Notes under the pieces: generated by a model | Databases searched by the model: none | Seen by the model: the letters and a program-made list of their open reading frames with translations, nothing else | Told to the model about the DNA's origin: nothing | Origin: a virus | IMG/VR virus record: IMGVR_UViG_3300037346_000160 | Location: 1-50,175 of that record | Reading direction: 5' to 3' (one strand) | Length of the DNA stretch: 50,175 nucleotides | Part shown: positions 1-50,175 of the stretch, one piece after another | Layout of the letters: every line of letters begins with the position of its first letter | Numbering within the stretch: position 1 is the stretch's first letter | Program-made: the position numbers and the translations under genes

Positions 1-3000
1 ATATAAGAAACCATGCCTCCCATATTCATTCTTTGGGTTGGTGCTGATTCTCTACGTGGCATAGGAATTATTCCTCCAGCTGCAAAGTAATTAGGTTTAA
101 TTATTCCACCGTTAGATTCATACTGCATTGCAAATCTTCCACTTGAGCCACCGCGACTTTTGCTAGGTGCTAGCGCAGCTGCTGCGTCTGCTGCTGCTTT
201 GGCAGCGGCTTTTATGTTGTAGTTACTATCTTTATTTTGATAAGGGTTAAAAGTTACACCTGCACCAGCGTTTGCTGCTGCAATTGCGTCTGCTGCTGCT
301 ATCGCTGCTGTAGTTGCTGCATCTGCTGATTCTGCGGCAGCGTTAGCTGCATCAAGTGCTGCTGCTGCTGCATCTGCTGCTTCCTCTGTTGCTGCTGCTG
401 ATGCTTTTTCAGTACTTGATTCATTGCTACCTTCTTCATTACCACCAGGTAGATTTTTTACAGTTGAATACTGTGCCATTTTTAAAAGTATGTCTTTCCA
501 AATTCCATCAAGTTTACTTGCTGCCTCTAGTAATCCTGCAAGTGGGGCTGTACCTTCTGCTGCTGCCTGTGCCGCGGCGTAATAATCAATTCTTGCATTA
601 ATAGTATCCCACGCAGCTCTTGTTTTACCAAGAACTTCAATGCTTTCTAATTCCTTATTAATAATTGCTTGTAATTGTGTGTTAGAGTAAACAAGTTTGT
701 CAATTCTTTCTTGTAATGGCTCAATAGAAAATTCTTGAATTCTGTAAATAGAGTCTTCTATATCTCTAATTGAAATAAGCTTGTCTTCTCTTTTTTCTTC
801 AAGGTTGTAAATATCATCTTGTTTACCCTGAATTTTGCTTATTATGTCAAGTCTAAGTACATTATTTTCTAATGCATAGATCTTTTGTGAATTCTCATAC
901 TGCTTCTTGTTTATTTGTTCTTGATTTAAACCACTTTGTGGACCAACCAAAGACCCAAGTGCATTTTCTCTTGCTTGCTGTAAAGCATTTGCTTGTCCAG
1001 AAGCAAACCTTTCAGCGTTTCCTGCTCTTATTTCTTGCACAGCACGGGCTGCTGAAGATATATCTCCAGATGTTATTGCATCTGCTAAATCAATTTGTTG
1101 ATTCTGCTGTTCTATAATATCTTTATTAATATCAGAAACCTTCTGTAGGGCTTCTGCTTGATCATCATATTTTTTATTAACCTCTTCTGCAGCATTTGAA
1201 ATAATTGTTAAATCATTAGACAAACTACTATTTTCGTCTTGAATTTTTTGTATAAGGCGATCACCAAATAATGGGCTAGTCTCTAGTTCACGATTAAGAT
1301 CACTAACCTCTTCATTTAATTTTTCAATTGGTCTTGAATAGTTTTCCTCGATTGCTCTTTGTCCATCTTGAAGCTCATCGTTAAGTAGTTCTATTGATCT
1401 TTGGAAAGGAGCAATTTTATTTTCAAGGTCTGCTATTGTTTTTTCATTCCCCTTAATTGTTATTGCATTTGCTCCTGTGCGAATAAGACCTTCTTGTGCA
1501 GCAAATAATTCATCTACAAGTTGTCTTCCCTGTTCTGCTGCCCCTGCAAGATCTCCCTCGTTTAGTTTAACTTGAATATCTATAATCTTTGTTGCTTCAA
1601 TACTATTGAGATAATCCGCAATATTTTCTGCATCTACCTTTCCATCTTTTAAGTCTTCAATTAAAAACTTTGCAAGTTCTGGATCTCCAAGTACTGCATC
1701 AATCTGATCTGTGCTGTATCCAAGGTCTTTCATCTGAGTGACAAGTTTTGGCATCTCCTCATACATCTTAAAGTCTTCATTTGCACGAATTGCTTTATTT
1801 AGAACTGCTAGTCGCTCAAGTTCTGTGCTTGCAGTCTTTATGTTTTTAACATATTTTTTCCATTCAGGATCTGATTTTTTAATTGCTCCGCCTGCAATTG
1901 CTGCGGCTTGGCCTTGATCTGAAACAACTGATAACGCTTCTGCTGCTGTAAGACCACTACCAATCAACATATTGTAGGCCTTAGTTTGATCTTGTATGTT
2001 CTTTATTGTGGTTTCATTAGCAAGGTTAAAATCTCCAAGTGCTTTTTCTTTATATCCCCGATCTACAGCCCTGCCAAATTCTGTTAATCCAGTAATGGTG
2101 TCTTTTGATTTTCCCTTGCCTTTTGCAAAGGTAAATAATGCCTTCTTATCTTTAAGTGCTGCTATCTTAGAAAAATCTTCTGCAGACATTGAGTCCACTG
2201 CATCTCTTAGGTCTTGTCCAACGTTCATCTTTAAAAGTCTATTTTGTATACCGTCAAAAAGTTTAAAGGCACCCTGTTGTGTTTTTTTATCTCTAAATGC
2301 TGCAAGCAATGATTCTACAGGCTTCATTGCATTGAATGCATTATCTCTTACTTGCTTTAATCTCATTGCAAGAGAGTCTAGGAATGCTAGGGGATTATTT
2401 TTACTACCGCCATCCTTAGGGCCATTATTTAAACTTGCATTCTTTGACAGTTGAGCTTGTTCTACTGCTTGCATAGTCAATTCAGCAGCAAGACTTGATT
2501 TTGCAGAGTTTTTCCCCGCTTCAGTTCCATAGAAATCGGCAACTACACCAGCGCCACCTGCTGCTGCAACTCTTTTTTTAATCTCTGCATCTAATTGACC
2601 TTCACTAATTGTTCTTAAAAGTGTAATATACTCTTGTATAGTAGTTTTCTTTGTTTCATCATCAAGATTTTCCCATTGATCCCATAAGGCTAAAAGAGCA
2701 CCCATATCTTGTGTTTCTGAATTTCCATCTGTATTAATTAAGGCAATTGCTTCTTTGGTAATTGGGTTTTTAATATTTTCAATTGCTGCTAGTTCAACCT
2801 GAAGAGCTTTGAGTCTTGCCATTGCATCCTCTTCTTCAAAAAATGCTTCAATATTAAGTTCTTTTCCAGCCATCTTTTGCATAAGTGCAATTGTTGCCAT
2901 TAACCTGTCTGCCTCTTCAGGATTTTTTGCTGCTATATCTAAAAGAATATCTGTGCCACCTTTTATTTTTTCAAGAGAATTTATTAGTTCAGCAACTTTT

Positions 3001-6000
3001 CCTGGATCTTTTGTTCTTGCTGTTATATTTAAAAATTTATCGAATTGCTTTTCTTTTCCAGCAAAAGTGTTAAGCAAAGAAACTGCTGTGTTAGTGGGCA
3101 TTTGTCCACTACCAACAATAGTCTTAATCTTTACCTCGAGTTCTTTGCTTTCTAAGTCTGCTGCAGCATTTAAGAATGAATCAACAAAAGTCCCTTGTCC
3201 AGTTGCTTCAGCCTTTGCTTTTACTTGCTCGTTTAGTGAATCAAAAAAAGCAGCCTCTGTTGCGACTCGAAGTTTTGCAACATTAAAATTATCAATTTGA
3301 TTTTTTAATATATCTTTATTTCCTTGTCTTAATGTTTTAATTCCTTCTAATCTTTTTTTATCTAGTGCAGCAATCTCTATCCCTATATCTTTGCTTTTTT
3401 TAGCATCTGTAGTTGCAGCCTTCTTTGCTTCAAGTATTTTTAATTCTTTGTCATATTGAACATCAAGGGAATCTATTTGTGCTTGGTTAAATTCAAGATT
3501 TTGAGTACCTGATGCTGCCATTGATGCAGACATTCTTTCTGCATCTGTTTGAGTAAAAGCCTCTTCATAGTTAAATCCTTTACCCGTTGCAGTTCCTTTC
3601 ATGATTTCTTGAGTAATGTAGCCTACTGGCGTTGCAGTACCCAACGTCCCCAATACGTTCTGTACATTAAGAGCGCTATTTTCACCATCCATCATTTTTT
3701 TAAATTCATCGGATGCCTGTTGTGATAATTCCGTTTGAGCACCTATAAGTTTTACTCTTACTTCTAATGGGTTTGTAAGTAAATCTTTTCCTCCTGGGCC
3801 AACTAATTCTAAAAGTTGACCACTTATTTTAGATGTAAGGCTTTGATTATTTAAATTAATTCCTATTTGGCTTGCTACGCTATGTGCTTGTTCAGCAGTC
3901 ATTACTCCATCTGAAATATATCCACCAAGTTGAATTGCCATTTGACTTGCTGCAACATCTGTTCCTGATTTCATATTTTCAGTAAAAGTAGACATAACAT
4001 CTTTACCAACTTCATTTTGTAAGAAGGTGGATCCGAATTGCTGCTTTCCTCTTTCAAATCCAGTTGTATATCTGTCTGAAACAGATCCTGATCTTTTCCT
4101 TGACATAATTTCTGAAGCACCAACTTTTCCAGTTAGTCCTCCAATTGCCTTCATTTTTTCAGTTGTTGAATATGTTGAATCAACTAACTTTGATTGTGCC
4201 TCTGCTGCTTTCTTTGCCATCTTGTCTAATATGAAAAGCGATGCAGTTAGGGCAGCAACGGCGACACCTGCAGCAACATATCCGTTTGTCAACATCGGAG
4301 CCATACCAGCGACTGCTGAGGCTCCCATTACGGCCATACCAGCATTTTGTTGACCAGCCATCATAAGTCCCATACCAGCAGTTCCAAGAGCCATAGATGC
4401 TCCACCAGAGAATTTTCCAACTTTTTCTTGGCGAGCCATTCTATTTTGTTTTGTTTGTGCTCTTTGTGTTTGTTTTTGTTCCTTTAGACCTCGTTTTTGT
4501 CCTTCTTTTACTGCAGCATCATAATTTAATGCTTGTTGACGATTAAGTTCTTGGCGGCGTTGGCCTTCGGCAAATCTTTTTCTTGCACTTTCAGTTTGTT
4601 GTTTTTGAATTACAGCCTGCTCTTTTTGTCTTGCTGCTTCTACTCTTGCGGCTTTGCCTGCTCCCTGCACTTGCGTTTCTTTAACCTTTATTTCTTGCTT
4701 TGCAATCTTACGTAAAATCTTATCAATTTCAGCCTGACTATATCCCTTGTTTCGTAAATCAACTGCTACCTGTCCTTGACGAACGGTAGGGTTAGTTAGT
4801 CCTGGAGTTCCTTTATCTCTTCCAGGAAGAACTCTAATACCGCGTGCTACAGCAAACCTTCTTGCTTGAGATGCTGTTAAAATAGACTGTCCTGGTCTTT
4901 CAGTTGTAAGTCTATTGTCTCTTAAACTTCCGCTACTTGCTTCTGTACCTGCAGGTTTTGCAGAAGTATTTGTTGTTGTTAATTTTGTTAGTGTTCCAGT
5001 TTTTCTATCTAGTTTAAACTCTCCAGGCTTTACAAGAACACTATCTAGGTTAGTTGCAGCAAGATTGATTGGTCTGCTTGGAGTAATTGATGAATCTCCA
5101 AGTATTGCACGAACAGCCTTAGCGTTTCTAACATCAGATCCTAATTTAACTCCAGGCATTTTATTACCTTGGGATTTGTGCGCAAATGCTTTTTCTTCTA
5201 ACTCTGCTGCCTTGGCAACTAGTGCTCTTTCTTCTGGAGTTACTGGATGAAGTCCAGTGGCCATGAACTCTGCTGCTTTTTTATATTCAGGGATAAGTGC
5301 TTGTGGCAATCCCAAAGCATTAGAAGATTTGCTATTCCAATTTAAGATTTGATTAAATCTGTCTGAGCCTTTTCCTATATATCTATTAAGGGCGTTGGAG
5401 TCATACTGTGCATAACCTGTTTTAAACTTTTGACTATCTCTTCCACCAATGCCAGTATTTCCTACAATATGAGAAAGTTCTGGAGATAATTTTTTAAGAA
5501 TTTGTTTATCTGAAAACCCTAAAGATTTCATCTCTCTGGCAGCATTACTATTTAAAGCATTTCCTAATTTTTGATTATACGCTTCTAATAACTTCTTTGC
5601 CTCTGGTCTAACAACATTAGACAATACTGAAAGACCCCCTCCTGCTTGTTTTCCTGTTGACCTTAAGTCTGTTTCAAAGTGTGAAGGTGCTGCAAATCTT
5701 CCAGAGAATCCTCCATTTGCAACATAAGATCCTGCTCTTTCTTTTGCACCCATCCTGTAAAGCATGCTATCTGTTACTTCTTTAGCAGTTCTTGCATATC
5801 TTGCTCTACCAGTTGGGTCTGCTCTAAATGATTCTAAATCCTTTTGATGAACATACTTAGTCTCACCATCTACCATTATTGCGGTCATCTTTTGAATTTC
5901 ATTCAAGAAGCTTGTTTGTCTTGGACGATTAAATGATCTTTCTTCTCCTGATGGAGGAACTAATGCTTTCCCACCGCTCCATGCTGCTTGTACTACTGCT

Positions 6001-9000
6001 CTTCTTTGTGGGTCAAGGTTTTCTAATGATTTGCCAAATTCTCCTGTAACATTTCTTTTTAAGTCATCTATAAGAGCATTGTTTTGTGTTCCTGCTGGCA
6101 AACTAAACTTTCTCAACTGATCTTCAATTAATGAATTTGATGCAACAGGATCTATTCCTGCCATAGCCCTTACAACGCCATCACCTGCTCTTGCATGTAC
6201 AGGCTGAAGTTTAGACCAATCTGTTTTTGCTCCATCCTTAAGTCTTCCAAACATGTTATTATAAATAACTTGCTCCTCTGGAGTTAAATCAAAAGATTTA
6301 ATGACTTTTTCTAATCTAGGAATAGCTTTCTTAATTTCTGCTTTAATTGCAGCGTCATACTCCTGTGGAGACATTTTTGCAGCAATACCAGATGTTTCTT
6401 GTGCAAAGAACTTCCTTGCTCCGCCTTTAACTCCAAGAAGATTTATCATTGCCTGTTGCTCCATGCTTGGCATAGCCTTAGAAAAATCTCTAAAGCCAGA
6501 CGCTCTGTCAAATACTCCAGAAGCGCCAGGGTCTGTTAAAACATTTCCAGACAAATTTGATCTTTGTAAATCTTTATCTCCTCTTAGTGTTGAGGCAACT
6601 AATTGTTTAACCATGTCAGATTTTGAAAACTTACCACTCATTGTTGCAAATCGTGGATCATATGGGGACTCAATAACAATAAACTTTCTTTGTCCTGTTG
6701 GATCTCCTGGGTCTATCATTGTTTTAATATTTTGTTTTGGAGATACTAGCCCATGTACTTCTCTAGCAATCTGTGTAGCCCGAATTTCAGCTAACGCAGT
6801 TTTTTCATCTAGAGTTGGTTTTACTACTACAACTTGTCCATTAGGCTTTCTGTATATCCCGCCAACTCCACTTGCAGGAAAACTTCTTCCAGAAAATGAT
6901 TGAAGTAGTGTTCCAAAATCTGTGGGAGCAGTAGAACCAAATCTTCCATTCTTTACTGATTGAGATATTTTTTCTCGTATTTGTCTAGATTGTGAAGCCT
7001 CTGCTGCAGACTTTGGCATTCCAACAAATTTTGCTCCAGATTGTTTCATTGGGTGTTCTGGTCTATATGTTATTCCTTTAGGAATTCTTCCAGCCATAAA
7101 TCCTGGAACTTTATCTTGGAACATTGCAGAAATAAGTCCTCTATACTTATCAGTAATCTTAGTTGGTATTACCGCTTCTCCTGGAGAAAGCATTGCTGGC
7201 TGAATATCTCCTGCTCCCTTTGGACCAGGAACTGTCAATACTCCATCTTTGTACTTTCTTACTGGTGGTAACTTTGATACGGCTCTGCTTGCTCCTTTAG
7301 CACCACCTGCAAAAAGTGCTGGATTCTGAGATGCCATAGATCTCATTTGTGTAGTAAGAGAATTATAAGATGCAGTTAATGCGTTTACAGATATTTTTTC
7401 AACATTAAATACTTCTATTAATCTTGTATGTGTTTGATGTAACTGTTGAGAAGATGCAGCATTTTCTATCTGCTCTTGGGTCATGTAGTTAAATCCTGCA
7501 CCCATAACAGATGTCTGTCCATTTAACTTAGAAATTCCGCCTCGTAACATAGCAAAGAATTTAATAACATTTGCAATACCGTTTGCAAGTAATCCAAATG
7601 TCATTAAGATTACTGGTCCTATTCCTGCAACTGTAGCAACAATAATTGCAACAATCTTTTTTGTGCCATCACTAAGACTATTAAACTTTTCAAAAATACT
7701 ACCAAAAAACTTAACTACTGGGGTCAATGCTTCAAGAAATGCTTTTCCCATAGGCATGATGTCTTGTTTGAATTTTTCTACTGCTGCTTGAAATTTTACA
7801 CCAACAGATTCTTCAATTTTTTTCATTTCTCGTTCAGATAATATTGCTAACTCTTCAACTGATTTTCCTGCTAAGTCAAATGCTCTTGATGCCTGACTAC
7901 CATCTTTTGTTACATTCTGGAACAATGTAGACAAGCGTGCAAACTGAAACTTACCAAACATTTGTTCAATTGCTTTTGCACGGTTTAATGGATCTAGGGT
8001 ATCAAGTGCTCTTGCAAACCCTACAACAGTTGCTTTGATATCTCCACTATTGTTTTCTACAATACCACTAATATTAATTCCAAGCCCTGCAAGCATTTTG
8101 GATGCTTTCTCTGAAGGGTTAATTAAAGATGCTAAACCAGACTTTAGAGCATTTGCTCCTTCTGATGCGTTGATTCCCCCCTCTTTCATTGCTGTCAAGA
8201 AGAAGGCAAGGTCTTCTACATTACCACCAAGTTGCTTTATGACTGGTGCTGCTTTTGGAATTGCAATAGTTAAATCTTCAATAGATAATAAAGTTTGGTT
8301 TTCTACTGCGTTAAGAAAATCAATTTTCTTTGAAAGTTCTTCGCTTGAAAGACCAAAGGCGCTCTGTAAAGAAATAGTGGTTTCTAGTGCTTGCTGTTGT
8401 TCAACTTGGCCCAGAATTGCTAACTTTGTTGCTGTTTCAACTTGAGTATTTAAGGCTGAACCTGAAAACCCTGCTGCTGCTGCGGTTGCTGCCATTTCTA
8501 CAGTTTTTGTTACTGAGATACCATACTTAACATATTCGTTTGCTAATGCTCGTATGTTACTTATTGCTACTTCTGTTTCTGCATCGTTTGTAAATGCATC
8601 TCCATATACACGACGGAACTTTACGATTTCTGCTTCAAGTTCTCTAAAAGTTCTTGCTGCCATCCCACCAAATAATGCAAGTGGCATTGTTAGACCAACC
8701 ATCAACTGGCGACCAGCCCACTGTGTATTTTTACCAAAGTTTAAAAGCTGTGTAGACCCCTGCTTTAATAATTGATTTAAGAACTGTTGTCTTTGAGCAG
8801 CATACTGAATTCTTGTTCCAAGTTCTGTAAACTTGCCACTAGCCATAGCAAGGCTTTTTGGCATAACTCGAATAGAATCCATAAATCCAGAGTTGGACTT
8901 ATTCATTTGAATATATTGTGCTTGTAAAGCCTTTACTCTATCTCTTCTTGCACGGTTAATAATTTCTCTTTCTGCTGCAAAGGCTTTTCCAAGAACACGA

Positions 9001-9308
9001 GTATTAGCAGTTGCTGCTGCCATAGTGAACTTATAGTACTGAAGAAGAGATAACTTATTTTTTTCTAGTGCAGAGGTAAAGGCTAATGTACTTCCTGCAA
9101 CCTTAACTTGACTTGCAGAAAATTTTCCTGTAGCCCCAATAGACTGTAACAGTTGTGCATTTAATCCTTTTTGTGCATTTGAAGCAGCTAGATTGCCCTC
9201 AGCAAGTGATTGATGAAACTTGCTAAGGCCAGCCTGAAGCGATCTAAGTTGTGCGAGGGCGGCAGCCGTATTAAAATTAATATTTATATTAGAATTTACA
9301 TCTGCCAA
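1..9308 (-). CDS. Phage tail tape measure protein, partial (C-terminus beyond window)
   Basis: This is one open frame of about 3,100 codons from 9308 to the left edge. The start is TTG at 9308: an in-frame stop lies two codons upstream and an AAGGGGG ribosome site lies 10 bases before it. Residues 1-540 match the phage tail tape measure family in style (helical, Ala/Gln-rich, with motifs such as GRQLMVGLTMPLALFGG). A hydrophobic stretch follows at about 548-596, then SPGEAVIP and PGFMAGR motifs typical of tape measures. At about 800-1050 is an inserted globular region, possibly kinase-like. A Lys/Arg/Gln-rich helical segment comes next, a second hydrophobic block at about 1636-1696, long coiled-coil stretches, and an Ala-rich helix near 2966-3036 followed by AAGGIIPMPR. 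The family sets tail length and is ejected with the DNA. It follows the tail chaperones directly, as expected. Confidence 0.93.
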   Translation of the reverse strand, partial: MADVNSNININFNTAAALAQLRSLQAGLSKFHQSLAEGNLAASNAQKGLNAQLLQSIGATGKFSASQVKVAGSTLAFTSALEKNKLSLLQYYKFTMAAATANTRVLGKAFAAEREIINRARRDRVKALQAQYIQMNKSNSGFMDSIRVMPKSLAMASGKFTELGTRIQYAAQRQQFLNQLLKQGSTQLLNFGKNTQWAGRQLMVGLTMPLALFGGMAARTFRELEAEIVKFRRVYGDAFTNDAETEVAISNIRALANEYVKYGISVTKTVEMAATAAAAGFSGSALNTQVETATKLAILGQVEQQQALETTISLQSAFGLSSEELSKKIDFLNAVENQTLLSIEDLTIAIPKAAPVIKQLGGNVEDLAFFLTAMKEGGINASEGANALKSGLASLINPSEKASKMLAGLGINISGIVENNSGDIKATVVGFARALDTLDPLNRAKAIEQMFGKFQFARLSTLFQNVTKDGSQASRAFDLAGKSVEELAILSEREMKKIEESVGVKFQAAVEKFKQDIMPMGKAFLEALTPVVKFFGSIFEKFNSLSDGTKKIVAIIVATVAGIGPVILMTFGLLANGIANVIKFFAMLRGGISKLNGQTSVMGAGFNYMTQEQIENAASSQQLHQTHTRLIEVFNVEKISVNALTASYNSLTTQMRSMASQNPALFAGGAKGASRAVSKLPPVRKYKDGVLTVPGPKGAGDIQPAMLSPGEAVIPTKITDKYRGLISAMFQDKVPGFMAGRIPKGITYRPEHPMKQSGAKFVGMPKSAAEASQSRQIREKISQSVKNGRFGSTAPTDFGTLLQSFSGRSFPASGVGGIYRKPNGQVVVVKPTLDEKTALAEIRATQIAREVHGLVSPKQNIKTMIDPGDPTGQRKFIVIESPYDPRFATMSGKFSKSDMVKQLVASTLRGDKDLQRSNLSGNVLTDPGASGVFDRASGFRDFSKAMPSMEQQAMINLLGVKGGARKFFAQETSGIAAKMSPQEYDAAIKAEIKKAIPRLEKVIKSFDLTPEEQVIYNNMFGRLKDGAKTDWSKLQPVHARAGDGVVRAMAGIDPVASNSLIEDQLRKFSLPAGTQNNALIDDLKRNVTGEFGKSLENLDPQRRAVVQAAWSGGKALVPPSGEERSFNRPRQTSFLNEIQKMTAIMVDGETKYVHQKDLESFRADPTGRARYARTAKEVTDSMLYRMGAKERAGSYVANGGFSGRFAAPSHFETDLRSTGKQAGGGLSVLSNVVRPEAKKLLEAYNQKLGNALNSNAAREMKSLGFSDKQILKKLSPELSHIVGNTGIGGRDSQKFKTGYAQYDSNALNRYIGKGSDRFNQILNWNSKSSNALGLPQALIPEYKKAAEFMATGLHPVTPEERALVAKAAELEEKAFAHKSQGNKMPGVKLGSDVRNAKAVRAILGDSSITPSRPINLAATNLDSVLVKPGEFKLDRKTGTLTKLTTTNTSAKPAGTEASSGSLRDNRLTTERPGQSILTASQARRFAVARGIRVLPGRDKGTPGLTNPTVRQGQVAVDLRNKGYSQAEIDKILRKIAKQEIKVKETQVQGAGKAARVEAARQKEQAVIQKQQTESARKRFAEGQRRQELNRQQALNYDAAVKEGQKRGLKEQKQTQRAQTKQNRMARQEKVGKFSGGASMALGTAGMGLMMAGQQNAGMAVMGASAVAGMAPMLTNGYVAAGVAVAALTASLFILDKMAKKAAEAQSKLVDSTYSTTEKMKAIGGLTGKVGASEIMSRKRSGSVSDRYTTGFERGKQQFGSTFLQNEVGKDVMSTFTENMKSGTDVAASQMAIQLGGYISDGVMTAEQAHSVASQIGINLNNQSLTSKISGQLLELVGPGGKDLLTNPLEVRVKLIGAQTELSQQASDEFKKMMDGENSALNVQNVLGTLGTATPVGYITQEIMKGTATGKGFNYEEAFTQTDAERMSASMAASGTQNLEFNQAQIDSLDVQYDKELKILEAKKAATTDAKKSKDIGIEIAALDKKRLEGIKTLRQGNKDILKNQIDNFNVAKLRVATEAAFFDSLNEQVKAKAEATGQGTFVDSFLNAAADLESKELEVKIKTIVGSGQMPTNTAVSLLNTFAGKEKQFDKFLNITARTKDPGKVAELINSLEKIKGGTDILLDIAAKNPEEADRLMATIALMQKMAGKELNIEAFFEEEDAMARLKALQVELAAIENIKNPITKEAIALINTDGNSETQDMGALLALWDQWENLDDETKKTTIQEYITLLRTISEGQLDAEIKKRVAAAGGAGVVADFYGTEAGKNSAKSSLAAELTMQAVEQAQLSKNASLNNGPKDGGSKNNPLAFLDSLAMRLKQVRDNAFNAMKPVESLLAAFRDKKTQQGAFKLFDGIQNRLLKMNVGQDLRDAVDSMSAEDFSKIAALKDKKALFTFAKGKGKSKDTITGLTEFGRAVDRGYKEKALGDFNLANETTIKNIQDQTKAYNMLIGSGLTAAEALSVVSDQGQAAAIAGGAIKKSDPEWKKYVKNIKTASTELERLAVLNKAIRANEDFKMYEEMPKLVTQMKDLGYSTDQIDAVLGDPELAKFLIEDLKDGKVDAENIADYLNSIEATKIIDIQVKLNEGDLAGAAEQGRQLVDELFAAQEGLIRTGANAITIKGNEKTIADLENKIAPFQRSIELLNDELQDGQRAIEENYSRPIEKLNEEVSDLNRELETSPLFGDRLIQKIQDENSSLSNDLTIISNAAEEVNKKYDDQAEALQKVSDINKDIIEQQNQQIDLADAITSGDISSAARAVQEIRAGNAERFASGQANALQQARENALGSLVGPQSGLNQEQINKKQYENSQKIYALENNVLRLDIISKIQGKQDDIYNLEEKREDKLISIRDIEDSIYRIQEFSIEPLQERIDKLVYSNTQLQAIINKELESIEVLGKTRAAWDTINARIDYYAAAQAAAEGTAPLAGLLEAASKLDGIWKDILLKMAQYSTVKNLPGGNEEGSNESSTEKASAAATEEAADAAAAALDAANAAAESADAATTAAIAAADAIAAANAGAGVTFNPYQNKDSNYNIKAAAKAAADAAAALAPSKSRGGSSGRFAMQYESNGGIIKPNYFAAGGIIPMPRRESAPTQRMNMGGMVSY

Positions 9309-9323
9309 TTTTTATGTACCCCC

Positions 9324-9665
9324 TTATTTATTTAATGAATTAAGCAATGCTCCAGCATCGGCGTTTTGAAGTCCTGATGCTGCATCGATAATTTGATAGA
9401 CAGTTGGAAGGTCTAGAAGATCTTCCAGTACTTCTCTGTCTTCTGCCAATTCTGGCTTGAATTGCTTTAGTGCAATTTGTGCACAATCAATAAGAATGTC
9501 CATTGACTTATCGTTATCTTCTGAAGCCTCTGATAGTAGAGCAAACTTAGACATGAATGGTCTAAGTAATGATAACTTAAGGGGTCTTACTGAAATTTCC
9601 GTACCATCCATTAGTGTAATAGTCTTGCCGCTTGTATTCTTAGTTGTTGAAGGCTTATCAGCCAT
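9324..9665 (-). CDS. Tail assembly chaperone, short form (113 aa)
   Basis: This is a small acidic protein directly upstream of the tape measure gene. Position and size fit a tail assembly chaperone, which keeps the tape measure soluble during tail assembly. It is a paralogue of the N-terminal half of the next gene upstream: both contain a DG/DET-E-(I/L)-x-(V/I)-x-PLK motif, a run of helices, and a (D/N)-x-(D/P)-x-PT-(V/I)-Y-(Q/K)-(I/L)-(I/L)-D motif. The start is clear: AAGGAGGAAGACT precedes the ATG. It stops 15 bases before the tape measure TTG. No slippery frameshift site linking it to another frame was seen. The chaperone role is inferred from position and paralogy. Confidence 0.8.
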   Translation of the reverse strand: MADKPSTTKNTSGKTITLMDGTEISVRPLKLSLLRPFMSKFALLSEASEDNDKSMDILIDCAQIALKQFKPELAEDREVLEDLLDLPTVYQIIDAASGLQNADAGALLNSLNK

Positions 9666-9693
9666 AGTCTTCCTCCTTATAGGTTAACAGTTA

Positions 9694-9699
9694 ATTATA
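9694..9699 (-). promoter_or_regulatory. Extended -10 box for short chaperone gene
   Basis: GTGG-TATAAT on the minus strand, overlapping the Val-Val-stop end of the upstream gene. Transcription would begin a few bases downstream, giving a short leader that contains the AAGGAGG site of the 9665 gene. No good -35 element was seen. Confidence 0.6.
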
Positions 9700-10399
9700 C
9701 CACGCTGGAGGGTGAGGATTCTTCTAATTTTTCATAACTTAATCCCATGCCGATTCCAAAACCAGCCTTTTGTGCATTAATTCCTTGTAGTGCCACAATG
9801 TCTTTGGAGTCTGATGCCTGACCTTTGCTAAATACTCTAGCCTTCATTTCTTCCCAAGGATCTTGCTTGCCACTTGATTTGTCTAAGTCAACCCCCTGCA
9901 TTGCAGCAAGAAACTTTTTTTGAGAATAATCAAGTTCTCTTTTAATTTTTAGCGTTGCCATAATCTCTGGCATTGACATAGATGATTCTAGTTCATCATA
10001 GTCCTTCCATATACCCAGCAAAAATACCTCAGACTCTATCTCTGCTAAATCTAGTTCATCCCATGATGATCCACTATCTGTAGCCTGAGTCTTTACAGGT
10101 TCTTCAGAATTATCGTTTATTTTAATTCCTGCAGAATAATCTAGCAACTTATATATTGTTGGCATATCAATATTCTCTTCAAGTTGCTCTTGAGTTTTTA
10201 TTGTTGGATAGTACTGCCTCATTGTTATTGTTGCACACTTTGACAAATAGTCTATTGCCTCTTCATCATTTTTTGCTGTTTTAACATTTTCGAACTCTTC
10301 TAAAAATAACTTTAAATATTTTATTTTTAATGGAGTGATGAACAACTCTGTTTCATCAAACAGTTTTATTGTTGAGGTCTTATATATTTCTGTAGGCAT
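9695..10399 (-). CDS. Tail assembly chaperone, long form (234 aa)
   Basis: The N-terminal 110 residues resemble the short chaperone that follows. The C-terminal half (WDELDLAEIESEVFLLG, then a helical segment with KRELDYSQKKFLAAMQGVDLD) looks like the extension normally made by a programmed frameshift in lambda-like G/GT pairs. Here it is encoded as one continuous frame. It has no Shine-Dalgarno: a TGG-TATACT box lies six bases upstream of the ATG, so the mRNA is probably leaderless. A hairpin terminator separates it from the major tail protein gene. Its last codons (Val-Val-stop) form the extended -10 box of the next gene. Role is inferred from family features and position. Confidence 0.78.
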   Translation of the reverse strand: MPTEIYKTSTIKLFDETELFITPLKIKYLKLFLEEFENVKTAKNDEEAIDYLSKCATITMRQYYPTIKTQEQLEENIDMPTIYKLLDYSAGIKINDNSEEPVKTQATDSGSSWDELDLAEIESEVFLLGIWKDYDELESSMSMPEIMATLKIKRELDYSQKKFLAAMQGVDLDKSSGKQDPWEEMKARVFSKGQASDSKDIVALQGINAQKAGFGIGMGLSYEKLEESSPSSVV

Positions 10400-10405
10400 T
10401 GTATA

Positions 10406-10411
10406 AGTATA
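10406..10411 (-). promoter_or_regulatory. Extended -10 box, leaderless start of long chaperone
   Basis: TTGG-TATACT with six bases to the ATG at 10399 and no Shine-Dalgarno. It lies just after the terminator hairpin at 10423-10445. Confidence 0.6.
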
Positions 10412-10422
10412 CCAAAGAGAAA

Positions 10423-10445
10423 GGCCCAGATTATTAGTCTGGGCC
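10423..10445 (-). terminator. Rho-independent terminator after major tail protein
   Basis: Perfect 8-bp inverted repeat GGCCCAGA / TCTGGGCC with a 7-base loop, followed on the minus strand by TTTCTCTTT. It lies just downstream of the major tail protein stop and would insulate that highly expressed gene from the chaperone gene. Confidence 0.8.
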
Positions 10446-10465
10446 GATCTTTATATTAAGTTGTA

Positions 10466-11101
10466 TTATACTGCTGGGATTGTACGATCTACGATTTTAC
10501 CGTATGATGCATTATCATTTGGAAGAAGACGGAATGATACTTCAAACATTGAAGCCTCATCACGCTTTGCAGATACTGTTACGCTTTCGATTGAAAGAGC
10601 ACGGTATGCCACGTAGATACGTTCGAGTGAAGATCCTGCTGCACAGTCACCTGTACCTGGACCAACTGCAACCAAACCACGCTCAACTGGACATTCTCCG
10701 ATGTCTCCTGCTGAAAGGTTAAGTGCTACTGATCCTGTACCTGCAGTATTGTATGCTGCTAGGTCTGAATCTTTTCCTGCTAGTGAGAACAATAGGTTCT
10801 CTAGTGTTGCTTCAGCAAATGTGGTATTTAGATTTACCTGCATACCCTGCTTGTACAACTTGGCTACGTCAAGAACCTGATCAACCTGTACTTCACCGAA
10901 GTCAGGTTGGAACTGGATCTCAAGACCATTCATTGTGTATCCAACGTTTGTAAAATCAGAGTCATCGCTTAAAGATTCTCTGAAAGATGTTGCTGCCACG
11001 TACGTTGGCAGATCAGCGTCAGTTAGAACGCCGTCATTGTGTGTAAAAAGTGCTGCTGCTCCAACGATAATGTTGTTGCTAGTACCTCTTGTATATGCCA
11101 T
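10466..11101 (-). CDS. Major tail tube protein
   Basis: A protein of 211 aa starting MAYTRGTSNNIIVGAAALF, in the normal slot between the tail terminator and the tail chaperones. The predicted beta-rich, Gly/Thr/Asp-rich composition and the N-terminal pattern fit actinophage major tail proteins that polymerise into the tail tube. The ATG at 11101 is chosen because GAGGTG lies six bases upstream; a GTG three codons earlier is part of that ribosome site. Codon use is visibly richer in C-ending codons than in neighbouring genes, consistent with high expression. It has its own upstream TATAAT and a strong terminator, so it can be expressed as a single-gene unit. Confidence 0.82.
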   Translation of the reverse strand: MAYTRGTSNNIIVGAAALFTHNDGVLTDADLPTYVAATSFRESLSDDSDFTNVGYTMNGLEIQFQPDFGEVQVDQVLDVAKLYKQGMQVNLNTTFAEATLENLLFSLAGKDSDLAAYNTAGTGSVALNLSAGDIGECPVERGLVAVGPGTGDCAAGSSLERIYVAYRALSIESVTVSAKRDEASMFEVSFRLLPNDNASYGKIVDRTIPAV

Positions 11102-11152
11102 GTATTTCACCTCTTTTTTCTTATAGATTAAAGGGCTTGTTTCCTCACCTTA

Positions 11153-11158
11153 ATTATA
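11153..11158 (-). promoter_or_regulatory. -10 box for major tail protein
   Basis: TAG-TATAAT on the minus strand, about 50 bases upstream of the major tail protein ATG. It gives a leader of about 45 bases containing the GAGGTG ribosome site. Confidence 0.55.
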
Positions 11159-11166
11159 CTACCCTT

Positions 11167-11739
11167 TTATATGACTATTTTATTGGCTAATCTGGCTTCT
11201 GGGATATATGTTTGTGTAAGTTCTTCGTTTTGATGATAGTCAAAATCAATTATTATTTTGTTTCCGCCATAAGTTCTGGCTGTTCCAAAGTCAATAATAT
11301 CTCTGGTTTCTTCAAGTTGGTATATCCTGAAGTTATGAAAATAAAACATGTTGTTTATTATGGACCCGTCATCCAACTCTATTTGTCTATTAGTACACCA
11401 AGCATTAATCTCTTCAGCACTTTCATCAAATCTATCCATTAGCCTAAGAACTGCCTCTTGAATTTTAACCATATTTAATACTGAGTTTTCTGCTGTGGCA
11501 TAAAAATAATAAAGAAGTTGTTCAGATTTTATATGAGGAAACCCTCTTTTATTCATTTTTATTAATCTATCCCAGGTTGCCATTACTCCACCATCTGGAA
11601 AAGAACCAGTTAAGGCATCTAGTGTAGATGGTGTAGATGGAAAAAACGGAGTATCAATATCTGTTAAAATAGAAATTTTATTTTGTAAATATTTATTTAT
11701 CCATAATACTGGTGTGTTTAACATATCGTTATCTGCCAT
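11167..11739 (-). CDS. Putative tail terminator (tail completion) protein
   Basis: A protein of 190 aa with no specific motif I can name with certainty. It begins MADNDMLNTPVLWINKYL and has an alpha/beta composition. The slot between the HK97 gp10-like neck protein and the major tail protein is where siphophages encode the tail terminator, which caps the tail tube and joins it to the neck. Its start shares a base with the stop of the upstream gene, which implies translational coupling. The functional call is mostly positional. Confidence 0.6.
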   Translation of the reverse strand: MADNDMLNTPVLWINKYLQNKISILTDIDTPFFPSTPSTLDALTGSFPDGGVMATWDRLIKMNKRGFPHIKSEQLLYYFYATAENSVLNMVKIQEAVLRLMDRFDESAEEINAWCTNRQIELDDGSIINNMFYFHNFRIYQLEETRDIIDFGTARTYGGNKIIIDFDYHQNEELTQTYIPEARLANKIVI

Positions 11740-12413
11740 TATAATGCCCTCCCAGCCTTAGCAACCCATATATATCCAGTCTTAACTCCAAGGGATCTTC
11801 CACCATTTTTTGCTAAAGTTATATTTTTTTTGTAAACTTGAGGAGAATTAAAGTATTCTAGAAGTCCACTAGATTTTAAAAATGATTGTCTAAAATAAAC
11901 ACCAAAAAAATTATTGATTATGTTTTCAAACTGACCCTGTGTTTGTCCACCAGGGTTTTCTACAACAACTTCTCTTGATGTGTAAACCTCTTGTCCTTCT
12001 ATTTCAAACCTTAGCGCACTTGCTTTTTTAGGTTTGATTGTAACCGCAACTCCTTCTTCCATAATTTTTGCTTTATTATAAAACGGAACATTTGATCCAT
12101 TTTTAATTGAAGTAGATTGCTTTAGTGATGAAGTAAATGTTATTCCAACATTTGTCACAGCATAGTTTAAATCAAAGAGTCTTGCTGCAGGGCTTCCAAC
12201 TTTTTCCCATTCATATATATGATGTAGTAGTGCTGGGGACATTTTTGCATTTATGTCAATAAACTGAGATGCTAACTCTGAAATTTTTGGGGCTAAAGAC
12301 ATATACATTGCTGTTTTTCCTTTTTGAACTCCATCTAAAAATCCAGTTGAGTACTGCATAATGTTGTTTATTTCTCTTTGAAACTGTTTGCTATCCATGA
12401 TTACTTTAATCAT
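11739..12413 (-). CDS. Neck protein, HK97 gp10-like
   Basis: A protein of 224 aa in the third slot after the capsid gene. It starts with MIKVIMDSKQFQREINNIM and has a basic C-terminus. This fits the HK97 gp10 / neck type 1 group that links head connector and tail, which usually have a helical N-terminus followed by a beta-rich core. It overlaps its neighbours by one base on each side (start/stop overlap at 12413 and 11739), so the head-tail genes form one coupled cluster. The family call rests on position and general pattern rather than a catalytic motif. Confidence 0.6.
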   Translation of the reverse strand: MIKVIMDSKQFQREINNIMQYSTGFLDGVQKGKTAMYMSLAPKISELASQFIDINAKMSPALLHHIYEWEKVGSPAARLFDLNYAVTNVGITFTSSLKQSTSIKNGSNVPFYNKAKIMEEGVAVTIKPKKASALRFEIEGQEVYTSREVVVENPGGQTQGQFENIINNFFGVYFRQSFLKSSGLLEYFNSPQVYKKNITLAKNGGRSLGVKTGYIWVAKAGRAL

Positions 12414-12859
12414 TATAAATCTACCGCCTGATTTTCAGACCTTCTTATTACAAGATTGTAGTATTCTATACTTCCAAAAGGACCAACAAACGGATCTTGT
12501 GTTGCTATTTCAAATATTGTAGATTTGCTTGCACGGGGACCTGATGTTTCTATGTAAATATAATTACAGTTTGCATCACGAATATTGGTTAAGACTATAT
12601 TGGTTATTGAGTTTGAAGAGTTTAAACTGGAAACTCTTATGTCTGACTTTACTCTTCCAATAAGGATAGTCTTTTGCGTAATATTTACATTTGGAACTAT
12701 GTCTTCTTTTCCTGCACTACCTACAGAATTAAAGTTTCCAGCAATTGTTTTATCTAAAATCCACTGCTTTTTTAAATTTCCATAAGTACCCTGCTCAACA
12801 ATAGGATAATAAATATCTGCTTGCATTGGAAAAACAAAGTCTGTTGTTTCGCATATCAT
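12413..12859 (-). CDS. Putative head closure (stopper) protein
   Basis: A protein of 148 aa with a predicted beta-barrel-like composition (MICETTDFVFPMQADIYYP start). It sits between the connector and the gp10-like neck protein, the standard position for the head-tail stopper that closes the portal channel after packaging. Start and stop overlap both neighbours by one base. No diagnostic motif is visible; the assignment is positional. Confidence 0.55.
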   Translation of the reverse strand: MICETTDFVFPMQADIYYPIVEQGTYGNLKKQWILDKTIAGNFNSVGSAGKEDIVPNVNITQKTILIGRVKSDIRVSSLNSSNSITNIVLTNIRDANCNYIYIETSGPRASKSTIFEIATQDPFVGPFGSIEYYNLVIRRSENQAVDL

Positions 12860-13767
12860 TAAATTAACCCTGGTTTAAATATTGTTTTTGCATATTTATT
12901 TAAAATCTTATCAACAAGAAGATTTCCAGTCCCATCAAACATGGCTTTGTCAAACTGAATTCTAAACTGATCTGTATTATAATTTGTTACATATCTCTTG
13001 TAGTAGTCTAATTTTCCACATTTAATGTCTTCCATTAATGTTTGTGTTGCATACTCTACATCTGAGGGAATTGTTTTATACCCTGCGTCTACAACAAATG
13101 TATAGTCAAAGCCTGCTGGGAATGCTATATTCCTATAACCATAATATCCAAGATCTCCTCTTGCAACGGGTATTGATATTGGAGTAGATTCTGAAAGATT
13201 ATAAAGATCTGGAATAACTCTTTGGATTGCAGAGTTGTCTAAAGTAATTACATAATTTTCAGTATTTACTTCTGGTGTTGCAACATCATAGACTAAAACA
13301 TTGTTTTCGTAAACCTTTAAAACCTTGTTAGTATCTTGCCATAGTGGGAAGTAGTCTGTACCTTGACCCACTGCTTGAATAATTTTTTTAGTATTATAAA
13401 ACCCATTTAAAATAATAGTATCTATAATTGCCCTTGATACAAGCTCTAGCATTTTATATTCTTTTATTTCAGATGCCGTTGTAGAAAGGTCGTTAGCATT
13501 AACATATGGTCTAATAATATCTAAACTATCTTCATATAGGACATGAATATGTTCTGAGTCATAGAACTTGATAGCAAAGTTTCTATCGTATGTTATTTTT
13601 TCTAATTCTAAAACATAATCTACTAAACCATTTTCATCTGATATTACTTCTGTTTCTAGAACTGAGTGATCCACCAGATCCTCAACATATTGAATATACG
13701 TATAGTTTGGTATAGGTAATTTCCAAGTTGTTGTAATAGGATAAGGTGGAACTCTCATAACTTCCAT
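12859..13767 (-). CDS. Putative head-tail connector (adaptor) protein
   Basis: A protein of 302 aa, longer than common head-tail adaptors of about 100-200 aa. It lies immediately downstream of the capsid-associated acidic protein and before the stopper, the usual adaptor slot. The N-terminal segment (PITTTWKLPIPNYTYIQYVE) and the long beta-rich middle suggest a fused extra domain. No enzymatic motif is seen. Its end overlaps the next gene by one base. Confidence 0.5.
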   Translation of the reverse strand: MEVMRVPPYPITTTWKLPIPNYTYIQYVEDLVDHSVLETEVISDENGLVDYVLELEKITYDRNFAIKFYDSEHIHVLYEDSLDIIRPYVNANDLSTTASEIKEYKMLELVSRAIIDTIILNGFYNTKKIIQAVGQGTDYFPLWQDTNKVLKVYENNVLVYDVATPEVNTENYVITLDNSAIQRVIPDLYNLSESTPISIPVARGDLGYYGYRNIAFPAGFDYTFVVDAGYKTIPSDVEYATQTLMEDIKCGKLDYYKRYVTNYNTDQFRIQFDKAMFDGTGNLLVDKILNKYAKTIFKPGLI

Positions 13768-13770
13768 TGC

Positions 13771-14196
13771 TTACTTACCAAATTCCTTAGCAACTTCTTC
13801 TGGTGTTGCCACACGAATGTGTGATCTTGTAAGCCACTTTTCTGCTACATCTTTTTCAATAATGTTGTAGCCACGATAGACTTTGCCTACCCCTGACCAT
13901 GTAACATTTTTTGTTGAATGAACTGCAATAGTGTCTTTCTTTTCAGCAGTCTTTTTTGAAGACTTTTTCTTTTCTACTGGTGCTGTTGTAACACCAATTG
14001 CTCCATTTACTGTTCCTAATGCCTGAACTTCTTCTGGCTTTGGTTCTTCAATGTGAACTTCTTCTGCAGGCTCTTCTTGTGCTTTAAAAACTGGCTCTTC
14101 AAATACTGGAGCCTCTTCGACTACTGGAGCCTCTTCGACTACGGGTGTTTCAATAACCGATTCTTCTGCAGCTGGATTGTAATTGTAATTTTCCAT
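13771..14196 (-). CDS. Acidic Pro/Glu/Val-rich capsid-region protein
   Basis: A protein of 141 aa. Residues 10-50 are a low-complexity acidic stretch of EEAPV and EEPV repeats, followed by a Lys-rich linker (KKKSSKKTAEKK). The folded C-terminal part of about 45 residues ends in TRSHIRVATPEEVAKEFGK. Small proteins with this kind of C-terminal domain are common between capsid and connector genes in actinophages, but I cannot assign a function; a minor head protein or head-associated adaptor is possible. AAGGAGG precedes the ATG, and two TATAAT boxes lie just upstream. Confidence 0.75.
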   Translation of the reverse strand: MENYNYNPAAEESVIETPVVEEAPVVEEAPVFEEPVFKAQEEPAEEVHIEEPKPEEVQALGTVNGAIGVTTAPVEKKKSSKKTAEKKDTIAVHSTKNVTWSGVGKVYRGYNIIEKDVAEKWLTRSHIRVATPEEVAKEFGK

Positions 14197-14214
14197 TATT
14201 TCCTCCTTGTTTGT

Positions 14215-14228
14215 ATTATATCATTATA
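14215..14228 (-). promoter_or_regulatory. Two overlapping-register TATAAT boxes before the acidic protein gene
   Basis: TATAAT occurs at 14215-14220 and 14223-14228 on the minus strand, between the terminator-like hairpin and the AAGGAGG site of the 14196 gene. Either could act as a -10 box for the head-tail gene cluster. Confidence 0.45.
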
Positions 14229-14236
14229 AGTTATAA

Positions 14237-14266
14237 GGGGAGCAGGAGCGTTAACTCCTACTCCCC
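14237..14266 (-). terminator. Hairpin after major capsid gene
   Basis: Inverted repeat GGGGAGCAGGAG / CTCCTACTCCCC with one mismatch and a 6-base loop, just downstream of the capsid gene stop. On the minus strand it is followed only by a weak T-containing tail (TTATAACTT), so it may attenuate rather than fully stop transcription, or protect the capsid mRNA 3' end. Confidence 0.55.
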
Positions 14267-14290
14267 CTAAAATGTACTGTTTACAGATTA

Positions 14291-15436
14291 TTATTCTGCT
14301 GCAGCAGCATCAGCGAATGCAATTGCATCCTGCTCTTCCCATTGAAGACCGAAACGGACAAATACTGTATATTCTACTGTATCCTTCTTTGGACGGTATT
14401 CACGGTTTACTGTGATGTCACGCTGGAATCCCCATACGCGGTTCTGTGGGAATGTCAAGTCGACATATCCTGCAGGGTAGTATGGAACTTCTTGTACGTC
14501 AATTCCGAGGACACGCGTTGTGCGTGCTCCACCGAATGTCTGTGCTCCGCCATCAAGGTATGCTTGACGGTTTGCGGGTGTTCCACCAGCCTGTGAAGCA
14601 AATGCTTCAGCAACTGCATCAGCAAGGGTACCATTATTCTTAATGATTCCCTGGAATGCATCTGTTCCTGCGTAGAACTTCAAGTTAGACTTGATAGCAC
14701 GGTACTTACGTGGCATTGCGAGAATGATCTTCTGCATTGCGTCAGTAGTCCAGTTGTCATTAATAACTGTAACAACTGCTTCGTGGGCATCTCCATCAGT
14801 CTTTACATGGTTTACGAAACCATTCATGATTGATAGGAAAGTGCCTGTTGATGCGTCACCATTGATAGCAAGATCTTCAATGTCATTACCAAAAGCATTG
14901 GTCATTAAACGAACAATGTGATCTTCTAGTGCTGCACCTTCGATATTATCTTCTAGTGATTCTGCAGATACTTCCCAGTCAAGACGAATCTTCTTTGTAG
15001 TCAATTCAACCTTTGAGAATGTTGCACCTGCGTTTGTGTAATCTCCAACTGCTTGCGCTGCTGCACGAATTACACGCTCTCCGACGTTTACCTTTTCGAG
15101 TTCCATTGTATTGGCTCTCATGGTAACACGGCGACCATCTTTGGCGAGGATTGTAGCATCCCACACGTAGTCGATAAAACGACGTGCTTGCTCTGGGCGG
15201 AGAATTCCGCTTCCAGCCTCACCTGAAGGATTTACTGCGTTTGGACCATCAGTATTACCTAATGTAGCATTTGGGATATTACCCAAAACACCACCATCAG
15301 TATAATTACCTGGTACGTTCGAACCTGCTGTTGAGCCTGATGCAAATGCACCCTGTCCCTGATACAATCCTGGTGTTGTTCCACCAAGTTCTCCAGATGC
15401 TCCTGGCTGATTCTTGATTATTTCTTGTTCCGACAT
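14291..15436 (-). CDS. Major capsid protein (HK97-like)
   Basis: A protein of 381 aa directly after the protease/scaffold gene, the expected place. The first 70 residues are Gly/Ser/Pro-rich and flexible. The body (from ILRPEQARRFIDYVWDAT onward) has the helix/strand alternation of HK97-fold capsids and a C-terminal GLQWEEQDAIAFADA segment. GGAGGTGACAAT precedes the ATG, one of the strongest ribosome sites in the window. C-ending codons are more frequent than in neighbouring genes, as expected for the most abundant virion protein. No alternative product fits as well. Confidence 0.88.
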   Translation of the reverse strand: MSEQEIIKNQPGASGELGGTTPGLYQGQGAFASGSTAGSNVPGNYTDGGVLGNIPNATLGNTDGPNAVNPSGEAGSGILRPEQARRFIDYVWDATILAKDGRRVTMRANTMELEKVNVGERVIRAAAQAVGDYTNAGATFSKVELTTKKIRLDWEVSAESLEDNIEGAALEDHIVRLMTNAFGNDIEDLAINGDASTGTFLSIMNGFVNHVKTDGDAHEAVVTVINDNWTTDAMQKIILAMPRKYRAIKSNLKFYAGTDAFQGIIKNNGTLADAVAEAFASQAGGTPANRQAYLDGGAQTFGGARTTRVLGIDVQEVPYYPAGYVDLTFPQNRVWGFQRDITVNREYRPKKDTVEYTVFVRFGLQWEEQDAIAFADAAAAE

Positions 15437-15473
15437 ATTGTCACCTCCTGTGATTTTTTACTTATTATTTTTT

Positions 15474-16037
15474 TCAATTAAATAAGTCGGCTGTTTTGAG
15501 GAAACTACCGCCCCATAGGGATTTTTCAACCGTTTCAGGTTGATTCTGTACTATCTCGCCGAGATCGCCAGACTTTCGGAAAGCGGTATCGGCTTCTACA
15601 GCGTTAACTCGCTTACCAAACTCATTGAATTCATTTGAAACAGATGCAATATCTTTTGCAACTGCTTGAAAAGAATCTTTTACTACTTCAACATCGACCT
15701 TTGAAGACTTAAGAAGTTCTACTTCTGCTTGCAAAGATTTTACTGTTGAGACTAGATCGCTAAAGGCAGATGTTAGGGTATTCTTGATTTCAGCAATTGA
15801 TTCAACAACTGTCTTATCTGATTTAGATACCTCTGTAACTTCAACTACTGCGTTGATTGCTGGAGTCTCTTCAGACTTTACAACCTCCTCAGATGCTGGG
15901 ACTTCATCAGTCTTAACAACATCTTCTACTGGAGTTTCAACTACGGCATCAACCTCTGGAGCGACCTCTGACTTTTTTACTTCTACTGCTGCTTCTGTTT
16001 CAACAACTTCTGCAACCATTGTTGTATCTTCTGTCAT
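15474..16037 (-). CDS. Predicted internally started scaffold protein (187 aa)
   Basis: In-frame ATG at 16037 (codon 252 of the protease gene) preceded by AAGGAGGT with eight bases after GGAGG, far stronger than the site at the gene's own start. The product MTEDTTMVAEVV... would contain only the acidic, coiled-coil part. This mirrors lambda, where scaffold Nu3 is made from an internal start in protease gene C. Not demonstrated here; inferred from the ribosome site and domain boundary. Confidence 0.65.
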   Translation of the reverse strand: MTEDTTMVAEVVETEAAVEVKKSEVAPEVDAVVETPVEDVVKTDEVPASEEVVKSEETPAINAVVEVTEVSKSDKTVVESIAEIKNTLTSAFSDLVSTVKSLQAEVELLKSSKVDVEVVKDSFQAVAKDIASVSNEFNEFGKRVNAVEADTAFRKSGDLGEIVQNQPETVEKSLWGGSFLKTADLFN

Positions 16038-16790
16038 AGGACTTACCTCCTTGTTAATCTTAGAAGTTTTAATGCCTTTAGCACTATCAACTAAGAATTT
16101 TATCATATTTAGTTTTTCATCATCCGTTTTTTCTACGAATCCTATATTGGTCATTTGCTCTCCTGTTACGGGGCTGATCTCTAATTCATTTTCAGATGAA
16201 ATAACTAAACCACTTTCTTTATCATAAAAAACATTCTCTAGCACTGTTGAGTCACCTTTAATAACGGATACTCCATCAACTTTTTCTACCGAAACAATAT
16301 TTGCAAATTGATTAGCAGGGGAATCAACAAGACTCAACTCTATCAAATCATATTCTTTAATAACTCTAACTGTTGTATCTGACTTCTCATCATAGGCATC
16401 GTCCCACTTGTTCATTCTACCTCCGATTGAAAAACCAGTAAGTGTTCCATCAATAACTTTTTCCCATGTGTCCTGTGCGCCTTTAGAAACATATGCTGAA
16501 ACAAATACGCCTTTATAAAACTTTTTTGATTCTGGATCAAAGTACTTATCTTCTTTAAAATTAATCATTTTACCAACTGCTAATGGTTGGTGCATTTCTC
16601 TAATGTTTCCACGAAAGTTTTCAAATGCTTTCATAGATGCCTCAGATGTAACAATGTCCATTTGCTTGTCTAAGTTATCAAGTGACGCAAAACCAGAAAC
16701 AATTCGTCGTTCTTTGTCGACTTTGCTAAATGGCATTGATAGGCGAACGTTTTCGCCTTCAGTGTCCCAATGTGCTTTAGATATAGTCAT
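15474..16790 (-). CDS. Prohead protease fused to scaffold-like domain
   Basis: A protein of 438 aa. Residues 1-170 resemble prohead serine proteases of the XkdF/HK97 type: the motif region MHQPLAVGK carries His67, GFSIGGR carries the likely nucleophile Ser121, and ELSLVDSPAN follows at 151-160 with Asp156. The region from about 250 to 438 is Glu/Val/Lys-rich and coiled-coil-like, as in scaffolding proteins. A strong internal ribosome site and ATG at codon 252 probably make the scaffold alone as well. There is no Shine-Dalgarno at the main start; TATAAT lies 10 bases upstream, which suggests a leaderless transcript. Protease, scaffold and capsid in this order are typical for head assembly. Confidence 0.85.
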   Translation of the reverse strand: MTISKAHWDTEGENVRLSMPFSKVDKERRIVSGFASLDNLDKQMDIVTSEASMKAFENFRGNIREMHQPLAVGKMINFKEDKYFDPESKKFYKGVFVSAYVSKGAQDTWEKVIDGTLTGFSIGGRMNKWDDAYDEKSDTTVRVIKEYDLIELSLVDSPANQFANIVSVEKVDGVSVIKGDSTVLENVFYDKESGLVISSENELEISPVTGEQMTNIGFVEKTDDEKLNMIKFLVDSAKGIKTSKINKEVSPMTEDTTMVAEVVETEAAVEVKKSEVAPEVDAVVETPVEDVVKTDEVPASEEVVKSEETPAINAVVEVTEVSKSDKTVVESIAEIKNTLTSAFSDLVSTVKSLQAEVELLKSSKVDVEVVKDSFQAVAKDIASVSNEFNEFGKRVNAVEADTAFRKSGDLGEIVQNQPETVEKSLWGGSFLKTADLFN

Positions 16791-16800
16791 GGTATTATCT

Positions 16801-16806
16801 ATTATA
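16801..16806 (-). promoter_or_regulatory. -10 box before protease gene
   Basis: TATAAT on the minus strand, ten bases before the ATG at 16790. A second, weaker GATAAT lies three bases before the ATG. No Shine-Dalgarno is present, so a leaderless or nearly leaderless mRNA is likely. Confidence 0.5.
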
Positions 16807-16839
16807 GAGCCTTATTTTACACAATCTCACAATACAAGA

Positions 16840-18426
16840 TTATGAAGAAGATCTTCCCTCACCCTTTGGATTTCTGCCACTAACTGTGGCTGATCCATCG
16901 GACTGGTTGTTAGTTCTTTCTGTGTCCCGTTGCCTTGTTGAATTATTGCTGGATATCTGCTCTGGCTTTGGTTCATAAGGTTCATCTCCTCCCTGCATCT
17001 GTGGTAGTCCTAAAATTTCACGGCCTTCATTAGGCATCATAACCTGAGTCTTTACCAGTCTTTCAATAATCTGAGACTGTGCAATTTCATCTGTTAGAGT
17101 TAGTTCATTAAACTTGAACTCTAGAATATCTGTTTTTTCCTTGACGATCTTATTAATCATTTTTTCAAGATTTCTTTGTGCTGGTCTGGCAACTTGCTCT
17201 TTAAATGTTCTGTCTTGTGCCAGTGCTGCAGCAATTGCAGATGAGTCACCACCACCAAGTTTTGACAAAGGCACTTGATGTGCAACTAAGATATCATCAC
17301 GATTTTGTTTGCGATATTCTTTAAATGATGCTTCTTGAATTCCATTTTCAACTGGATCCATTTTAAATTCAACCTTGTTGGTATCAGAGTCTCCTGGCAG
17401 TGGGATGTAAAGCGTTCTATGATTTTGCCCTTTAAGACCAGTCTGCAAAAATCTAAACATCTTGTCTTCTGCTTCTGGAGATAACTTTGCGCCTTTAAGT
17501 GTTACGACATATCTTGGAGTTGCTTTGTTTTGAAAATAGTCAATGTTATATCTTGATGCAAGTTGATCTCCATGTAGAGAACCAATTGCAGACATAATGT
17601 CTGGTACGCCATAAAAAGTATTTAAAGGAGAGTATTCTTTAAAATGAATAATCTCATTTGGTCTTTGATCTGCTCCAACTGGGTTCATATTGGTTCCACC
17701 AAAATTACGAAAATAAACTACTTTGTTTCCAATAACCTGAACATACCCATCTCTAAGTCTGCGGATACGCATTGTTGTTGATGGGATATGACCAACATAT
17801 CCAATCTCTCCACGAGTAGTTCTTCCAACTTCTATGTAGGCATTTCCTGTTGACTGTAGATCTGTAAAAACTTTTTCCATAGTTGTTGTAAAAGAGTCTT
17901 CGTTATTTAATGACTCTAGCCAGTCTCTCATTTCAATCTTTGCTCTTTGAATTCTTTTTCTTGCATTTTCTGCAGTTTTTTCTTCTGATGCTTCCAACTT
18001 AAGCATTGTTCTTGGAGATACCTTAAACTCATAGCCAAGACCAACAATGTTTTCTACCTTAGCATCAATGGCAGCATGGTTTGCAAAAGAAGTATCGTAA
18101 AAACTTGCAAGTTCGTATAGGTTCCAAGGTGGTGTAATTACATCAAATAAACCATAAGCATTTCTATATATAAGTCCTGCATTAATTTCTTTTGATTTTG
18201 CCCCATCAAGTCCAGTGCTTTCTGCCCTTGAACTATCTATGTATGCTTGTGATGCTTCTGTTTTAATTATGCGAGAAGTTCTTCTTTTAAAGTTGTTGTC
18301 TAGTCCCTGTAAATCTTTAACAATATCCCAAGACTGAGTAAAAGGGTCTTGCTTTGCAAATGTATCATCTTCTGGAAGTGGAACATCTACTTTTGCTCTA
18401 ATAAACTCTGATTTGTCTTCAGCCAT
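16840..18426 (-). CDS. Portal protein
   Basis: A protein of 528 aa, the usual portal length. The N-terminal half contains an ITPPWNLYELASFYD segment, then AAIDAKVENIVGLGYEF, which is typical of PBSX/SPP1-like portals. The centre has FTDLQSTGNAYIEVGR and EIIHFKEYSP, both characteristic of portal wing and stem regions. The C-terminal tail is polar and disordered. The portal forms the dodecameric DNA channel at one capsid vertex. It shares one base with the end of the upstream 134-aa gene. No terminase is found in this window, so packaging genes must lie elsewhere. Confidence 0.88.
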   Translation of the reverse strand: MAEDKSEFIRAKVDVPLPEDDTFAKQDPFTQSWDIVKDLQGLDNNFKRRTSRIIKTEASQAYIDSSRAESTGLDGAKSKEINAGLIYRNAYGLFDVITPPWNLYELASFYDTSFANHAAIDAKVENIVGLGYEFKVSPRTMLKLEASEEKTAENARKRIQRAKIEMRDWLESLNNEDSFTTTMEKVFTDLQSTGNAYIEVGRTTRGEIGYVGHIPSTTMRIRRLRDGYVQVIGNKVVYFRNFGGTNMNPVGADQRPNEIIHFKEYSPLNTFYGVPDIMSAIGSLHGDQLASRYNIDYFQNKATPRYVVTLKGAKLSPEAEDKMFRFLQTGLKGQNHRTLYIPLPGDSDTNKVEFKMDPVENGIQEASFKEYRKQNRDDILVAHQVPLSKLGGGDSSAIAAALAQDRTFKEQVARPAQRNLEKMINKIVKEKTDILEFKFNELTLTDEIAQSQIIERLVKTQVMMPNEGREILGLPQMQGGDEPYEPKPEQISSNNSTRQRDTERTNNQSDGSATVSGRNPKGEGRSSS

Positions 18427-18830
18427 TAGTCATCATTCCCATACTTTGCAATAGTGTCTTTTGCTGCTTGAACTGCTCCAAGGTCATTCATTGAGGGAAT
18501 CAATCCTTCTTCCATTCTTTGCTTTTGCTCTGAGTATTCTTCTTCTGAGATTCTTGTTAGTCCTGGTACAAATATGCACTGGCCATCTCCTTCATCCCCG
18601 TAATATTTAGCAGCATCTCTAAGTTTTGCTATCTGGGAAATGTCACCCTTCATTGATTCAACATTTAAAACAGAGCCAGCTCCGTCTGTAAACCACTTTC
18701 CATTAGATCTTTTGTATACATATAGGCCCCAGTCATAGTGCTTTTCAATAATTTTTGCACGAGACTCACCTACCTGCCCCTTCATTTTAGGCAGTTGCTT
18801 ACGCTTTTTCTTTGTATTTTCAAGATTCAT
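18426..18830 (-). CDS. Hypothetical protein upstream of portal
   Basis: A protein of 134 aa with a basic N-terminus (KKKRKQLPKMKG) and then a compact domain with WGLYVYKRSNGKWFTD. I do not recognise the family. It is tightly coupled to the portal gene (one-base overlap) and so may be a head morphogenesis or packaging accessory factor. Its own start is probably leaderless: TGG-TATACT lies seven bases before the ATG and no Shine-Dalgarno is seen. Confidence 0.75.
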   Translation of the reverse strand: MNLENTKKKRKQLPKMKGQVGESRAKIIEKHYDWGLYVYKRSNGKWFTDGAGSVLNVESMKGDISQIAKLRDAAKYYGDEGDGQCIFVPGLTRISEEEYSEQKQRMEEGLIPSMNDLGAVQAAKDTIAKYGNDD

Positions 18831-18837
18831 AACTATA

Positions 18838-18843
18838 AGTATA
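18838..18843 (-). promoter_or_regulatory. Extended -10 box before portal operon
   Basis: ATGG-TATACT on the minus strand, seven bases upstream of the ATG at 18830. It fits the extended -10 / leaderless pattern seen many times in the window. Confidence 0.6.
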
Positions 18844-18848
18844 CCATA

Positions 18849-21800
18849 TTAGATGGCATTGGTTGTTATTTGTTTTGAAGTAATACCTTTATAGACAGTA
18901 TATTCGTATCCATTAACTGTAAAAACCTTATCAGTATCAATAATAATCTTATTAGTTCCTGTATAACTCTTATAAATTGTTGAGGGGTCTACTCCATAAT
19001 AACTTGTTGAAGATAAAATTAATACACCATCCCAAAGAAAAGGAGAAGTTTTCCAGTGATCCCACTCAAGGGTAAGCGGTAATGAGTATTTGACACCAAA
19101 CCATGGTCGAACATCAACCTTCTGAACCTCCTGTAGGTTTGTTGATTGATAGTAGGATATTGTGTTAAATGTTAGTGGTCCATTTAAATTTACTGATCCA
19201 ACCCTAGAACTAAAGTCTAGTAAGTTTGGAAAAGAAATTCCTAAAAATCCCCATTCTTTTACAGTTATAACTGGTTCCTTTACAAGTTTTCCATTCCAAT
19301 AAAACCCTATGTTGTCTTCTAGCCTCCCAGTTTTTACATTTAGAGCATAAATCTTAGCCCGTTCTCCACTTGGATGAATGGCTACCATGTAAAATTTTAT
19401 ATGGTTGTTTTTTGACTTAATCTCAAATATTTCCGTTGAGCTATATGGGAATGCGTCTTGATCATATCTTACTGCTATTTGCATGGCCATTACCTTATAG
19501 TTATTTGACATTTCTTTATTAATGGGGATAGATAAGCCACGATTAACTATTGGATCGTGTGTTCCTTTTAATTCTATTCCAGTATACCTTGTTAAGTATA
19601 GGTATGGAGAACTACCCTTATAAATTGTAAAAGGATTTCTTTCTTTGTAGTCAAAATAAAAGCCAGATTTTTTGTAAGGATATATCTGATTTCCAAACCT
19701 TGTTCCAATTGGGTTTGATGATGTTGAATTAAATGCTTGGGATGCATACTCAAGATTTCTTATTTTAATTCTGTTATTAATAATACCCTTTACATTAAAG
19801 TCTAAATGTGTAACAATAGCAAGGTCTAAAACACTAACATCTTTTGGAGGATAAACAATCATGTTGTTGACAACTTCATACTTTGTACTCATCCAATTTT
19901 CATCTGGAACAACTATAGAGTCATTAGATGGTTTTTCTACATTTGCAAAATTTGATTCTGAAAGATTTGCTCCATTTTGAATGTACTGAAATGTAACATA
20001 GGACTTTACCAAAGAATTTGAAGTATCATACTTGTAATTTTTAAACGCCCTATTTTTTAAATCGTCATAGTTTAAATACCCTGTGAACAACTGATTATCT
20101 AAAGACTCATAAGTTCTTTGAATTGGTACTCCGTATTCTTCTGCCAACTCCTTGTAAGTCCAACTACTATTTTGTTCTTCTTCTACAAATATTGATGGTG
20201 CTGGATAGTTGATATTAAACTGAATCAGATCTAAATCGTAGTATGAACTATTTTTTTCATCTAAAACAAACTGAGAAAAATATGTCAAAGGAATATAGTC
20301 TTCCCAGTATCCCTGAATATCAATATCTAATGTATAACTATTAAAATAAGAGGATGGGGAGAGAGTGTAACTTGCAGTATGAACTTGAAAACCTTCTAGA
20401 GGATAAGAGTCTACTCCTCCCGAATCAACCACTTGATCCCATTCTGCATTATTAGTTCCAAAATAATTATCTGTAGAGTTGTAGGCTACATCTTCAGTAT
20501 CTAAATATAAATCAAAAACATTTTGATCATTTACTGGGATTCCGCGTTCATTAAATAAATACTCAATTTTTTTATGATTTCTTTCAGTACAGAAACCAAC
20601 TTTATATATCTTGCCAGTAAATGTTTGTGTTAGGTCTGATTTTCCACCTATGTAAAACTTTAGTGTGTTTATGTTGCCAAAGAAAGATGAAACATTTCCT
20701 CCAAAATATTTAGATACTTTATCAATATCTAGACCAACAGGAAAAATTTCTTCTAAGGCTATTCCAGCAAATGGGTTTTCATCGGACCATGAAAATGTTG
20801 CAAGAATTTCTTCTGTACTTCCATACCCTAACTTATACACTATATCTTTGTTTTGTGTAGATATTTCAAAATAATCAGAGGAGTTTTCTGATTCTATTCT
20901 AAATAAAATTTGTGTTTGAGTTGGCTCTTCTAAAAATTTAAAAGAACCATAGAAAGACCTAACCTTTTGATTTAAAAAATTTAAATTATTGAAATACATG
21001 TATCCATTTGCAACAGAATCAAATGAAAAGAACTTGTCTGGCTCATTTTGAATTTCTCCAAGGCTAGAATATAACTGAGTAATGTTTGATGATCCAAGAA
21101 CTATTTCTGGAAGTTTATAGTCTGGGGTACATAGGAGATTATTTTCAACACTAAGATTATCAACAATTGCTTGGCTCCATTTTCCTATATTTGGATAGGA
21201 GTAATTATTTGTATAGTCTGCAAAAGGATAATCTATATATACTGATGATCCACTATATGCTTGATTAATTCCCTCTGGAAATTCAACTCCTTGACCATAA
21301 ACAAATCTTTTTTTAGCAAGTATAATTGGAACTTGATATGTATAAATTGCAATACAATCAACTTCTATTGGCGAAACATCTTCATATGCATAAAACCCAA
21401 TCCAGTCCTGATCTTTTCCAAATAAATTATTTTTCTTTGGTAGTTCCAACTCTGAACTAATATAGTTCAAAGATATAACTTCTTCTCCATTAATTAACAA
21501 AGATGAATTATTTTTTGAAAAGCGAATATGAATAAGCATTGGCCTAGTCCACTCTCCAACGTAATAAGACGAAGAATTTTTTCCAACCTTTAAAACAATA
21601 AATGGGCCCTCTACATATAGTCCATCGTCTGAACTAATTGGACCAAGGATTCTTTTTTTTGTAACTGAGTCTGAATTAATTCTCATCCATGCTTCTAAAG
21701 TATATTCTTTGTATTGTCCAGCCTCAGATAAAAATCCAAGGCCTGGAATTATTAGAGAAGGCATGTCATCATTTGGCAAAAGTTTTGTTAAGTTTGATGC

Positions 21801-22556
21801 ACCGTACACAATAGGGATGCCTGTATTTTTTGCCATAAGACTATTGTCTTTAACCATATAGTATCCTTTATTTTCTTGAAGACCATAGGCATCTGCTTGA
21901 ATTGCAAAAGAATTAGTCAAAGCAATGCTCGAAGGAAGTAAACTTTTTTCAACACCAAGGGAAGATGAGTTAAACTCTTCGCACCATTGACCAACAGTAA
22001 TTCCATTTACCAAAAACTCATAGTCTTCTACGCTAGACGCTCCACCAATATAGTTAATCTTGATAACAATTCTAAACTGAGTGTTATCTTGTGGGATGTC
22101 AAAAGTTTCTGATATAAAAAACCATCTATCTTGAACAGATGTTGAATAAGACTTTAGCCTTTCTATTTTGTTTCCAGATGTAGTGTCATAATATTCATAA
22201 CCTATTTCAAAACTAGATGCATATGCACTTATAGAATTAAAAAATCCTCCTATAGAAAATGTTGCCAATGTTTGATTTAAGGTTGAGAAGTTGGTAATAT
22301 CATTGCTTACGCAAACTATCTGACTAAAGTCATTATCTGTCAAGGTACCAGTAATTTTTGTTGTTTGGCTATCAGGAAATGGCTCATCTGATAAAGAATA
22401 AACGCTGGCTGATCCATTATCAATTTCCCAAGTAGTAACATCTCTACCAGGCTCATCTACCAAACTTATATAGTCAGCCTTGTCATCCAGAGACCATAAA
22501 GCAATAGGGTGCTCTGCATATATTTTTTCTGCATAGAGATTAGATGGAGTAGGCAT
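18849..22556 (-). CDS. Large LamG-type minor tail or fibre protein (1,235 aa)
   Basis: The start MPTPSNLYAEKIYAEHPIAL followed by WSLDD is typical of concanavalin/LamG-containing phage minor tail proteins. A LamG-like domain is clear around residues 260-420 (KEYTLEAWMRI, LLINGEEVISL, DWIGFYAYED). Similar beta-sandwich signatures recur near 500-650 (SFYGSFKFLEEP, FYIGGKSDLTQTFTGKIYKVG). The rest is Asn/Ser/Tyr-rich beta structure. Such proteins usually sit at the tail tip or side fibres and bind surface glycans; here that is inferred. It starts without a Shine-Dalgarno, eight bases after TGG-TAAAAT. It lies between the ribonucleotide reductase and portal genes. Confidence 0.8.
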   Translation of the reverse strand: MPTPSNLYAEKIYAEHPIALWSLDDKADYISLVDEPGRDVTTWEIDNGSASVYSLSDEPFPDSQTTKITGTLTDNDFSQIVCVSNDITNFSTLNQTLATFSIGGFFNSISAYASSFEIGYEYYDTTSGNKIERLKSYSTSVQDRWFFISETFDIPQDNTQFRIVIKINYIGGASSVEDYEFLVNGITVGQWCEEFNSSSLGVEKSLLPSSIALTNSFAIQADAYGLQENKGYYMVKDNSLMAKNTGIPIVYGASNLTKLLPNDDMPSLIIPGLGFLSEAGQYKEYTLEAWMRINSDSVTKKRILGPISSDDGLYVEGPFIVLKVGKNSSSYYVGEWTRPMLIHIRFSKNNSSLLINGEEVISLNYISSELELPKKNNLFGKDQDWIGFYAYEDVSPIEVDCIAIYTYQVPIILAKKRFVYGQGVEFPEGINQAYSGSSVYIDYPFADYTNNYSYPNIGKWSQAIVDNLSVENNLLCTPDYKLPEIVLGSSNITQLYSSLGEIQNEPDKFFSFDSVANGYMYFNNLNFLNQKVRSFYGSFKFLEEPTQTQILFRIESENSSDYFEISTQNKDIVYKLGYGSTEEILATFSWSDENPFAGIALEEIFPVGLDIDKVSKYFGGNVSSFFGNINTLKFYIGGKSDLTQTFTGKIYKVGFCTERNHKKIEYLFNERGIPVNDQNVFDLYLDTEDVAYNSTDNYFGTNNAEWDQVVDSGGVDSYPLEGFQVHTASYTLSPSSYFNSYTLDIDIQGYWEDYIPLTYFSQFVLDEKNSSYYDLDLIQFNINYPAPSIFVEEEQNSSWTYKELAEEYGVPIQRTYESLDNQLFTGYLNYDDLKNRAFKNYKYDTSNSLVKSYVTFQYIQNGANLSESNFANVEKPSNDSIVVPDENWMSTKYEVVNNMIVYPPKDVSVLDLAIVTHLDFNVKGIINNRIKIRNLEYASQAFNSTSSNPIGTRFGNQIYPYKKSGFYFDYKERNPFTIYKGSSPYLYLTRYTGIELKGTHDPIVNRGLSIPINKEMSNNYKVMAMQIAVRYDQDAFPYSSTEIFEIKSKNNHIKFYMVAIHPSGERAKIYALNVKTGRLEDNIGFYWNGKLVKEPVITVKEWGFLGISFPNLLDFSSRVGSVNLNGPLTFNTISYYQSTNLQEVQKVDVRPWFGVKYSLPLTLEWDHWKTSPFLWDGVLILSSTSYYGVDPSTIYKSYTGTNKIIIDTDKVFTVNGYEYTVYKGITSKQITTNAI

Positions 22557-22564
22557 TGTACTCT

Positions 22565-22570
22565 ATTTTA
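22565..22570 (-). promoter_or_regulatory. Extended -10 box before LamG gene
   Basis: ATGG-TAAAAT on the minus strand, eight bases before the ATG at 22556; no Shine-Dalgarno. Confidence 0.5.
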
Positions 22571-22578
22571 CCATACGG

Positions 22579-24609
22579 CTACTTGATTTTTATCTCACAA
22601 TAGTCTGTTGTACAGTAAGCCTCTCCTTGTGCTTCAAGGTTATCAATACCGTCGTAAATTGCAGTAAAATCAATATGCTTCAACTTGCCAATATATGACT
22701 CATACTCTTCTTCAGTAATTCCTGTATATGGTTGTTGTGGATAAACGGTATTACCCATTGGCAAGAAAGATACAGCCTTTAGTTGTCCCTCATACATATG
22801 AAGTACAGGAGCAACATGCTTAGACTCTGTTTCCTTATCAAAGGATAATGTTACAGATACGCCATTGTCTGACCAGTACTTTTGAGCAGTTGCTGCAAGA
22901 GCAATTTTTTCAAATAAAGTAACCTCTTTTTCAGATCTCTGCTCTCCAGTCTTAACTGGAAAATAAACTACTGAAGTATTTGCTGAAACAACATCTGCTT
23001 CAATTGTATAGTCTGCTGCTTTAAATAAATGAAGCATTGGATCTGTATTTCCAAAACGAATAGCACGAAGATAGAATGCTCCACCAGGACCCCAGTGAAC
23101 TCCAGGAGTTGCACCAGAAAGAATTGAAACAGAACCTGAAGGTTTTACAGTTGTTACACGAATTGACTCACGAACACATAGCCATTCTGAGTATTTCTTA
23201 TCGTAATGACGAATCTTGTTATATCCTTCGTCCATCCATTCACGAACTGCTGGTAAACCATTCTCATCAGCAAATGATGCAATACCTGTTAAGGATGTTC
23301 CAATACGACGATTACGTTGCATGATACCGTTTGTTTGTGGCCAGTGTGTTGGAAGAAGTGTTACAGTCTTTCCATAAAGATAAGCAAACTTCAATGTCTT
23401 GAGGAAGTCCTCCTTGGAGTCGTGACGATTTAAGTGCACTTCTACAAGTGTACATAGTTCGTATGATTCCAATGGCTGCTCCGCACAAGGATTGAAGCCC
23501 ATCACTCGATAGTCTTTGCCATCTGCAGGATCTGCAAGACGACCATAATTACGAGCAATATCAAGCCAAACAAACCCTGGCTCTCCATTGTCAATAATTA
23601 AATCTGTATATTTTTCATAATCCATTCCTACTGTTGCAGAAATAGAATTGTTAGACATCCATGCCCATCCTGGATTTTCTGAATCAAAAGAGTTACGCTC
23701 TGGAAAAACTTCTGCATTCTTTAGATTAATAAAGTTATCATCTTCTGGTGTACCCAAAGCAAGAGTTGCTGAGCGACGAACATTTCCAGAAACAACACAT
23801 GTTCCAATAAGGTTAATAATGTCTGTGATCCCACGAGAATCTAGAGTTTGCCCTGCTCTAGAGCCAATAACCTTGTCGATCTGCTCATGCATACGAATAA
23901 GTGGTGCTGGTCCGCTAGCAACCCCTCCAAAGCCCCTAATGGGGGCTCCTAAAGGACGTATCAAGTCATAGTTAAACTTTTGAATAGACTGGTTTGGTCT
24001 TAGGTATGAGTTAATTAAAATACGAACTGATTCTACCCATCCATCACGAGTGTCTGGGATTTCATAGATCACTTCTGGCTCTGTAGGTTGACAGATTTGA
24101 ATATTCTTATCCTGTCCTAAAGTATCAAACCCTACACCAATTCCAAGCATAAGTGCATCCATTACCCATGAGAACAATGCTCCTGGATCATTTTTGTCAA
24201 TATCTTTTGTTGATACCATTGCGCAGTTTTGGAGTGCTGCAGAGTTTTTCTTTTCCATTGTCATGTGTGTTCCAAATGTCCACATTCCACGACCTGGTGG
24301 AGTCCACTTTAATTCAAACATTCTTTGAAATGCTTCTTGTGCTGACTTTTGAGCCTTATAGTCATTCCATGGTAAACGGTTTTCCTTGGCATGATTCTTT
24401 TGAACTGAATACATGCCCTCGATTACACGGCGACAAACCTCATGCCATCTTTCTTTAGTTCCATCTTCTTTCATACGAGAGTATGTGCGAATAAAAGTAA
24501 TCTCTCCAAGTGAATTTTCTGCTGCATCTTTAAACCCAAATGGGCTCTCTTGGTTTTTATACTTTTCTATAAATTCCTCTGGTAATTTAAAACTAAAAAA
24601 ATCTGACAT
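22579..24609 (-). CDS. nrdJ: Adenosylcobalamin-dependent (class II) ribonucleotide reductase
   Basis: A protein of 676 aa, close to monomeric class II ribonucleoside-triphosphate reductases such as that of Lactobacillus leichmannii. It reduces ribonucleotides to deoxyribonucleotides using a cobalamin-generated thiyl radical. Visible key residues: Cys129 (ALQNCAMV), the NPCAEQ motif with radical Cys375 and Glu377, Cys386 eleven residues later, and a C-terminal Cys666-x4-Cys671 pair that would re-reduce the active site. PPGRGMW near 104-110 and PSGSVSILSGATPGVHWGPG support the same family. All catalytic cysteines are present, so it should be active if the host provides B12. AAAGGAC precedes the ATG, with TATACT upstream. 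Confidence 0.95.
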   Translation of the reverse strand: MSDFFSFKLPEEFIEKYKNQESPFGFKDAAENSLGEITFIRTYSRMKEDGTKERWHEVCRRVIEGMYSVQKNHAKENRLPWNDYKAQKSAQEAFQRMFELKWTPPGRGMWTFGTHMTMEKKNSAALQNCAMVSTKDIDKNDPGALFSWVMDALMLGIGVGFDTLGQDKNIQICQPTEPEVIYEIPDTRDGWVESVRILINSYLRPNQSIQKFNYDLIRPLGAPIRGFGGVASGPAPLIRMHEQIDKVIGSRAGQTLDSRGITDIINLIGTCVVSGNVRRSATLALGTPEDDNFINLKNAEVFPERNSFDSENPGWAWMSNNSISATVGMDYEKYTDLIIDNGEPGFVWLDIARNYGRLADPADGKDYRVMGFNPCAEQPLESYELCTLVEVHLNRHDSKEDFLKTLKFAYLYGKTVTLLPTHWPQTNGIMQRNRRIGTSLTGIASFADENGLPAVREWMDEGYNKIRHYDKKYSEWLCVRESIRVTTVKPSGSVSILSGATPGVHWGPGGAFYLRAIRFGNTDPMLHLFKAADYTIEADVVSANTSVVYFPVKTGEQRSEKEVTLFEKIALAATAQKYWSDNGVSVTLSFDKETESKHVAPVLHMYEGQLKAVSFLPMGNTVYPQQPYTGITEEEYESYIGKLKHIDFTAIYDGIDNLEAQGEAYCTTDYCEIKIK

Positions 24610-24643
24610 AGTGTTTCGTCCTTTCTAAAACGGAATAATGTTA

Positions 24644-24649
24644 AGTATA
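24644..24649 (-). promoter_or_regulatory. -10 box for ribonucleotide reductase gene
   Basis: GC-TATACT on the minus strand about 35 bases before the ATG at 24609, giving a short leader with the AAAGGAC ribosome site. Confidence 0.5.
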
Positions 24650-24651
24650 GC

Positions 24652-24676
24652 AGAGTTTTATAAAAAGCAAAACTCT
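24652..24676 (-). terminator. Hairpin between modification island and nrdJ
   Basis: Inverted repeat AGAGTTTT / AAAACTCT with a 9-base loop, downstream of the methyltransferase stop. There is no long T run after it on the minus strand, so it is only a possible terminator. Confidence 0.4.
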
Positions 24677-24702
24677 TCTCTAAAGTTGTTGTTTATAGTT
24701 TA

Positions 24703-25296
24703 TTAAAGAGTGTTCCATTTAAAAAATGGTCTATATGTTTCTAAGTCTATAACGTTTGGATCTACCCACCAGTCTTCATGTATTTCTCTTACTACTAAAG
24801 AATAACCAAGCGAGTCTAAAATTTCTCTTTGTGCATCCCTCATTGCTGTATTTCTCCAATACATATTTGCATCATGCTCAAAAGTAATAACAGAAAACCT
24901 ATACTTGTTCAGTGGAACAGAAATCAATCCGTGCAAAGAAAGGTAGGCATTTCCTTGAGGTCTTCCATTAAGTTTATATCCAGAGTCAATATCTACCTGT
25001 AAGTAGTCTATTTGATCTGGAAAATTATTTTCTTGAAAATATTTTATATAATCAAATTTTGTTGCATCACCAAGGACACATGGATTTTTTCTATTTTTTG
25101 AAACTTCTTTATGTAGTTCTGGGACTATCTCAAATGAAACACCAGACCAATCAAATTCATTCTCAAGTCTATAGGTATTACTTCCATTTATAGAGTGTGC
25201 AGCACCTAGTTCTACATAGTATCCATTTTTTTTATTATTTAACACATTTAAAACAAACTGCTCTTGCTCACTAAACTGTTGATGGTGCAAGGGCAT
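24703..25296 (-). CDS. FkbM-type methyltransferase
   Basis: A protein of 197 aa. The SAM-binding region is visible early (GYYVELGAAHSINGSNTYRL, residues about 25-44), followed by FEIVPEL and the acidic strand DYLQVDIDSG, as in FkbM-family O-methyltransferases that act on sugars or secondary metabolites. The ATG at 25296 is preferred over an upstream one because it lies one base after the stop of the preceding oxygenase gene. Position at the end of a run of oxygenase genes suggests it acts in the same pathway, perhaps methylating a hydroxyl or sugar added to a virion protein; this is inference. Confidence 0.75.
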   Translation of the reverse strand: MPLHHQQFSEQEQFVLNVLNNKKNGYYVELGAAHSINGSNTYRLENEFDWSGVSFEIVPELHKEVSKNRKNPCVLGDATKFDYIKYFQENNFPDQIDYLQVDIDSGYKLNGRPQGNAYLSLHGLISVPLNKYRFSVITFEHDANMYWRNTAMRDAQREILDSLGYSLVVREIHEDWWVDPNVIDLETYRPFFKWNTL

Positions 25297-25297
25297 T

Positions 25298-25927
25298 TTA
25301 GTGAATCCAGTGTTGTGGAACCATAATCTTTTCACCACTCTTAACTAGATGAGCAGTGTGATGGTATGGTGGTGATGGAGGAAACACAATGATGCTTCCT
25401 GCTTTTGGTTTTACTGCAAAAGTGTAGAATTTGTTTTTTTCTGCTTCTGCAAAATCTGCTTCTGGACTTGCATTTTGTAAAACTCCATCTGGTGAAGCAA
25501 TAGTAAAAGAAATTTCTCCGCCTTCGTAATCATCATTAAGATACATAACAAAAGAAACCTTTAGCCTTTCGTCACCTTCTTGTTGGTCAAAGTGTGCACC
25601 CATAAAGGTTCCTGGTTGATACTTTTTAATTGGATACTGAGGAAAGAGTTTTGGCTCATCCGTAATTCCTTGCGCCTTAGCATAATCTCTTGCTACATCA
25701 TCAAATGCTTTTTGCAAGGTTTCATAAATATATTTATTGTTTTCATCTGTTTCTGATGTTAAAGTAATGGTCTTGTCTGTTCCATAAACATATGCTTGAC
25801 CACTACAAGCCATCCATTCACCCCAGGGGTTCTTGTTGTCATCTTCAATTGCATTTATTAATTTCTTAGGATCCTCAATTACATTTGTGTAATAGTAAAC
25901 CTTTTCTTCAAGTATCTCTCTATTCAT
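25298..25927 (-). CDS. 2-oxoglutarate/Fe(II) oxygenase 1 (prolyl 4-hydroxylase-like)
   Basis: A protein of 209 aa with the double-stranded beta-helix pattern of prolyl 4-hydroxylase-like dioxygenases. The iron ligands are His112-x-Asp114 (MGAHFDQQ) and probably His190. Lys200, ten residues after the distal His, is placed to bind the 2-oxoglutarate carboxylate, where Arg is found in several of the paralogues. The shared signature YLNDDYEGGEI is at 129-139. The segment PPSPPYHH near the distal His is unusually proline-rich. It is the last oxygenase of a run of five in tandem. The substrate is unknown; peptidyl proline in phage fibres is a reasonable guess. Confidence 0.87.
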   Translation of the reverse strand: MNREILEEKVYYYTNVIEDPKKLINAIEDDNKNPWGEWMACSGQAYVYGTDKTITLTSETDENNKYIYETLQKAFDDVARDYAKAQGITDEPKLFPQYPIKKYQPGTFMGAHFDQQEGDERLKVSFVMYLNDDYEGGEISFTIASPDGVLQNASPEADFAEAEKNKFYTFAVKPKAGSIIVFPPSPPYHHTAHLVKSGEKIMVPQHWIH

Positions 25928-25935
25928 TATTCCCC

Positions 25936-26598
25936 CTAGTATTTATTGTTTTCGTAAAAGCCTTTAAGTTTTATAAAACCAACAAGAACATACCTAATTG
26001 GTCCTTCTCCAACATGTCTTACTCCGTGCTCATACTCTTCGTTTCCTGGAAAAATAAGAAGAGTTCCTGATTTTGGAACAGGCTCTACTCCTGGTTTATT
26101 TTTAAAAAACAAAGTTCCATCTTTATAGTCATCATTAAGATAAAGTATTGCTGCATGTCTAATTGATGGGTCTGTGTGTTGATCTGTATGGCTTTTTAGT
26201 TCAACTCCAGGCTGCATCCTTTGTAGTGTTGCAAAGCCAGAAAGATCTAATTGATCATCTGAAAGAGTAATTAATTTTTGAAGTCTTTCATGAATTGTTC
26301 TTGAAATAGCAAGATGACGAATGTCTAAGTTTTTGTCATACCAGTTATGTGTTATTTCATATTTTCCTTCAGCAACAAGGTTATCTACGTCGTCTCTTCC
26401 AAACTTTTCCATACAAAAGTTTTTTAAACTTTTTTTATATTCTACAGACCAATCTTCGTTTGTTGTTCCATTAATTAAAGATAGTATTTCTTCTAACTCT
26501 TCCTTTAACAAAAAATTTTCAATCATAAGGATCTCTCCTTCAAGGATTGTAGGGTTAAACCCTGCATCATCTAACTCTTTCTTTAAAAATATTTCCAT
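25936..26598 (-). CDS. 2-oxoglutarate/Fe(II) oxygenase 2
   Basis: A protein of 220 aa. Iron ligands are His137-x-Asp139 (KSHTDQHTD) and His191 (EEYEHGVRHV), with Arg202 for 2-oxoglutarate. The family signature appears as YLNDDYKDGTLFF, slightly divergent from the other copies. The N-terminal 120 residues are helical and unlike those of its neighbours, so substrate choice probably differs. It lies 5 bases from the preceding oxygenase gene and 8 from the next. All catalytic residues are intact. Confidence 0.88.
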   Translation of the reverse strand: MEIFLKKELDDAGFNPTILEGEILMIENFLLKEELEEILSLINGTTNEDWSVEYKKSLKNFCMEKFGRDDVDNLVAEGKYEITHNWYDKNLDIRHLAISRTIHERLQKLITLSDDQLDLSGFATLQRMQPGVELKSHTDQHTDPSIRHAAILYLNDDYKDGTLFFKNKPGVEPVPKSGTLLIFPGNEEYEHGVRHVGEGPIRYVLVGFIKLKGFYENNKY

Positions 26599-26602
26599 AG
26601 TA

Positions 26603-27346
26603 TTACTCCTCCACCTTATACTTATTGCCTTCAGAGTCTATTTTATACCCTTCTTTTAAAAGTTCTTGCCATTCTGCTCTTTCAATCTCTTGTTTTGCTC
26701 TTGTCTCTTTCATCTCTGCTGCCCAAGAGTCTCTTAGTTCTTGCGGGTACGCATTTTCTTCTCTATCATCCCAAAATGATCCTATTGTATACCTTACTCC
26801 ACTAGTAATAAGGGACACTTCGTGCATATTGTTAAATCCCCCGTCAAAAACGGCAAGCATTCCAACCTTGGGTTGAATTTCTATCTCTTGTCCTGGAAAC
26901 TTAAGAAGACCACCCTCAAAATCATCATTTAAATATAAAAATCCTGCATACCTGCTTCTTGTAAATGCCCCCGAGTTTCCTCCTGCATCTGTATTGTCTG
27001 AATGAATACGAGCATATGCACCTGGCTCCCATTTTTGAGTGTGATAACCAATTTTAGAAATTATTTTTGGATCTAGATCATGAACTGATGCAATTGCTAC
27101 AGGCATCATATTTTCAATATCTGAAAAAATAGTTGGTACTAGTCCTGCATCAATAACTTCTTGATCGTTGTCTTGTGGCAAAACAGAAGAATATGACTCA
27201 TAAAAAGAAATAGGCATCCAAGACATTTTCCCGTTTTCTGCTTGAGCATCTAAAGCATTTACAATTTTAGAACATTCATCTTTGGTTAAAAAGTCTTCGT
27301 AAACAACAATATCTTTTGTTATTCTATTTTTATTATTTAAATTCAT
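26603..27346 (-). CDS. 2-oxoglutarate/Fe(II) oxygenase 3
   Basis: A protein of 247 aa with the ligand set His115-x-Asp117 (YARIHSDNTD), His175 (NNMHEVSL) and Arg185. The signature is YLNDDFEGGLLKF. This copy carries a charged helical C-terminal extension of about 50 residues (ELRDSWAAEMKETRAKQEIE) that may be a partner-binding tail. Its start overlaps the upstream oxygenase stop by four bases (ATGA type), so translation is coupled. Catalytically complete; substrate unknown. Confidence 0.88.
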   Translation of the reverse strand: MNLNNKNRITKDIVVYEDFLTKDECSKIVNALDAQAENGKMSWMPISFYESYSSVLPQDNDQEVIDAGLVPTIFSDIENMMPVAIASVHDLDPKIISKIGYHTQKWEPGAYARIHSDNTDAGGNSGAFTRSRYAGFLYLNDDFEGGLLKFPGQEIEIQPKVGMLAVFDGGFNNMHEVSLITSGVRYTIGSFWDDREENAYPQELRDSWAAEMKETRAKQEIERAEWQELLKEGYKIDSEGNKYKVEE

Positions 27347-28200
27347 TGTATCCTCTTTTCTTTTTTTGCACTCATTTTATTTGGATGGTCGTCTCTAAAT
27401 TTTTGCATAATTTCTGGTTGCATCTTTTTCCAAACATCTTTGCCAAACTCTTCTTCTTTATCAAACCATTCATCAGATCCAACTTCATATTTCATCCAGT
27501 ACATTCTAGAAATATATTTGTTTTCTCCTTTTGCAGGCATGACTCCATGTAAGTATACCTGGCCTTCTTTAGTTAATATGTTTGGATGCCCTGAAGGAAA
27601 TAATAAAAAATCTCCTGCTTTTGGCTTATACATGTATGCTTCTCCATTTACAATAAAGTCAATCTCTCCGCCTTCGTAGTCATCATTAAAATAAGTCAAA
27701 GCAGTAATTGCAAACTTGTATCCTGGGCTTATGATTGGCTCTCTAATGTAATCAGAGTGATACGTCATAGCAAGTGGGCCATCTGTGTCTGTTTTATATC
27801 TTGCTATTGATGGACCGTTAGTGGTCCATTCGCTTGTAGGCTGACCGTTTTTTTTAATCAAATTTTTGTCTATGTTAAATTCTACATTATTTGTTTTTAT
27901 ATAATGTTCTGTTGCTATGTAAAAATTTTCAAATAGTTCTACGACTGCATTTTTTTGATCTTTTTCTTTTTTTGTACTTGTTTTTACTTTTTTAAATTCA
28001 TCGAGGCTCATGGTATGTGGATAGTCTTTAAATAACGGATTAAGATAATCTCCAAAAAAAGACCACTGTATCCATGGACTAATAAGGCCTTCGTTATTTT
28101 TATTTTTTAAAACTAAAAGAGTGTTGTGTATATCTTTAAAAAGATTTTTATATACAAAAACTTTAGGATATATTTCAATAAAATCTATGTCTTTATTCAT
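27343..28200 (-). CDS. 2-oxoglutarate/Fe(II) oxygenase 4
   Basis: The longest oxygenase of the set, 285 aa. Iron ligands are His148-x-Asp150 (MTYHSDYI) and His218 (VYLHGV); Lys228 takes the place of the usual 2-oxoglutarate Arg. The signature is YFNDDYEGGEIDF. There is an extra Lys-rich insertion at residues 65-85 and a C-terminal basic tail (NKMSAKKEKRIQ). The stop overlaps the next gene and the start shares a base with the previous stop, so it is part of the same coupled operon. Confidence 0.87.
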   Translation of the reverse strand: MNKDIDFIEIYPKVFVYKNLFKDIHNTLLVLKNKNNEGLISPWIQWSFFGDYLNPLFKDYPHTMSLDEFKKVKTSTKKEKDQKNAVVELFENFYIATEHYIKTNNVEFNIDKNLIKKNGQPTSEWTTNGPSIARYKTDTDGPLAMTYHSDYIREPIISPGYKFAITALTYFNDDYEGGEIDFIVNGEAYMYKPKAGDFLLFPSGHPNILTKEGQVYLHGVMPAKGENKYISRMYWMKYEVGSDEWFDKEEEFGKDVWKKMQPEIMQKFRDDHPNKMSAKKEKRIQ

Positions 28201-28874
28201 TATGGCTGTCTTTCCCCAGTGTGCTTAATTATCTCCCAAAAAAATGGGCATGTAAATCTTAATCCACTTTTAACTTCCGTTACTCCATGAATATAATTTT
28301 TGTCTCCTGGGAAAAAATATGCCGATCCCCTTTTTGGCTTAAACTGCACATTTTGTTTTGGAAAATATAATTCTCCGCCTTCGTAATCATCGTTTAAATA
28401 AAATAAACTAGAAATATCATAGTTTGGAAAATCATTAGGTGTTCCAGCATCTGGCCCTTCATGAAGTTCTTTGTCTGCATGAGGTTTTTGAAATTGTCCT
28501 GGAAGCCACTTGACAATTGTAGTTCCTGTAGGATTAACTTCTACTTTATAAAAATCTTCAACAATTGGCTTTAATCTTTCAAACAGTCCTGCAATTATCG
28601 GAGAAATAGATCGATCATTCTTGTCTAAGGTTGGCTGTGTTGCAACTCGATCTTTCCAGTAATCTGAATCATAAACGACTGTTCCATTTTCATTTACATG
28701 GCTTTGAGTTACATCCCAAATAATTAAAGATTTTGCAGCCTTTTCTAAAAATAACATTTCTTCTTCTGTCATAAAATTTTGTAATTCTACAATCATATCT
28801 TTGCTATCTCCAAACCACCCAGAGGGAGTCATTGAAGGCTTTCTTACTACAACAGATGCATTTATTTTTTCCAT
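28200..28874 (-). CDS. 2-oxoglutarate/Fe(II) oxygenase 5
   Basis: A protein of 224 aa. Ligands are His132-x-Asp134 (QKPHADKEL), His196 (NYIHGV) and Arg206. Signature YLNDDYEGGELYF. It starts the five-gene oxygenase run. The start codon has no Shine-Dalgarno, but TATAAT lies five bases upstream, so the five-gene mRNA probably begins at or very near this ATG (leaderless). Catalytically complete. Confidence 0.88.
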   Translation of the reverse strand: MEKINASVVVRKPSMTPSGWFGDSKDMIVELQNFMTEEEMLFLEKAAKSLIIWDVTQSHVNENGTVVYDSDYWKDRVATQPTLDKNDRSISPIIAGLFERLKPIVEDFYKVEVNPTGTTIVKWLPGQFQKPHADKELHEGPDAGTPNDFPNYDISSLFYLNDDYEGGELYFPKQNVQFKPKRGSAYFFPGDKNYIHGVTEVKSGLRFTCPFFWEIIKHTGERQP

Positions 28875-28879
28875 GTTTT

Positions 28880-28885
28880 ATTATA
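28880..28885 (-). promoter_or_regulatory. -10 box of the oxygenase operon, leaderless start
   Basis: GA-TATAAT on the minus strand, five bases before the ATG at 28874. It would drive the five overlapping or adjacent oxygenase genes plus the methyltransferase. Confidence 0.6.
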
Positions 28886-28901
28886 TCACAGGGTTAATGC
28901 C

Positions 28902-29357
28902 CTATAAAATCCTATTTATTTCTAGTTGTTTTAAAAATCTGTCTGAACTAAATCTCCAGTTATCTTTTGCAAAGGAAGTAACAATTTTTACACATGCTTC
29001 TTCATAGTCTTCTTTATTTAATTTATTTTTTAAAGAATGAAGCACTTCAACTATATCAATATAGTTTTGTCTAACAAAAGATGGATCTCCTGCATGGTTT
29101 CTTTTTAAAACTTTTTCAACCTTATTTCCCGATGGATCATATAAAGATACGGTTAAATAGTTTTTTGCAAAACCAGCGTCCTGATACATATCATATCCTT
29201 CTAAAGCCTGTTTTTCATTATCAAAAGAAATTATTGATCTAACTGGAGACTCTTCATCTCTAGAAACTGTTATCATATAATGACTAACTTTGCCTTCTTT
29301 AGCATTTTTGATATAATCGTTTACCATGTCATCATGCGTAATTTTTAATTCATTCAT
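28902..29357 (-). CDS. Hypothetical protein within modification island
   Basis: A protein of 151 aa that I do not recognise. It is mixed alpha/beta, soluble and charged, with a C-terminal helical part (LHSLKNKLNKEDYEEACVKI). No metal-binding or nucleotide-binding motif is seen. It shares one base with the upstream DUF6065-like gene and is followed by the oxygenase promoter, so it is the end of the upstream transcription unit. Confidence 0.7.
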   Translation of the reverse strand: MNELKITHDDMVNDYIKNAKEGKVSHYMITVSRDEESPVRSIISFDNEKQALEGYDMYQDAGFAKNYLTVSLYDPSGNKVEKVLKRNHAGDPSFVRQNYIDIVEVLHSLKNKLNKEDYEEACVKIVTSFAKDNWRFSSDRFLKQLEINRIL

Positions 29358-30061
29358 TACTTACCCTTATCTTTCACTGTCAGTTTTAAAGTTTTTACTT
29401 CATGGTACCCAAGAGGCTCTTGTTTTTCATTTACAGCATTTCTATACCAATCTGTCCAGTCTCCAGATGAGTTTAACTTTTGTGCTGCACTTCCATAGGA
29501 TATGTTTGCATCAATTCTTTTTCTATCTTCATCAGAATAATCTACGATAGTAATAGTACTGTTGTTTAGTTGACTTAAAGAAATAGGAATTATTGTTGCT
29601 ACTGGAGTTCCTGCTTTAATTACCGTTTTTTTATTAGGAATCTTTGCTTTAAGTGCAAGAGGAAGAGGATTATCATAAAATGACGTACTAATCAAAGATG
29701 ACATTGTTTCAAATTCATCAGTAAAGTAGTTAACTGGGTTAATCATAAACATACTAACATCTTGTTGTGTTCTAAATATTAGTCCTGTATCAATGCTTAT
29801 TGATGATTGACCTCTTCCAGAGTAAGCACTTAATGGACTAAATATTTCAACATGACTTGAACTTTGATCATTTACTCCATCCCAAATAAATTCTATGTCT
29901 TCTTTACAAGAAAGACTATAGCCAATAACATTTGCCTGGGTTACTGGAAAACACCTATAAGCATGATTTTCAGAAGTCTTGTCCATCCAGTCTCTTTTAA
30001 TAGACATTGGAGAAAGTTCAAAAATTGCTCCTGGCATTTTTTCAACAATTATGTCATACAC
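29357..30061 (-). CDS. DUF6065-like protein A
   Basis: A protein of 234 aa. The N-terminal pattern MKRDWMD-like (KRDWMDKTSENHAYRCFPV), followed by ANVIGYSLSCKEDIEFIWDG and later IKAGTPVATIIPI, matches my recollection of the DUF6065 family of uncharacterised bacterial and phage proteins. Function is unknown; the composition suggests a beta-sandwich. It is embedded between two oxygenase genes and overlaps both neighbours by one base. A second, more divergent copy lies at 30728-31504, so the pair has probably diverged alongside the oxygenases. Confidence 0.7.
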   Translation of the reverse strand: MYDIIVEKMPGAIFELSPMSIKRDWMDKTSENHAYRCFPVTQANVIGYSLSCKEDIEFIWDGVNDQSSSHVEIFSPLSAYSGRGQSSISIDTGLIFRTQQDVSMFMINPVNYFTDEFETMSSLISTSFYDNPLPLALKAKIPNKKTVIKAGTPVATIIPISLSQLNNSTITIVDYSDEDRKRIDANISYGSAAQKLNSSGDWTDWYRNAVNEKQEPLGYHEVKTLKLTVKDKGK

Positions 30062-30717
30062 TAGTTAGACTCTTCTACGTACATTTCTGGGGTATGAAAC
30101 TTTTTATTATAATCTAACATCGTGACAATTGAATATTTAATTCCAGAAGTGACTGGCATTGCTTGGTGAGCATACATGAAGTTTGATGGAAAGATGAATA
30201 GGTCTCCTGCTTCTGGCTTAACCTTTAAATCTTGAAGCCTAAAGTATAACTCCCCGCCATCATAGTCATCATTTATATAACCAACCAAAGATACAGTGCA
30301 GTTATAAGAAAACCCATGGTCGTGGTGCTCCATAAAGTGTTGTCCTGGCCCATATTTAATAAAATTAAACGCTTCCCAATATTGAAGATTATTAATGTTA
30401 TACATTCTTGAATAATCCTGAACGACTGGAAGTTTTACATCATACAGGTCCTGCCATAAAGACTGTAGATTTAGCCCTACAGGACTTTTGTCATGCTCTA
30501 TGTCTGTTTTTTTATATTTAAAATCATTGCAGTCTCTATAATCTGGCATCAACTGTTTATACCCAACATATGCAGGCTGCCAACTATAACCAGTTTCGTC
30601 TCCTTCTGGTTTTAGATTGGCCTCAATTCTTTCTATAACGTTAATTTCTTTTTTAATAACATTTTTGTAACAAAAAATACCATTTCCAAGATCTTGTTTT
30701 TCTGTCCAGGTTTGCAT
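30061..30717 (-). CDS. 2-oxoglutarate/Fe(II) oxygenase 6
   Basis: A protein of 218 aa. Ligands are His131-x-Asp133 (FMEHHDHG), His174 (MYAHQAM), with Lys184 as the 2-oxoglutarate binder. Signature YINDDYDGGELYF. It is closest to oxygenase 7: both share RDCxDFKYK, EAFNF(I/V)KY and YNCTVS. The ATG at 30717 is chosen because AAGGAA lies six bases upstream and it avoids a long overlap with the preceding gene; a possible ATG at 30777 lacks a ribosome site. Confidence 0.87.
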   Translation of the reverse strand: MQTWTEKQDLGNGIFCYKNVIKKEINVIERIEANLKPEGDETGYSWQPAYVGYKQLMPDYRDCNDFKYKKTDIEHDKSPVGLNLQSLWQDLYDVKLPVVQDYSRMYNINNLQYWEAFNFIKYGPGQHFMEHHDHGFSYNCTVSLVGYINDDYDGGELYFRLQDLKVKPEAGDLFIFPSNFMYAHQAMPVTSGIKYSIVTMLDYNKKFHTPEMYVEESN

Positions 30718-30727
30718 AATATATTCC

Positions 30728-31504
30728 TTATCTATATTCTCTTCTTGACCAGACTTTATTTTTATAAATACCGCCATCTGGTTGACGATAAAAGTTTGCG
30801 TTATCTACCATTTTACCATACATTTCTGACTGTGCCAAAATCTCAAGTTCATGACTCCAGTTTTCTCTTTTAAATGGAAGAACTTGCAGGTAAGGCGTTC
30901 CTGCTGGAATAGTTCCTTCCCAACCATCTGCAATAAAAAAAGGAAAACTTCCAAGAAGATGAACTTTATCTGAATCAACTACTCCTGTTGTATTTATAAA
31001 TGGAAGATCAAACCTATTCATGGGTGTCATAAATAAGGCACTGTATCCATCTGGTAACTCCAAGCCCCAATCAGCAAACCAAGCAAAATGATGTTTGTAA
31101 AATCCTTTTGGATGTTCAAATTGTGGCATTGGCGGTCTTTGAGTACAAAAATCTTTATATCTTAAATCTTCAATTTTTACATTAATTATTCCTTGATCAT
31201 TTTTAAAAAAAACTAAATCGCATGGAGTTTTAAAAACATACCCAGTTGAAAATGCATCCATGATTGCAGGACAGGCTTTCCATGTTGGAATCTTTCCATA
31301 GTCGTCAACAGTTCCTTCTTTAGGAAATGGACAAACCTCTTTTGGCGCTTTATAATATTCTCCATTTGGCATTTTAGCAAATCTGTCTGCATCTTTGTAC
31401 CATTCTGGAATAACGCTTTGAGTTGATGAGGGAACGCTGATACTTTCTTTATTTAACCAAGGCCTAAATGATCTAAATATTGCTAGATTAGGCTTTTCGC
31501 TCAC
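30728..31504 (-). CDS. DUF6065-like protein B
   Basis: A protein of 258 aa with a GTG start that overlaps the upstream stop by one base (TAGTG). IPEWYKDADRFAK near the N-terminus, CPAIMDAFSTGYVFKTPCDL in the middle and TIPAGTPYLQVLPF near 215 parallel protein A (IKAGTPVATIIPI). It belongs to a phage-associated family I know only as uncharacterised. Co-transcription and alternation with oxygenases 6 and 7 suggest a partner or substrate-handling role, which is inference. Confidence 0.65.
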   Translation of the reverse strand: MSEKPNLAIFRSFRPWLNKESISVPSSTQSVIPEWYKDADRFAKMPNGEYYKAPKEVCPFPKEGTVDDYGKIPTWKACPAIMDAFSTGYVFKTPCDLVFFKNDQGIINVKIEDLRYKDFCTQRPPMPQFEHPKGFYKHHFAWFADWGLELPDGYSALFMTPMNRFDLPFINTTGVVDSDKVHLLGSFPFFIADGWEGTIPAGTPYLQVLPFKRENWSHELEILAQSEMYGKMVDNANFYRQPDGGIYKNKVWSRREYR

Positions 31505-32217
31505 TACTTATGGCCTAGTTCATTTATGTCTGTCATAACAACAACACAGTACTTTGTTCCTGACTCCATAGGCAAAGATGCATGCTCATATATATAGTTA
31601 GAAGGAAAAATGGCAATGTCTCCAACCTTTGGTTTATACACTAGGTTATCTAGTCTTGGGAACTTTAAGTCCCCACCTTCGTATTCGTCATTAATATAGA
31701 TAACGGCAGACACAGTACAATTATATGCTGGGCCATGGTCTGCGTGTATATTAAAATGAGTACCTTTTCCTTCATACTTAACAAAGTTGAATGCTTCATA
31801 ATATACAACATTTATACCCCAATATTTTGCATAGTCGTCTATACAATACTTAAGTTTTTGATATATCTCTTCATGTAGATCTATTAACTCTGAGTTATGC
31901 TCATCTCTTGTTCCCAAATTTTCTTGCTTGTATTTAAAATCAACACAGTCTCTTGCTTTTTTAATTGGTGTGGTAGAGTTTGTTACTGTTGCTTCAGACC
32001 ACTTATATTTTTTATTTGTTGATAGGTTTGATTCAAGAATATCAATATATCTATTTGCATCATTTAATGAAAATGTGTTTTGATAAACATGTAGTCCTAT
32101 TCCTAAGTTTGATACAGAAACATTGTTGTCTAAAAATCTTTTGGCAACCCTATTTGACGCTGTTTCGGATCTATCTTTTGTAAACCACGGATTAACATTT
32201 TCATCATATATTGACAT
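31504..32217 (-). CDS. 2-oxoglutarate/Fe(II) oxygenase 7
   Basis: A protein of 237 aa. Ligands are His158-x-Asp160 (FNIHADHG) and His202 (YEHASL), with Lys212 for 2-oxoglutarate. Signature YINDEYEGGDLKF. It is a close paralogue of oxygenase 6. The ATG at 32217 is preferred to an upstream GTG because ATAGGA lies just before it. The promoter is a TGG-TATACT box that doubles as one arm of a terminator hairpin. Confidence 0.87.
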   Translation of the reverse strand: MSIYDENVNPWFTKDRSETASNRVAKRFLDNNVSVSNLGIGLHVYQNTFSLNDANRYIDILESNLSTNKKYKWSEATVTNSTTPIKKARDCVDFKYKQENLGTRDEHNSELIDLHEEIYQKLKYCIDDYAKYWGINVVYYEAFNFVKYEGKGTHFNIHADHGPAYNCTVSAVIYINDEYEGGDLKFPRLDNLVYKPKVGDIAIFPSNYIYEHASLPMESGTKYCVVVMTDINELGHK

Positions 32218-32252
32218 TTTATTCCTATCTCTATTAAAGTTTTCTAAATAAA

Positions 32253-32258
32253 AGTATA
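32253..32258 (-). promoter_or_regulatory. Extended -10 box inside terminator arm
   Basis: GTGG-TATACT on the minus strand upstream of oxygenase 7. It shares its bases with the 3' arm of the hairpin at 32254-32285. Confidence 0.55.
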
Positions 32259-32285
32259 CCACACCAAAACTCTGATGTGGTATAC
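32254..32285 (-). terminator. Terminator hairpin after PFF-repeat gene
   Basis: Perfect 10-bp stem GTATACCACA / TGTGGTATAC with a 12-base loop, followed on the minus strand by TTTTATTT. On the plus strand the hairpin is followed more distantly by TTTTTT, but no plus-strand gene ends here. Confidence 0.75.
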
Positions 32286-32303
32286 CTTACTTAGTTTTTT
32301 ATA

Positions 32304-33137
32304 TTATACGGCAATTGCGAAGGATGGGAAGAATGGGAAGTACGGTGGTGCAAAGTATGGGAAGTACGGTGGGAAGAATGGGAAGAATGGTGGAAAGAAT
32401 GGTCCAAAGAATGGGAAGAATGGGAAGAATGGGAAGAACGGGAAGAATGGGAAGAATGGTGGAAAGAATGGGAAGAATGGGAAGAATGGTGGGAAGAACG
32501 GGAAGAATGGGAAGAACGGGAAGAATGGTGGGAAGAACGGTGGAGTGGTAGTAACAGAGTTAGACGCTGGAGATGTTACAGAGTTTCCGTTTGCATTAAC
32601 TGCTACAACTGTATAAGTTTGTGCTGTGTTGCCTTCTTGTGTAACTACTACAGAAGTTGATGCAGTTGATCCGCTTTTTGCATCTGAAGATGCCCAATTA
32701 TAGGATGTAATTGCAGATCCACCATTTGCTGGTGCTGTCCAAGATACTGTATCTTGATTAACTCCTGCAGTTGCTGTTGGAGCACTTAGAGTTGCTGGAA
32801 CGGTTGTTACTGTTACTGCAGCAGAGGCAGCAGATGCAGCAGAAGTTCCTGCAGCATTAGTTGCTGTTACTGTAAATGTTGGTGTTGCTCCAGAAGCAAT
32901 TCCAGTAACTGTAATTGGAGATGATGCTCCAGTTGCAGTTTGTCCAGTGCTTGCTGTTACTGTGAACGATATTGCTACTGGAGATAGCGCAGGTAAAGAA
33001 AAGGAAACGGATACAGCACCATTATTAAAGGGTCTATTAGTTCCTACATTGCTTCCAGAAACACCTGTTGGTGCTAATGGTTCTAAAAAGTCATTTGACG
33101 CTTGGGACTTTCTGCCTATCTTTTTACCTGCTGCCAT
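32304..33137 (-). CDS. Fibronectin type III protein with C-terminal Pro-Phe-Phe repeat
   Basis: A protein of 277 aa. Two FN3-like domains are visible at about 25-110 (FTVTATNAAGTSAAS) and 113-195 (WTAPANGGSAITSYNW, YTVVAVNANGNS). From about 197 to 272 the chain is almost only Pro and Phe, with blocks of PFF and PPFF, a single Gly, and PYF variants near the end. FN3 domains are common on phage virion surfaces. The PFF tail is extremely hydrophobic and proline-rich; it could be a multimerisation or tip element and is an obvious candidate substrate for the neighbouring prolyl-hydroxylase-like enzymes (inference). AAAAGGAGA precedes the ATG. Confidence 0.8.
   Translation of the reverse strand: MAAGKKIGRKSQASNDFLEPLAPTGVSGSNVGTNRPFNNGAVSVSFSLPALSPVAISFTVTASTGQTATGASSPITVTGIASGATPTFTVTATNAAGTSAASAASAAVTVTTVPATLSAPTATAGVNQDTVSWTAPANGGSAITSYNWASSDAKSGSTASTSVVVTQEGNTAQTYTVVAVNANGNSVTSPASNSVTTTPPFFPPFFPFFPFFPFFPPFFPFFPFFPPFFPFFPFFPFFPFFPFFGPFFPPFFPFFPPYFPYFAPPYFPFFPSFAIAV
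32325..32545 (-). repeat. Tandem 9-base repeat encoding Pro-Phe-Phe
   Basis: On the plus strand, units GGGAAGAAT or GGTGGAAAGAAT with small variations are repeated about twenty times, encoding PFF and PPFF on the minus strand. Such repeats can change length by slippage or recombination. Confidence 0.9.
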
Positions 33138-33166
33138 GTTAAATCTCCTTTTTTCTTATTAAATTT

Positions 33167-34714
33167 TTATGCTGTTAAATCGCCGAAAACAACCCATGTA
33201 TTTGCTGCTCTTTTGAAAAGAGTTGCAGAAGACCATGTGGTTCTTAACTTTAATCCTGGTGTTGCGTTTACTGTTACTCCTACTGCACCTGCAAATGTTA
33301 CTTGTCCAGTTGATGTCTGAAGGATATCAAGGGAAGTTCCGATTGGAAAGTTTAGTGTTTCATCAGTTGGAATTGTAAGAGTCATTGCTGATCCTGAACT
33401 CATTTCCAGTAAATTATCTCTTTCAGTTAATCCTGAAAGTGTGTAAGAGCCTGTCTTTTGAATAATAGGAGTTCTTGATGGAACACCTTCTGCTGCTTGT
33501 GTACCGTCTGAAAATACAATACCTGCTGCTGGAAGTGTTACTGTTCCAGATGCTGTAAGATTTACTACCGTCGCTGTACCAGTAAGTGCTGGTGAAGCAA
33601 GCGGGGCCTTAAGTGCTAAATTATTTGTTAATGTTGTTGAGAAGTTTGCATCATTTCCAAGAGCAGTTGCTAACTCATTAAGAGTGTCAAGTGCTTCTGG
33701 TGAAGAGGCTACAAGATTTGAAACTGCTGTTCCAACAAAAGCTGTTGTAGCAACTTGTGTGGTTGCTGTTCCTGCAGTTGCTGTTGGCGCAGTTGGTACA
33801 CCAGTAAGGGCTGGTGATTCTAGTGGGGCCTTTAGATCAAGGGCGGAGTTAACTGTAGCAGTTAAGGCAAGGGCAGATGTATCTGAAATTCCATGAACAT
33901 TTGTTGTTATACTTTTATGTGCTGCAATTGCATCATCTGCGTAAGACTTTGTTGCAACTGTTGAGTCAATGTCATAGGCTAGGCTAGTAGTATTCCAATC
34001 AATTCCAACTCCTGCAAGACTTTCTTGGTCTACAGTTGCACTATTGATTGAACTTGAAATATCTGTAAGTGTTGCAAGTACTGATGTATCTAGAATGCCA
34101 TGGATATTTGTTGTTAAAAGATTATGAGCATTTAAGGCATCTGCTGCCTGACTTGCAAAATCTGCATCTGCTGCATCTGCGTAAGACTTTGTTGCAAGTA
34201 GTGCTGTATCTGCAATACCATGAATAGATGTTGTGTCTGACTGATGGGCTGATACTGCACCAGTAACTGAATCTTCAAGGTTTAATGCTGTAACAAGAAC
34301 TGCAGTATCTGCAATACCATGAACATCTATTGTTATACTTTTATGTGCTGCAATTGCATCATCTGCGTAAGACTTTGTTGCAAGTAATGCTGTATCTGGA
34401 ATACCATGAATAGATGTTGTGCTTGATAGGTGTGCACCTAAATCATTTCCAACTGTTACAAAGAAATTTGGGTCATCACCCATTGCTGCTGCTAACTCAT
34501 TAAGAGTGTTTAGAAGATCTGGGGCTCCGTCAATGAGTGCTGCTAATTCTCCTGCATTAGCAAAATATGTTAGGGCTGCCCAGTTTGATGAGCCATTACC
34601 CATCTTAAATTTACTTGTATCGGTTTCAAAACCAATTTCTCCTGCTGCTAATACTGGGTTTGCAGCCGTCCATTGTGCTGCAGTGCCTCTGCGCTGTTGC
34701 ATTCTTGTTGCCAT
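33167..34714 (-). CDS. Tail fibre protein with tropism-determinant-like N-terminus
   Basis: A protein of 515 aa. Residues 1-50 (MATRMQQRRGTAAQWTAAN, GEIGFETDTSKFKMGNGS) resemble the N-terminal domain seen on many phage fibres, including the major tropism determinant. The middle contains four or more copies of an IHGI-(A/P/L)-DT-(A/S)-(V/L)-L unit with KSYADDAIAAHKS, likely a repeating fibre shaft, and a TLNELA-A-(M/L)-G-(D/N)-D motif that occurs twice. The last 100 residues form a beta domain that recurs in the 42619-44007 protein (ending WVVFGDL / WVLFGDI). AAGGAGA precedes the ATG. Confidence 0.85.
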   Translation of the reverse strand: MATRMQQRRGTAAQWTAANPVLAAGEIGFETDTSKFKMGNGSSNWAALTYFANAGELAALIDGAPDLLNTLNELAAAMGDDPNFFVTVGNDLGAHLSSTTSIHGIPDTALLATKSYADDAIAAHKSITIDVHGIADTAVLVTALNLEDSVTGAVSAHQSDTTSIHGIADTALLATKSYADAADADFASQAADALNAHNLLTTNIHGILDTSVLATLTDISSSINSATVDQESLAGVGIDWNTTSLAYDIDSTVATKSYADDAIAAHKSITTNVHGISDTSALALTATVNSALDLKAPLESPALTGVPTAPTATAGTATTQVATTAFVGTAVSNLVASSPEALDTLNELATALGNDANFSTTLTNNLALKAPLASPALTGTATVVNLTASGTVTLPAAGIVFSDGTQAAEGVPSRTPIIQKTGSYTLSGLTERDNLLEMSSGSAMTLTIPTDETLNFPIGTSLDILQTSTGQVTFAGAVGVTVNATPGLKLRTTWSSATLFKRAANTWVVFGDLTA

Positions 34715-34755
34715 AGTTTATTTCTCCTTATGGGGGCTGCCCATTTACTTATTTT

Positions 34756-34761
34756 ATTATA
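34756..34761 (-). promoter_or_regulatory. -10 box before tropism-type fibre gene
   Basis: GT-TATAAT on the minus strand about 42 bases upstream of the ATG at 34714; the leader has a GGGCAGCCCCC stretch and an AAGGAGA site. Confidence 0.45.
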
Positions 34762-34772
34762 ACATCTATTTA

Positions 34773-35225
34773 TTAATTGAAATTATCTACTACACTACCG
34801 CCATCAAATACAACTGTCCATACTGATGTGTCTGGGCCACCTGCATCTAAACCTGCCCCTTGTGGGCTATTAAATGATCCACCTTCATAGAACTGTGAAA
34901 TAATAAATCCTGTTCCGTCAATTGCTGTATCGTGGATGTGCTGAGGAAGAGTCAAAGTATCATCAACAGTTGCCTGTGTATACCAACTTCCATTATAATA
35001 AAAATTAATTCTGTTTGTTAAAGTATCAAGCCATTGAGTTCCATTATTAGGATTTTCTGGAGCAGTTAGTCCTACTGCCATTGTTACTAAAGCATCTACA
35101 TATGTTTTTGTTGCTGCATGGTTTGCAAGTGTAGGTGCTCCTACTGTTACTGCTCCTCCAAATGTGCCGCCATTTGCTACGGCCAATCCATTCTTTACTT
35201 TAAAGTCTTTGTCTACTGTTGCCAT
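34773..35225 (-). CDS. Short fibre protein (150 aa)
   Basis: The first 15 residues, MATVDKDFKVKNGLAV, match the start of the next fibre upstream (MATVNKDFKIKQGLIV), which suggests a shared attachment module. A THxATK-type segment (NHAATKTYVDALV) and NGTQWLDTLTNRINFYYNGSW follow, common in phage fibres. The ATG at 35225 is chosen because GGAGG lies eight bases upstream. A role as an accessory fibre or tip protein is inferred. Confidence 0.75.
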   Translation of the reverse strand: MATVDKDFKVKNGLAVANGGTFGGAVTVGAPTLANHAATKTYVDALVTMAVGLTAPENPNNGTQWLDTLTNRINFYYNGSWYTQATVDDTLTLPQHIHDTAIDGTGFIISQFYEGGSFNSPQGAGLDAGGPDTSVWTVVFDGGSVVDNFN

Positions 35226-35282
35226 ATTTAGTGCCTCCATGTTTTGGGGGATTTTGAAAGGATCCCCCTAACCTTTAATAAT

Positions 35283-36803
35283 TTATACTAGTAGTGTTCC
35301 CATAACAGTAACTGTTGAGTTATTGTTATTTGTTGTTACTAATAGAATTACATCGTTACCGCTAAGGTTCATGCCATCTGGATTGCCAATTTCTGCAGAA
35401 ACTGTTGATGCTGAACCATTGGTTCCAACAATTCCATATTCAGTAAGAGCAATATTATTAGAATCATCTAAAGTCAAAAGAACCTTAGAGATTTCTGTAT
35501 GTGTTCCATAGGCAACCCTAACAAGGAATTCTGCTGAACGATATTGATACTTAGGAAAGGCATATGCTGCATGAACTCCTGCTGTTGCTGCTTCTAATGT
35601 TGCTGCAACTTGCTTAGCAACTGAGTTTAACTCAACTGCTGTAAAGTTTGGAACAACGGCTTCAAGAGCAGATACTGCACGAGCATCTGTGAAGTAAAGG
35701 TTTGTTGAGCCCTCTGTAAGGTCATCAGTATCAGAATCTGCAACACCGTTTTCTGCGGTAATTGTAAGTCCTGAACCAGAACCTGTAATTGTGATATTAG
35801 TTTTGTTTGCACCAATTAAAAGATCTGCTGCTGAAGTCTTAGCACGAGAATCAAGGAAGTACTGGTTTACAGAACCCTCTTCAATATCGTCTGTGTCAAG
35901 TGCGTCGATTGCTGTTGTAGCAAATGTTTCTGCATCTGTCTGAGCAATATCTGCATATGCTTTATAAGCAGTTGTGATTGCTGTTTCTCTGCCATCTGTG
36001 TAAGAGTTAGCATTTGCTTCTGCTGCAGACTGTGCTGCTGAAGCATAACCTTGTGCGGCTTCATTGAGATTAAAAATCTCTGAGTTAACATATGTTGTAT
36101 TTGCTTTAGTTGCAACCAAGTTAGCAACATCTGATGCATAATTTGGATTATCTGCAATTGCTGCAGCCAACTCATTAAGAGTATCAAGTACTTCTGGTGC
36201 TGAATCAACAAGGGCTGCAACTTCTAAGTCTGTGTAAGCCTTTGCTGCAGTTTCTGCAGCGTTAGCCTTTGTAGTAGCATCTGTTGCTGCTGTAGACTGT
36301 GCTGCGTTGGCCTTTGATGTTGCATCTGCTGCTGCATCTGAAATTGCTGCTGACTTAGCAGTTGCAATATTAGTTGTTACTGTTCCATAAAGTGCTGTGT
36401 CTGCTAATGTAGCAAATGTTGTTGCATCAGTGTATGCAGTTGCTGCTGATCCAGATACATCATATGCTGATGCGGTTGCATCAAGTGCTCGCTGATTTGT
36501 AAAATATAGTCGTGTACCTTCTGTAAGATTAGATGTTGAGTGGTTTGAAATATCTGATACTTGACCAGTTACAGAACCAATTAAGTCTGCTGTAATCTCG
36601 GTTGCAGTAAACTTACCATCTCCATCACGCTTTACAACTGTGTTTGGTGTGTTTGCTGATGTTGCAGTTCCACCAATAAGACCAATAATATAATCATCAT
36701 CTGCTGCTGACTTTTTAAGTAAGTCATACCCATTTACTGTGGCTGTTGTGCCTTCAACAATGAGTCCTTGTTTAATCTTAAAATCTTTATTTACTGTTGC
36801 CAT
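35283..36803 (-). CDS. Tail fibre protein (506 aa)
   Basis: Ala/Thr/Asp-rich, long helical protein. It starts MATVNKDFKIKQGLIVEGTT and contains three variants of the L-T-E-G-(T/S)-x-L-Y-F-T motif (NLTEGTRLYFT, DLTEGSTNLYFT, IEEGSVNQYFLD), a repeat known in phage side-tail fibres. A region at about 140-300 of AAKAYTDLEVA-like repeats is probably a coiled-coil shaft with an embedded LDTLNELAAAIADNPNYAS motif shared with the tropism-type fibre. The C-terminal domain of about 120 aa may be the receptor-binding or capping part. AAAAGGAGA precedes the ATG. Confidence 0.85.
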   Translation of the reverse strand: MATVNKDFKIKQGLIVEGTTATVNGYDLLKKSAADDDYIIGLIGGTATSANTPNTVVKRDGDGKFTATEITADLIGSVTGQVSDISNHSTSNLTEGTRLYFTNQRALDATASAYDVSGSAATAYTDATTFATLADTALYGTVTTNIATAKSAAISDAAADATSKANAAQSTAATDATTKANAAETAAKAYTDLEVAALVDSAPEVLDTLNELAAAIADNPNYASDVANLVATKANTTYVNSEIFNLNEAAQGYASAAQSAAEANANSYTDGRETAITTAYKAYADIAQTDAETFATTAIDALDTDDIEEGSVNQYFLDSRAKTSAADLLIGANKTNITITGSGSGLTITAENGVADSDTDDLTEGSTNLYFTDARAVSALEAVVPNFTAVELNSVAKQVAATLEAATAGVHAAYAFPKYQYRSAEFLVRVAYGTHTEISKVLLTLDDSNNIALTEYGIVGTNGSASTVSAEIGNPDGMNLSGNDVILLVTTNNNNSTVTVMGTLLV

Positions 36804-36821
36804 TTTTTATATCTCCTTTTA

Positions 36822-37268
36822 TTATGCCTTAAGTCCAATTCGTGCAAAACGAACTGTGACTGGCTTTGTCGCAGGGTCTGGAGTGACTGTTAAGGCCACG
36901 GTATTTCCAGTGCGAGAGACATCAATGGTGCCAATATTCCCATCATTGTCGATTGTTCCATACTCGCTGACTGATACACCTGTACCGTCAACAAGAATTG
37001 TAAGTTCGGTGGCGTAGAATTTGTTATCTCCTGCAGATGTCTTAGAAATAGACACAAGGTACTTAACCATTCGCCAATCTGTAGCATCAAAGTTATCAAT
37101 AACGGTTACGTTTTCAATACCAGTGATTGTATTTTCATTGTTACCATATGAGCCCAAGTCTGTTGCTTGTGCTGCAGAGGTGTCGATTAAATCTACGTAA
37201 TCTTGCTGTGTAGGTCTATCTCCTGTTTGAAATAGAGTCTTCACTGTTGAAATAGATACTTTAGCCAT
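36822..37268 (-). CDS. Fibre-associated protein (148 aa)
   Basis: It begins MAKVSISTVKTLFQTGDRPT with QQDYVDLIDT, a short N-terminal motif frequent in fibre-tip proteins. The C-terminal half (DNKFYATELTILVDGTGVSVSEYG) resembles the C-terminal domain of the 506-aa fibre, which has a similar TEYGIVGTNGSAS segment. It is probably a small paralogue that assembles with that fibre. Leaderless start: TATAAT lies six bases before the ATG and no ribosome site is seen. Confidence 0.7.
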   Translation of the reverse strand: MAKVSISTVKTLFQTGDRPTQQDYVDLIDTSAAQATDLGSYGNNENTITGIENVTVIDNFDATDWRMVKYLVSISKTSAGDNKFYATELTILVDGTGVSVSEYGTIDNDGNIGTIDVSRTGNTVALTVTPDPATKPVTVRFARIGLKA

Positions 37269-37274
37269 GGTGAT

Positions 37275-37280
37275 ATTATA
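37275..37280 (-). promoter_or_regulatory. -10 box, leaderless start
   Basis: GT-TATAAT on the minus strand with six bases to the ATG at 37268. Confidence 0.6.
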
Positions 37281-37300
37281 ACATCTATTTAATAAGACTA

Positions 37301-37525
37301 TTAAAGAATATAATTGCTGTAGCCAATAACTTGTAGAGGGATTGCGGGGGTATTGCCCAAACCAATAGCCTGAATCTGAATAGCAGAAAACCTAACTCTA
37401 AAAGGCAAAACCTCAGTTATTAATGTATTGATTGTAAAATCTTTTATCTTTACTATAGAATAGTCTATTGGAAAAATTTTTTCTGTTTTATGTTTTAAAT
37501 TATCAATTATTACTGCTGTTGCCAT
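37301..37525 (-). CDS. Small hypothetical protein (74 aa)
   Basis: It starts MATAVIIDNLKHKTEKIFP. No known domain is recognised; beta-rich and mostly hydrophobic. It overlaps the end of the upstream BppU-like gene by one base, implying coupled translation and a structural role in the same sub-assembly. Confidence 0.6.
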   Translation of the reverse strand: MATAVIIDNLKHKTEKIFPIDYSIVKIKDFTINTLITEVLPFRVRFSAIQIQAIGLGNTPAIPLQVIGYSNYIL

Positions 37526-37935
37526 TAGTCTGTTACATCTTCAAGAATTCTTAGGCTACCCTGGGCAACCGTCCAAACTCTTGTTGGATCTGATACTTGA
37601 ATATCAAAGATGTCTCCTGTTTGAAGTTGTACTGACTCTGCTGCTGTAAGCCCTACCGTGAACTCTCCAACTAAGTCATCTTCATCTGCGACTGGGTATA
37701 ATTCTAAAATAAGAACTGAGTCATCTGTAATTACACCAGGAGTTGAGTTTGGTCTTTTAATCTTCATGGCAATATCCCATTCATACCCTTCGCCTTTTAA
37801 AATCAAGGGCTCTTTTGCATCATCTGTTACGTAAACCTTAAACCCAGAAGTATCTCCACGAACTACAGTCCAAATAACAGTGGGAGGTGCATTTCCTATA
37901 TCGTATGATGATTGAGATCCTCTTAGAGTAGCCAT
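37525..37935 (-). CDS. BppU-like baseplate/fibre module 1
   Basis: A protein of 136 aa with WTVVRGDTSGFKVYVTDD near the N-terminus and GSLRILEDVTD at the end. The pattern of a W-x-V-V-R-G-D-T strand followed by a short beta domain is like the N-terminal domain of BppU-type upper baseplate proteins that attach receptor-binding proteins. Two related copies lie at 44614-44988 and 45834-46214. Leaderless start after TATAAT plus six bases. Confidence 0.65.
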   Translation of the reverse strand: MATLRGSQSSYDIGNAPPTVIWTVVRGDTSGFKVYVTDDAKEPLILKGEGYEWDIAMKIKRPNSTPGVITDDSVLILELYPVADEDDLVGEFTVGLTAAESVQLQTGDIFDIQVSDPTRVWTVAQGSLRILEDVTD

Positions 37936-37941
37936 TGTTTT

Positions 37942-37947
37942 ATTATA
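37942..37947 (-). promoter_or_regulatory. -10 box, leaderless start of BppU-like module 1
   Basis: GA-TATAAT on the minus strand with six bases to the ATG at 37935; the preceding gene's TGA stop is directly upstream. Confidence 0.6.
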
Positions 37948-38466
37948 TCATGACAAACCGTCTCTGAGTGCTCCCCAGGTACCGTTTCCTTTTGCCTCTA
38001 CTATTATTATTCCATTTATATTATTTGCATATGCACAAATACCAACTGCTGCAGATCCCCCTGTTGGTCTAACATTTGTTAAGCCTCCAGATACTCCAAC
38101 ATATAAAACTTGGCCTGCAAGAAATGATGAAGTGTTTAATCCTTCCATGACTCCAGCAACAACAACTGTTCCATCAGAACCGTTAGCTGTAGTGTTTTTG
38201 AGTAATCCAAGTATTGGAGAAGAAGTAGATGGAAGTGCTTTTGCAATTGTCGTTTTTGCTTCATAGCCTGTTGCATATACTGGTACTCCAGCATTTATTG
38301 TACTACCGCTATTATTTTTTACATTAATTTGAAAATATGATACTCCGTATGCTGGAAGAATAGCGTCAAGGGATTCTGCTAACTTCTTAAAGTCACCATG
38401 AACATTAACTGGAGAGTTTTCCAGGGGATATTTAACCCCAGTAGCAGAATTAGAATAAGTAGTCAT
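37948..38466 (-). CDS. Virion surface/decoration-like protein (172 aa)
   Basis: It starts MTTYSNSATGVKYPLENSP. The segment YFQINVKNNSGSTINAGVPVYATGYE with later GQVLYVGVSGGLTNVRPT is typical of small beta-rich virion surface proteins with alternating Gly and beta strands. The function is not certain: decoration protein or fibre component. The ATG at 38466 is preferred to a GTG at 38484, because TATAAT lies nine bases before the ATG and overlaps the longer form. Confidence 0.65.
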   Translation of the reverse strand: MTTYSNSATGVKYPLENSPVNVHGDFKKLAESLDAILPAYGVSYFQINVKNNSGSTINAGVPVYATGYEAKTTIAKALPSTSSPILGLLKNTTANGSDGTVVVAGVMEGLNTSSFLAGQVLYVGVSGGLTNVRPTGGSAAVGICAYANNINGIIIVEAKGNGTWGALRDGLS

Positions 38467-38475
38467 CGTAAAATT

Positions 38476-38481
38476 ATTATA
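38476..38481 (-). promoter_or_regulatory. -10 box, near-leaderless start
   Basis: TATAAT on the minus strand nine bases before the ATG at 38466. It is divergent from the lysozyme promoter and only about 15 bases away from it. Confidence 0.5.
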
Positions 38482-38490
38482 CACCCAGAT

Positions 38491-38520
38491 TTGACTTATT
38501 AGGAAATATCATGTTATACT
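38491..38520 (+). promoter_or_regulatory. Canonical promoter for lysozyme-like gene
   Basis: -35 TTGACT (38491-38496), an 18-base spacer and -10 TATACT (38515-38520). It is one of the few promoters here with both boxes. Confidence 0.75.
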
Positions 38521-38529
38521 TGATACTAG

Positions 38530-38545
38530 ACACCCACCAGGGTGT
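38530..38545 (+). other. 5' leader hairpin of lysozyme-like mRNA
   Basis: ACACCC / GGGTGT stem with an ACCA loop, starting about 10 bases after the -10 box, so it sits at or close to the 5' end of the mRNA and 15 bases before AAGGAGG. Such hairpins can stabilise mRNA. Confidence 0.5.
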
Positions 38546-38568
38546 TATTGTTTTCTAAGGAGGAAACT

Positions 38569-39132
38569 ATGATTAAATTTATCGAAAGAAACAAAGAGAT
38601 CATTAGTACTCTCAGTACTGTACTACTTATTAGTGTATTTTCTAATACCGCTAATGCTACCCCAGAACTTGATACAAAAAATAATCTAAGTCTTGAACAG
38701 GCTCAGACATTAGAAACCACCTCGAAAGAGGTTTTTTTGGTTTCTAAGGAAAAAATGTTGGAGAGGTTTGAAAACCAAACATCTCTATCTGATTTAGATC
38801 TAAAGAAGATGCTATCTCTAGTTGGCTTCAAGGGAAAAAACCTTGTTGAGGCTTGGGCAGTAGCAAAGAAAGAATCAAATGGTCGTCCATTGGCATTTAA
38901 TGGCAATGAGAATACTGGAGATTCCTCATATGGTATCTTTCAGATTAATATGATTGATTCACTTGGTCCTGATCGTAGGGATAAGTTTGAACTTTCTTCA
39001 AATGCCGAACTTTTTAACCCAGTCCTAAATGCTCAAATCACATACCACATGAGTAACGGTGGAGAGAACTGGACTGCCTGGAAAGGCATGACACCAAGAA
39101 CTAAAACTTGGATGTCTAAGTTTCCTAAATAA
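38569..39132 (+). CDS. Secreted lysozyme/transglycosylase-like protein
   Basis: A protein of 187 aa on the plus strand, surrounded by minus-strand genes. It has a signal peptide: basic start, hydrophobic IISTLSTVLLISVFS, likely cut after NTANA (residue 30). The C-terminal domain at about 90-185 has the SLT-like pattern KKESNGRPLAF (catalytic Glu102) followed by GDSSYGIFQIN. It should cleave peptidoglycan outside the membrane. AAGGAGGAAACT fixes the ATG at 38569. The signal peptide implies Sec export rather than holin-dependent release. It has its own promoter and terminator, so it can be expressed alone; it could also be a host-derived resuscitation-type protein. Confidence 0.82.
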   Translation: MIKFIERNKEIISTLSTVLLISVFSNTANATPELDTKNNLSLEQAQTLETTSKEVFLVSKEKMLERFENQTSLSDLDLKKMLSLVGFKGKNLVEAWAVAKKESNGRPLAFNGNENTGDSSYGIFQINMIDSLGPDRRDKFELSSNAELFNPVLNAQITYHMSNGGENWTAWKGMTPRTKTWMSKFPK

Positions 39133-39143
39133 ATATTAAACTA

Positions 39144-39171
39144 GGACCCCTCTTAGGAGGGGTTCTTTTTT
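39144..39171 (+). terminator. Rho-independent terminator of lysozyme-like gene
   Basis: ACCCCTC / GAGGGGT stem with a TTAG loop, extendable by two pairs, followed by TTTTTT. It overlaps the end of the convergent epimerase gene. Confidence 0.85.
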
Positions 39172-40184
39172 ATTTCTTGAAGTATCCAAGAGTATGTTTT
39201 TTCAATACCTTCTTTTAAAGTCATAGAATAATCCCAATTTAATTTTTCTCTAACTAAATCATTATTAGAGTTTCTTCCTCTAACTCCTAAAGGTCCAAAG
39301 ATATGATTTTTTTTCAAAACTTTGCCTTCAATGCTGCAAGCAATATCAACTAGCTGATTAATAGTAACCATCTCTTCAGAGCCAATATTAACTGGTCTAG
39401 TAAAGTTTGACTGCATAAGTTTTCTTGTTGCCTCTATGCATTCATCTATGTATAGAAATGAACGAGTTTGTTCTCCATCCCCCCAAATTTCTATAAAGCC
39501 CTCTGCCTGTATAACTTTTCTACACATTGCTGCAGGAGCCTTTTCTTTTCCACCATCCCAAGTTCCCTCTGGTCCATAGATATTATGATACCTAGCAATG
39601 GCTACGGGAATCTTGTTGTTTCTATTAAATGCTAAAAACATTCTTTCACTAAACAGTTTTTCCCAACCGTACTCACTGTCAGGATCTGCAGGGTATGCAT
39701 CAGACTCTTTAAGTCCAGGATTATTTACATCTAACTGCTTATAGTCAGGATACATACAAGCAGAACTTGAATAAAATATCTTGGTTTTATTAATGTTATA
39801 TTTTGTATTTAATCTTGACTGAGACCTTAGTAGGTTGAGGTTTATAAGTGCAGAGTTTTCCATAATTTGAGAATCATTGTCTCCAGTAAAAATATAACCA
39901 GCACCACCCATATCTGCTGCGAATTGATAGATTTCATCAAAAGAAGTTATTGTGTGATAAGGAACATTATAATAAAAGTTTCCGCTATATCCTTTAAACT
40001 GAATAACTTTTTCAACATTCTCGTATACAGATAAATCTCTTTCAATAAACTCGTCTGCTACAGATTCTGAAAAGTCTGGATGTTTTAAATCAACTCCTCT
40101 AACCCAGAATCCTTCTGATTTTAAACGCTTAACCATATGGTTTCCAATAAAACCACCTGCTCCTAAAACTAGTGCTTTCTTCAT
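39153..40184 (-). CDS. GDP-mannose 3,5-epimerase homologue
   Basis: A protein of 343 aa, a short-chain dehydrogenase-type sugar-nucleotide epimerase. The Rossmann motif is LGAGGFIG (residues 7-14). Residues match the plant enzyme family closely: SSSACMYP with Cys143, Tyr172-x3-Lys176 (EYGWEK), YHNIYGPEGTW, GGKEKAPAA with Lys215, and WGDGEQTRSFLYIDEC. This enzyme converts GDP-mannose to GDP-L-galactose and GDP-L-gulose. Compared with the plant form there is an insertion at about residues 60-85. The ATG at 40184 overlaps the glycosyltransferase stop as ATGA with AAGG upstream, so the two proteins are made together and probably form one pathway. Confidence 0.88.
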   Translation of the reverse strand: MKKALVLGAGGFIGNHMVKRLKSEGFWVRGVDLKHPDFSESVADEFIERDLSVYENVEKVIQFKGYSGNFYYNVPYHTITSFDEIYQFAADMGGAGYIFTGDNDSQIMENSALINLNLLRSQSRLNTKYNINKTKIFYSSSACMYPDYKQLDVNNPGLKESDAYPADPDSEYGWEKLFSERMFLAFNRNNKIPVAIARYHNIYGPEGTWDGGKEKAPAAMCRKVIQAEGFIEIWGDGEQTRSFLYIDECIEATRKLMQSNFTRPVNIGSEEMVTINQLVDIACSIEGKVLKKNHIFGPLGVRGRNSNNDLVREKLNWDYSMTLKEGIEKTYSWILQEIKKNPS

Positions 40185-41215
40185 AGCAGCCTTGATTCCT
40201 TCCATTCTCTCCACCATTGCTTTGCAATGCTATCTTTATTGTTGTAGCCATTCCAAGAATATGGCCCTGTTTGAACATGCTCTATTTCTCCGAATATCTT
40301 CCATTGTATATTATTTTTTTGATTTAAATTTCTATGAATATATCCAGTAAATGTGCTTCCTGGACTGCCAATGAAATCTTTACTGTAATGCATTACAAGA
40401 TTGTTTAGTAGTCCAAAAGAAACCTCTTCTTTAAATTTAAACTGCCGAAACTCTTTATAAAAATTATTTAAGATATACTCATCTAAAAATATATAGTTAT
40501 AAGATGATTTTGTAATTATTTCACTATTTGGTTGATCTGTACACATAACAACTGAAAGGCTATTCTCTAGCCTGCTCACTCCCATATCTAAAACACTATG
40601 GTCTGGATCAAACATAGCCTTATGGTCTGCTAATCTAAAATGAATGCCATTGAAGTCTCCAAGTGATTTAGCAATATCAGATGCCAACTGATAGTACTCT
40701 GAATTAAACTTAACAGAAGACAAACTATTGTTTAATTCAGCATTACGATTATAAAAAAATCTGCTGTAATACCCTAAAGTTTTTCTTAGGTGTATATTTT
40801 TATTGTTATCAACTATAAGAAGTTTTCTGCCTTCTGCAAATGACTCTTCATCTGATGAAAAATTTAAATCAGATGAATAATAACCTATAAGATTGTCTAT
40901 AACTAAATCTTCATTAGTAAATGAATTAACAGTGTCATTTATTAATACGGAACAATCTTTATTTTCCCAATTAAGCAGATCTGATATATTTGGGAATATG
41001 TCAGAGTCAATAACATTAGGCCTTTTGTTAAAAACATAATTGGCAGAATAAATAGGTACATTTTTTCCTCCATAATCAGAGTTTGGGGGATTGCTTATGT
41101 TGTGAATAACTAACTGTTTTTTATATCTACTTGCCAACCCAACTGCCAACTCTATACTAGTTACTTGATTAAACAAGCCACATGGCTGATAAAGTTGATA
41201 GAATATATTTGTCAT
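40181..41215 (-). CDS. O-fucosyltransferase-like glycosyltransferase
   Basis: A protein of 344 aa. The N-terminus has the PCGLFNQVTSIELAVGLA pattern (G-x-x-N-Q) seen in GDP-fucose transferases of the O-FucT/NodZ type. The donor-binding HxRxxD motif is IHFRLAD (His192, Arg194, Asp197), and FIGSPGSTFTGYIHR near 281-295 matches the late motif that follows in these enzymes. It would transfer a fucose-like sugar from a GDP donor. Translational coupling to the GDP-mannose epimerase suggests GDP-L-galactose or a similar donor. No membrane segment, so it acts in the cytoplasm, perhaps on phage proteins. Confidence 0.75.
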   Translation of the reverse strand: MTNIFYQLYQPCGLFNQVTSIELAVGLASRYKKQLVIHNISNPPNSDYGGKNVPIYSANYVFNKRPNVIDSDIFPNISDLLNWENKDCSVLINDTVNSFTNEDLVIDNLIGYYSSDLNFSSDEESFAEGRKLLIVDNNKNIHLRKTLGYYSRFFYNRNAELNNSLSSVKFNSEYYQLASDIAKSLGDFNGIHFRLADHKAMFDPDHSVLDMGVSRLENSLSVVMCTDQPNSEIITKSSYNYIFLDEYILNNFYKEFRQFKFKEEVSFGLLNNLVMHYSKDFIGSPGSTFTGYIHRNLNQKNNIQWKIFGEIEHVQTGPYSWNGYNNKDSIAKQWWREWKESRLL

Positions 41216-41217
41216 AA

Positions 41218-41784
41218 CTACATCTTTAAAGTGTCGTCTTTTTTATTGGCCCTTATGTCTGTATATAAATATTGTGGACCATGCTTAAAAAACCAATGAT
41301 CTGGCTCTGTGTAAAAGAAAAATGCATTTGCTACAAGATTATTTTCTGGATTAGGAAATTCTTCTCTCCAGTGCTCTTGATCATTTCCATAAGACATGAC
41401 AGCATCATTTTCTTTTGGAGAAAACCTCTCACCCTCAACATAAAAATCCCATGGTGTTTTATGAAAAATAGTATAGTTTATATGATAAGTACAGGCATTA
41501 TCGTCTTTGTGTTTCCAAAGTTTTGCTTCTTTACCCTCGTAAATACTAATCAAGCACCAAGAAGGAACAAGTGTTTCAGATTCAAATTCTTCTCTTGCTA
41601 AAGGAAGAAGCATTTCATGATATCGTCTTAGTGGCTCGACGTTCTCAAAGTGTGTTTCATCCCAAATGGTCCATTGATGTCTGCCAAATCCAGCATCATA
41701 TGTGCTCTTGTCATTTGCCCATAGGTTCATTGAATAGTTTTGTATATTTTTATGCTCTTCTTCTGGTAATACTGTTTCTAACAA
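41218..41784 (-). CDS. Divergent 2OG/Fe(II) oxygenase-like protein (possibly frame-disrupted start)
   Basis: A protein of at least 188 aa. It has KHKDD with His92-x-Asp94, a possible distal His138 (DQEHWREEF), and strands LISIYEG and NAFFFYTE, compatible with the same double-stranded beta-helix fold, but the YLNDDYEGG signature is missing. The TTG at 41784 is the only in-frame start. An ATG at 41816 would extend it (to GGGSKIKNPYLLETV) if the run of eight G after it had nine, so this may be a sequencing error or a slippage-prone tract. It directly precedes the glycosyltransferase gene. Confidence 0.6.
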   Translation of the reverse strand: MLETVLPEEEHKNIQNYSMNLWANDKSTYDAGFGRHQWTIWDETHFENVEPLRRYHEMLLPLAREEFESETLVPSWCLISIYEGKEAKLWKHKDDNACTYHINYTIFHKTPWDFYVEGERFSPKENDAVMSYGNDQEHWREEFPNPENNLVANAFFFYTEPDHWFFKHGPQYLYTDIRANKKDDTLKM

Positions 41785-41806
41785 ATATGGATTTTTAATT
41801 TTGCTG

Positions 41807-41814
41807 CCCCCCCC
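41807..41814 (-). repeat. Homopolymer G8 tract just after a candidate ATG
   Basis: Eight consecutive C on the plus strand, reading ATG-GGGGGGG on the minus strand. One more G would bring this ATG into frame with the oxygenase-like gene. Confidence 0.8.
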
Positions 41815-41845
41815 ATTTAAAAATTATTACTTATTTTTTTTATCA

Positions 41846-42082
41846 TTACCATTTTCCCAATGGGCACTTGGCTGCCTCAATCTTTGTTTTAAGAGCCATG
41901 AAACAACCACACTTCTTGCACTGCTTTGTTAGTTTTATAAGTTCTGGGCAGCCAAGGCATATGGACATTCTTTTCTCGGCCTCTTCTTCGGAAACCATGA
42001 CTGTATTTGGATTTATCATGTCCCAAGGCCTTACGTCACCTAGGTTTTCTTTGTACTGTTGCCAAGCAGATAGTTTTTTCAT
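41846..42082 (-). CDS. Zinc-ribbon protein A (78 aa)
   Basis: Two CxxC pairs (CLGCPEL... and CKKCGCFMALK) and a final CPLGKW. This CGCFM-LK and CP-x-x-KW pattern is common in small phage proteins of unknown function (DUF6171-like). A related protein is at 46876-47076 on the other strand. It probably binds one zinc. The N-terminal 35 residues are polar and non-conserved between the two. Confidence 0.75.
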   Translation of the reverse strand: MKKLSAWQQYKENLGDVRPWDMINPNTVMVSEEEAEKRMSICLGCPELIKLTKQCKKCGCFMALKTKIEAAKCPLGKW

Positions 42083-42095
42083 AATGGTCTATCTC

Positions 42096-42575
42096 TTAGG
42101 ATTCTTCTTGAGAAAAGTGTGTGCCGTTCCAAAAATATCCCTCTTCAACAACTTCTTCATCCCCAACCATAGACATCGCAAGGTCTCCTGAAAATGCTGC
42201 AGCAAACTTATCTCCACTTGGTGTATCTTCTGTAAACATAATAATAGAAAACACAACTCCATTGCTTAATAATGAAAACAGTCGGCTATGCCCATAGGCA
42301 TTGTGTGTAGGCATCCCACCATCGAATGCCCATTGCGACGGAAGTTGAGCAGGCAAAGAAAACTTACTTCCATCAAAAATAGAACCAATGGCAAGATTGT
42401 CCATATCTGTGGCATTCATGCCCACGATGTCGTTCTCAAGGATTGCAGATTGGATTCTGTCACTTCTGTCTTTTTGCACAGAATTGGACAGGTCGTATCC
42501 TCTTACATCAAAAACCTCATAGAGAGATTCATTTATCTTAGTAGATAGTGCATATCTTACATATGTGTTGCTCAT
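42096..42575 (-). CDS. Hypothetical protein (159 aa)
   Basis: Not recognised. A mixed alpha/beta acidic protein (SDRIQSAILENDIVGMNATDMDN) with a C-terminal SGDLAMSMVGDEEVVEEGYFWNGTHF. No transmembrane segment or cysteine motif is seen. AAAGGAGTGATAAA precedes the ATG. It is between the PVAPT fibre gene and the zinc-ribbon gene. Confidence 0.7.
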   Translation of the reverse strand: MSNTYVRYALSTKINESLYEVFDVRGYDLSNSVQKDRSDRIQSAILENDIVGMNATDMDNLAIGSIFDGSKFSLPAQLPSQWAFDGGMPTHNAYGHSRLFSLLSNGVVFSIIMFTEDTPSGDKFAAAFSGDLAMSMVGDEEVVEEGYFWNGTHFSQEES

Positions 42576-42618
42576 TTTATCACTCCTTTAGTTAATTGTA
42601 CTTTGTTTTTTTTAATCA

Positions 42619-44007
42619 TCATATTGCACAACCATCGCATGTAGGTAAGTCACCAAACCCACCACAACCAGGGCAAGCGCTAGGTGTTGGGGCAACTGGT
42701 GTAGGAGCAACTGGAGTTGGAGTTGGTGTTGGAGTTGGGGCAACTGGTGTAGGAGCAACTGGTGTTGGGGCAACTGGTGTAGGAGCAACTGGTGTTGGGG
42801 CAACTGGTGTTGGGGCAACTGGTGTAGGAGCAACTGGTGCTGGGGCAACTGGTGTAGGTGCTACAGGTGTAGGTGCTACATAATTATAAGTAACAAGGCT
42901 TACATTTGCGCCATAGAAAGTAATTGTTCCTGCTGTTGGTGATTGTGAAGAAACTCTTCCATTATTTGCAGATGTTGCTCCAATTGTAGTGCTTCCACCA
43001 TTAGAATAGGCAAATCCATCATCAGATAGCAATGCTTGAGCAATACTTAGAGTAAAACCAACAGTATTAGGCACAGAAACTCCTGAAGCAACTGGAGTTG
43101 GAGTTGGTGTTGGTACTGGAGCAACTGGAGTTGGAGTTGGTGTTGGAGTTGGTACTGGAGCAACTGGAGTTGGAGTTGGAGTTGGAGTTGGAGTTGGAGT
43201 TGGAGTTGGTGTTGGTGTTGGTACTGGAGCAACTGGTGTAGGTGCTGGGGCAACTGGGGTAGGTGCTACAGGTGTAGGAGCAACTGGTGTTGGAGCAACT
43301 GGTGTAGGAGCAACTGGTGTAGGAGCAACTGGTGTTGGGGCAACTGGTGTTGGTGTTGGTGTTACGATAGATTCTTCAGCAATATCACCAAACAAGACCC
43401 ACTCATTAGTGGCAATTTTAATTAAAGTTGCTTTTCCATATCTAGCATCTATATAGGCTTCTGAATTTTTACTATTAAGAGTAACTCCATTAGACCCCAT
43501 AATGTGTATTCTTTCAGACCCAATATCTAAAAGATCATATCTATATCCTAAAGGAATTTCAACGCTAGAATTTAAGGGTATTGTTAAATGAGCTTCAGCA
43601 GAGGAATTAATAATTAAAGTTTTACCTGAATCTAATAACTCTAAAGTAAAGCTAGATGTTTTATAAACAAGAGATTGTTGAACTCCTAAAGACAATAATA
43701 TATTATTTATTTGAGTTTGAAGATTTGTATCTGCATCTTCTCTATCTTGTATCTCTGTATTAAGACCATTTTGTGCTATTATTGCGTTTGCACTATCTGC
43801 ATCTTTAAGTAATCTAATATACCCAGCGATTGATTTAGAGTTAATTCCATCTGCTACATTTAACTGGTCTACAGTTGGCAAAACCGTTGATCCATAATGA
43901 TAAAGTTTTAAAGCTTCTTGGATATCTGCAGCATCTTCATAACCAGGTATCTTGGTTGGGTATAACCCAGAGCCATTTTCCGTATCATCAATATATTCAG
44001 AAGCCAT
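42619..44007 (-). CDS. Proline-rich fibre protein with PASTA-like domain
   Basis: A protein of 462 aa. Residues 1-110 are helical. Residues about 110-210 are the beta domain shared with the tropism-type fibre C-terminus. From 213 to 307 and from 375 to 440 run PVAPT and PTPTP repeats. Between them, residues about 308-375 look like one PASTA domain (VPNTVGFTLSIAQALLSDDGF ... QSPTAGTI), which often binds peptidoglycan or its precursors. The last 20 residues hold CPGCGG and CDGC, possibly a zinc knuckle. A fibre that reaches the cell wall and binds it via PASTA is a plausible role. Confidence 0.82.
   Translation of the reverse strand: MASEYIDDTENGSGLYPTKIPGYEDAADIQEALKLYHYGSTVLPTVDQLNVADGINSKSIAGYIRLLKDADSANAIIAQNGLNTEIQDREDADTNLQTQINNILLSLGVQQSLVYKTSSFTLELLDSGKTLIINSSAEAHLTIPLNSSVEIPLGYRYDLLDIGSERIHIMGSNGVTLNSKNSEAYIDARYGKATLIKIATNEWVLFGDIAEESIVTPTPTPVAPTPVAPTPVAPTPVAPTPVAPTPVAPTPVAPAPTPVAPVPTPTPTPTPTPTPTPTPTPVAPVPTPTPTPTPVAPVPTPTPTPVASGVSVPNTVGFTLSIAQALLSDDGFAYSNGGSTTIGATSANNGRVSSQSPTAGTITFYGANVSLVTYNYVAPTPVAPTPVAPAPVAPTPVAPTPVAPTPVAPTPVAPTPVAPTPVAPTPTPTPTPVAPTPVAPTPSACPGCGGFGDLPTCDGCAI
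42680..42880 (-). repeat. Tandem repeat encoding Pro-Val-Ala-Pro-Thr (C-terminal block)
   Basis: A 15-base unit such as GGTGTAGGAGCAACT repeated about a dozen times, encoding PVAPT on the minus strand. Confidence 0.9.
43088..43370 (-). repeat. Tandem repeat encoding PTP and PVAPT (central block)
   Basis: GGAGTT and GGTGTT units (Pro-Thr) alternating with the 15-base PVAPT unit. Near-identical units suggest recent expansion. Confidence 0.9.
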
Positions 44008-44025
44008 TACATATCACCATTTTTG

Positions 44026-44031
44026 ATTATA
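44026..44031 (-). promoter_or_regulatory. Extended -10 box made from Val-Val-stop
   Basis: GGTGG-TATAAT on the minus strand, formed by the last codons GTG GTA TAA of the 44027-44614 gene. The ATG at 44007 follows after 18 bases with a weak GGTGAT ribosome site. Confidence 0.55.
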
Positions 44032-44614
44032 CCACCGTAATTAGGAAATGAATATAAACTGTTCTGTTTAAACCTACCCAACTTCCTTCTGAAAATTCTA
44101 CAGCATTGATATCAACTGGTAATATCTGATCGCCAGTTGGTACTTGAAATACTAAAGGCTTAACTGTAATGGAGTGTGCAATAGGCTTTTCTGGATCAGA
44201 GAATGTGCATTGAATATTAAAGTTGTCTGCTGTTAAGCCGCCAACAAGACTTAGGGGTGCAATGTTGGATACTCTAAAATCAACCTCACTTGTTGTTTTG
44301 CCATCTGTAAAAGCAACTTGCCTTATAACACTAAATTTGTCTGTAATTAGTCTTGAAGTCTCAACCCAAGTATCTGAACCAGAAACACTTTGATATTGAT
44401 ACATAATTAAATAATCTTCATCAGTTGCTTGAACATTTATATAAAGATCAAGCAGTTGCAGTGTAACAGAATGTGATATTGTGTTTGGATTTCCATATCC
44501 TACAAGGAATAGATTTCCTCTATCTCCTTGTGGTCCAAAATCAACTTCAACATTAACATTGGCTGTACCACCAATTACCTTAACGTCTTCGGATGATACA
44601 AATATGTTTGTCAT
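44027..44614 (-). CDS. Hypothetical virion protein (195 aa)
   Basis: No family recognised. Beta-rich and Val/Thr/Asn-rich (VNVEVDFGPQGDRGNLFLVGYGN, TVQLLDLYINVQ). It is translated from an ATG that shares a base with the preceding stop, so it is co-expressed with BppU-like module 2. It is likely a fibre or baseplate accessory protein. Ends in Val-Val-stop, which forms the next promoter. Confidence 0.65.
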   Translation of the reverse strand: MTNIFVSSEDVKVIGGTANVNVEVDFGPQGDRGNLFLVGYGNPNTISHSVTLQLLDLYINVQATDEDYLIMYQYQSVSGSDTWVETSRLITDKFSVIRQVAFTDGKTTSEVDFRVSNIAPLSLVGGLTADNFNIQCTFSDPEKPIAHSITVKPLVFQVPTGDQILPVDINAVEFSEGSWVGLNRTVYIHFLITVV

Positions 44615-44988
44615 TAACTTCCAGTACCCTGAGTTACATCATCTGTTACTGAGATAGATCCAGTTAATAGTGTAAAAATTTTATCGTAAGTTCCTGATCC
44701 TGGAGCATAGACTTGAATGTCATAAACATAAGTTGTAGATGAATTCATAAGAGCACCATTTGCTGGAGTTATTGCACAAGAAATATGTGTTCCATCAGTT
44801 GAAATTATTGCGCTTCCAGTAATTTGATCAGCCAAGCCAGCAGATCCACGAATTTTTGCAATTTTAAATCTAGCATTGCTGTAGTCATCTAAGTAAAAAA
44901 TAGATCCATCTGTTTTTTGAGGGTATACTTTAAATTCATGGGTATCACCCTTATAATAATTTATATTAAGTTCGCCTGGAAATGCCAT
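44614..44988 (-). CDS. BppU-like baseplate/fibre module 2
   Basis: A protein of 124 aa. INYYKGDTHEFKVYPQ near the N-terminus and GSISVTDDVTQG at the C-terminus parallel modules 1 and 3. Leaderless: TGG-TATAAT lies six bases before the ATG, and no ribosome site is present. It is probably a small beta domain joining a fibre to the tail or baseplate. Confidence 0.65.
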   Translation of the reverse strand: MAFPGELNINYYKGDTHEFKVYPQKTDGSIFYLDDYSNARFKIAKIRGSAGLADQITGSAIISTDGTHISCAITPANGALMNSSTTYVYDIQVYAPGSGTYDKIFTLLTGSISVTDDVTQGTGS

Positions 44989-44994
44989 GATTTT

Positions 44995-45000
44995 ATTATA
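44995..45000 (-). promoter_or_regulatory. Extended -10 box made from Val-Val-stop, leaderless start
   Basis: GTGG-TATAAT on the minus strand, six bases before the ATG at 44988, and formed from the end of the collagen-like gene (…Ser-Val-Val-stop). Confidence 0.65.
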
Positions 45001-45727
45001 CCACGCTGACGTAGACAGAATTGAAGATTACGGATGCGTCAAAGTCTGTTCTGATTTGAGGAACAGCCCCATTGCCCCACATAAGTTTATCTTCAATAAA
45101 TATCTGTTGAGTTACAGAAAGACTATATGTGTTTTGATATTTAAAAGATCCAACAAGGTTAACAAACTCTTTATCCTTGCTTTTAAAATATGTTCTTAGC
45201 CAAACCTCTGTATTAGCCGTATATGTAGTAATTTCAAAGTTGTATGTTATGAATACTTGAGACCCTTCTTTGATACCGTGAAAGTTTAGGGCTCTTTGAT
45301 GACTATTCCAAAGGCTTGTACAGCCTTCTGGAAGATATGTTTCATTTTGGTTTTTATCTTTTGTATCTAATAATAATGTTACCCAGCCATCGTCTCCTTG
45401 AGAGATTCCAAGTTTGGTTTCTTTGGTTAAGGTGTTTGTGTAGGATCCCCATCCTGATTGTTGACCAGATGAAGATAAAGAACTTTTTCCATCTATGCCG
45501 TTTTTGCCTGCTGCCCCTTTTTCACCCTTTGGACCAACGTTTCCCGTGAAACCTTGTCCTCCAGTTTGTCCATCTTTTCCTGCTGGGCCCTGGGGTCCGA
45601 CGGGACCAGGAACGGGAAGAAAAGAAAGAGTATTATCAGGATAAGAAGAAGACTGACTTTGCTCTACTTGTGCAGCATAAGAAGATTTTTTTGCACCTGG
45701 GAAGTCCATAGATTTAGAAGAAGCCAT
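44996..45727 (-). CDS. Collagen-like fibre protein
   Basis: A protein of 243 aa. Residues about 41-82 form 14 Gly-X-Y triplets (GPV, GPQ, GPA, GKD ... GKS), long enough for a short collagen triple helix. The C-terminal 150 residues are a beta-rich domain (FVNLVGSFKYQNTYSLSVTQQ) that could trimerise or bind a receptor. Prolines are in the X position; lysines occupy Y in GPK and GEK. A substrate role for the phage hydroxylases is possible, but would not follow the vertebrate Y-position proline rule. Leaderless start: GATAAT lies six bases before the ATG. Confidence 0.85.
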   Translation of the reverse strand: MASSKSMDFPGAKKSSYAAQVEQSQSSSYPDNTLSFLPVPGPVGPQGPAGKDGQTGGQGFTGNVGPKGEKGAAGKNGIDGKSSLSSSGQQSGWGSYTNTLTKETKLGISQGDDGWVTLLLDTKDKNQNETYLPEGCTSLWNSHQRALNFHGIKEGSQVFITYNFEITTYTANTEVWLRTYFKSKDKEFVNLVGSFKYQNTYSLSVTQQIFIEDKLMWGNGAVPQIRTDFDASVIFNSVYVSVV

Positions 45728-45733
45728 AAAGAC

Positions 45734-45739
45734 ATTATC
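45734..45739 (-). promoter_or_regulatory. -10 box, leaderless start of collagen-like gene
   Basis: GATAAT on the minus strand with six bases to the ATG at 45727. Confidence 0.5.
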
Positions 45740-45747
45740 TCACTATA

Positions 45748-45834
45748 TTATTTATTAACTTTAAAAATTTTGTTTTTAATTTTAATAACAGCAGGTAATT
45801 CAGGTCTTGGTGTAGAAATTTTTACAACTGCCAT
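45748..45834 (-). CDS. Tiny protein (28 aa) after BppU-like module 3
   Basis: MAVVKISTPRPELPAVIKIK... ending KVNK. Its ATG overlaps the upstream stop (TAATG), which indicates coupled translation. The basic, Pro/Ile/Lys-rich peptide has no known family. A similar arrangement, with a small gene overlapping the end of a BppU-like gene, occurs at 37301-37525. Confidence 0.5.
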   Translation of the reverse strand: MAVVKISTPRPELPAVIKIKNKIFKVNK

Positions 45835-46214
45835 TACAATGACCCACTAATATCACCAAGTACAGATATAGTTCCTATAACTGGTGTCCAAGTAGTTTCG
45901 TTATCAATAGTTACTTGCAAATCAAATGTTAGCTCTGTAACAACTGATTTATAACCTAAACCCCAAAGTTCAGTAATTGAAGAAGGAGCAAGAATATCAA
46001 CATAACCATTTCCTGGTGTAGTTTCAAGTATATCAAGTGCATCGGATTGAGGATCATAACTAGTAGCCTCAAAGGTCCAATCAGATGTATTAAAATATGT
46101 TACTTCATCATCTTCTAAAAACTCAATACGAAGTGGAGATGTGTCTCCTCTAACTACCTGCCATTTAATTCTAGCAGGATCAGCACCAAATACTTCAAGA
46201 CCACAATTATTCAT
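45834..46214 (-). CDS. BppU-like baseplate/fibre module 3
   Basis: A protein of 126 aa. IKWQVVRGDTSPLRIEFLEDD and GTISVLGDISGSL define the same fold type as modules 1 and 2. The ATG at 46214 is preferred over an earlier ATG at 46280, because TGG-TATAAT lies nine bases upstream of it and a terminator hairpin fills the longer form. Confidence 0.65.
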   Translation of the reverse strand: MNNCGLEVFGADPARIKWQVVRGDTSPLRIEFLEDDEVTYFNTSDWTFEATSYDPQSDALDILETTPGNGYVDILAPSSITELWGLGYKSVVTELTFDLQVTIDNETTWTPVIGTISVLGDISGSL

Positions 46215-46223
46215 AATATTTAG

Positions 46224-46229
46224 ATTATA
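46224..46229 (-). promoter_or_regulatory. Extended -10 box, near-leaderless start of BppU-like module 3
   Basis: ATGG-TATAAT on the minus strand with nine bases to the ATG at 46214; it directly follows the T run of the hairpin at 46241-46289. Confidence 0.6.
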
Positions 46230-46233
46230 CCAT

Positions 46234-46289
46234 AAAAAAAGACTAGCACTCAGGCTGGTGGGTATGAGAGACAAACCCAAGTACTAGTC
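46234..46289 (-). terminator. Compound terminator hairpin, possible small RNA 3' end
   Basis: On the minus strand: outer 10-bp stem GACTAGTACT / AGTGCTAGTC (one G-U pair), inner 5-bp stem TGGGT / ACCCA, then seven T. A TATACT box begins just upstream, so a transcript of about 60 bases could start and end here. Confidence 0.7.
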
Positions 46290-46484
46290 AGTATAAAGTA
46301 TATCATATTAGTACAAGTCGGACATTATTTTTAAAGTTATCAAATTGTTATAATCAAGATGTCCAATTTGTCTTATTTCGTTATAATTTGTCAAAGTATC
46401 AAGTATGCTATACTTAAATATATATAAGAAAAGAACTATACCTAAAGGGTTTTTATCTAGAAGATATCTTATATATAGTAGAAA
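46290..46484. other. Intergenic region with tandem promoters and repeats
   Basis: Non-coding. It contains three plus-strand -10 boxes (46349-46354, 46382-46387, 46409-46414), an inverted repeat GGACAT / ATGTCC (46320-46325 and 46359-46364), and two TTTGTC copies. No gene longer than 25 codons is convincing here. Confidence 0.55.
46388..46414 (+). promoter_or_regulatory. Plus-strand promoter candidate
   Basis: TTGTCA, 15-base spacer, then extended -10 TGC-TATACT. It reads toward the minus-strand holin-like gene, so its product would be antisense or run on to the 46876 gene. Confidence 0.45.
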
Positions 46485-46739
46485 TTAGTTAGAATTCTTA
46501 GATACATGATCCAATAACACATTGTACATTTTGTCCAGTTTAGCATCCATTAAATATCTATGATCTAAAGCATCTTTCATGTCATTTTCTAGTCGGCAAA
46601 CGGAATCTTTTAGGCTCGATCCAGAATTGGGTTTAAGTTCGGATAAATAATGCTTGACTAACCACTTGACTGAAAATGCGACGGAAGATAGAATTGTAAG
46701 TATTGCAACCATAAGAGAAGCCCAATCAAGTATCGTCAT
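46485..46739 (-). CDS. Holin-like membrane protein (DUF2746-like)
   Basis: A protein of 84 aa with one transmembrane helix (ASLMVAILTILSSVAFSVKW, residues 7-26) followed by a cytoplasmic part with KPNSGSSLKDSVCRLE. The PN-x-GSSL-(K/R)-D signature is found in small membrane proteins of actinophages, often near lysins and proposed to be holins. The C-terminal 45 residues are helical. Leaderless: TATAAT lies six bases before the ATG. It is the only candidate holin here. Confidence 0.65.
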   Translation of the reverse strand: MTILDWASLMVAILTILSSVAFSVKWLVKHYLSELKPNSGSSLKDSVCRLENDMKDALDHRYLMDAKLDKMYNVLLDHVSKNSN

Positions 46740-46745
46740 TTAATT

Positions 46746-46751
46746 ATTATA
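46746..46751 (-). promoter_or_regulatory. Extended -10 box, leaderless start of holin-like gene
   Basis: GGGG-TATAAT on the minus strand with exactly six bases to the ATG at 46739. Confidence 0.6.
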
Positions 46752-46831
46752 CCCCTAGTTTTCGAAAAATATAAGCGCTTTTAATTCGTCGCCGAAATAG
46801 AGGTACTACCAAACCACCTATGCTCTTGTAT

Positions 46832-46869
46832 GACAACAAGTTGTCTTTATGAGCAAGTTATGGTAAACT
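46832..46869 (+). promoter_or_regulatory. Promoter with palindrome over -35, leaderless zinc-ribbon gene
   Basis: TTGTCT (46841-46846), 17-base spacer, then TGG-TAAACT (46864-46869) six bases before the ATG. The palindrome GACAAC-AA-GTTGTC (46832-46845) covers the -35 box, which suggests a repressor operator. Confidence 0.65.
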
Positions 46870-46875
46870 ATATAT

Positions 46876-47076
46876 ATGTCTGATGATGTTAAGTTTAGTG
46901 ATTTATTTGATCCTAGCCAACCTAGGTCTGATAAAGAACTTATTGAACAAAGACTAGCAATATGTAATGAGTGTGAGTGGTTTAATAAACGACTTGCAAA
47001 ATGTAGAAAGTGTGGATGTTTTATGAAATTAAAATCTACACTCAAGCAAGCAAAATGTCCAATAAACAAATGGTAA
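46876..47076 (+). CDS. Zinc-ribbon protein B (66 aa)
   Basis: Cys pattern CNEC ... CRKCGCFMKLK ... CPINKW, the same as zinc-ribbon protein A at 41846-42082 but with a different N-terminus (SDLFDPSQPRSDKE). It is the first gene of the plus-strand early-type group and starts without a ribosome site, six bases after the -10 box. Function unknown; likely a small zinc-binding regulator or adaptor. Confidence 0.75.
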   Translation: MSDDVKFSDLFDPSQPRSDKELIEQRLAICNECEWFNKRLAKCRKCGCFMKLKSTLKQAKCPINKW

Positions 47077-47095
47077 TTAGAGACTAGGGGAAAAA

Positions 47096-47281
47096 ATGGA
47101 AAAGCAAAATGTAATCAGCCTTATGATCAATAGCATGAATGAAGATAACAAAGCTTTATGTGAACAAGCTGGTATGAGTAAAGAAGAAGCTGAACAAAAC
47201 ATCACTCAGAGTCAACCATCTCTATTGATGATGATGGGTAATATCTACGATAAGCTCAAGAAGGAGAACGTAATTGCCTAA
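47096..47281 (+). CDS. Hypothetical helical protein (61 aa)
   Basis: MEKQNVISLMINSMNEDNKA start with an all-helical composition (QAGMSKEEAEQN, NIYDKLKKENV). AGGGGAAAAA lies upstream of the ATG. It is followed by an overlapping TTG-started gene. Unknown function; the size suggests a host-interaction peptide. Confidence 0.6.
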   Translation: MEKQNVISLMINSMNEDNKALCEQAGMSKEEAEQNITQSQPSLLMMMGNIYDKLKKENVIA

Positions 47282-47471
47282 ATACCAATATAAGCCAGTA
47301 CTTGAAAAGATTAAAGAAATATACCTTGAAAATGCTCAAAAAGAATATATTCCAGGTTTTGATGTTGAGGCCAATGTAAGACTTGTCATCGAAGCAGATA
47401 CAGAAGAGTTAGCAGATCTTTCTCGTTATGGGTTTGTTGATATTCGGATGTGGGAATTGGATGAAAGTTAA
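47274..47471 (+). CDS. Hypothetical protein (65 aa), TTG start
   Basis: MPKYQYKPVLEKIKEIYLEN start; acidic second half (ADTEELADLSRYGFVDIRMWE). TTG is chosen because AAGGAGAACG lies just upstream and the gene overlaps the preceding stop by eight bases. No recognised domain. It overlaps the following oxygenase start by eleven bases, implying coupling. Confidence 0.6.
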   Translation: MPKYQYKPVLEKIKEIYLENAQKEYIPGFDVEANVRLVIEADTEELADLSRYGFVDIRMWELDES

Positions 47472-48051
47472 TCTTCTTTCCCCAGATATTTATGAAATTG
47501 AAGATTTTATAACTGTTGAAGAGCAAGAAGAAGTTTTGTCATACTGCCAGTCATTAGATGAACAAGAGTGGTGGCAATCTGAAGATGAAGAATATAAAAA
47601 AAGTTTTTTTTATGGAAAGCAAAAAATAGGTGAGTTGCCAGAAATTTTTAATAAAATAACAAACAGAACAAATATTCTTTTTTCTGATTTTTTATATATA
47701 GGTAGAGTCGCGTTGCAAAGACACCCAGGTGGAAACTTTATGCAGCCACATATAGACTATTGGAATAAAAAAGCAGAAGACTATGTTAGGTTTGGTCTTG
47801 TTATATATTATAATGATGAGTATGAAGGAGGGGAGATTCGATACCCTGAAATAAATTTAACACACAAACCAAAAGCCAGGTCTTTAGTTATGCATGGAGG
47901 AAACATATTGCATGGAACTAAAGAAGTTACATCTGATGGCTATAGATATTTTTCTACATCTTTTGTAAGAGGAAGTGTTAACAAACCAGTTATTTTAAAC
48001 CAAGAAACATTTTCTAACGTTGAACAAAGTGATGGATCTGCTTACCCTTAA
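47461..48051 (+). CDS. 2-oxoglutarate/Fe(II) oxygenase 9 (plus strand)
   Basis: A protein of 196 aa, the only oxygenase on the plus strand. Ligands are His97-x-Asp99 (MQPHIDYW), His151 (ILHGTKEV) and Arg162. Signature YYNDEYEGGEIRY. It is shorter than the operon copies and ends in a Ser/Asn-rich tail. The ATG at 47461 is used because the longer form would overlap the previous gene far more. It lies in the plus-strand small-gene block, so it may be expressed at another time in infection than the minus-strand oxygenases. Confidence 0.85.
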   Translation: MKVNLLSPDIYEIEDFITVEEQEEVLSYCQSLDEQEWWQSEDEEYKKSFFYGKQKIGELPEIFNKITNRTNILFSDFLYIGRVALQRHPGGNFMQPHIDYWNKKAEDYVRFGLVIYYNDEYEGGEIRYPEINLTHKPKARSLVMHGGNILHGTKEVTSDGYRYFSTSFVRGSVNKPVILNQETFSNVEQSDGSAYP

Positions 48052-48227
48052 GGTCTTCCTAAGTCTTCCCAAAATACTTCTCTGCCCATGTTATCAGTTA
48101 CCTTCATAGGTGTAGATTCGCTATTGCATGAACATTCTTTGCATACCGTTTCTGAAAAAATTTTAGCAGCAAGGTTTGGACTTTCTCCAAGGTCTACCCA
48201 TTGTTCAAAATTGTCTAATATTCCCAT
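48048..48227 (-). CDS. Small Cys-rich protein A (59 aa)
   Basis: It starts MGILDNFEQWVDLGESPN and contains VCKECSCNSESTP. AAGAGGAAACAA precedes the ATG. It converges with and overlaps the plus-strand oxygenase end by four bases. A similar C-x2-C-x-C motif occurs in the 48414-48530 peptide. Metal binding is likely; function unknown. Confidence 0.65.
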   Translation of the reverse strand: MGILDNFEQWVDLGESPNLAAKIFSETVCKECSCNSESTPMKVTDNMGREVFWEDLGRP

Positions 48228-48406
48228 TTGTTTCCTCTTAATGCCTGACGCAAAACTTTACGTTCCCACTTAGTTCCATCTTGAATAATACCGTCATTAT
48301 CTCCATCACGAGCATTAGGCTTGTAGCCTTTTGAGATCATGTCATCTCTAATTGTTATAAAAGATATTACAACTGCCATAACTAGGTATACTAGGATTAA
48401 GGACAT
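48215..48406 (-). CDS. Small membrane protein with acidic Ca-binding-like motif (63 aa)
   Basis: N-terminal transmembrane helix (MSLILVYLVMAVVISFITI) followed by GYKPNARDGDNDGIIQDGTKWER, a motif with alternating Asp/Asn resembling calcium-binding loops and common in small actinophage proteins. The ATG at 48406 is used rather than one at 48508, because GAGGAG lies upstream. It overlaps the next gene by 13 bases. Confidence 0.65.
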   Translation of the reverse strand: MSLILVYLVMAVVISFITIRDDMISKGYKPNARDGDNDGIIQDGTKWERKVLRQALRGNKWEY

Positions 48407-48413
48407 TTGTGGA

Positions 48414-48530
48414 TTACTCCTCTGGTTGTAATTTATCCAGGCCTTCGCTTGGAGGTGTTGAACTATGGGAATTTGTGCATGTGCACTCATCGCAGCACAT
48501 AGATCCATATGGAATTTCTTTAGTTGTCAT
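48414..48530 (-). CDS. Small Cys-rich protein B (38 aa)
   Basis: MTTKEIPYGSMCCDECTCTN... with CDECTCTNSHSSTP, related to small Cys-rich protein A. Leaderless: TATAAT lies six bases before the ATG and there is no ribosome site. Stop codon overlaps the ribosome site of the next gene, so the two may be coupled. Confidence 0.6.
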   Translation of the reverse strand: MTTKEIPYGSMCCDECTCTNSHSSTPPSEGLDKLQPEE

Positions 48531-48536
48531 AAAACT

Positions 48537-48542
48537 ATTATA
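48537..48542 (-). promoter_or_regulatory. -10 box, leaderless start of small Cys-rich protein B
   Basis: GC-TATAAT on the minus strand with six bases to the ATG at 48530. Confidence 0.6.
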
Positions 48543-48779
48543 GCACAATTCTGAAAAAATTTAAAAAACCAAATAGCCTAAAATCTGTATATTTTTACCA
48601 GATGTATGATATGAGAAATAAGAAACAATAATAGTAAAATATAGTGAGCACATTTTTGGTAGAGTTTTACTCTATCATAGTAAAAAATAGTAGTCAATAG
48701 TATTCCATAGTCTTCAATATAAAACTATAGCCCACTACCCCCTAAGTAAATGACAAGCATCTTAGTACTCGTACGCTCT
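48543..48779. other. Intergenic AT-rich region with clustered ATAGT repeats
   Basis: No gene seen. Between 48631 and 48711 the pentamer ATAGT occurs about seven or eight times, and a palindrome TAGAGT-TTT-ACTCTA lies at 48660-48674. A minus-strand promoter-like sequence, TTGACT with 17-base spacer to TAGAGT (48697-48669), places that palindrome on its -10 box. Confidence 0.55.
48669..48697 (-). promoter_or_regulatory. Minus-strand promoter candidate with palindromic -10
   Basis: -35 TTGACT at 48692-48697, 17-base spacer, -10 TAGAGT at 48669-48674, the latter being one arm of the palindrome at 48660-48674. The -10 is not a good consensus. Confidence 0.4.
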
Positions 48780-48881
48780 TTAGCATTTGCAAGGATCTAT
48801 GCGTGTACTACCCTCATCAAAAATAATAATACCCGTATCTCCACATGATTCACATGTGTGTGCATACATCGCTGATGTCAT
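48780..48881 (-). CDS. Small Cys-rich protein C (33 aa)
   Basis: MTSAMYAHTCESCGDTGIII then ... DPCKC: a CxxC and a C-x-C pair consistent with a tiny zinc site. Starts directly after the previous stop (TAAATG), so it is likely the last gene of a three-gene unit. No ribosome site of its own. Confidence 0.5.
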   Translation of the reverse strand: MTSAMYAHTCESCGDTGIIIFDEGSTRIDPCKC

Positions 48882-49061
48882 TTACTGTACCACTACTTTT
48901 TTTACATAATAATCTTGAGCATTTGTAAAATCACTACCGTTTTTTAAATTGTAGGAATTTTCCTTAGTAATCTCATCAGAGATAAAGGTTTTTGCCTTTT
49001 CTTCTGTTGTAAAATAATAGTCTGGCTCTGAATAAGGGTCTGCTATTGCATAGATAATCAT
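48882..49061 (-). CDS. Hypothetical protein (59 aa)
   Basis: MIIYAIADPYSEPDYYFTTE then EKAKTFISDEITKE. Charged, alpha/beta, no known motif. Middle gene of the three-gene minus-strand unit; a weak AGAAAGAAG lies before the ATG. Two bases separate it from the upstream stop. Confidence 0.6.
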   Translation of the reverse strand: MIIYAIADPYSEPDYYFTTEEKAKTFISDEITKENSYNLKNGSDFTNAQDYYVKKVVVQ

Positions 49062-49063
49062 AA

Positions 49064-49210
49064 TTAGTTTTCTTCTTTCTGTAAAAGGTGAGAGTTATTG
49101 AGAGGGCGAGAGTTAGTAGCAAACATAGCCTCTACTACTTTCTTATCCTTGATAGACTGTGCAAGGCGACGCTCTGCCTGCTCTGCTTGTATTCTTTCTA
49201 ATGTATTCAT
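49064..49210 (-). CDS. Hypothetical helical protein (48 aa)
   Basis: MNTLERIQAEQAERRLAQSI then KDKKVVEAMFATNSRP. Basic, helical; no known family. AAAGAAAGG lies upstream of the ATG and a good promoter further upstream. First gene of a small minus-strand operon facing away from the DnaA-box region. Confidence 0.6.
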   Translation of the reverse strand: MNTLERIQAEQAERRLAQSIKDKKVVEAMFATNSRPLNNSHLLQKEEN

Positions 49211-49262
49211 TGTGAATACCTTTCTTTAGTAGTTATTTAATCTTATTTGATTGTATAGTAGA

Positions 49263-49291
49263 ATACTATCATAGATACCCTGAAAAGTCAA
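49263..49291 (-). promoter_or_regulatory. Promoter of three-gene minus-strand operon
   Basis: -35 TTGACT (49286-49291), 17-base spacer and -10 TAGTAT (49263-49268). The inverted repeat ATAGT-N5-ACTAT (49255-49269) overlaps the -10, so it may be an operator. Confidence 0.65.
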
Positions 49292-49342
49292 GGCAATACG
49301 CCGTATATCTAATGTGTTCTTCATCACACTGATCTAGGCAAA

Positions 49343-49404
49343 AGTTATCCACATGACGCACATCACACTAAGAATTGAGCGTAAGTTATCCACATGACGC
49401 ACCT
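49343..49404 (+). repeat. Direct repeat carrying DnaA boxes
   Basis: Two copies of AAGTTATCCACATGACGCAC, 41 bases apart, each containing a perfect TTATCCACA (49345-49353 and 49386-49394). Confidence 0.85.
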
Positions 49405-49483
49405 CACAAATCAAAATGTCCGTTTTGTCATAGGTACTGGTCAGTAGATGTCAGACCCCTCTGGTATCCTTACAGTATAAGAA

Positions 49484-49500
49484 AAGTTAAAGTTTAACTT
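49484..49500. promoter_or_regulatory. Palindrome before plus-strand early genes
   Basis: AAGTTAAA-G-TTTAACTT, perfect 8-bp arms, between a TGG-TATCCT/TATAAG promoter-like region and the ribosome site of the 49519 gene. It could be an operator. Confidence 0.5.
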
Positions 49501-49518
49501 AAAGAAAGGAATTCACTA

Positions 49519-49692
49519 ATGAATTCACTAACAATGTGCAAAGAGCACAACCCTATGAAATCCGCTATCTCAATGGTAGGAGATGAGCAATTCACTTTCT
49601 GTCAAGATTGTGAACAAAATATTGAGCGTTGGTATAACGATACCGACCCTGAGCGTTTGCCTATGTGGACAGATTGGAAAGTGTCTAACTAA
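49519..49692 (+). CDS. Small Cys-containing protein (57 aa)
   Basis: MNSLTMCKEHNPMKSAISMV ... FCQDCEQNIERW with one CxxC and an earlier CKEH, a possible zinc site. AAAGGA precedes the ATG. First gene of a plus-strand group with overlapping stop/start codons (TAATG) to the next gene. Confidence 0.65.
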   Translation: MNSLTMCKEHNPMKSAISMVGDEQFTFCQDCEQNIERWYNDTDPERLPMWTDWKVSN

Positions 49693-49811
49693 TGTTTAGT
49701 CAATGCTTAAAGTGTGGGTACATAGCAGACCCTCAAGATGTTTGGTGCATGGTTTGCACACCTAAGTTTTCACAGCGTATGGTGCGTGTTACAGAAAAGG
49801 GAGAAAAATAA
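49692..49811 (+). CDS. Small Cys-rich protein (39 aa)
   Basis: MFSQCLKCGYIADPQDVWCM with CxxC and CMVC, a treble-clef or zinc-ribbon-like pattern. Start and stop overlap neighbours in the TAATG form, so it is translated by reinitiation. Confidence 0.65.
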   Translation: MFSQCLKCGYIADPQDVWCMVCTPKFSQRMVRVTEKGEK

Positions 49812-50020
49812 TGGAAGATTTCTATGATGAATTACTTAATGATTGCTATGGAGAAATCAAGCTTGGCAATTTAGTTTTCTCTCCCGCTGAAATTATCAAA
49901 CGCCTTGACCCTATCGCTTATCATCAAGGCTTGTTAGATTTTGAGGACACAATGCGTGAAAATGTAAGAGAAGAAAAAGACGAAATGATTGCACAACTAA
50001 ACGAAGAAAAGGAAAATTAA
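49811..50020 (+). CDS. Hypothetical acidic protein (69 aa)
   Basis: MEDFYDELLNDCYGEIKLGN then SPAEIIKRLDPIAYHQGLLD. Acidic, helical; no known family. Coupled start TAATG. Confidence 0.65.
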   Translation: MEDFYDELLNDCYGEIKLGNLVFSPAEIIKRLDPIAYHQGLLDFEDTMRENVREEKDEMIAQLNEEKEN

Positions 50021-50022
50021 TA

Positions 50023-50124
50023 ATGGAAAACATACAACAGCAATTTGCAAATGCAATTCAAACAGATCATCTTACTAAATCAGAATTGGATTTAATAGAA
50101 GAGATGTTTAAAGATTGGAAATAA
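50023..50124 (+). CDS. Hypothetical small protein (33 aa)
   Basis: MENIQQQFANAIQTDHLTKS then ELDLIEEMFKDWK. AAAAGGA lies upstream. Part of the same plus-strand group. Confidence 0.55.
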   Translation: MENIQQQFANAIQTDHLTKSELDLIEEMFKDWK

Positions 50125-50128
50125 ATAA

Positions 50129-50175
50129 GTGAATAATTTTTTTGTAAGTGGTAACGCACTCTTTTGGTTTTCTTT
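50129..50175 (+). CDS. Possible gene start, truncated at window edge
   Basis: GTG at 50129 opens a frame encoding (M)NNFFVSGNALFWFS to the window edge. Only 15 codons are visible, no clear ribosome site; tentative. Confidence 0.3.
   Translation, partial: MNNFFVSGNALFWFS

Follow-up and report, generated by a model that had tools for sequence, protein, structure and literature searches.

To what use does a phage put a whole row of Fe(II)/2-oxoglutarate (2OG) oxygenases? The question is raised by a stretch of viral DNA of 50,175 nucleotides (IMG/VR record IMGVR_UViG_3300037346_000160; hereafter the window), in which the original prediction placed an island of seven such genes at 24703-32217 and nine in all, and suggested a family specialised on several substrates or positions. 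Many oxygenases per phage are already known from cyanophages, and the accompanying statement that many phages carry one or two was an understatement: three T4-like cyanophages have 7, 8 and 13 matches to PF13640. In phage S-SCSM1, 24 2OG genes were counted, and the published view of cyanophage 2OG genes is that they play an auxiliary metabolic role (PMC9602691). What is new in the window is the coupled operon, that is, an oxygenase array behind the gene of a proline-rich, fibre-like protein. The genes concerned are the following.

24703..25338, minus strand: FkbM-methyltransferase-like, the operon's final gene in the window (putative, from a motif, with no Pfam match)
25298..25927, minus strand: ox1, 2OG oxygenase, Lys type (PF13640, E 7.4e-11)
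25936..26598, minus strand: ox2, 2OG oxygenase, Arg type (PF13640, E 1.2e-10)
26603..27346, minus strand: ox3, 2OG oxygenase, Arg type (PF13640, E 3.1e-8)
27343..28200, minus strand: ox4, 2OG oxygenase, Lys type, the variable member (PF13640, E 1.6e-7)
28200..28874, minus strand: ox5, 2OG oxygenase, Arg type (PF13640, E 1.2e-10)
28902..29357, minus strand: p151, small protein (in 30/83 cassette loci)
29357..30061, minus strand: DUF6065 protein a (PF19541, E 3.1e-25)
30061..30777, minus strand: ox6, 2OG oxygenase, Lys type (PF13640, E 3.1e-13)
30728..31504, minus strand: DUF6065-related protein b, predicted dUTPase fold (phrog_7084, E 3e-31; AF2 pLDDT 89.8)
31504..32217 (reading frame open to 32262), minus strand: ox7, 2OG oxygenase, Lys type, at the head of the cassette (PF13640, E 6e-11)
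32304..33137, minus strand: FFP-repeat tail-type protein, 277 aa, proposed substrate (from translation, linkage and alignment)
33167..34714, minus strand: tail-fibre protein, the next gene upstream of FFP (tail fibre PHROGs, best E 1.2e-38)
47428..48051 (ATG also at 47461), plus strand: ox8, stand-alone 2OG oxygenase, Arg type (PF13640, E 1.2e-7)

The seven oxygenases of the island are intact, lie on the minus strand between 25298 and 32262, and all exceed the curated PF13640 cut-off in Pfam profile searches (E 1.6e-7 to 3e-13), as does ox8. The island of the original prediction is thereby confirmed with narrower limits, its oxygenases occupying 25298-32217, since the interval 24703-25338 codes for no oxygenase. 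The signature Y-x-N-D-(D/E)-(Y/F)-x-(G/D)-G and the HxD...H...R/K set are indeed present in all eight proteins, and the announced difference in the basic residue holds, with Lys in ox1, 4, 6 and 7 and Arg in ox2, 3, 5 and 8. The start codon of ox7 is most likely the ATG at 32217, the one originally proposed, because most orthologues begin there. Eight of the nine oxygenases claimed (ox1-ox8) are thus established; the ninth, at 41218, matches at motif level only, and a six-frame search of the window found no additional copies. Pairwise identity among ox1-ox8 is just 18-28%, except for ox6 and ox7 (40%), so that the copies are old paralogues.

In alignments of 58-114 rows for each of ox1-ox7, the catalytic H, D, H and R/K are essentially invariant: the first His and the Asp are never substituted, the second His is substituted once (in ox1), and Lys/Arg swaps are few. 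In ox5, for example, H132 and D134 are invariant in 104 rows, and H196 and R206 likewise except in gapped rows. The relatives of ox8 (16 rows) keep the HxD...H triad and the basic 2OG residue, and relatives of ox8 are found inside some cassettes at other loci. By sequence, the nearest solved structures are prolyl 4-hydroxylases, P3H1, the lysyl hydroxylase LH3 and the PBCV-1 P4H, and the closest relatives of the oxygenases appear to be prolyl hydroxylases. Structure prediction, proposed as a check and run for ox7, gave an AF2 model (pLDDT 89.5) with a double-stranded beta-helix fold near that of known prolyl hydroxylases; these make up almost all of its top 50 Foldseek matches (E about 1e-9 to PHD2 and P4H), and the model also matches an algal P4H with (Ser-Pro)5, P3H1 and vCPH. 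Some PHROG labels call these proteins 'ferrochelatase' or 'DNA endonuclease'; we rejected them as misleading because Pfam, PDB and fold evidence concur on a 2OG oxygenase. Phylogeny, the other check proposed, places each of ox1-ox7 in a clade of its own that is kept across distant phages, and as branching agrees among the ox3, ox5, ox6 and ox7 trees, the block has been inherited together.

Relatives of ox7 are encoded on 348 IMG/VR contigs, and the gene order in the 80 loci fetched is ox7-DUF6065-ox6-DUF6065-ox5-(ox4)-ox3-ox2-ox1. The island is a conserved cassette rather than a local oddity, and the array is far beyond chance because dozens of contigs share its order and keep the active sites. 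Its accessories are optional: a short-chain dehydrogenase (SDR) gene occurs in 40 of 83 loci and an FkbM-like gene in 15 of 83. The FFP-oxygenase unit has moved between phage backbones: phages of a second type (L078) carry the same cassette, with ox1, 3, 5, 6 and 7 at 80-85% identity and a glutathione-peroxidase-like gene in the ox4 slot, yet the head module that adjoins it is dissimilar to that of the window. A near-identity DNA search of the window against cultured phages gave no match.

The gene immediately upstream of ox7 was absent from the original prediction. It encodes a protein with N-terminal fn3-like domains (fn3 E 1.6e-4, below cut-off) and a C-terminal (FFP/FFPP)n tract. Seen from the enzymes, and counting only loci with at least 1.8 kb of DNA upstream of ox7 (n=51), an FFP gene of the same orientation lies within 3 kb in 50/51; in the exception it is farther upstream, beyond inserted oxygenases. 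Seen from the repeat, and among the matches listed, oxygenases follow within 4 kb downstream in 74 of 82 FFP loci, or, after clustering of these matches, in 56/64 at 90% and 18/23 at 80%. Collagen-like genes, taken as a control, have oxygenases downstream in 6/59 loci and 6/58 clusters, a difference with a Fisher p of 6e-9 on clusters (FFP side among the matches listed). The sole FFP match in about 85,000 cellular genomes is a phage-like 5.3-kb contig with the order FFP-ox7-ox6-DUF6065-DUF6065-ox5, and the FFP protein had no match in cultured phages. Six of nine FFP-bearing records checked are without an oxygenase, three of the six being fragments of less than 9 kb. FFP-oxygenase loci are not independent, because the viruses are related, and conserved gene order in phage tail modules often comes without a functional tie. 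Cassette content showed no clear correlation with FFPP/FFP/YFP composition. The GKNGKN repeats of a plus-strand reading frame at 32275-32616 raised the possibility of a collagen-like gene; we discarded this frame as the antisense of the FFP repeat, because the minus-strand FFP frame is the conserved one. A Gly-x-y collagen-repeat substrate coupled to the enzymes, as in a PBCV-1-type system, is absent; the coupled gene carries FFP repeats instead.

From this linkage we infer that the FFP protein is the substrate of the cassette. The findings suggest chemical modification of the FFP fibre by the phage itself, and we consider it probable, while well short of certain, that the unit has two parts, a Pro-rich virion fibre and a post-translational hydroxylation line dedicated to it, of which the island supplies the second. 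Synthesis of the FFP-repeat protein would come first, with a polyproline-II-like rod formed by the (FFP)n/(FFPP)n tract at its C-terminus; the seven prolyl-hydroxylase-family enzymes would then hydroxylate this tract, most likely at prolines, before or during virion assembly. They might divide the work by position or repeat context (FFP against the proline pair of FFPP, C3 against C4), and the optional short-chain dehydrogenase, FkbM-like and glutathione-peroxidase-like genes could modify the hydroxyl groups further or guard against by-products. The modified residue and the place of the FFP protein in the virion are presumed, as is a benefit in rod stiffness, solubility or host binding. The reading as a specialised family survives in part: separate clades and intact sites speak for non-redundant paralogues, but several substrates are less likely than several positions on one main substrate, because the whole cassette follows one gene, that of the FFP protein. 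Seven enzymes for such a simple repeat are more than expected, which counts against the hydroxylation line; for collagen, a few hydroxylases suffice.

The hydroxylation line assigns no part to the DUF6065 proteins, another point against it. According to structure models these proteins appear to have a dUTPase fold: protein b matches dUTPase with a VIA Z of 10.1 (119 residues, 2.6 A), the Foldseek E being just 5.6e-3. When dUTPase motifs I-V were sought by alignment, only a motif-III-like GVVDSD was present in copy b, and copy a was without it. We found nothing on DUF6065 in the literature. Haloarchaeal HF1-like viruses have DUF6065 proteins (PF19541 / phrog_7084) 25-32% identical over 75-91% of the protein, but in HF1 no oxygenases accompany the gene, whereas the window phage and its relatives have two copies per cassette. 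A bolder version of the fibre proposal, tentative and in our view somewhat doubtful, would employ them as scaffolds: at least seven hydroxylases and the dUTPase-fold proteins, sometimes with the dehydrogenase and FkbM-like proteins, would form a RiPP-like hypermodification line yielding a densely and position-specifically modified (FFP)n polymer with hydroxyprolines and possibly beta-hydroxy-phenylalanines, a new structural material moving between phages as a unit.

The hydroxylases might instead have their main target in a different fibre, in the collagen-like protein or in a protein of the host, EF-Tu being one example. A bacterial P4H does act on EF-Tu, structure 4iw3 is among the ox7 fold matches, and the same phage has a collagen-like gene at 44996-45727, which in some relatives immediately precedes the FFP gene and cassette. 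We hold this to be unlikely: the FFP gene, not the collagen-like gene, is what always adjoins the cassette, oxygenases are seldom found near collagen-like loci in general, and a host protein would need no co-transfer with a fibre gene. Less likely still is auxiliary metabolism, in which the oxygenases act on the host, for example on 2-oxoglutarate levels, and the fibre site is merely one that tolerates insertion. It matches the published view of cyanophage 2OG genes (PMC9602691), and cargo genes do gather in tail regions, but consuming 2-oxoglutarate needs no seven divergent enzymes in fixed order with separately conserved active sites, and the FFP gene stays with the block when the remaining genome differs. 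Tailoring of a sugar or metabolite on the fibre or host envelope is improbable. SDR and FkbM-like genes, which many cassettes contain or are followed by, might point to it, as might the pair at 39153-41215 formed by an epimerase and a possible sugar-transferase-like neighbour; but both by sequence and by fold ox7 is closest to peptide prolyl/lysyl hydroxylases, the window's cassette has no recognised glycosyltransferase, and the SDR and FkbM-like genes are optional. Oxidation of nucleic acids by TET/JBP or AlkB-like enzymes, giving modified phage DNA, can practically be dismissed: one oxygenase matches Tet_JBP weakly (E 0.0011, below cut-off), Tet-like enzymes rank low among solved-structure matches and several PHROG labels read 'DNA endonuclease', but prolyl hydroxylases outrank Tet by far (E 6e-12 versus 3e-4) and the cassette comes after a fibre gene, not replication genes.

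The preferred reading, modification of a Pro-rich fibre, may have a second instance in the window:

41218..41784, minus strand: ox9, divergent and probably a 2OG oxygenase (HxD...H invariant, canonical basic residue lacking)
41846..42082, minus strand: small Cys-rich protein, encoded between ox9 and the PTPVAP gene
42096..42575, minus strand: protein after the PTPVAP gene
42619..44007, minus strand: PTPVAP-repeat Pro-rich protein with a PASTA-like domain (PASTA E 2.3e-4, below cut-off), proposed ox9 substrate

We propose that the PTPVAP fibre and ox9 are a smaller version of the FFP arrangement. A relative of the Cys-rich protein often sits between FFP and ox7, and relatives of the 42096..42575 protein come after FFP genes. 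An oxygenase lies downstream in 51/55 PTPVAP loci, a canonical one in 23 of these, and after clustering the linkage holds in only 3/6 clusters. The window's ox9 has no Pfam match, a stray 2OG match (E 0.009) appears in 2 of 16 homologues, the weak matches of a few members span E 0.009-0.04, and an ox9 profile matched neither ox1-8 nor PDB oxygenases. In its relatives HxD...H is invariant and the usual basic position lacks a basic residue, so the divergent ninth oxygenase originally placed at 41218 keeps its motif while lacking a profile match to Pfam or other oxygenases; we regard it as probably a divergent 2OG oxygenase.

Among known systems, PBCV-1 vCPH (PDB 5c5t) and other members of the P4Hc family (PF13640) share the fold, the HxD...H...K/R site and membership of a virus-encoded prolyl hydroxylase family; in contrast, the window phage has seven paralogues, predicted hydroxylases, in one operon behind a specific non-collagen FFP fibre. 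The T4-like cyanophages, such as S-SCSM1, have many oxygenases of the same superfamily per genome, and in S-SCSM1 three of them closely follow tail fibre genes; the cyanophage enzymes are about 25-38% identical to the window's over part of the protein and scattered across about 180-230 kb, and neither DUF6065 nor an FFP gene was found in the cyanophages examined. In eukaryotic collagen and extensin, several dedicated 2OG hydroxylases work on a Pro-rich repeat structural protein. Eukaryotic P4H, P3H1, LH3 and the algal P4H acting on (Ser-Pro)n are among the structural relatives of the cassette enzymes, but the window system is phage-encoded, in an operon, and without a Gly-x-y or Ser-Hyp repeat. 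We found no earlier description of phage prolyl hydroxylation of tail fibres in the open-access literature.

About seven prolyl-hydroxylase-like enzymes behind an FFP tail protein in freshwater phages offer a possible answer to what such enzymes are for, and the Pro-rich fibre gene to which they are strictly coupled supplies a concrete, testable substrate. If the proposal is true, several enzymes would together modify a phage virion protein after translation, FFP would be a new fibrous repeat, the cassette would provide position-specific peptide hydroxylases ready for use, and such genes would shift from 'auxiliary metabolism' to virion biology.

The window is a linear IMG/VR virus record of 50,175 bases that carries a tailed-phage head and tail module, with matches to portal and capsid PHROGs. 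Its host is likely actinobacterial, judging from sequence resemblance, since the major capsid protein is about 40% identical to those of Streptomyces phages, and the class II ribonucleotide reductase shares about 61% identity with the enzymes of Mycobacterium phage Gaia and Actinomycetia phage DSL-LC01. The minus-strand oxygenase operon is densely packed, with genes that overlap or almost touch. It and the other genes discussed here are:

22579-24609, ribonucleotide reductase, one flank of the operon
25298-32262, minus strand, Fe(II)/2OG oxygenase genes ox1 to ox7 (ox7 first in the cassette)
28902-29357, minus strand, small protein p151
29357-30061, minus strand, DUF6065 copy a
30728-31504, minus strand, DUF6065 copy b
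32304-33137, minus strand, tail-type protein with FFP and FFPP repeats (FFP gene)
from 33167, tail fibre genes, other flank of the operon
41218-41784, minus strand, ox9
42619-44007, minus strand, proline-rich PTPVAP-repeat gene
44996-45727, collagen-like gene (GPQGPAGKDG...) of the tail region
47428-48051, plus strand, ox8

The original prediction of nine oxygenases holds for eight: the seven operon genes and the plus-strand ox8 all pass the PF13640 cut-off, and each of the eight retains the Y-x-N-D-(D/E)-(Y/F)-x-(G/D)-G signature together with a complete HxD...H...R/K set. The ninth, ox9, gave no reliable match in profile comparisons; in its family HxD...H is invariant and the basic residue is absent from its usual position, so that it is probably a divergent member. 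The interval given for the island opens with a gene (24703-25338) that does not encode an oxygenase.

A scan of viral contigs with ox7 yielded 348 relatives, from which 80 loci were fetched. Most share the order ox7 - DUF6065 b - ox6 - DUF6065 a - (p151) - ox5 - (ox4) - ox3 - ox2 - ox1; a short-chain dehydrogenase comes next in many loci and an FkbM-like gene in some. Twenty related records hold 6-13 PF13640 genes each. Catalytic residues are essentially invariant within each ox1-ox7 orthologue group (58-114 rows per group), with no substitution in the HxD pair, one in the distal His and rare Lys/Arg swaps at the basic residue, the remaining exceptions being alignment gaps. Each of ox1-ox7 forms a separate clade, and the phage branching order is concordant across the ox3, ox5, ox6 and ox7 subtrees, as expected if the block was inherited together.

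Directly upstream of the window's operon, the FFP gene encodes a protein of 277 residues that has fn3-like domains and, at its C-terminus, a tract built from FFP and FFPP units. Across 108 non-redundant tracts we counted 1144 FFPP, 780 FFP and 118 YFP units; Phe makes up 48% and Pro 41% of the tract region. The C-terminus differs among FFP proteins, which end in Cys-rich tails, weak intein/Hint-like domains (L103, L112, L161, L189 and L201) or 'SSERFKHSI', which by eye resembles the start of an S74 chaperone; the intein/Hint-like ends suggest self-cleavage of the tail where present. A plus-strand ORF at 32275-32616 (GKNGKN repeats) is an antisense reading of the repeat and probably no gene.

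The FFP gene precedes ox7 in 50/51 loci with enough upstream sequence, the exception (L056) having it farther upstream with extra oxygenases between. Searching in reverse, from the repeat-encoding DNA alone, placed oxygenases within 4 kb downstream in 74/82 evaluable loci among the matches listed (56/64 after clustering at 90% identity, 18/23 at 80% with single linkage); under the same scoring, collagen-like control loci had them in 6/59. In several related phages the collagen-like gene of the window has a counterpart immediately ahead of the FFP gene and its cassette. Among 11.3 million cellular contigs the repeat pattern had a single occurrence; the contig in question is short and phage-like and has the genes FFP - ox7 - ox6 - DUF6065 a - DUF6065 b - ox5. 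Enzyme integrity, enzyme relationship and linkage to the fibre gene are established. FFP tracts also occur within other proteins in three records devoid of PF13640 genes (L183, L120, L193), possibly as unmodified use of the repeat or with the enzymes off the contig.

Conserved order within a single lineage does not fully explain this linkage, because the same unit occurs beside unrelated head genes. In three contigs from different samples (L078, L080, L085) the cassette lies near a portal and capsid (phrog_64 and phrog_1357, read in L078) unrelated to those of the window, while ox1, 3, 5, 6 and 7 retain 80-85% identity to their counterparts in the window; elsewhere it follows a collagen-like gene (L066, L068, L079, L082). 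The cassette moves between phages as a unit. L078-type phages have a glutathione-peroxidase-like gene (PF00255; L078 13562-14335) in place of ox4.

The PTPVAP-repeat gene is followed by two small genes, then ox9; in other phages, relatives of these small genes also separate FFP from ox7, and 17 proteins combine both repeats. An oxygenase lies downstream in 51/55 evaluable PTPVAP loci (ox9 in 48 of the 51, a canonical oxygenase in 23). This coupling is backed less strongly than that of FFP, since the loci form only 6 clusters, 3 of them positive. Next to ox9, the stretch 39153-41215 encodes an NAD-dependent sugar epimerase and a possible glycosyltransferase that matches no Pfam family.

A profile built from ox7, ox6 and the other window oxygenases had Bacillus anthracis prolyl 4-hydroxylase among its first matches (E ~6e-12); prolyl 3-hydroxylase 1, the lysyl hydroxylase LH3 and PBCV-1 P4H came next. 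The predicted ox7 model (pLDDT 89.5) matched PHD2 in complex with a HIF peptide, algal P4H in complex with (Ser-Pro)5, P3H1 and the viral enzyme vCPH. PHROGs 2297, 274, 3531 and 2954 are labelled 'DNA endonuclease' or 'ferrochelatase', and Pfam and PDB evidence identifies the proteins that match them as 2OG oxygenases, except that 2954 matches only the divergent ox9; annotation pipelines will spread these misleading labels. DUF6065 b is confidently predicted as a dUTPase fold (Z 10.1), and in the alignment copy b has a dUTPase-like motif III (GVVDSD), which copy a lacks; that DUF6065 is a trimeric chaperone or scaffold is only a guess. A dUTPase fold is the prediction for DUF6065 proteins in general (window copies a and b; L206), and HF1-like haloarchaeal viruses have relatives of them with no oxygenase genes close by.

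The cassette is most economically read as a hydroxylation line dedicated to the FFP tract, in which each position or repeat context would be served by one or more enzymes. Substrate, modified residue, virion location and benefit are what we infer; proline is the first candidate residue because of the fold and sequence relatives, and Phe may be another. Multiple oxygenases per phage are already known in cyanophages: PMC9602691 reports 24 2OG oxygenase genes in S-SCSM1. The S-SCSM1 genome has three oxygenase genes directly behind tail fibre genes. A characterised prolyl hydroxylase of PBCV-1 is cited in PMC9301287. Neither the open-access literature nor the collections searched yielded a description of an FFP-repeat fibre, a multi-oxygenase operon coupled to one, or DUF6065 in that context, and 50,697 cultured-phage records contained no close ox7, no close ox5 and no FFP protein. 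Virus-encoded modification of the prolyl-hydroxylase type is known, and what appears to be new is its unusual organisation and the candidate substrate.

Follow-up and report, generated by a model that had tools for sequence, protein, structure and literature searches.

A phenylalanine- and proline-rich tail on a phage fibre-region protein, and its association with a neighbouring block of 2OG-Fe(II) oxygenase genes

Aquatic phage genomes commonly carry genes for 2OG oxygenases and prolyl-hydroxylase-like proteins, which are usually listed as auxiliary metabolic genes. Cohesive low-complexity domains include the FG-nucleoporin and elastin-like domains. For the prolyl 4-hydroxylase of PBCV-1, the viral proline-rich repeat peptides are reportedly of the PAPK kind. 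A chlorella virus prolyl 4-hydroxylase has been described together with viral proline repeats (Eriksson et al., 1999, as cited in PMC9301287), and one passage of a survey states that the viral use of prolyl 4-hydroxylase "remains cryptic" (PMC9301287). In this context, we propose a specific and testable candidate substrate, encoded beside an array of about seven such oxygenase genes.

The window, i.e., the whole stretch of 50,175 nucleotides that was analysed, is a 50 kb IMG/VR record (IMGVR_UViG_3300037346_000160) of a phage whose capsid and portal proteins are closest to those of Streptomyces phages (40-50% identity), so that an actinobacterial host is likely; the phage is presumably of a freshwater type, as judged from the kind of virus and not from sample data. 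The gene under study, FN3-PFF (32304..33137, minus strand), encodes 277 amino acids comprising a basic and conserved N-terminus (residues 1-20, MAAGKKIGRKSQASNDFLEP), two FN3-like domains and a phenylalanine and proline tail (P/F tail; PPFFPPFFPFFPFFPFFPPFFPFF...PYFAPPYFPFFPSFAIAV) that starts at residue 199 and runs to the stop codon. Its ATG is preceded, at a distance of 7 bases, by a Shine-Dalgarno-like GGAG read from the sequence (33145..33148, minus strand). The gene sits within a fibre module, neighboured by Mtd_N and PHROG tail-fibre genes; upstream lies a tail-fibre protein with Mtd_N (33167..34714, minus strand; 52.2 bits) that belongs with PHROG tail fibre families, and the order of these two genes is kept in nearly all relatives. 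The fn3 Pfam score of the window protein was 22.2 bits against a cut-off of 25, that of one relative (L053) reached 38.4 bits, above the same cut-off, and the family profile (A1) matched titin FN3 chains (E 5e-34). Furthermore, single-chain AlphaFold2 modelling gave the FN3 region a pLDDT of about 90 or more.

A preliminary description had placed a Pro-Phe-Phe repeat tail of about 75 residues on this FN3 protein (32304-32545), and such a tail is indeed present at 32307..32543 (minus strand; residues 199-277), with about 75 residues that are nearly all Phe or Pro. The repeat itself stands; however, it is not a pure PFF repeat: its units consist of P or PP and then two aromatic residues, [F/Y]F, and occasional Y, G, A and S residues appear towards the end, which closes with PSFAIAV. 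The rarity claimed for such a segment was supported. The pattern TTYTTYCCNTTYTTYCC had 10 matches, all inside the tail stretch, against 0.01 expected in shuffles. Tandem Repeats Finder returned periods of 9, 21, 30 and 69 bases for the tail. Moreover, TTC made up 36 of its 40 Phe codons, against 62/398 in the other genes of the window, an extreme preference in a TTT-preferring genome, and CCG was enriched among the Pro codons of the same stretch (32307-32543); repeat purity and avoidance of T runs are possible causes of the TTC bias. An opposite-strand open reading frame with GKN repeats (32275-32616) was rejected as the mirror image of the P/F repeat.

A DNA-level tandem expansion or an assembly artefact, with an incidental coding frame, would also produce a 9-base repeat of variable copy number, and the preliminary description had itself named an artefact or an untranslated end as what would overturn its view. 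We regard this explanation as highly improbable and, as to the reading frame, already refuted. An assembly artefact is contradicted by the 70 further distinct IMG/VR sequences that keep the tail in frame, and in the set of 71 distinct tails from many metagenomes (5,767 codons) both the frame and the aromatic grammar are kept and synonymous changes dominate, so that the frame is real and the tail is translated. In these 71 tails, the changes of Phe TTC comprised 191 to the synonymous TTT, 112 to Tyr and one each to Ser and Cys, with none to Leu, Ile or Val; for Pro CCA, 772 synonymous changes stood against 15 non-synonymous ones. The second residue of the aromatic pair was Phe in 1665/1669 cases, the first being Phe, Tyr or sometimes Ser. 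The tail is thus under strong purifying selection at the protein level. Since TTC went to Tyr 112 times but never to Leu, Ile or Val, the selection is for aromatic residues and not for mere hydrophobicity, which refines the preliminary notion of a tail distinguished by its hydrophobic character.

A first scan of viral contigs yielded 323 relatives. The 80 loci kept contained 76 long open frames whose tails were rich in aromatic residues and proline, almost all being P/F tails in the same frame; after two more scans, 145 distinct proteins shared the same FN3 region. Neither tblastn nor megablast found known isolate relatives in 50,697 phage records, a search in which low-complexity filtering may hide some, and a scan of cellular genomes returned generic FN3 proteins only (up to 44% identity), without the PFF tail. 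Besides PFF, the tails consist of YSFTP/FAFTP, FGFSP/FGVFGFSP/FGFTP, GAFGAFG, CPAF or FFSPPG repeats, every type being rich in Phe and in Gly/Pro/Ser; the PFF, CPAF, SFTP and GAF tails have practically no charge, and the charge count of the FGFSP tails includes some Hint sequence and is not clean. The FFSPPG tail occurs on a contig (L231) broken by stops or frameshifts, in which PF13640 finds only two weak oxygenase fragments and which is not relied on for the association, and one virus with an 89 kb record (L148) carries two FN3-PFF genes.

After the repeat, the tips vary, being Cys-rich, GGNKFDPRAT-like, or an intein-like Hint domain, which by a simple pattern ends about 41 of the 145 proteins. 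The profile of the Hint tip matched a solved intein (5bkh, E 7e-7) and a bacterial intein-like (BIL) domain (2lwy, E 5e-6). Hint domains follow Phe-rich tails in L053 (4001-5296), L024 (4001-5365), L102, L106 and others; many of the Hint-domain ends finish with HN and a few residues, and some are without the starting Cys. The rapid length change that had been suggested from the 9-base DNA repeat was seen when related phages were compared, as proposed at that stage: in same-tip pairs with identical or 99.8% identical FN3 DNA, the tails differed by 11, 13, 23, 34, 37 or 46 residues, often by 23, a step equal to the 69-base period found in the window, although the exact tail lengths are unsure because short-read assembly may distort copy numbers.

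These properties bear on the idea that the tail is a cohesive assembly element, which would join fibre subunits or bundle the C-termini of trimers and make no host contact, tips or Hint domains trimming or capping it. We consider this unlikely. The several kinds of interchangeable, uncharged and aromatic-rich repeats do resemble cohesive low-complexity segments, and such a role would also suit the variable C-terminal tips and the intein-like Hint domains that many relatives have behind the tail; nevertheless, single-chain AlphaFold2 leaves the P/F tail as a low-confidence coil (pLDDT about 48-64) without secondary structure, and tail length differs even between near-identical copies.

The prolyl-hydroxylase-like neighbours noticed in the preliminary description amount to seven 2OG-FeII_Oxy_3 (PF13640) genes between 25298 and 32262, all on the minus strand: OX0 (25298..25927), OX1 (25936..26598), OX2 (26603..27346), OX3 (27343..28200), OX4 (28200..28874), OX5 (30061..30777), and OX6 (31504..32262). 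Their PF13640 scores were 32.6-50.9 bits against a cut-off of 27, and the HxD...H...K/R metal and 2OG ligands were recognised by eye in the OX proteins (e.g., HAD...EH...TK in OX6). The closest PDB chains to OX6 were bacterial prolyl 4-hydroxylases, and for both OX4 and OX6 the closest entry was a Bacillus prolyl 4-hydroxylase, with weak but significant scores. Among these genes lie a DUF6065 protein (29357..30061, minus strand), which accompanies the PF13640 block, and U30728 (30728..31504, minus strand), which remains the neighbour of the tail gene even in loci that lack oxygenases and is weakly related to halovirus proteins. A ribonucleotide reductase (22579..24609, minus strand) bounds the swapped block on its downstream side.

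Between the tail gene and OX6, directly after the stop codon of the former, is a terminator-like hairpin (GTATACCACA...TGTGGTATAC then TTTTATTT; 32244..32294, minus strand) of -26.8 kcal/mol (z -8.4), followed by a T-rich stretch; its stem is common to several relatives, and a simple terminator scan did not list it. The likely start codon of OX6 is the ATG at 32217, closely preceded by an AGGA stretch. Because of this hairpin, which counts against one simple operon, the tail gene and the first oxygenase need not share a transcript; the tail gene may end a structural transcript, the oxygenases being expressed from another transcript or by read-through.

When a locus was counted as complete if it reached the reductase or 5.5 kb, PF13640-like genes adjoined the PFF tail in 33/33 complete loci, usually 5-9 of them, and genes of a second family, here called Bx, in none of these 33. 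By script count, five or more PF13640-like genes were present in 31/33 of the PFF loci; one of the two exceptions (L148) has nine PF13640 genes in its full record, seven of them near the tail genes. FGFSP-type tails had Bx genes in 52/53 loci, 11 of which 53 also held one or two PF13640-like genes, and PF13640-like genes adjoined neither the GAF (0/5) nor the SFTP tails (0/5), these 10 loci having one Bx in total. The set of genes that separates the tail gene from the ribonucleotide reductase changes with the tail type, and the neighbourhood first noticed in one virus is linked to the PFF tail type over many related viruses. Over whole records, many of which are fragments, PF13640 genes numbered 6-10 in PFF phages, 1-7 in FGFSP phages, 0-1 with SFTP and 0-2 with GAF tails, and one FGFSP fragment of 30 kb (L088) had none; the contrast between tail types is weaker over whole records than at the adjoining loci. 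A rule by which a proline-rich tail means an oxygenase was rejected, as proline-containing SFTP tails are without adjoining PF13640-like genes.

The Bx proteins (e.g., L073:5128-5788 and L131:10888-11538), with a conserved HDH...GHxH...R, had no Pfam or NCBIfam match, and hhalign gave no match between the Bx and OX families. An AlphaFold2 model (pLDDT 91) retrieved 3bvc and 2rg4 as best hits in a fold search, with prolyl 4-hydroxylases among the next, and the Bx proteins are predicted to have a 2OG-Fe(II)-oxygenase fold. Two oxygenase families, with no sequence relation in these comparisons, thus stand in the same place beside two different tail types.

In the reductase tree, near-identical reductases carry different tails; the tree requires at least 20 changes of tail type and 11 of the PF13640 block, and supported independent pairs agree in 5/5 cases (p = 0.0625). 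In the FN3 tree, independent pairs agree in about 3/4, and the block-less SFTP tails are nested inside the PFF clade. A Fisher p of 3e-17 ignores kinship and is not relied on. The trees show that tail and oxygenase block are co-exchanged between related phages. As the two are neighbours, one recombination could move both, so that linkage may explain part of the association; a functional coupling is favoured, although not proven, by the absence of mixed cases.

It is possible, if somewhat doubtful, that the tail stays unmodified and serves as a hydrophobic adhesive, or as a segment inserting into a membrane or envelope, and that the oxygenases act elsewhere, being merely linked to it physically and co-moved by recombination. 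Neighbouring genes are expected to be transferred together, SFTP tails exist without the block, PF13640 genes are found elsewhere in the genomes of relatives, and the hairpin separates the tail gene from the oxygenases. Nevertheless, such an account has to accommodate the 33/33 against 0/10 loci, with no recombinants seen despite frequent exchange in the region, and the presence beside FGFSP tails of a second 2OG-oxygenase family, unrelated by sequence, at the same place.

Taken together, the comparisons show a tail that is selected at the protein level to be aromatic, that varies in length and is exchangeable, and whose type tracks the type of the oxygenase block. The reading that we favour, tentatively and at a probability somewhat below one half (about 0.45), is that this fibre-region protein bears a sticky tail of aromatic residues and proline, which the adjacent enzymes hydroxylate. 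FN3-PFF would be a tail-fibre-associated virion protein, anchored and spaced by its conserved basic N-terminus and FN3 domains, and the P-[F/Y]-F tail would form a disordered or extended, uncharged segment acting as a sticky (adhesive or cohesive) module at the fibre tip. The neighbouring 2OG-Fe(II) oxygenases would hydroxylate this tail, most likely on proline, and hydroxylation could make an otherwise insoluble tail manageable, tune its interactions, make it less hydrophobic and favour an extended, polyproline-like conformation. The strict demand for aromatic residues would be in keeping with stacking on Pro or sugars or with CH-pi contacts to them, and tail and enzyme set may be swapped as one cassette between related phages.

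Several observations count against a hydroxylated tail: the SFTP tails, mostly with 18-21 prolines, are yet without the block, a set of six or seven enzymes is large for a single substrate, and PF13640 enzymes act on varied substrates. Moreover, FGFSP relatives have 1-7 PF13640 genes at other places in their genomes, so the enzymes may serve other substrates. A wider reading, in which swappable Phe-rich tails, each with matched hydroxylating 2OG oxygenases, form a modular adhesive system whose end is processed by Hint in some phages, is rather doubtful.

Elsewhere in the window, a second repeat protein (42619-44007, minus strand) has PTPVAP/PTP tracts and a near-threshold PASTA domain, and is possibly another prolyl-hydroxylase substrate. 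At 39153-41215 (minus strand), a sugar-nucleotide epimerase-like gene, with GDP-L-fucose synthase as its best NCBIfam match, below the cut-off, adjoins a gene whose product has the motif HFRLADHK, which recalls GDP-fucose transferases, and the two might serve to glycosylate virion proteins.

The literature searched contained no paper with PFFPFF in this sense and none combining phage, FN3, low complexity and phenylalanine, nor did it describe exchangeable Phe-rich tails together with matched sets of oxygenases. If the favoured reading is true, phages modify their own fibres after translation, much as collagen or extensin is modified, and such aromatic-proline tails would constitute a natural class of sticky polypeptides that is new and might lend itself to engineering. 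Among known systems, the Mtd_N (major tropism determinant) fibre proteins share their domain with the upstream neighbour and not with FN3-PFF itself, and the bacterial intein-like (Hint) domains that follow the tail in many relatives are absent from the window protein, which ends in its own PSFAIAV. With collagen-like and proline-rich phage fibre proteins the locus shares a low-complexity, proline-containing extension in the tail-fibre region, but the P/F tail is without a Gly-X-Y pattern, having a single Gly in its whole length and >90% Phe and Pro. FG-nucleoporin and elastin-like domains are similar in their regularly spaced Phe, Pro/Gly spacers and lack of charge, and the tails of relatives have FG and GAFG motifs; however, there is no homology, and the window tail has no FG, FxFG or GLFG repeats, its sole FG being one step, FFGPFF. 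Unlike PBCV-1, the present virus is a tailed phage; its FN3 domains carry a P-[F/Y]-F tail, and about seven putative enzymes are encoded beside the candidate substrate. As in PBCV-1, the virus encodes both a prolyl-hydroxylase-type enzyme and a proline-repeat protein, here in adjacent genes and at 33 loci.
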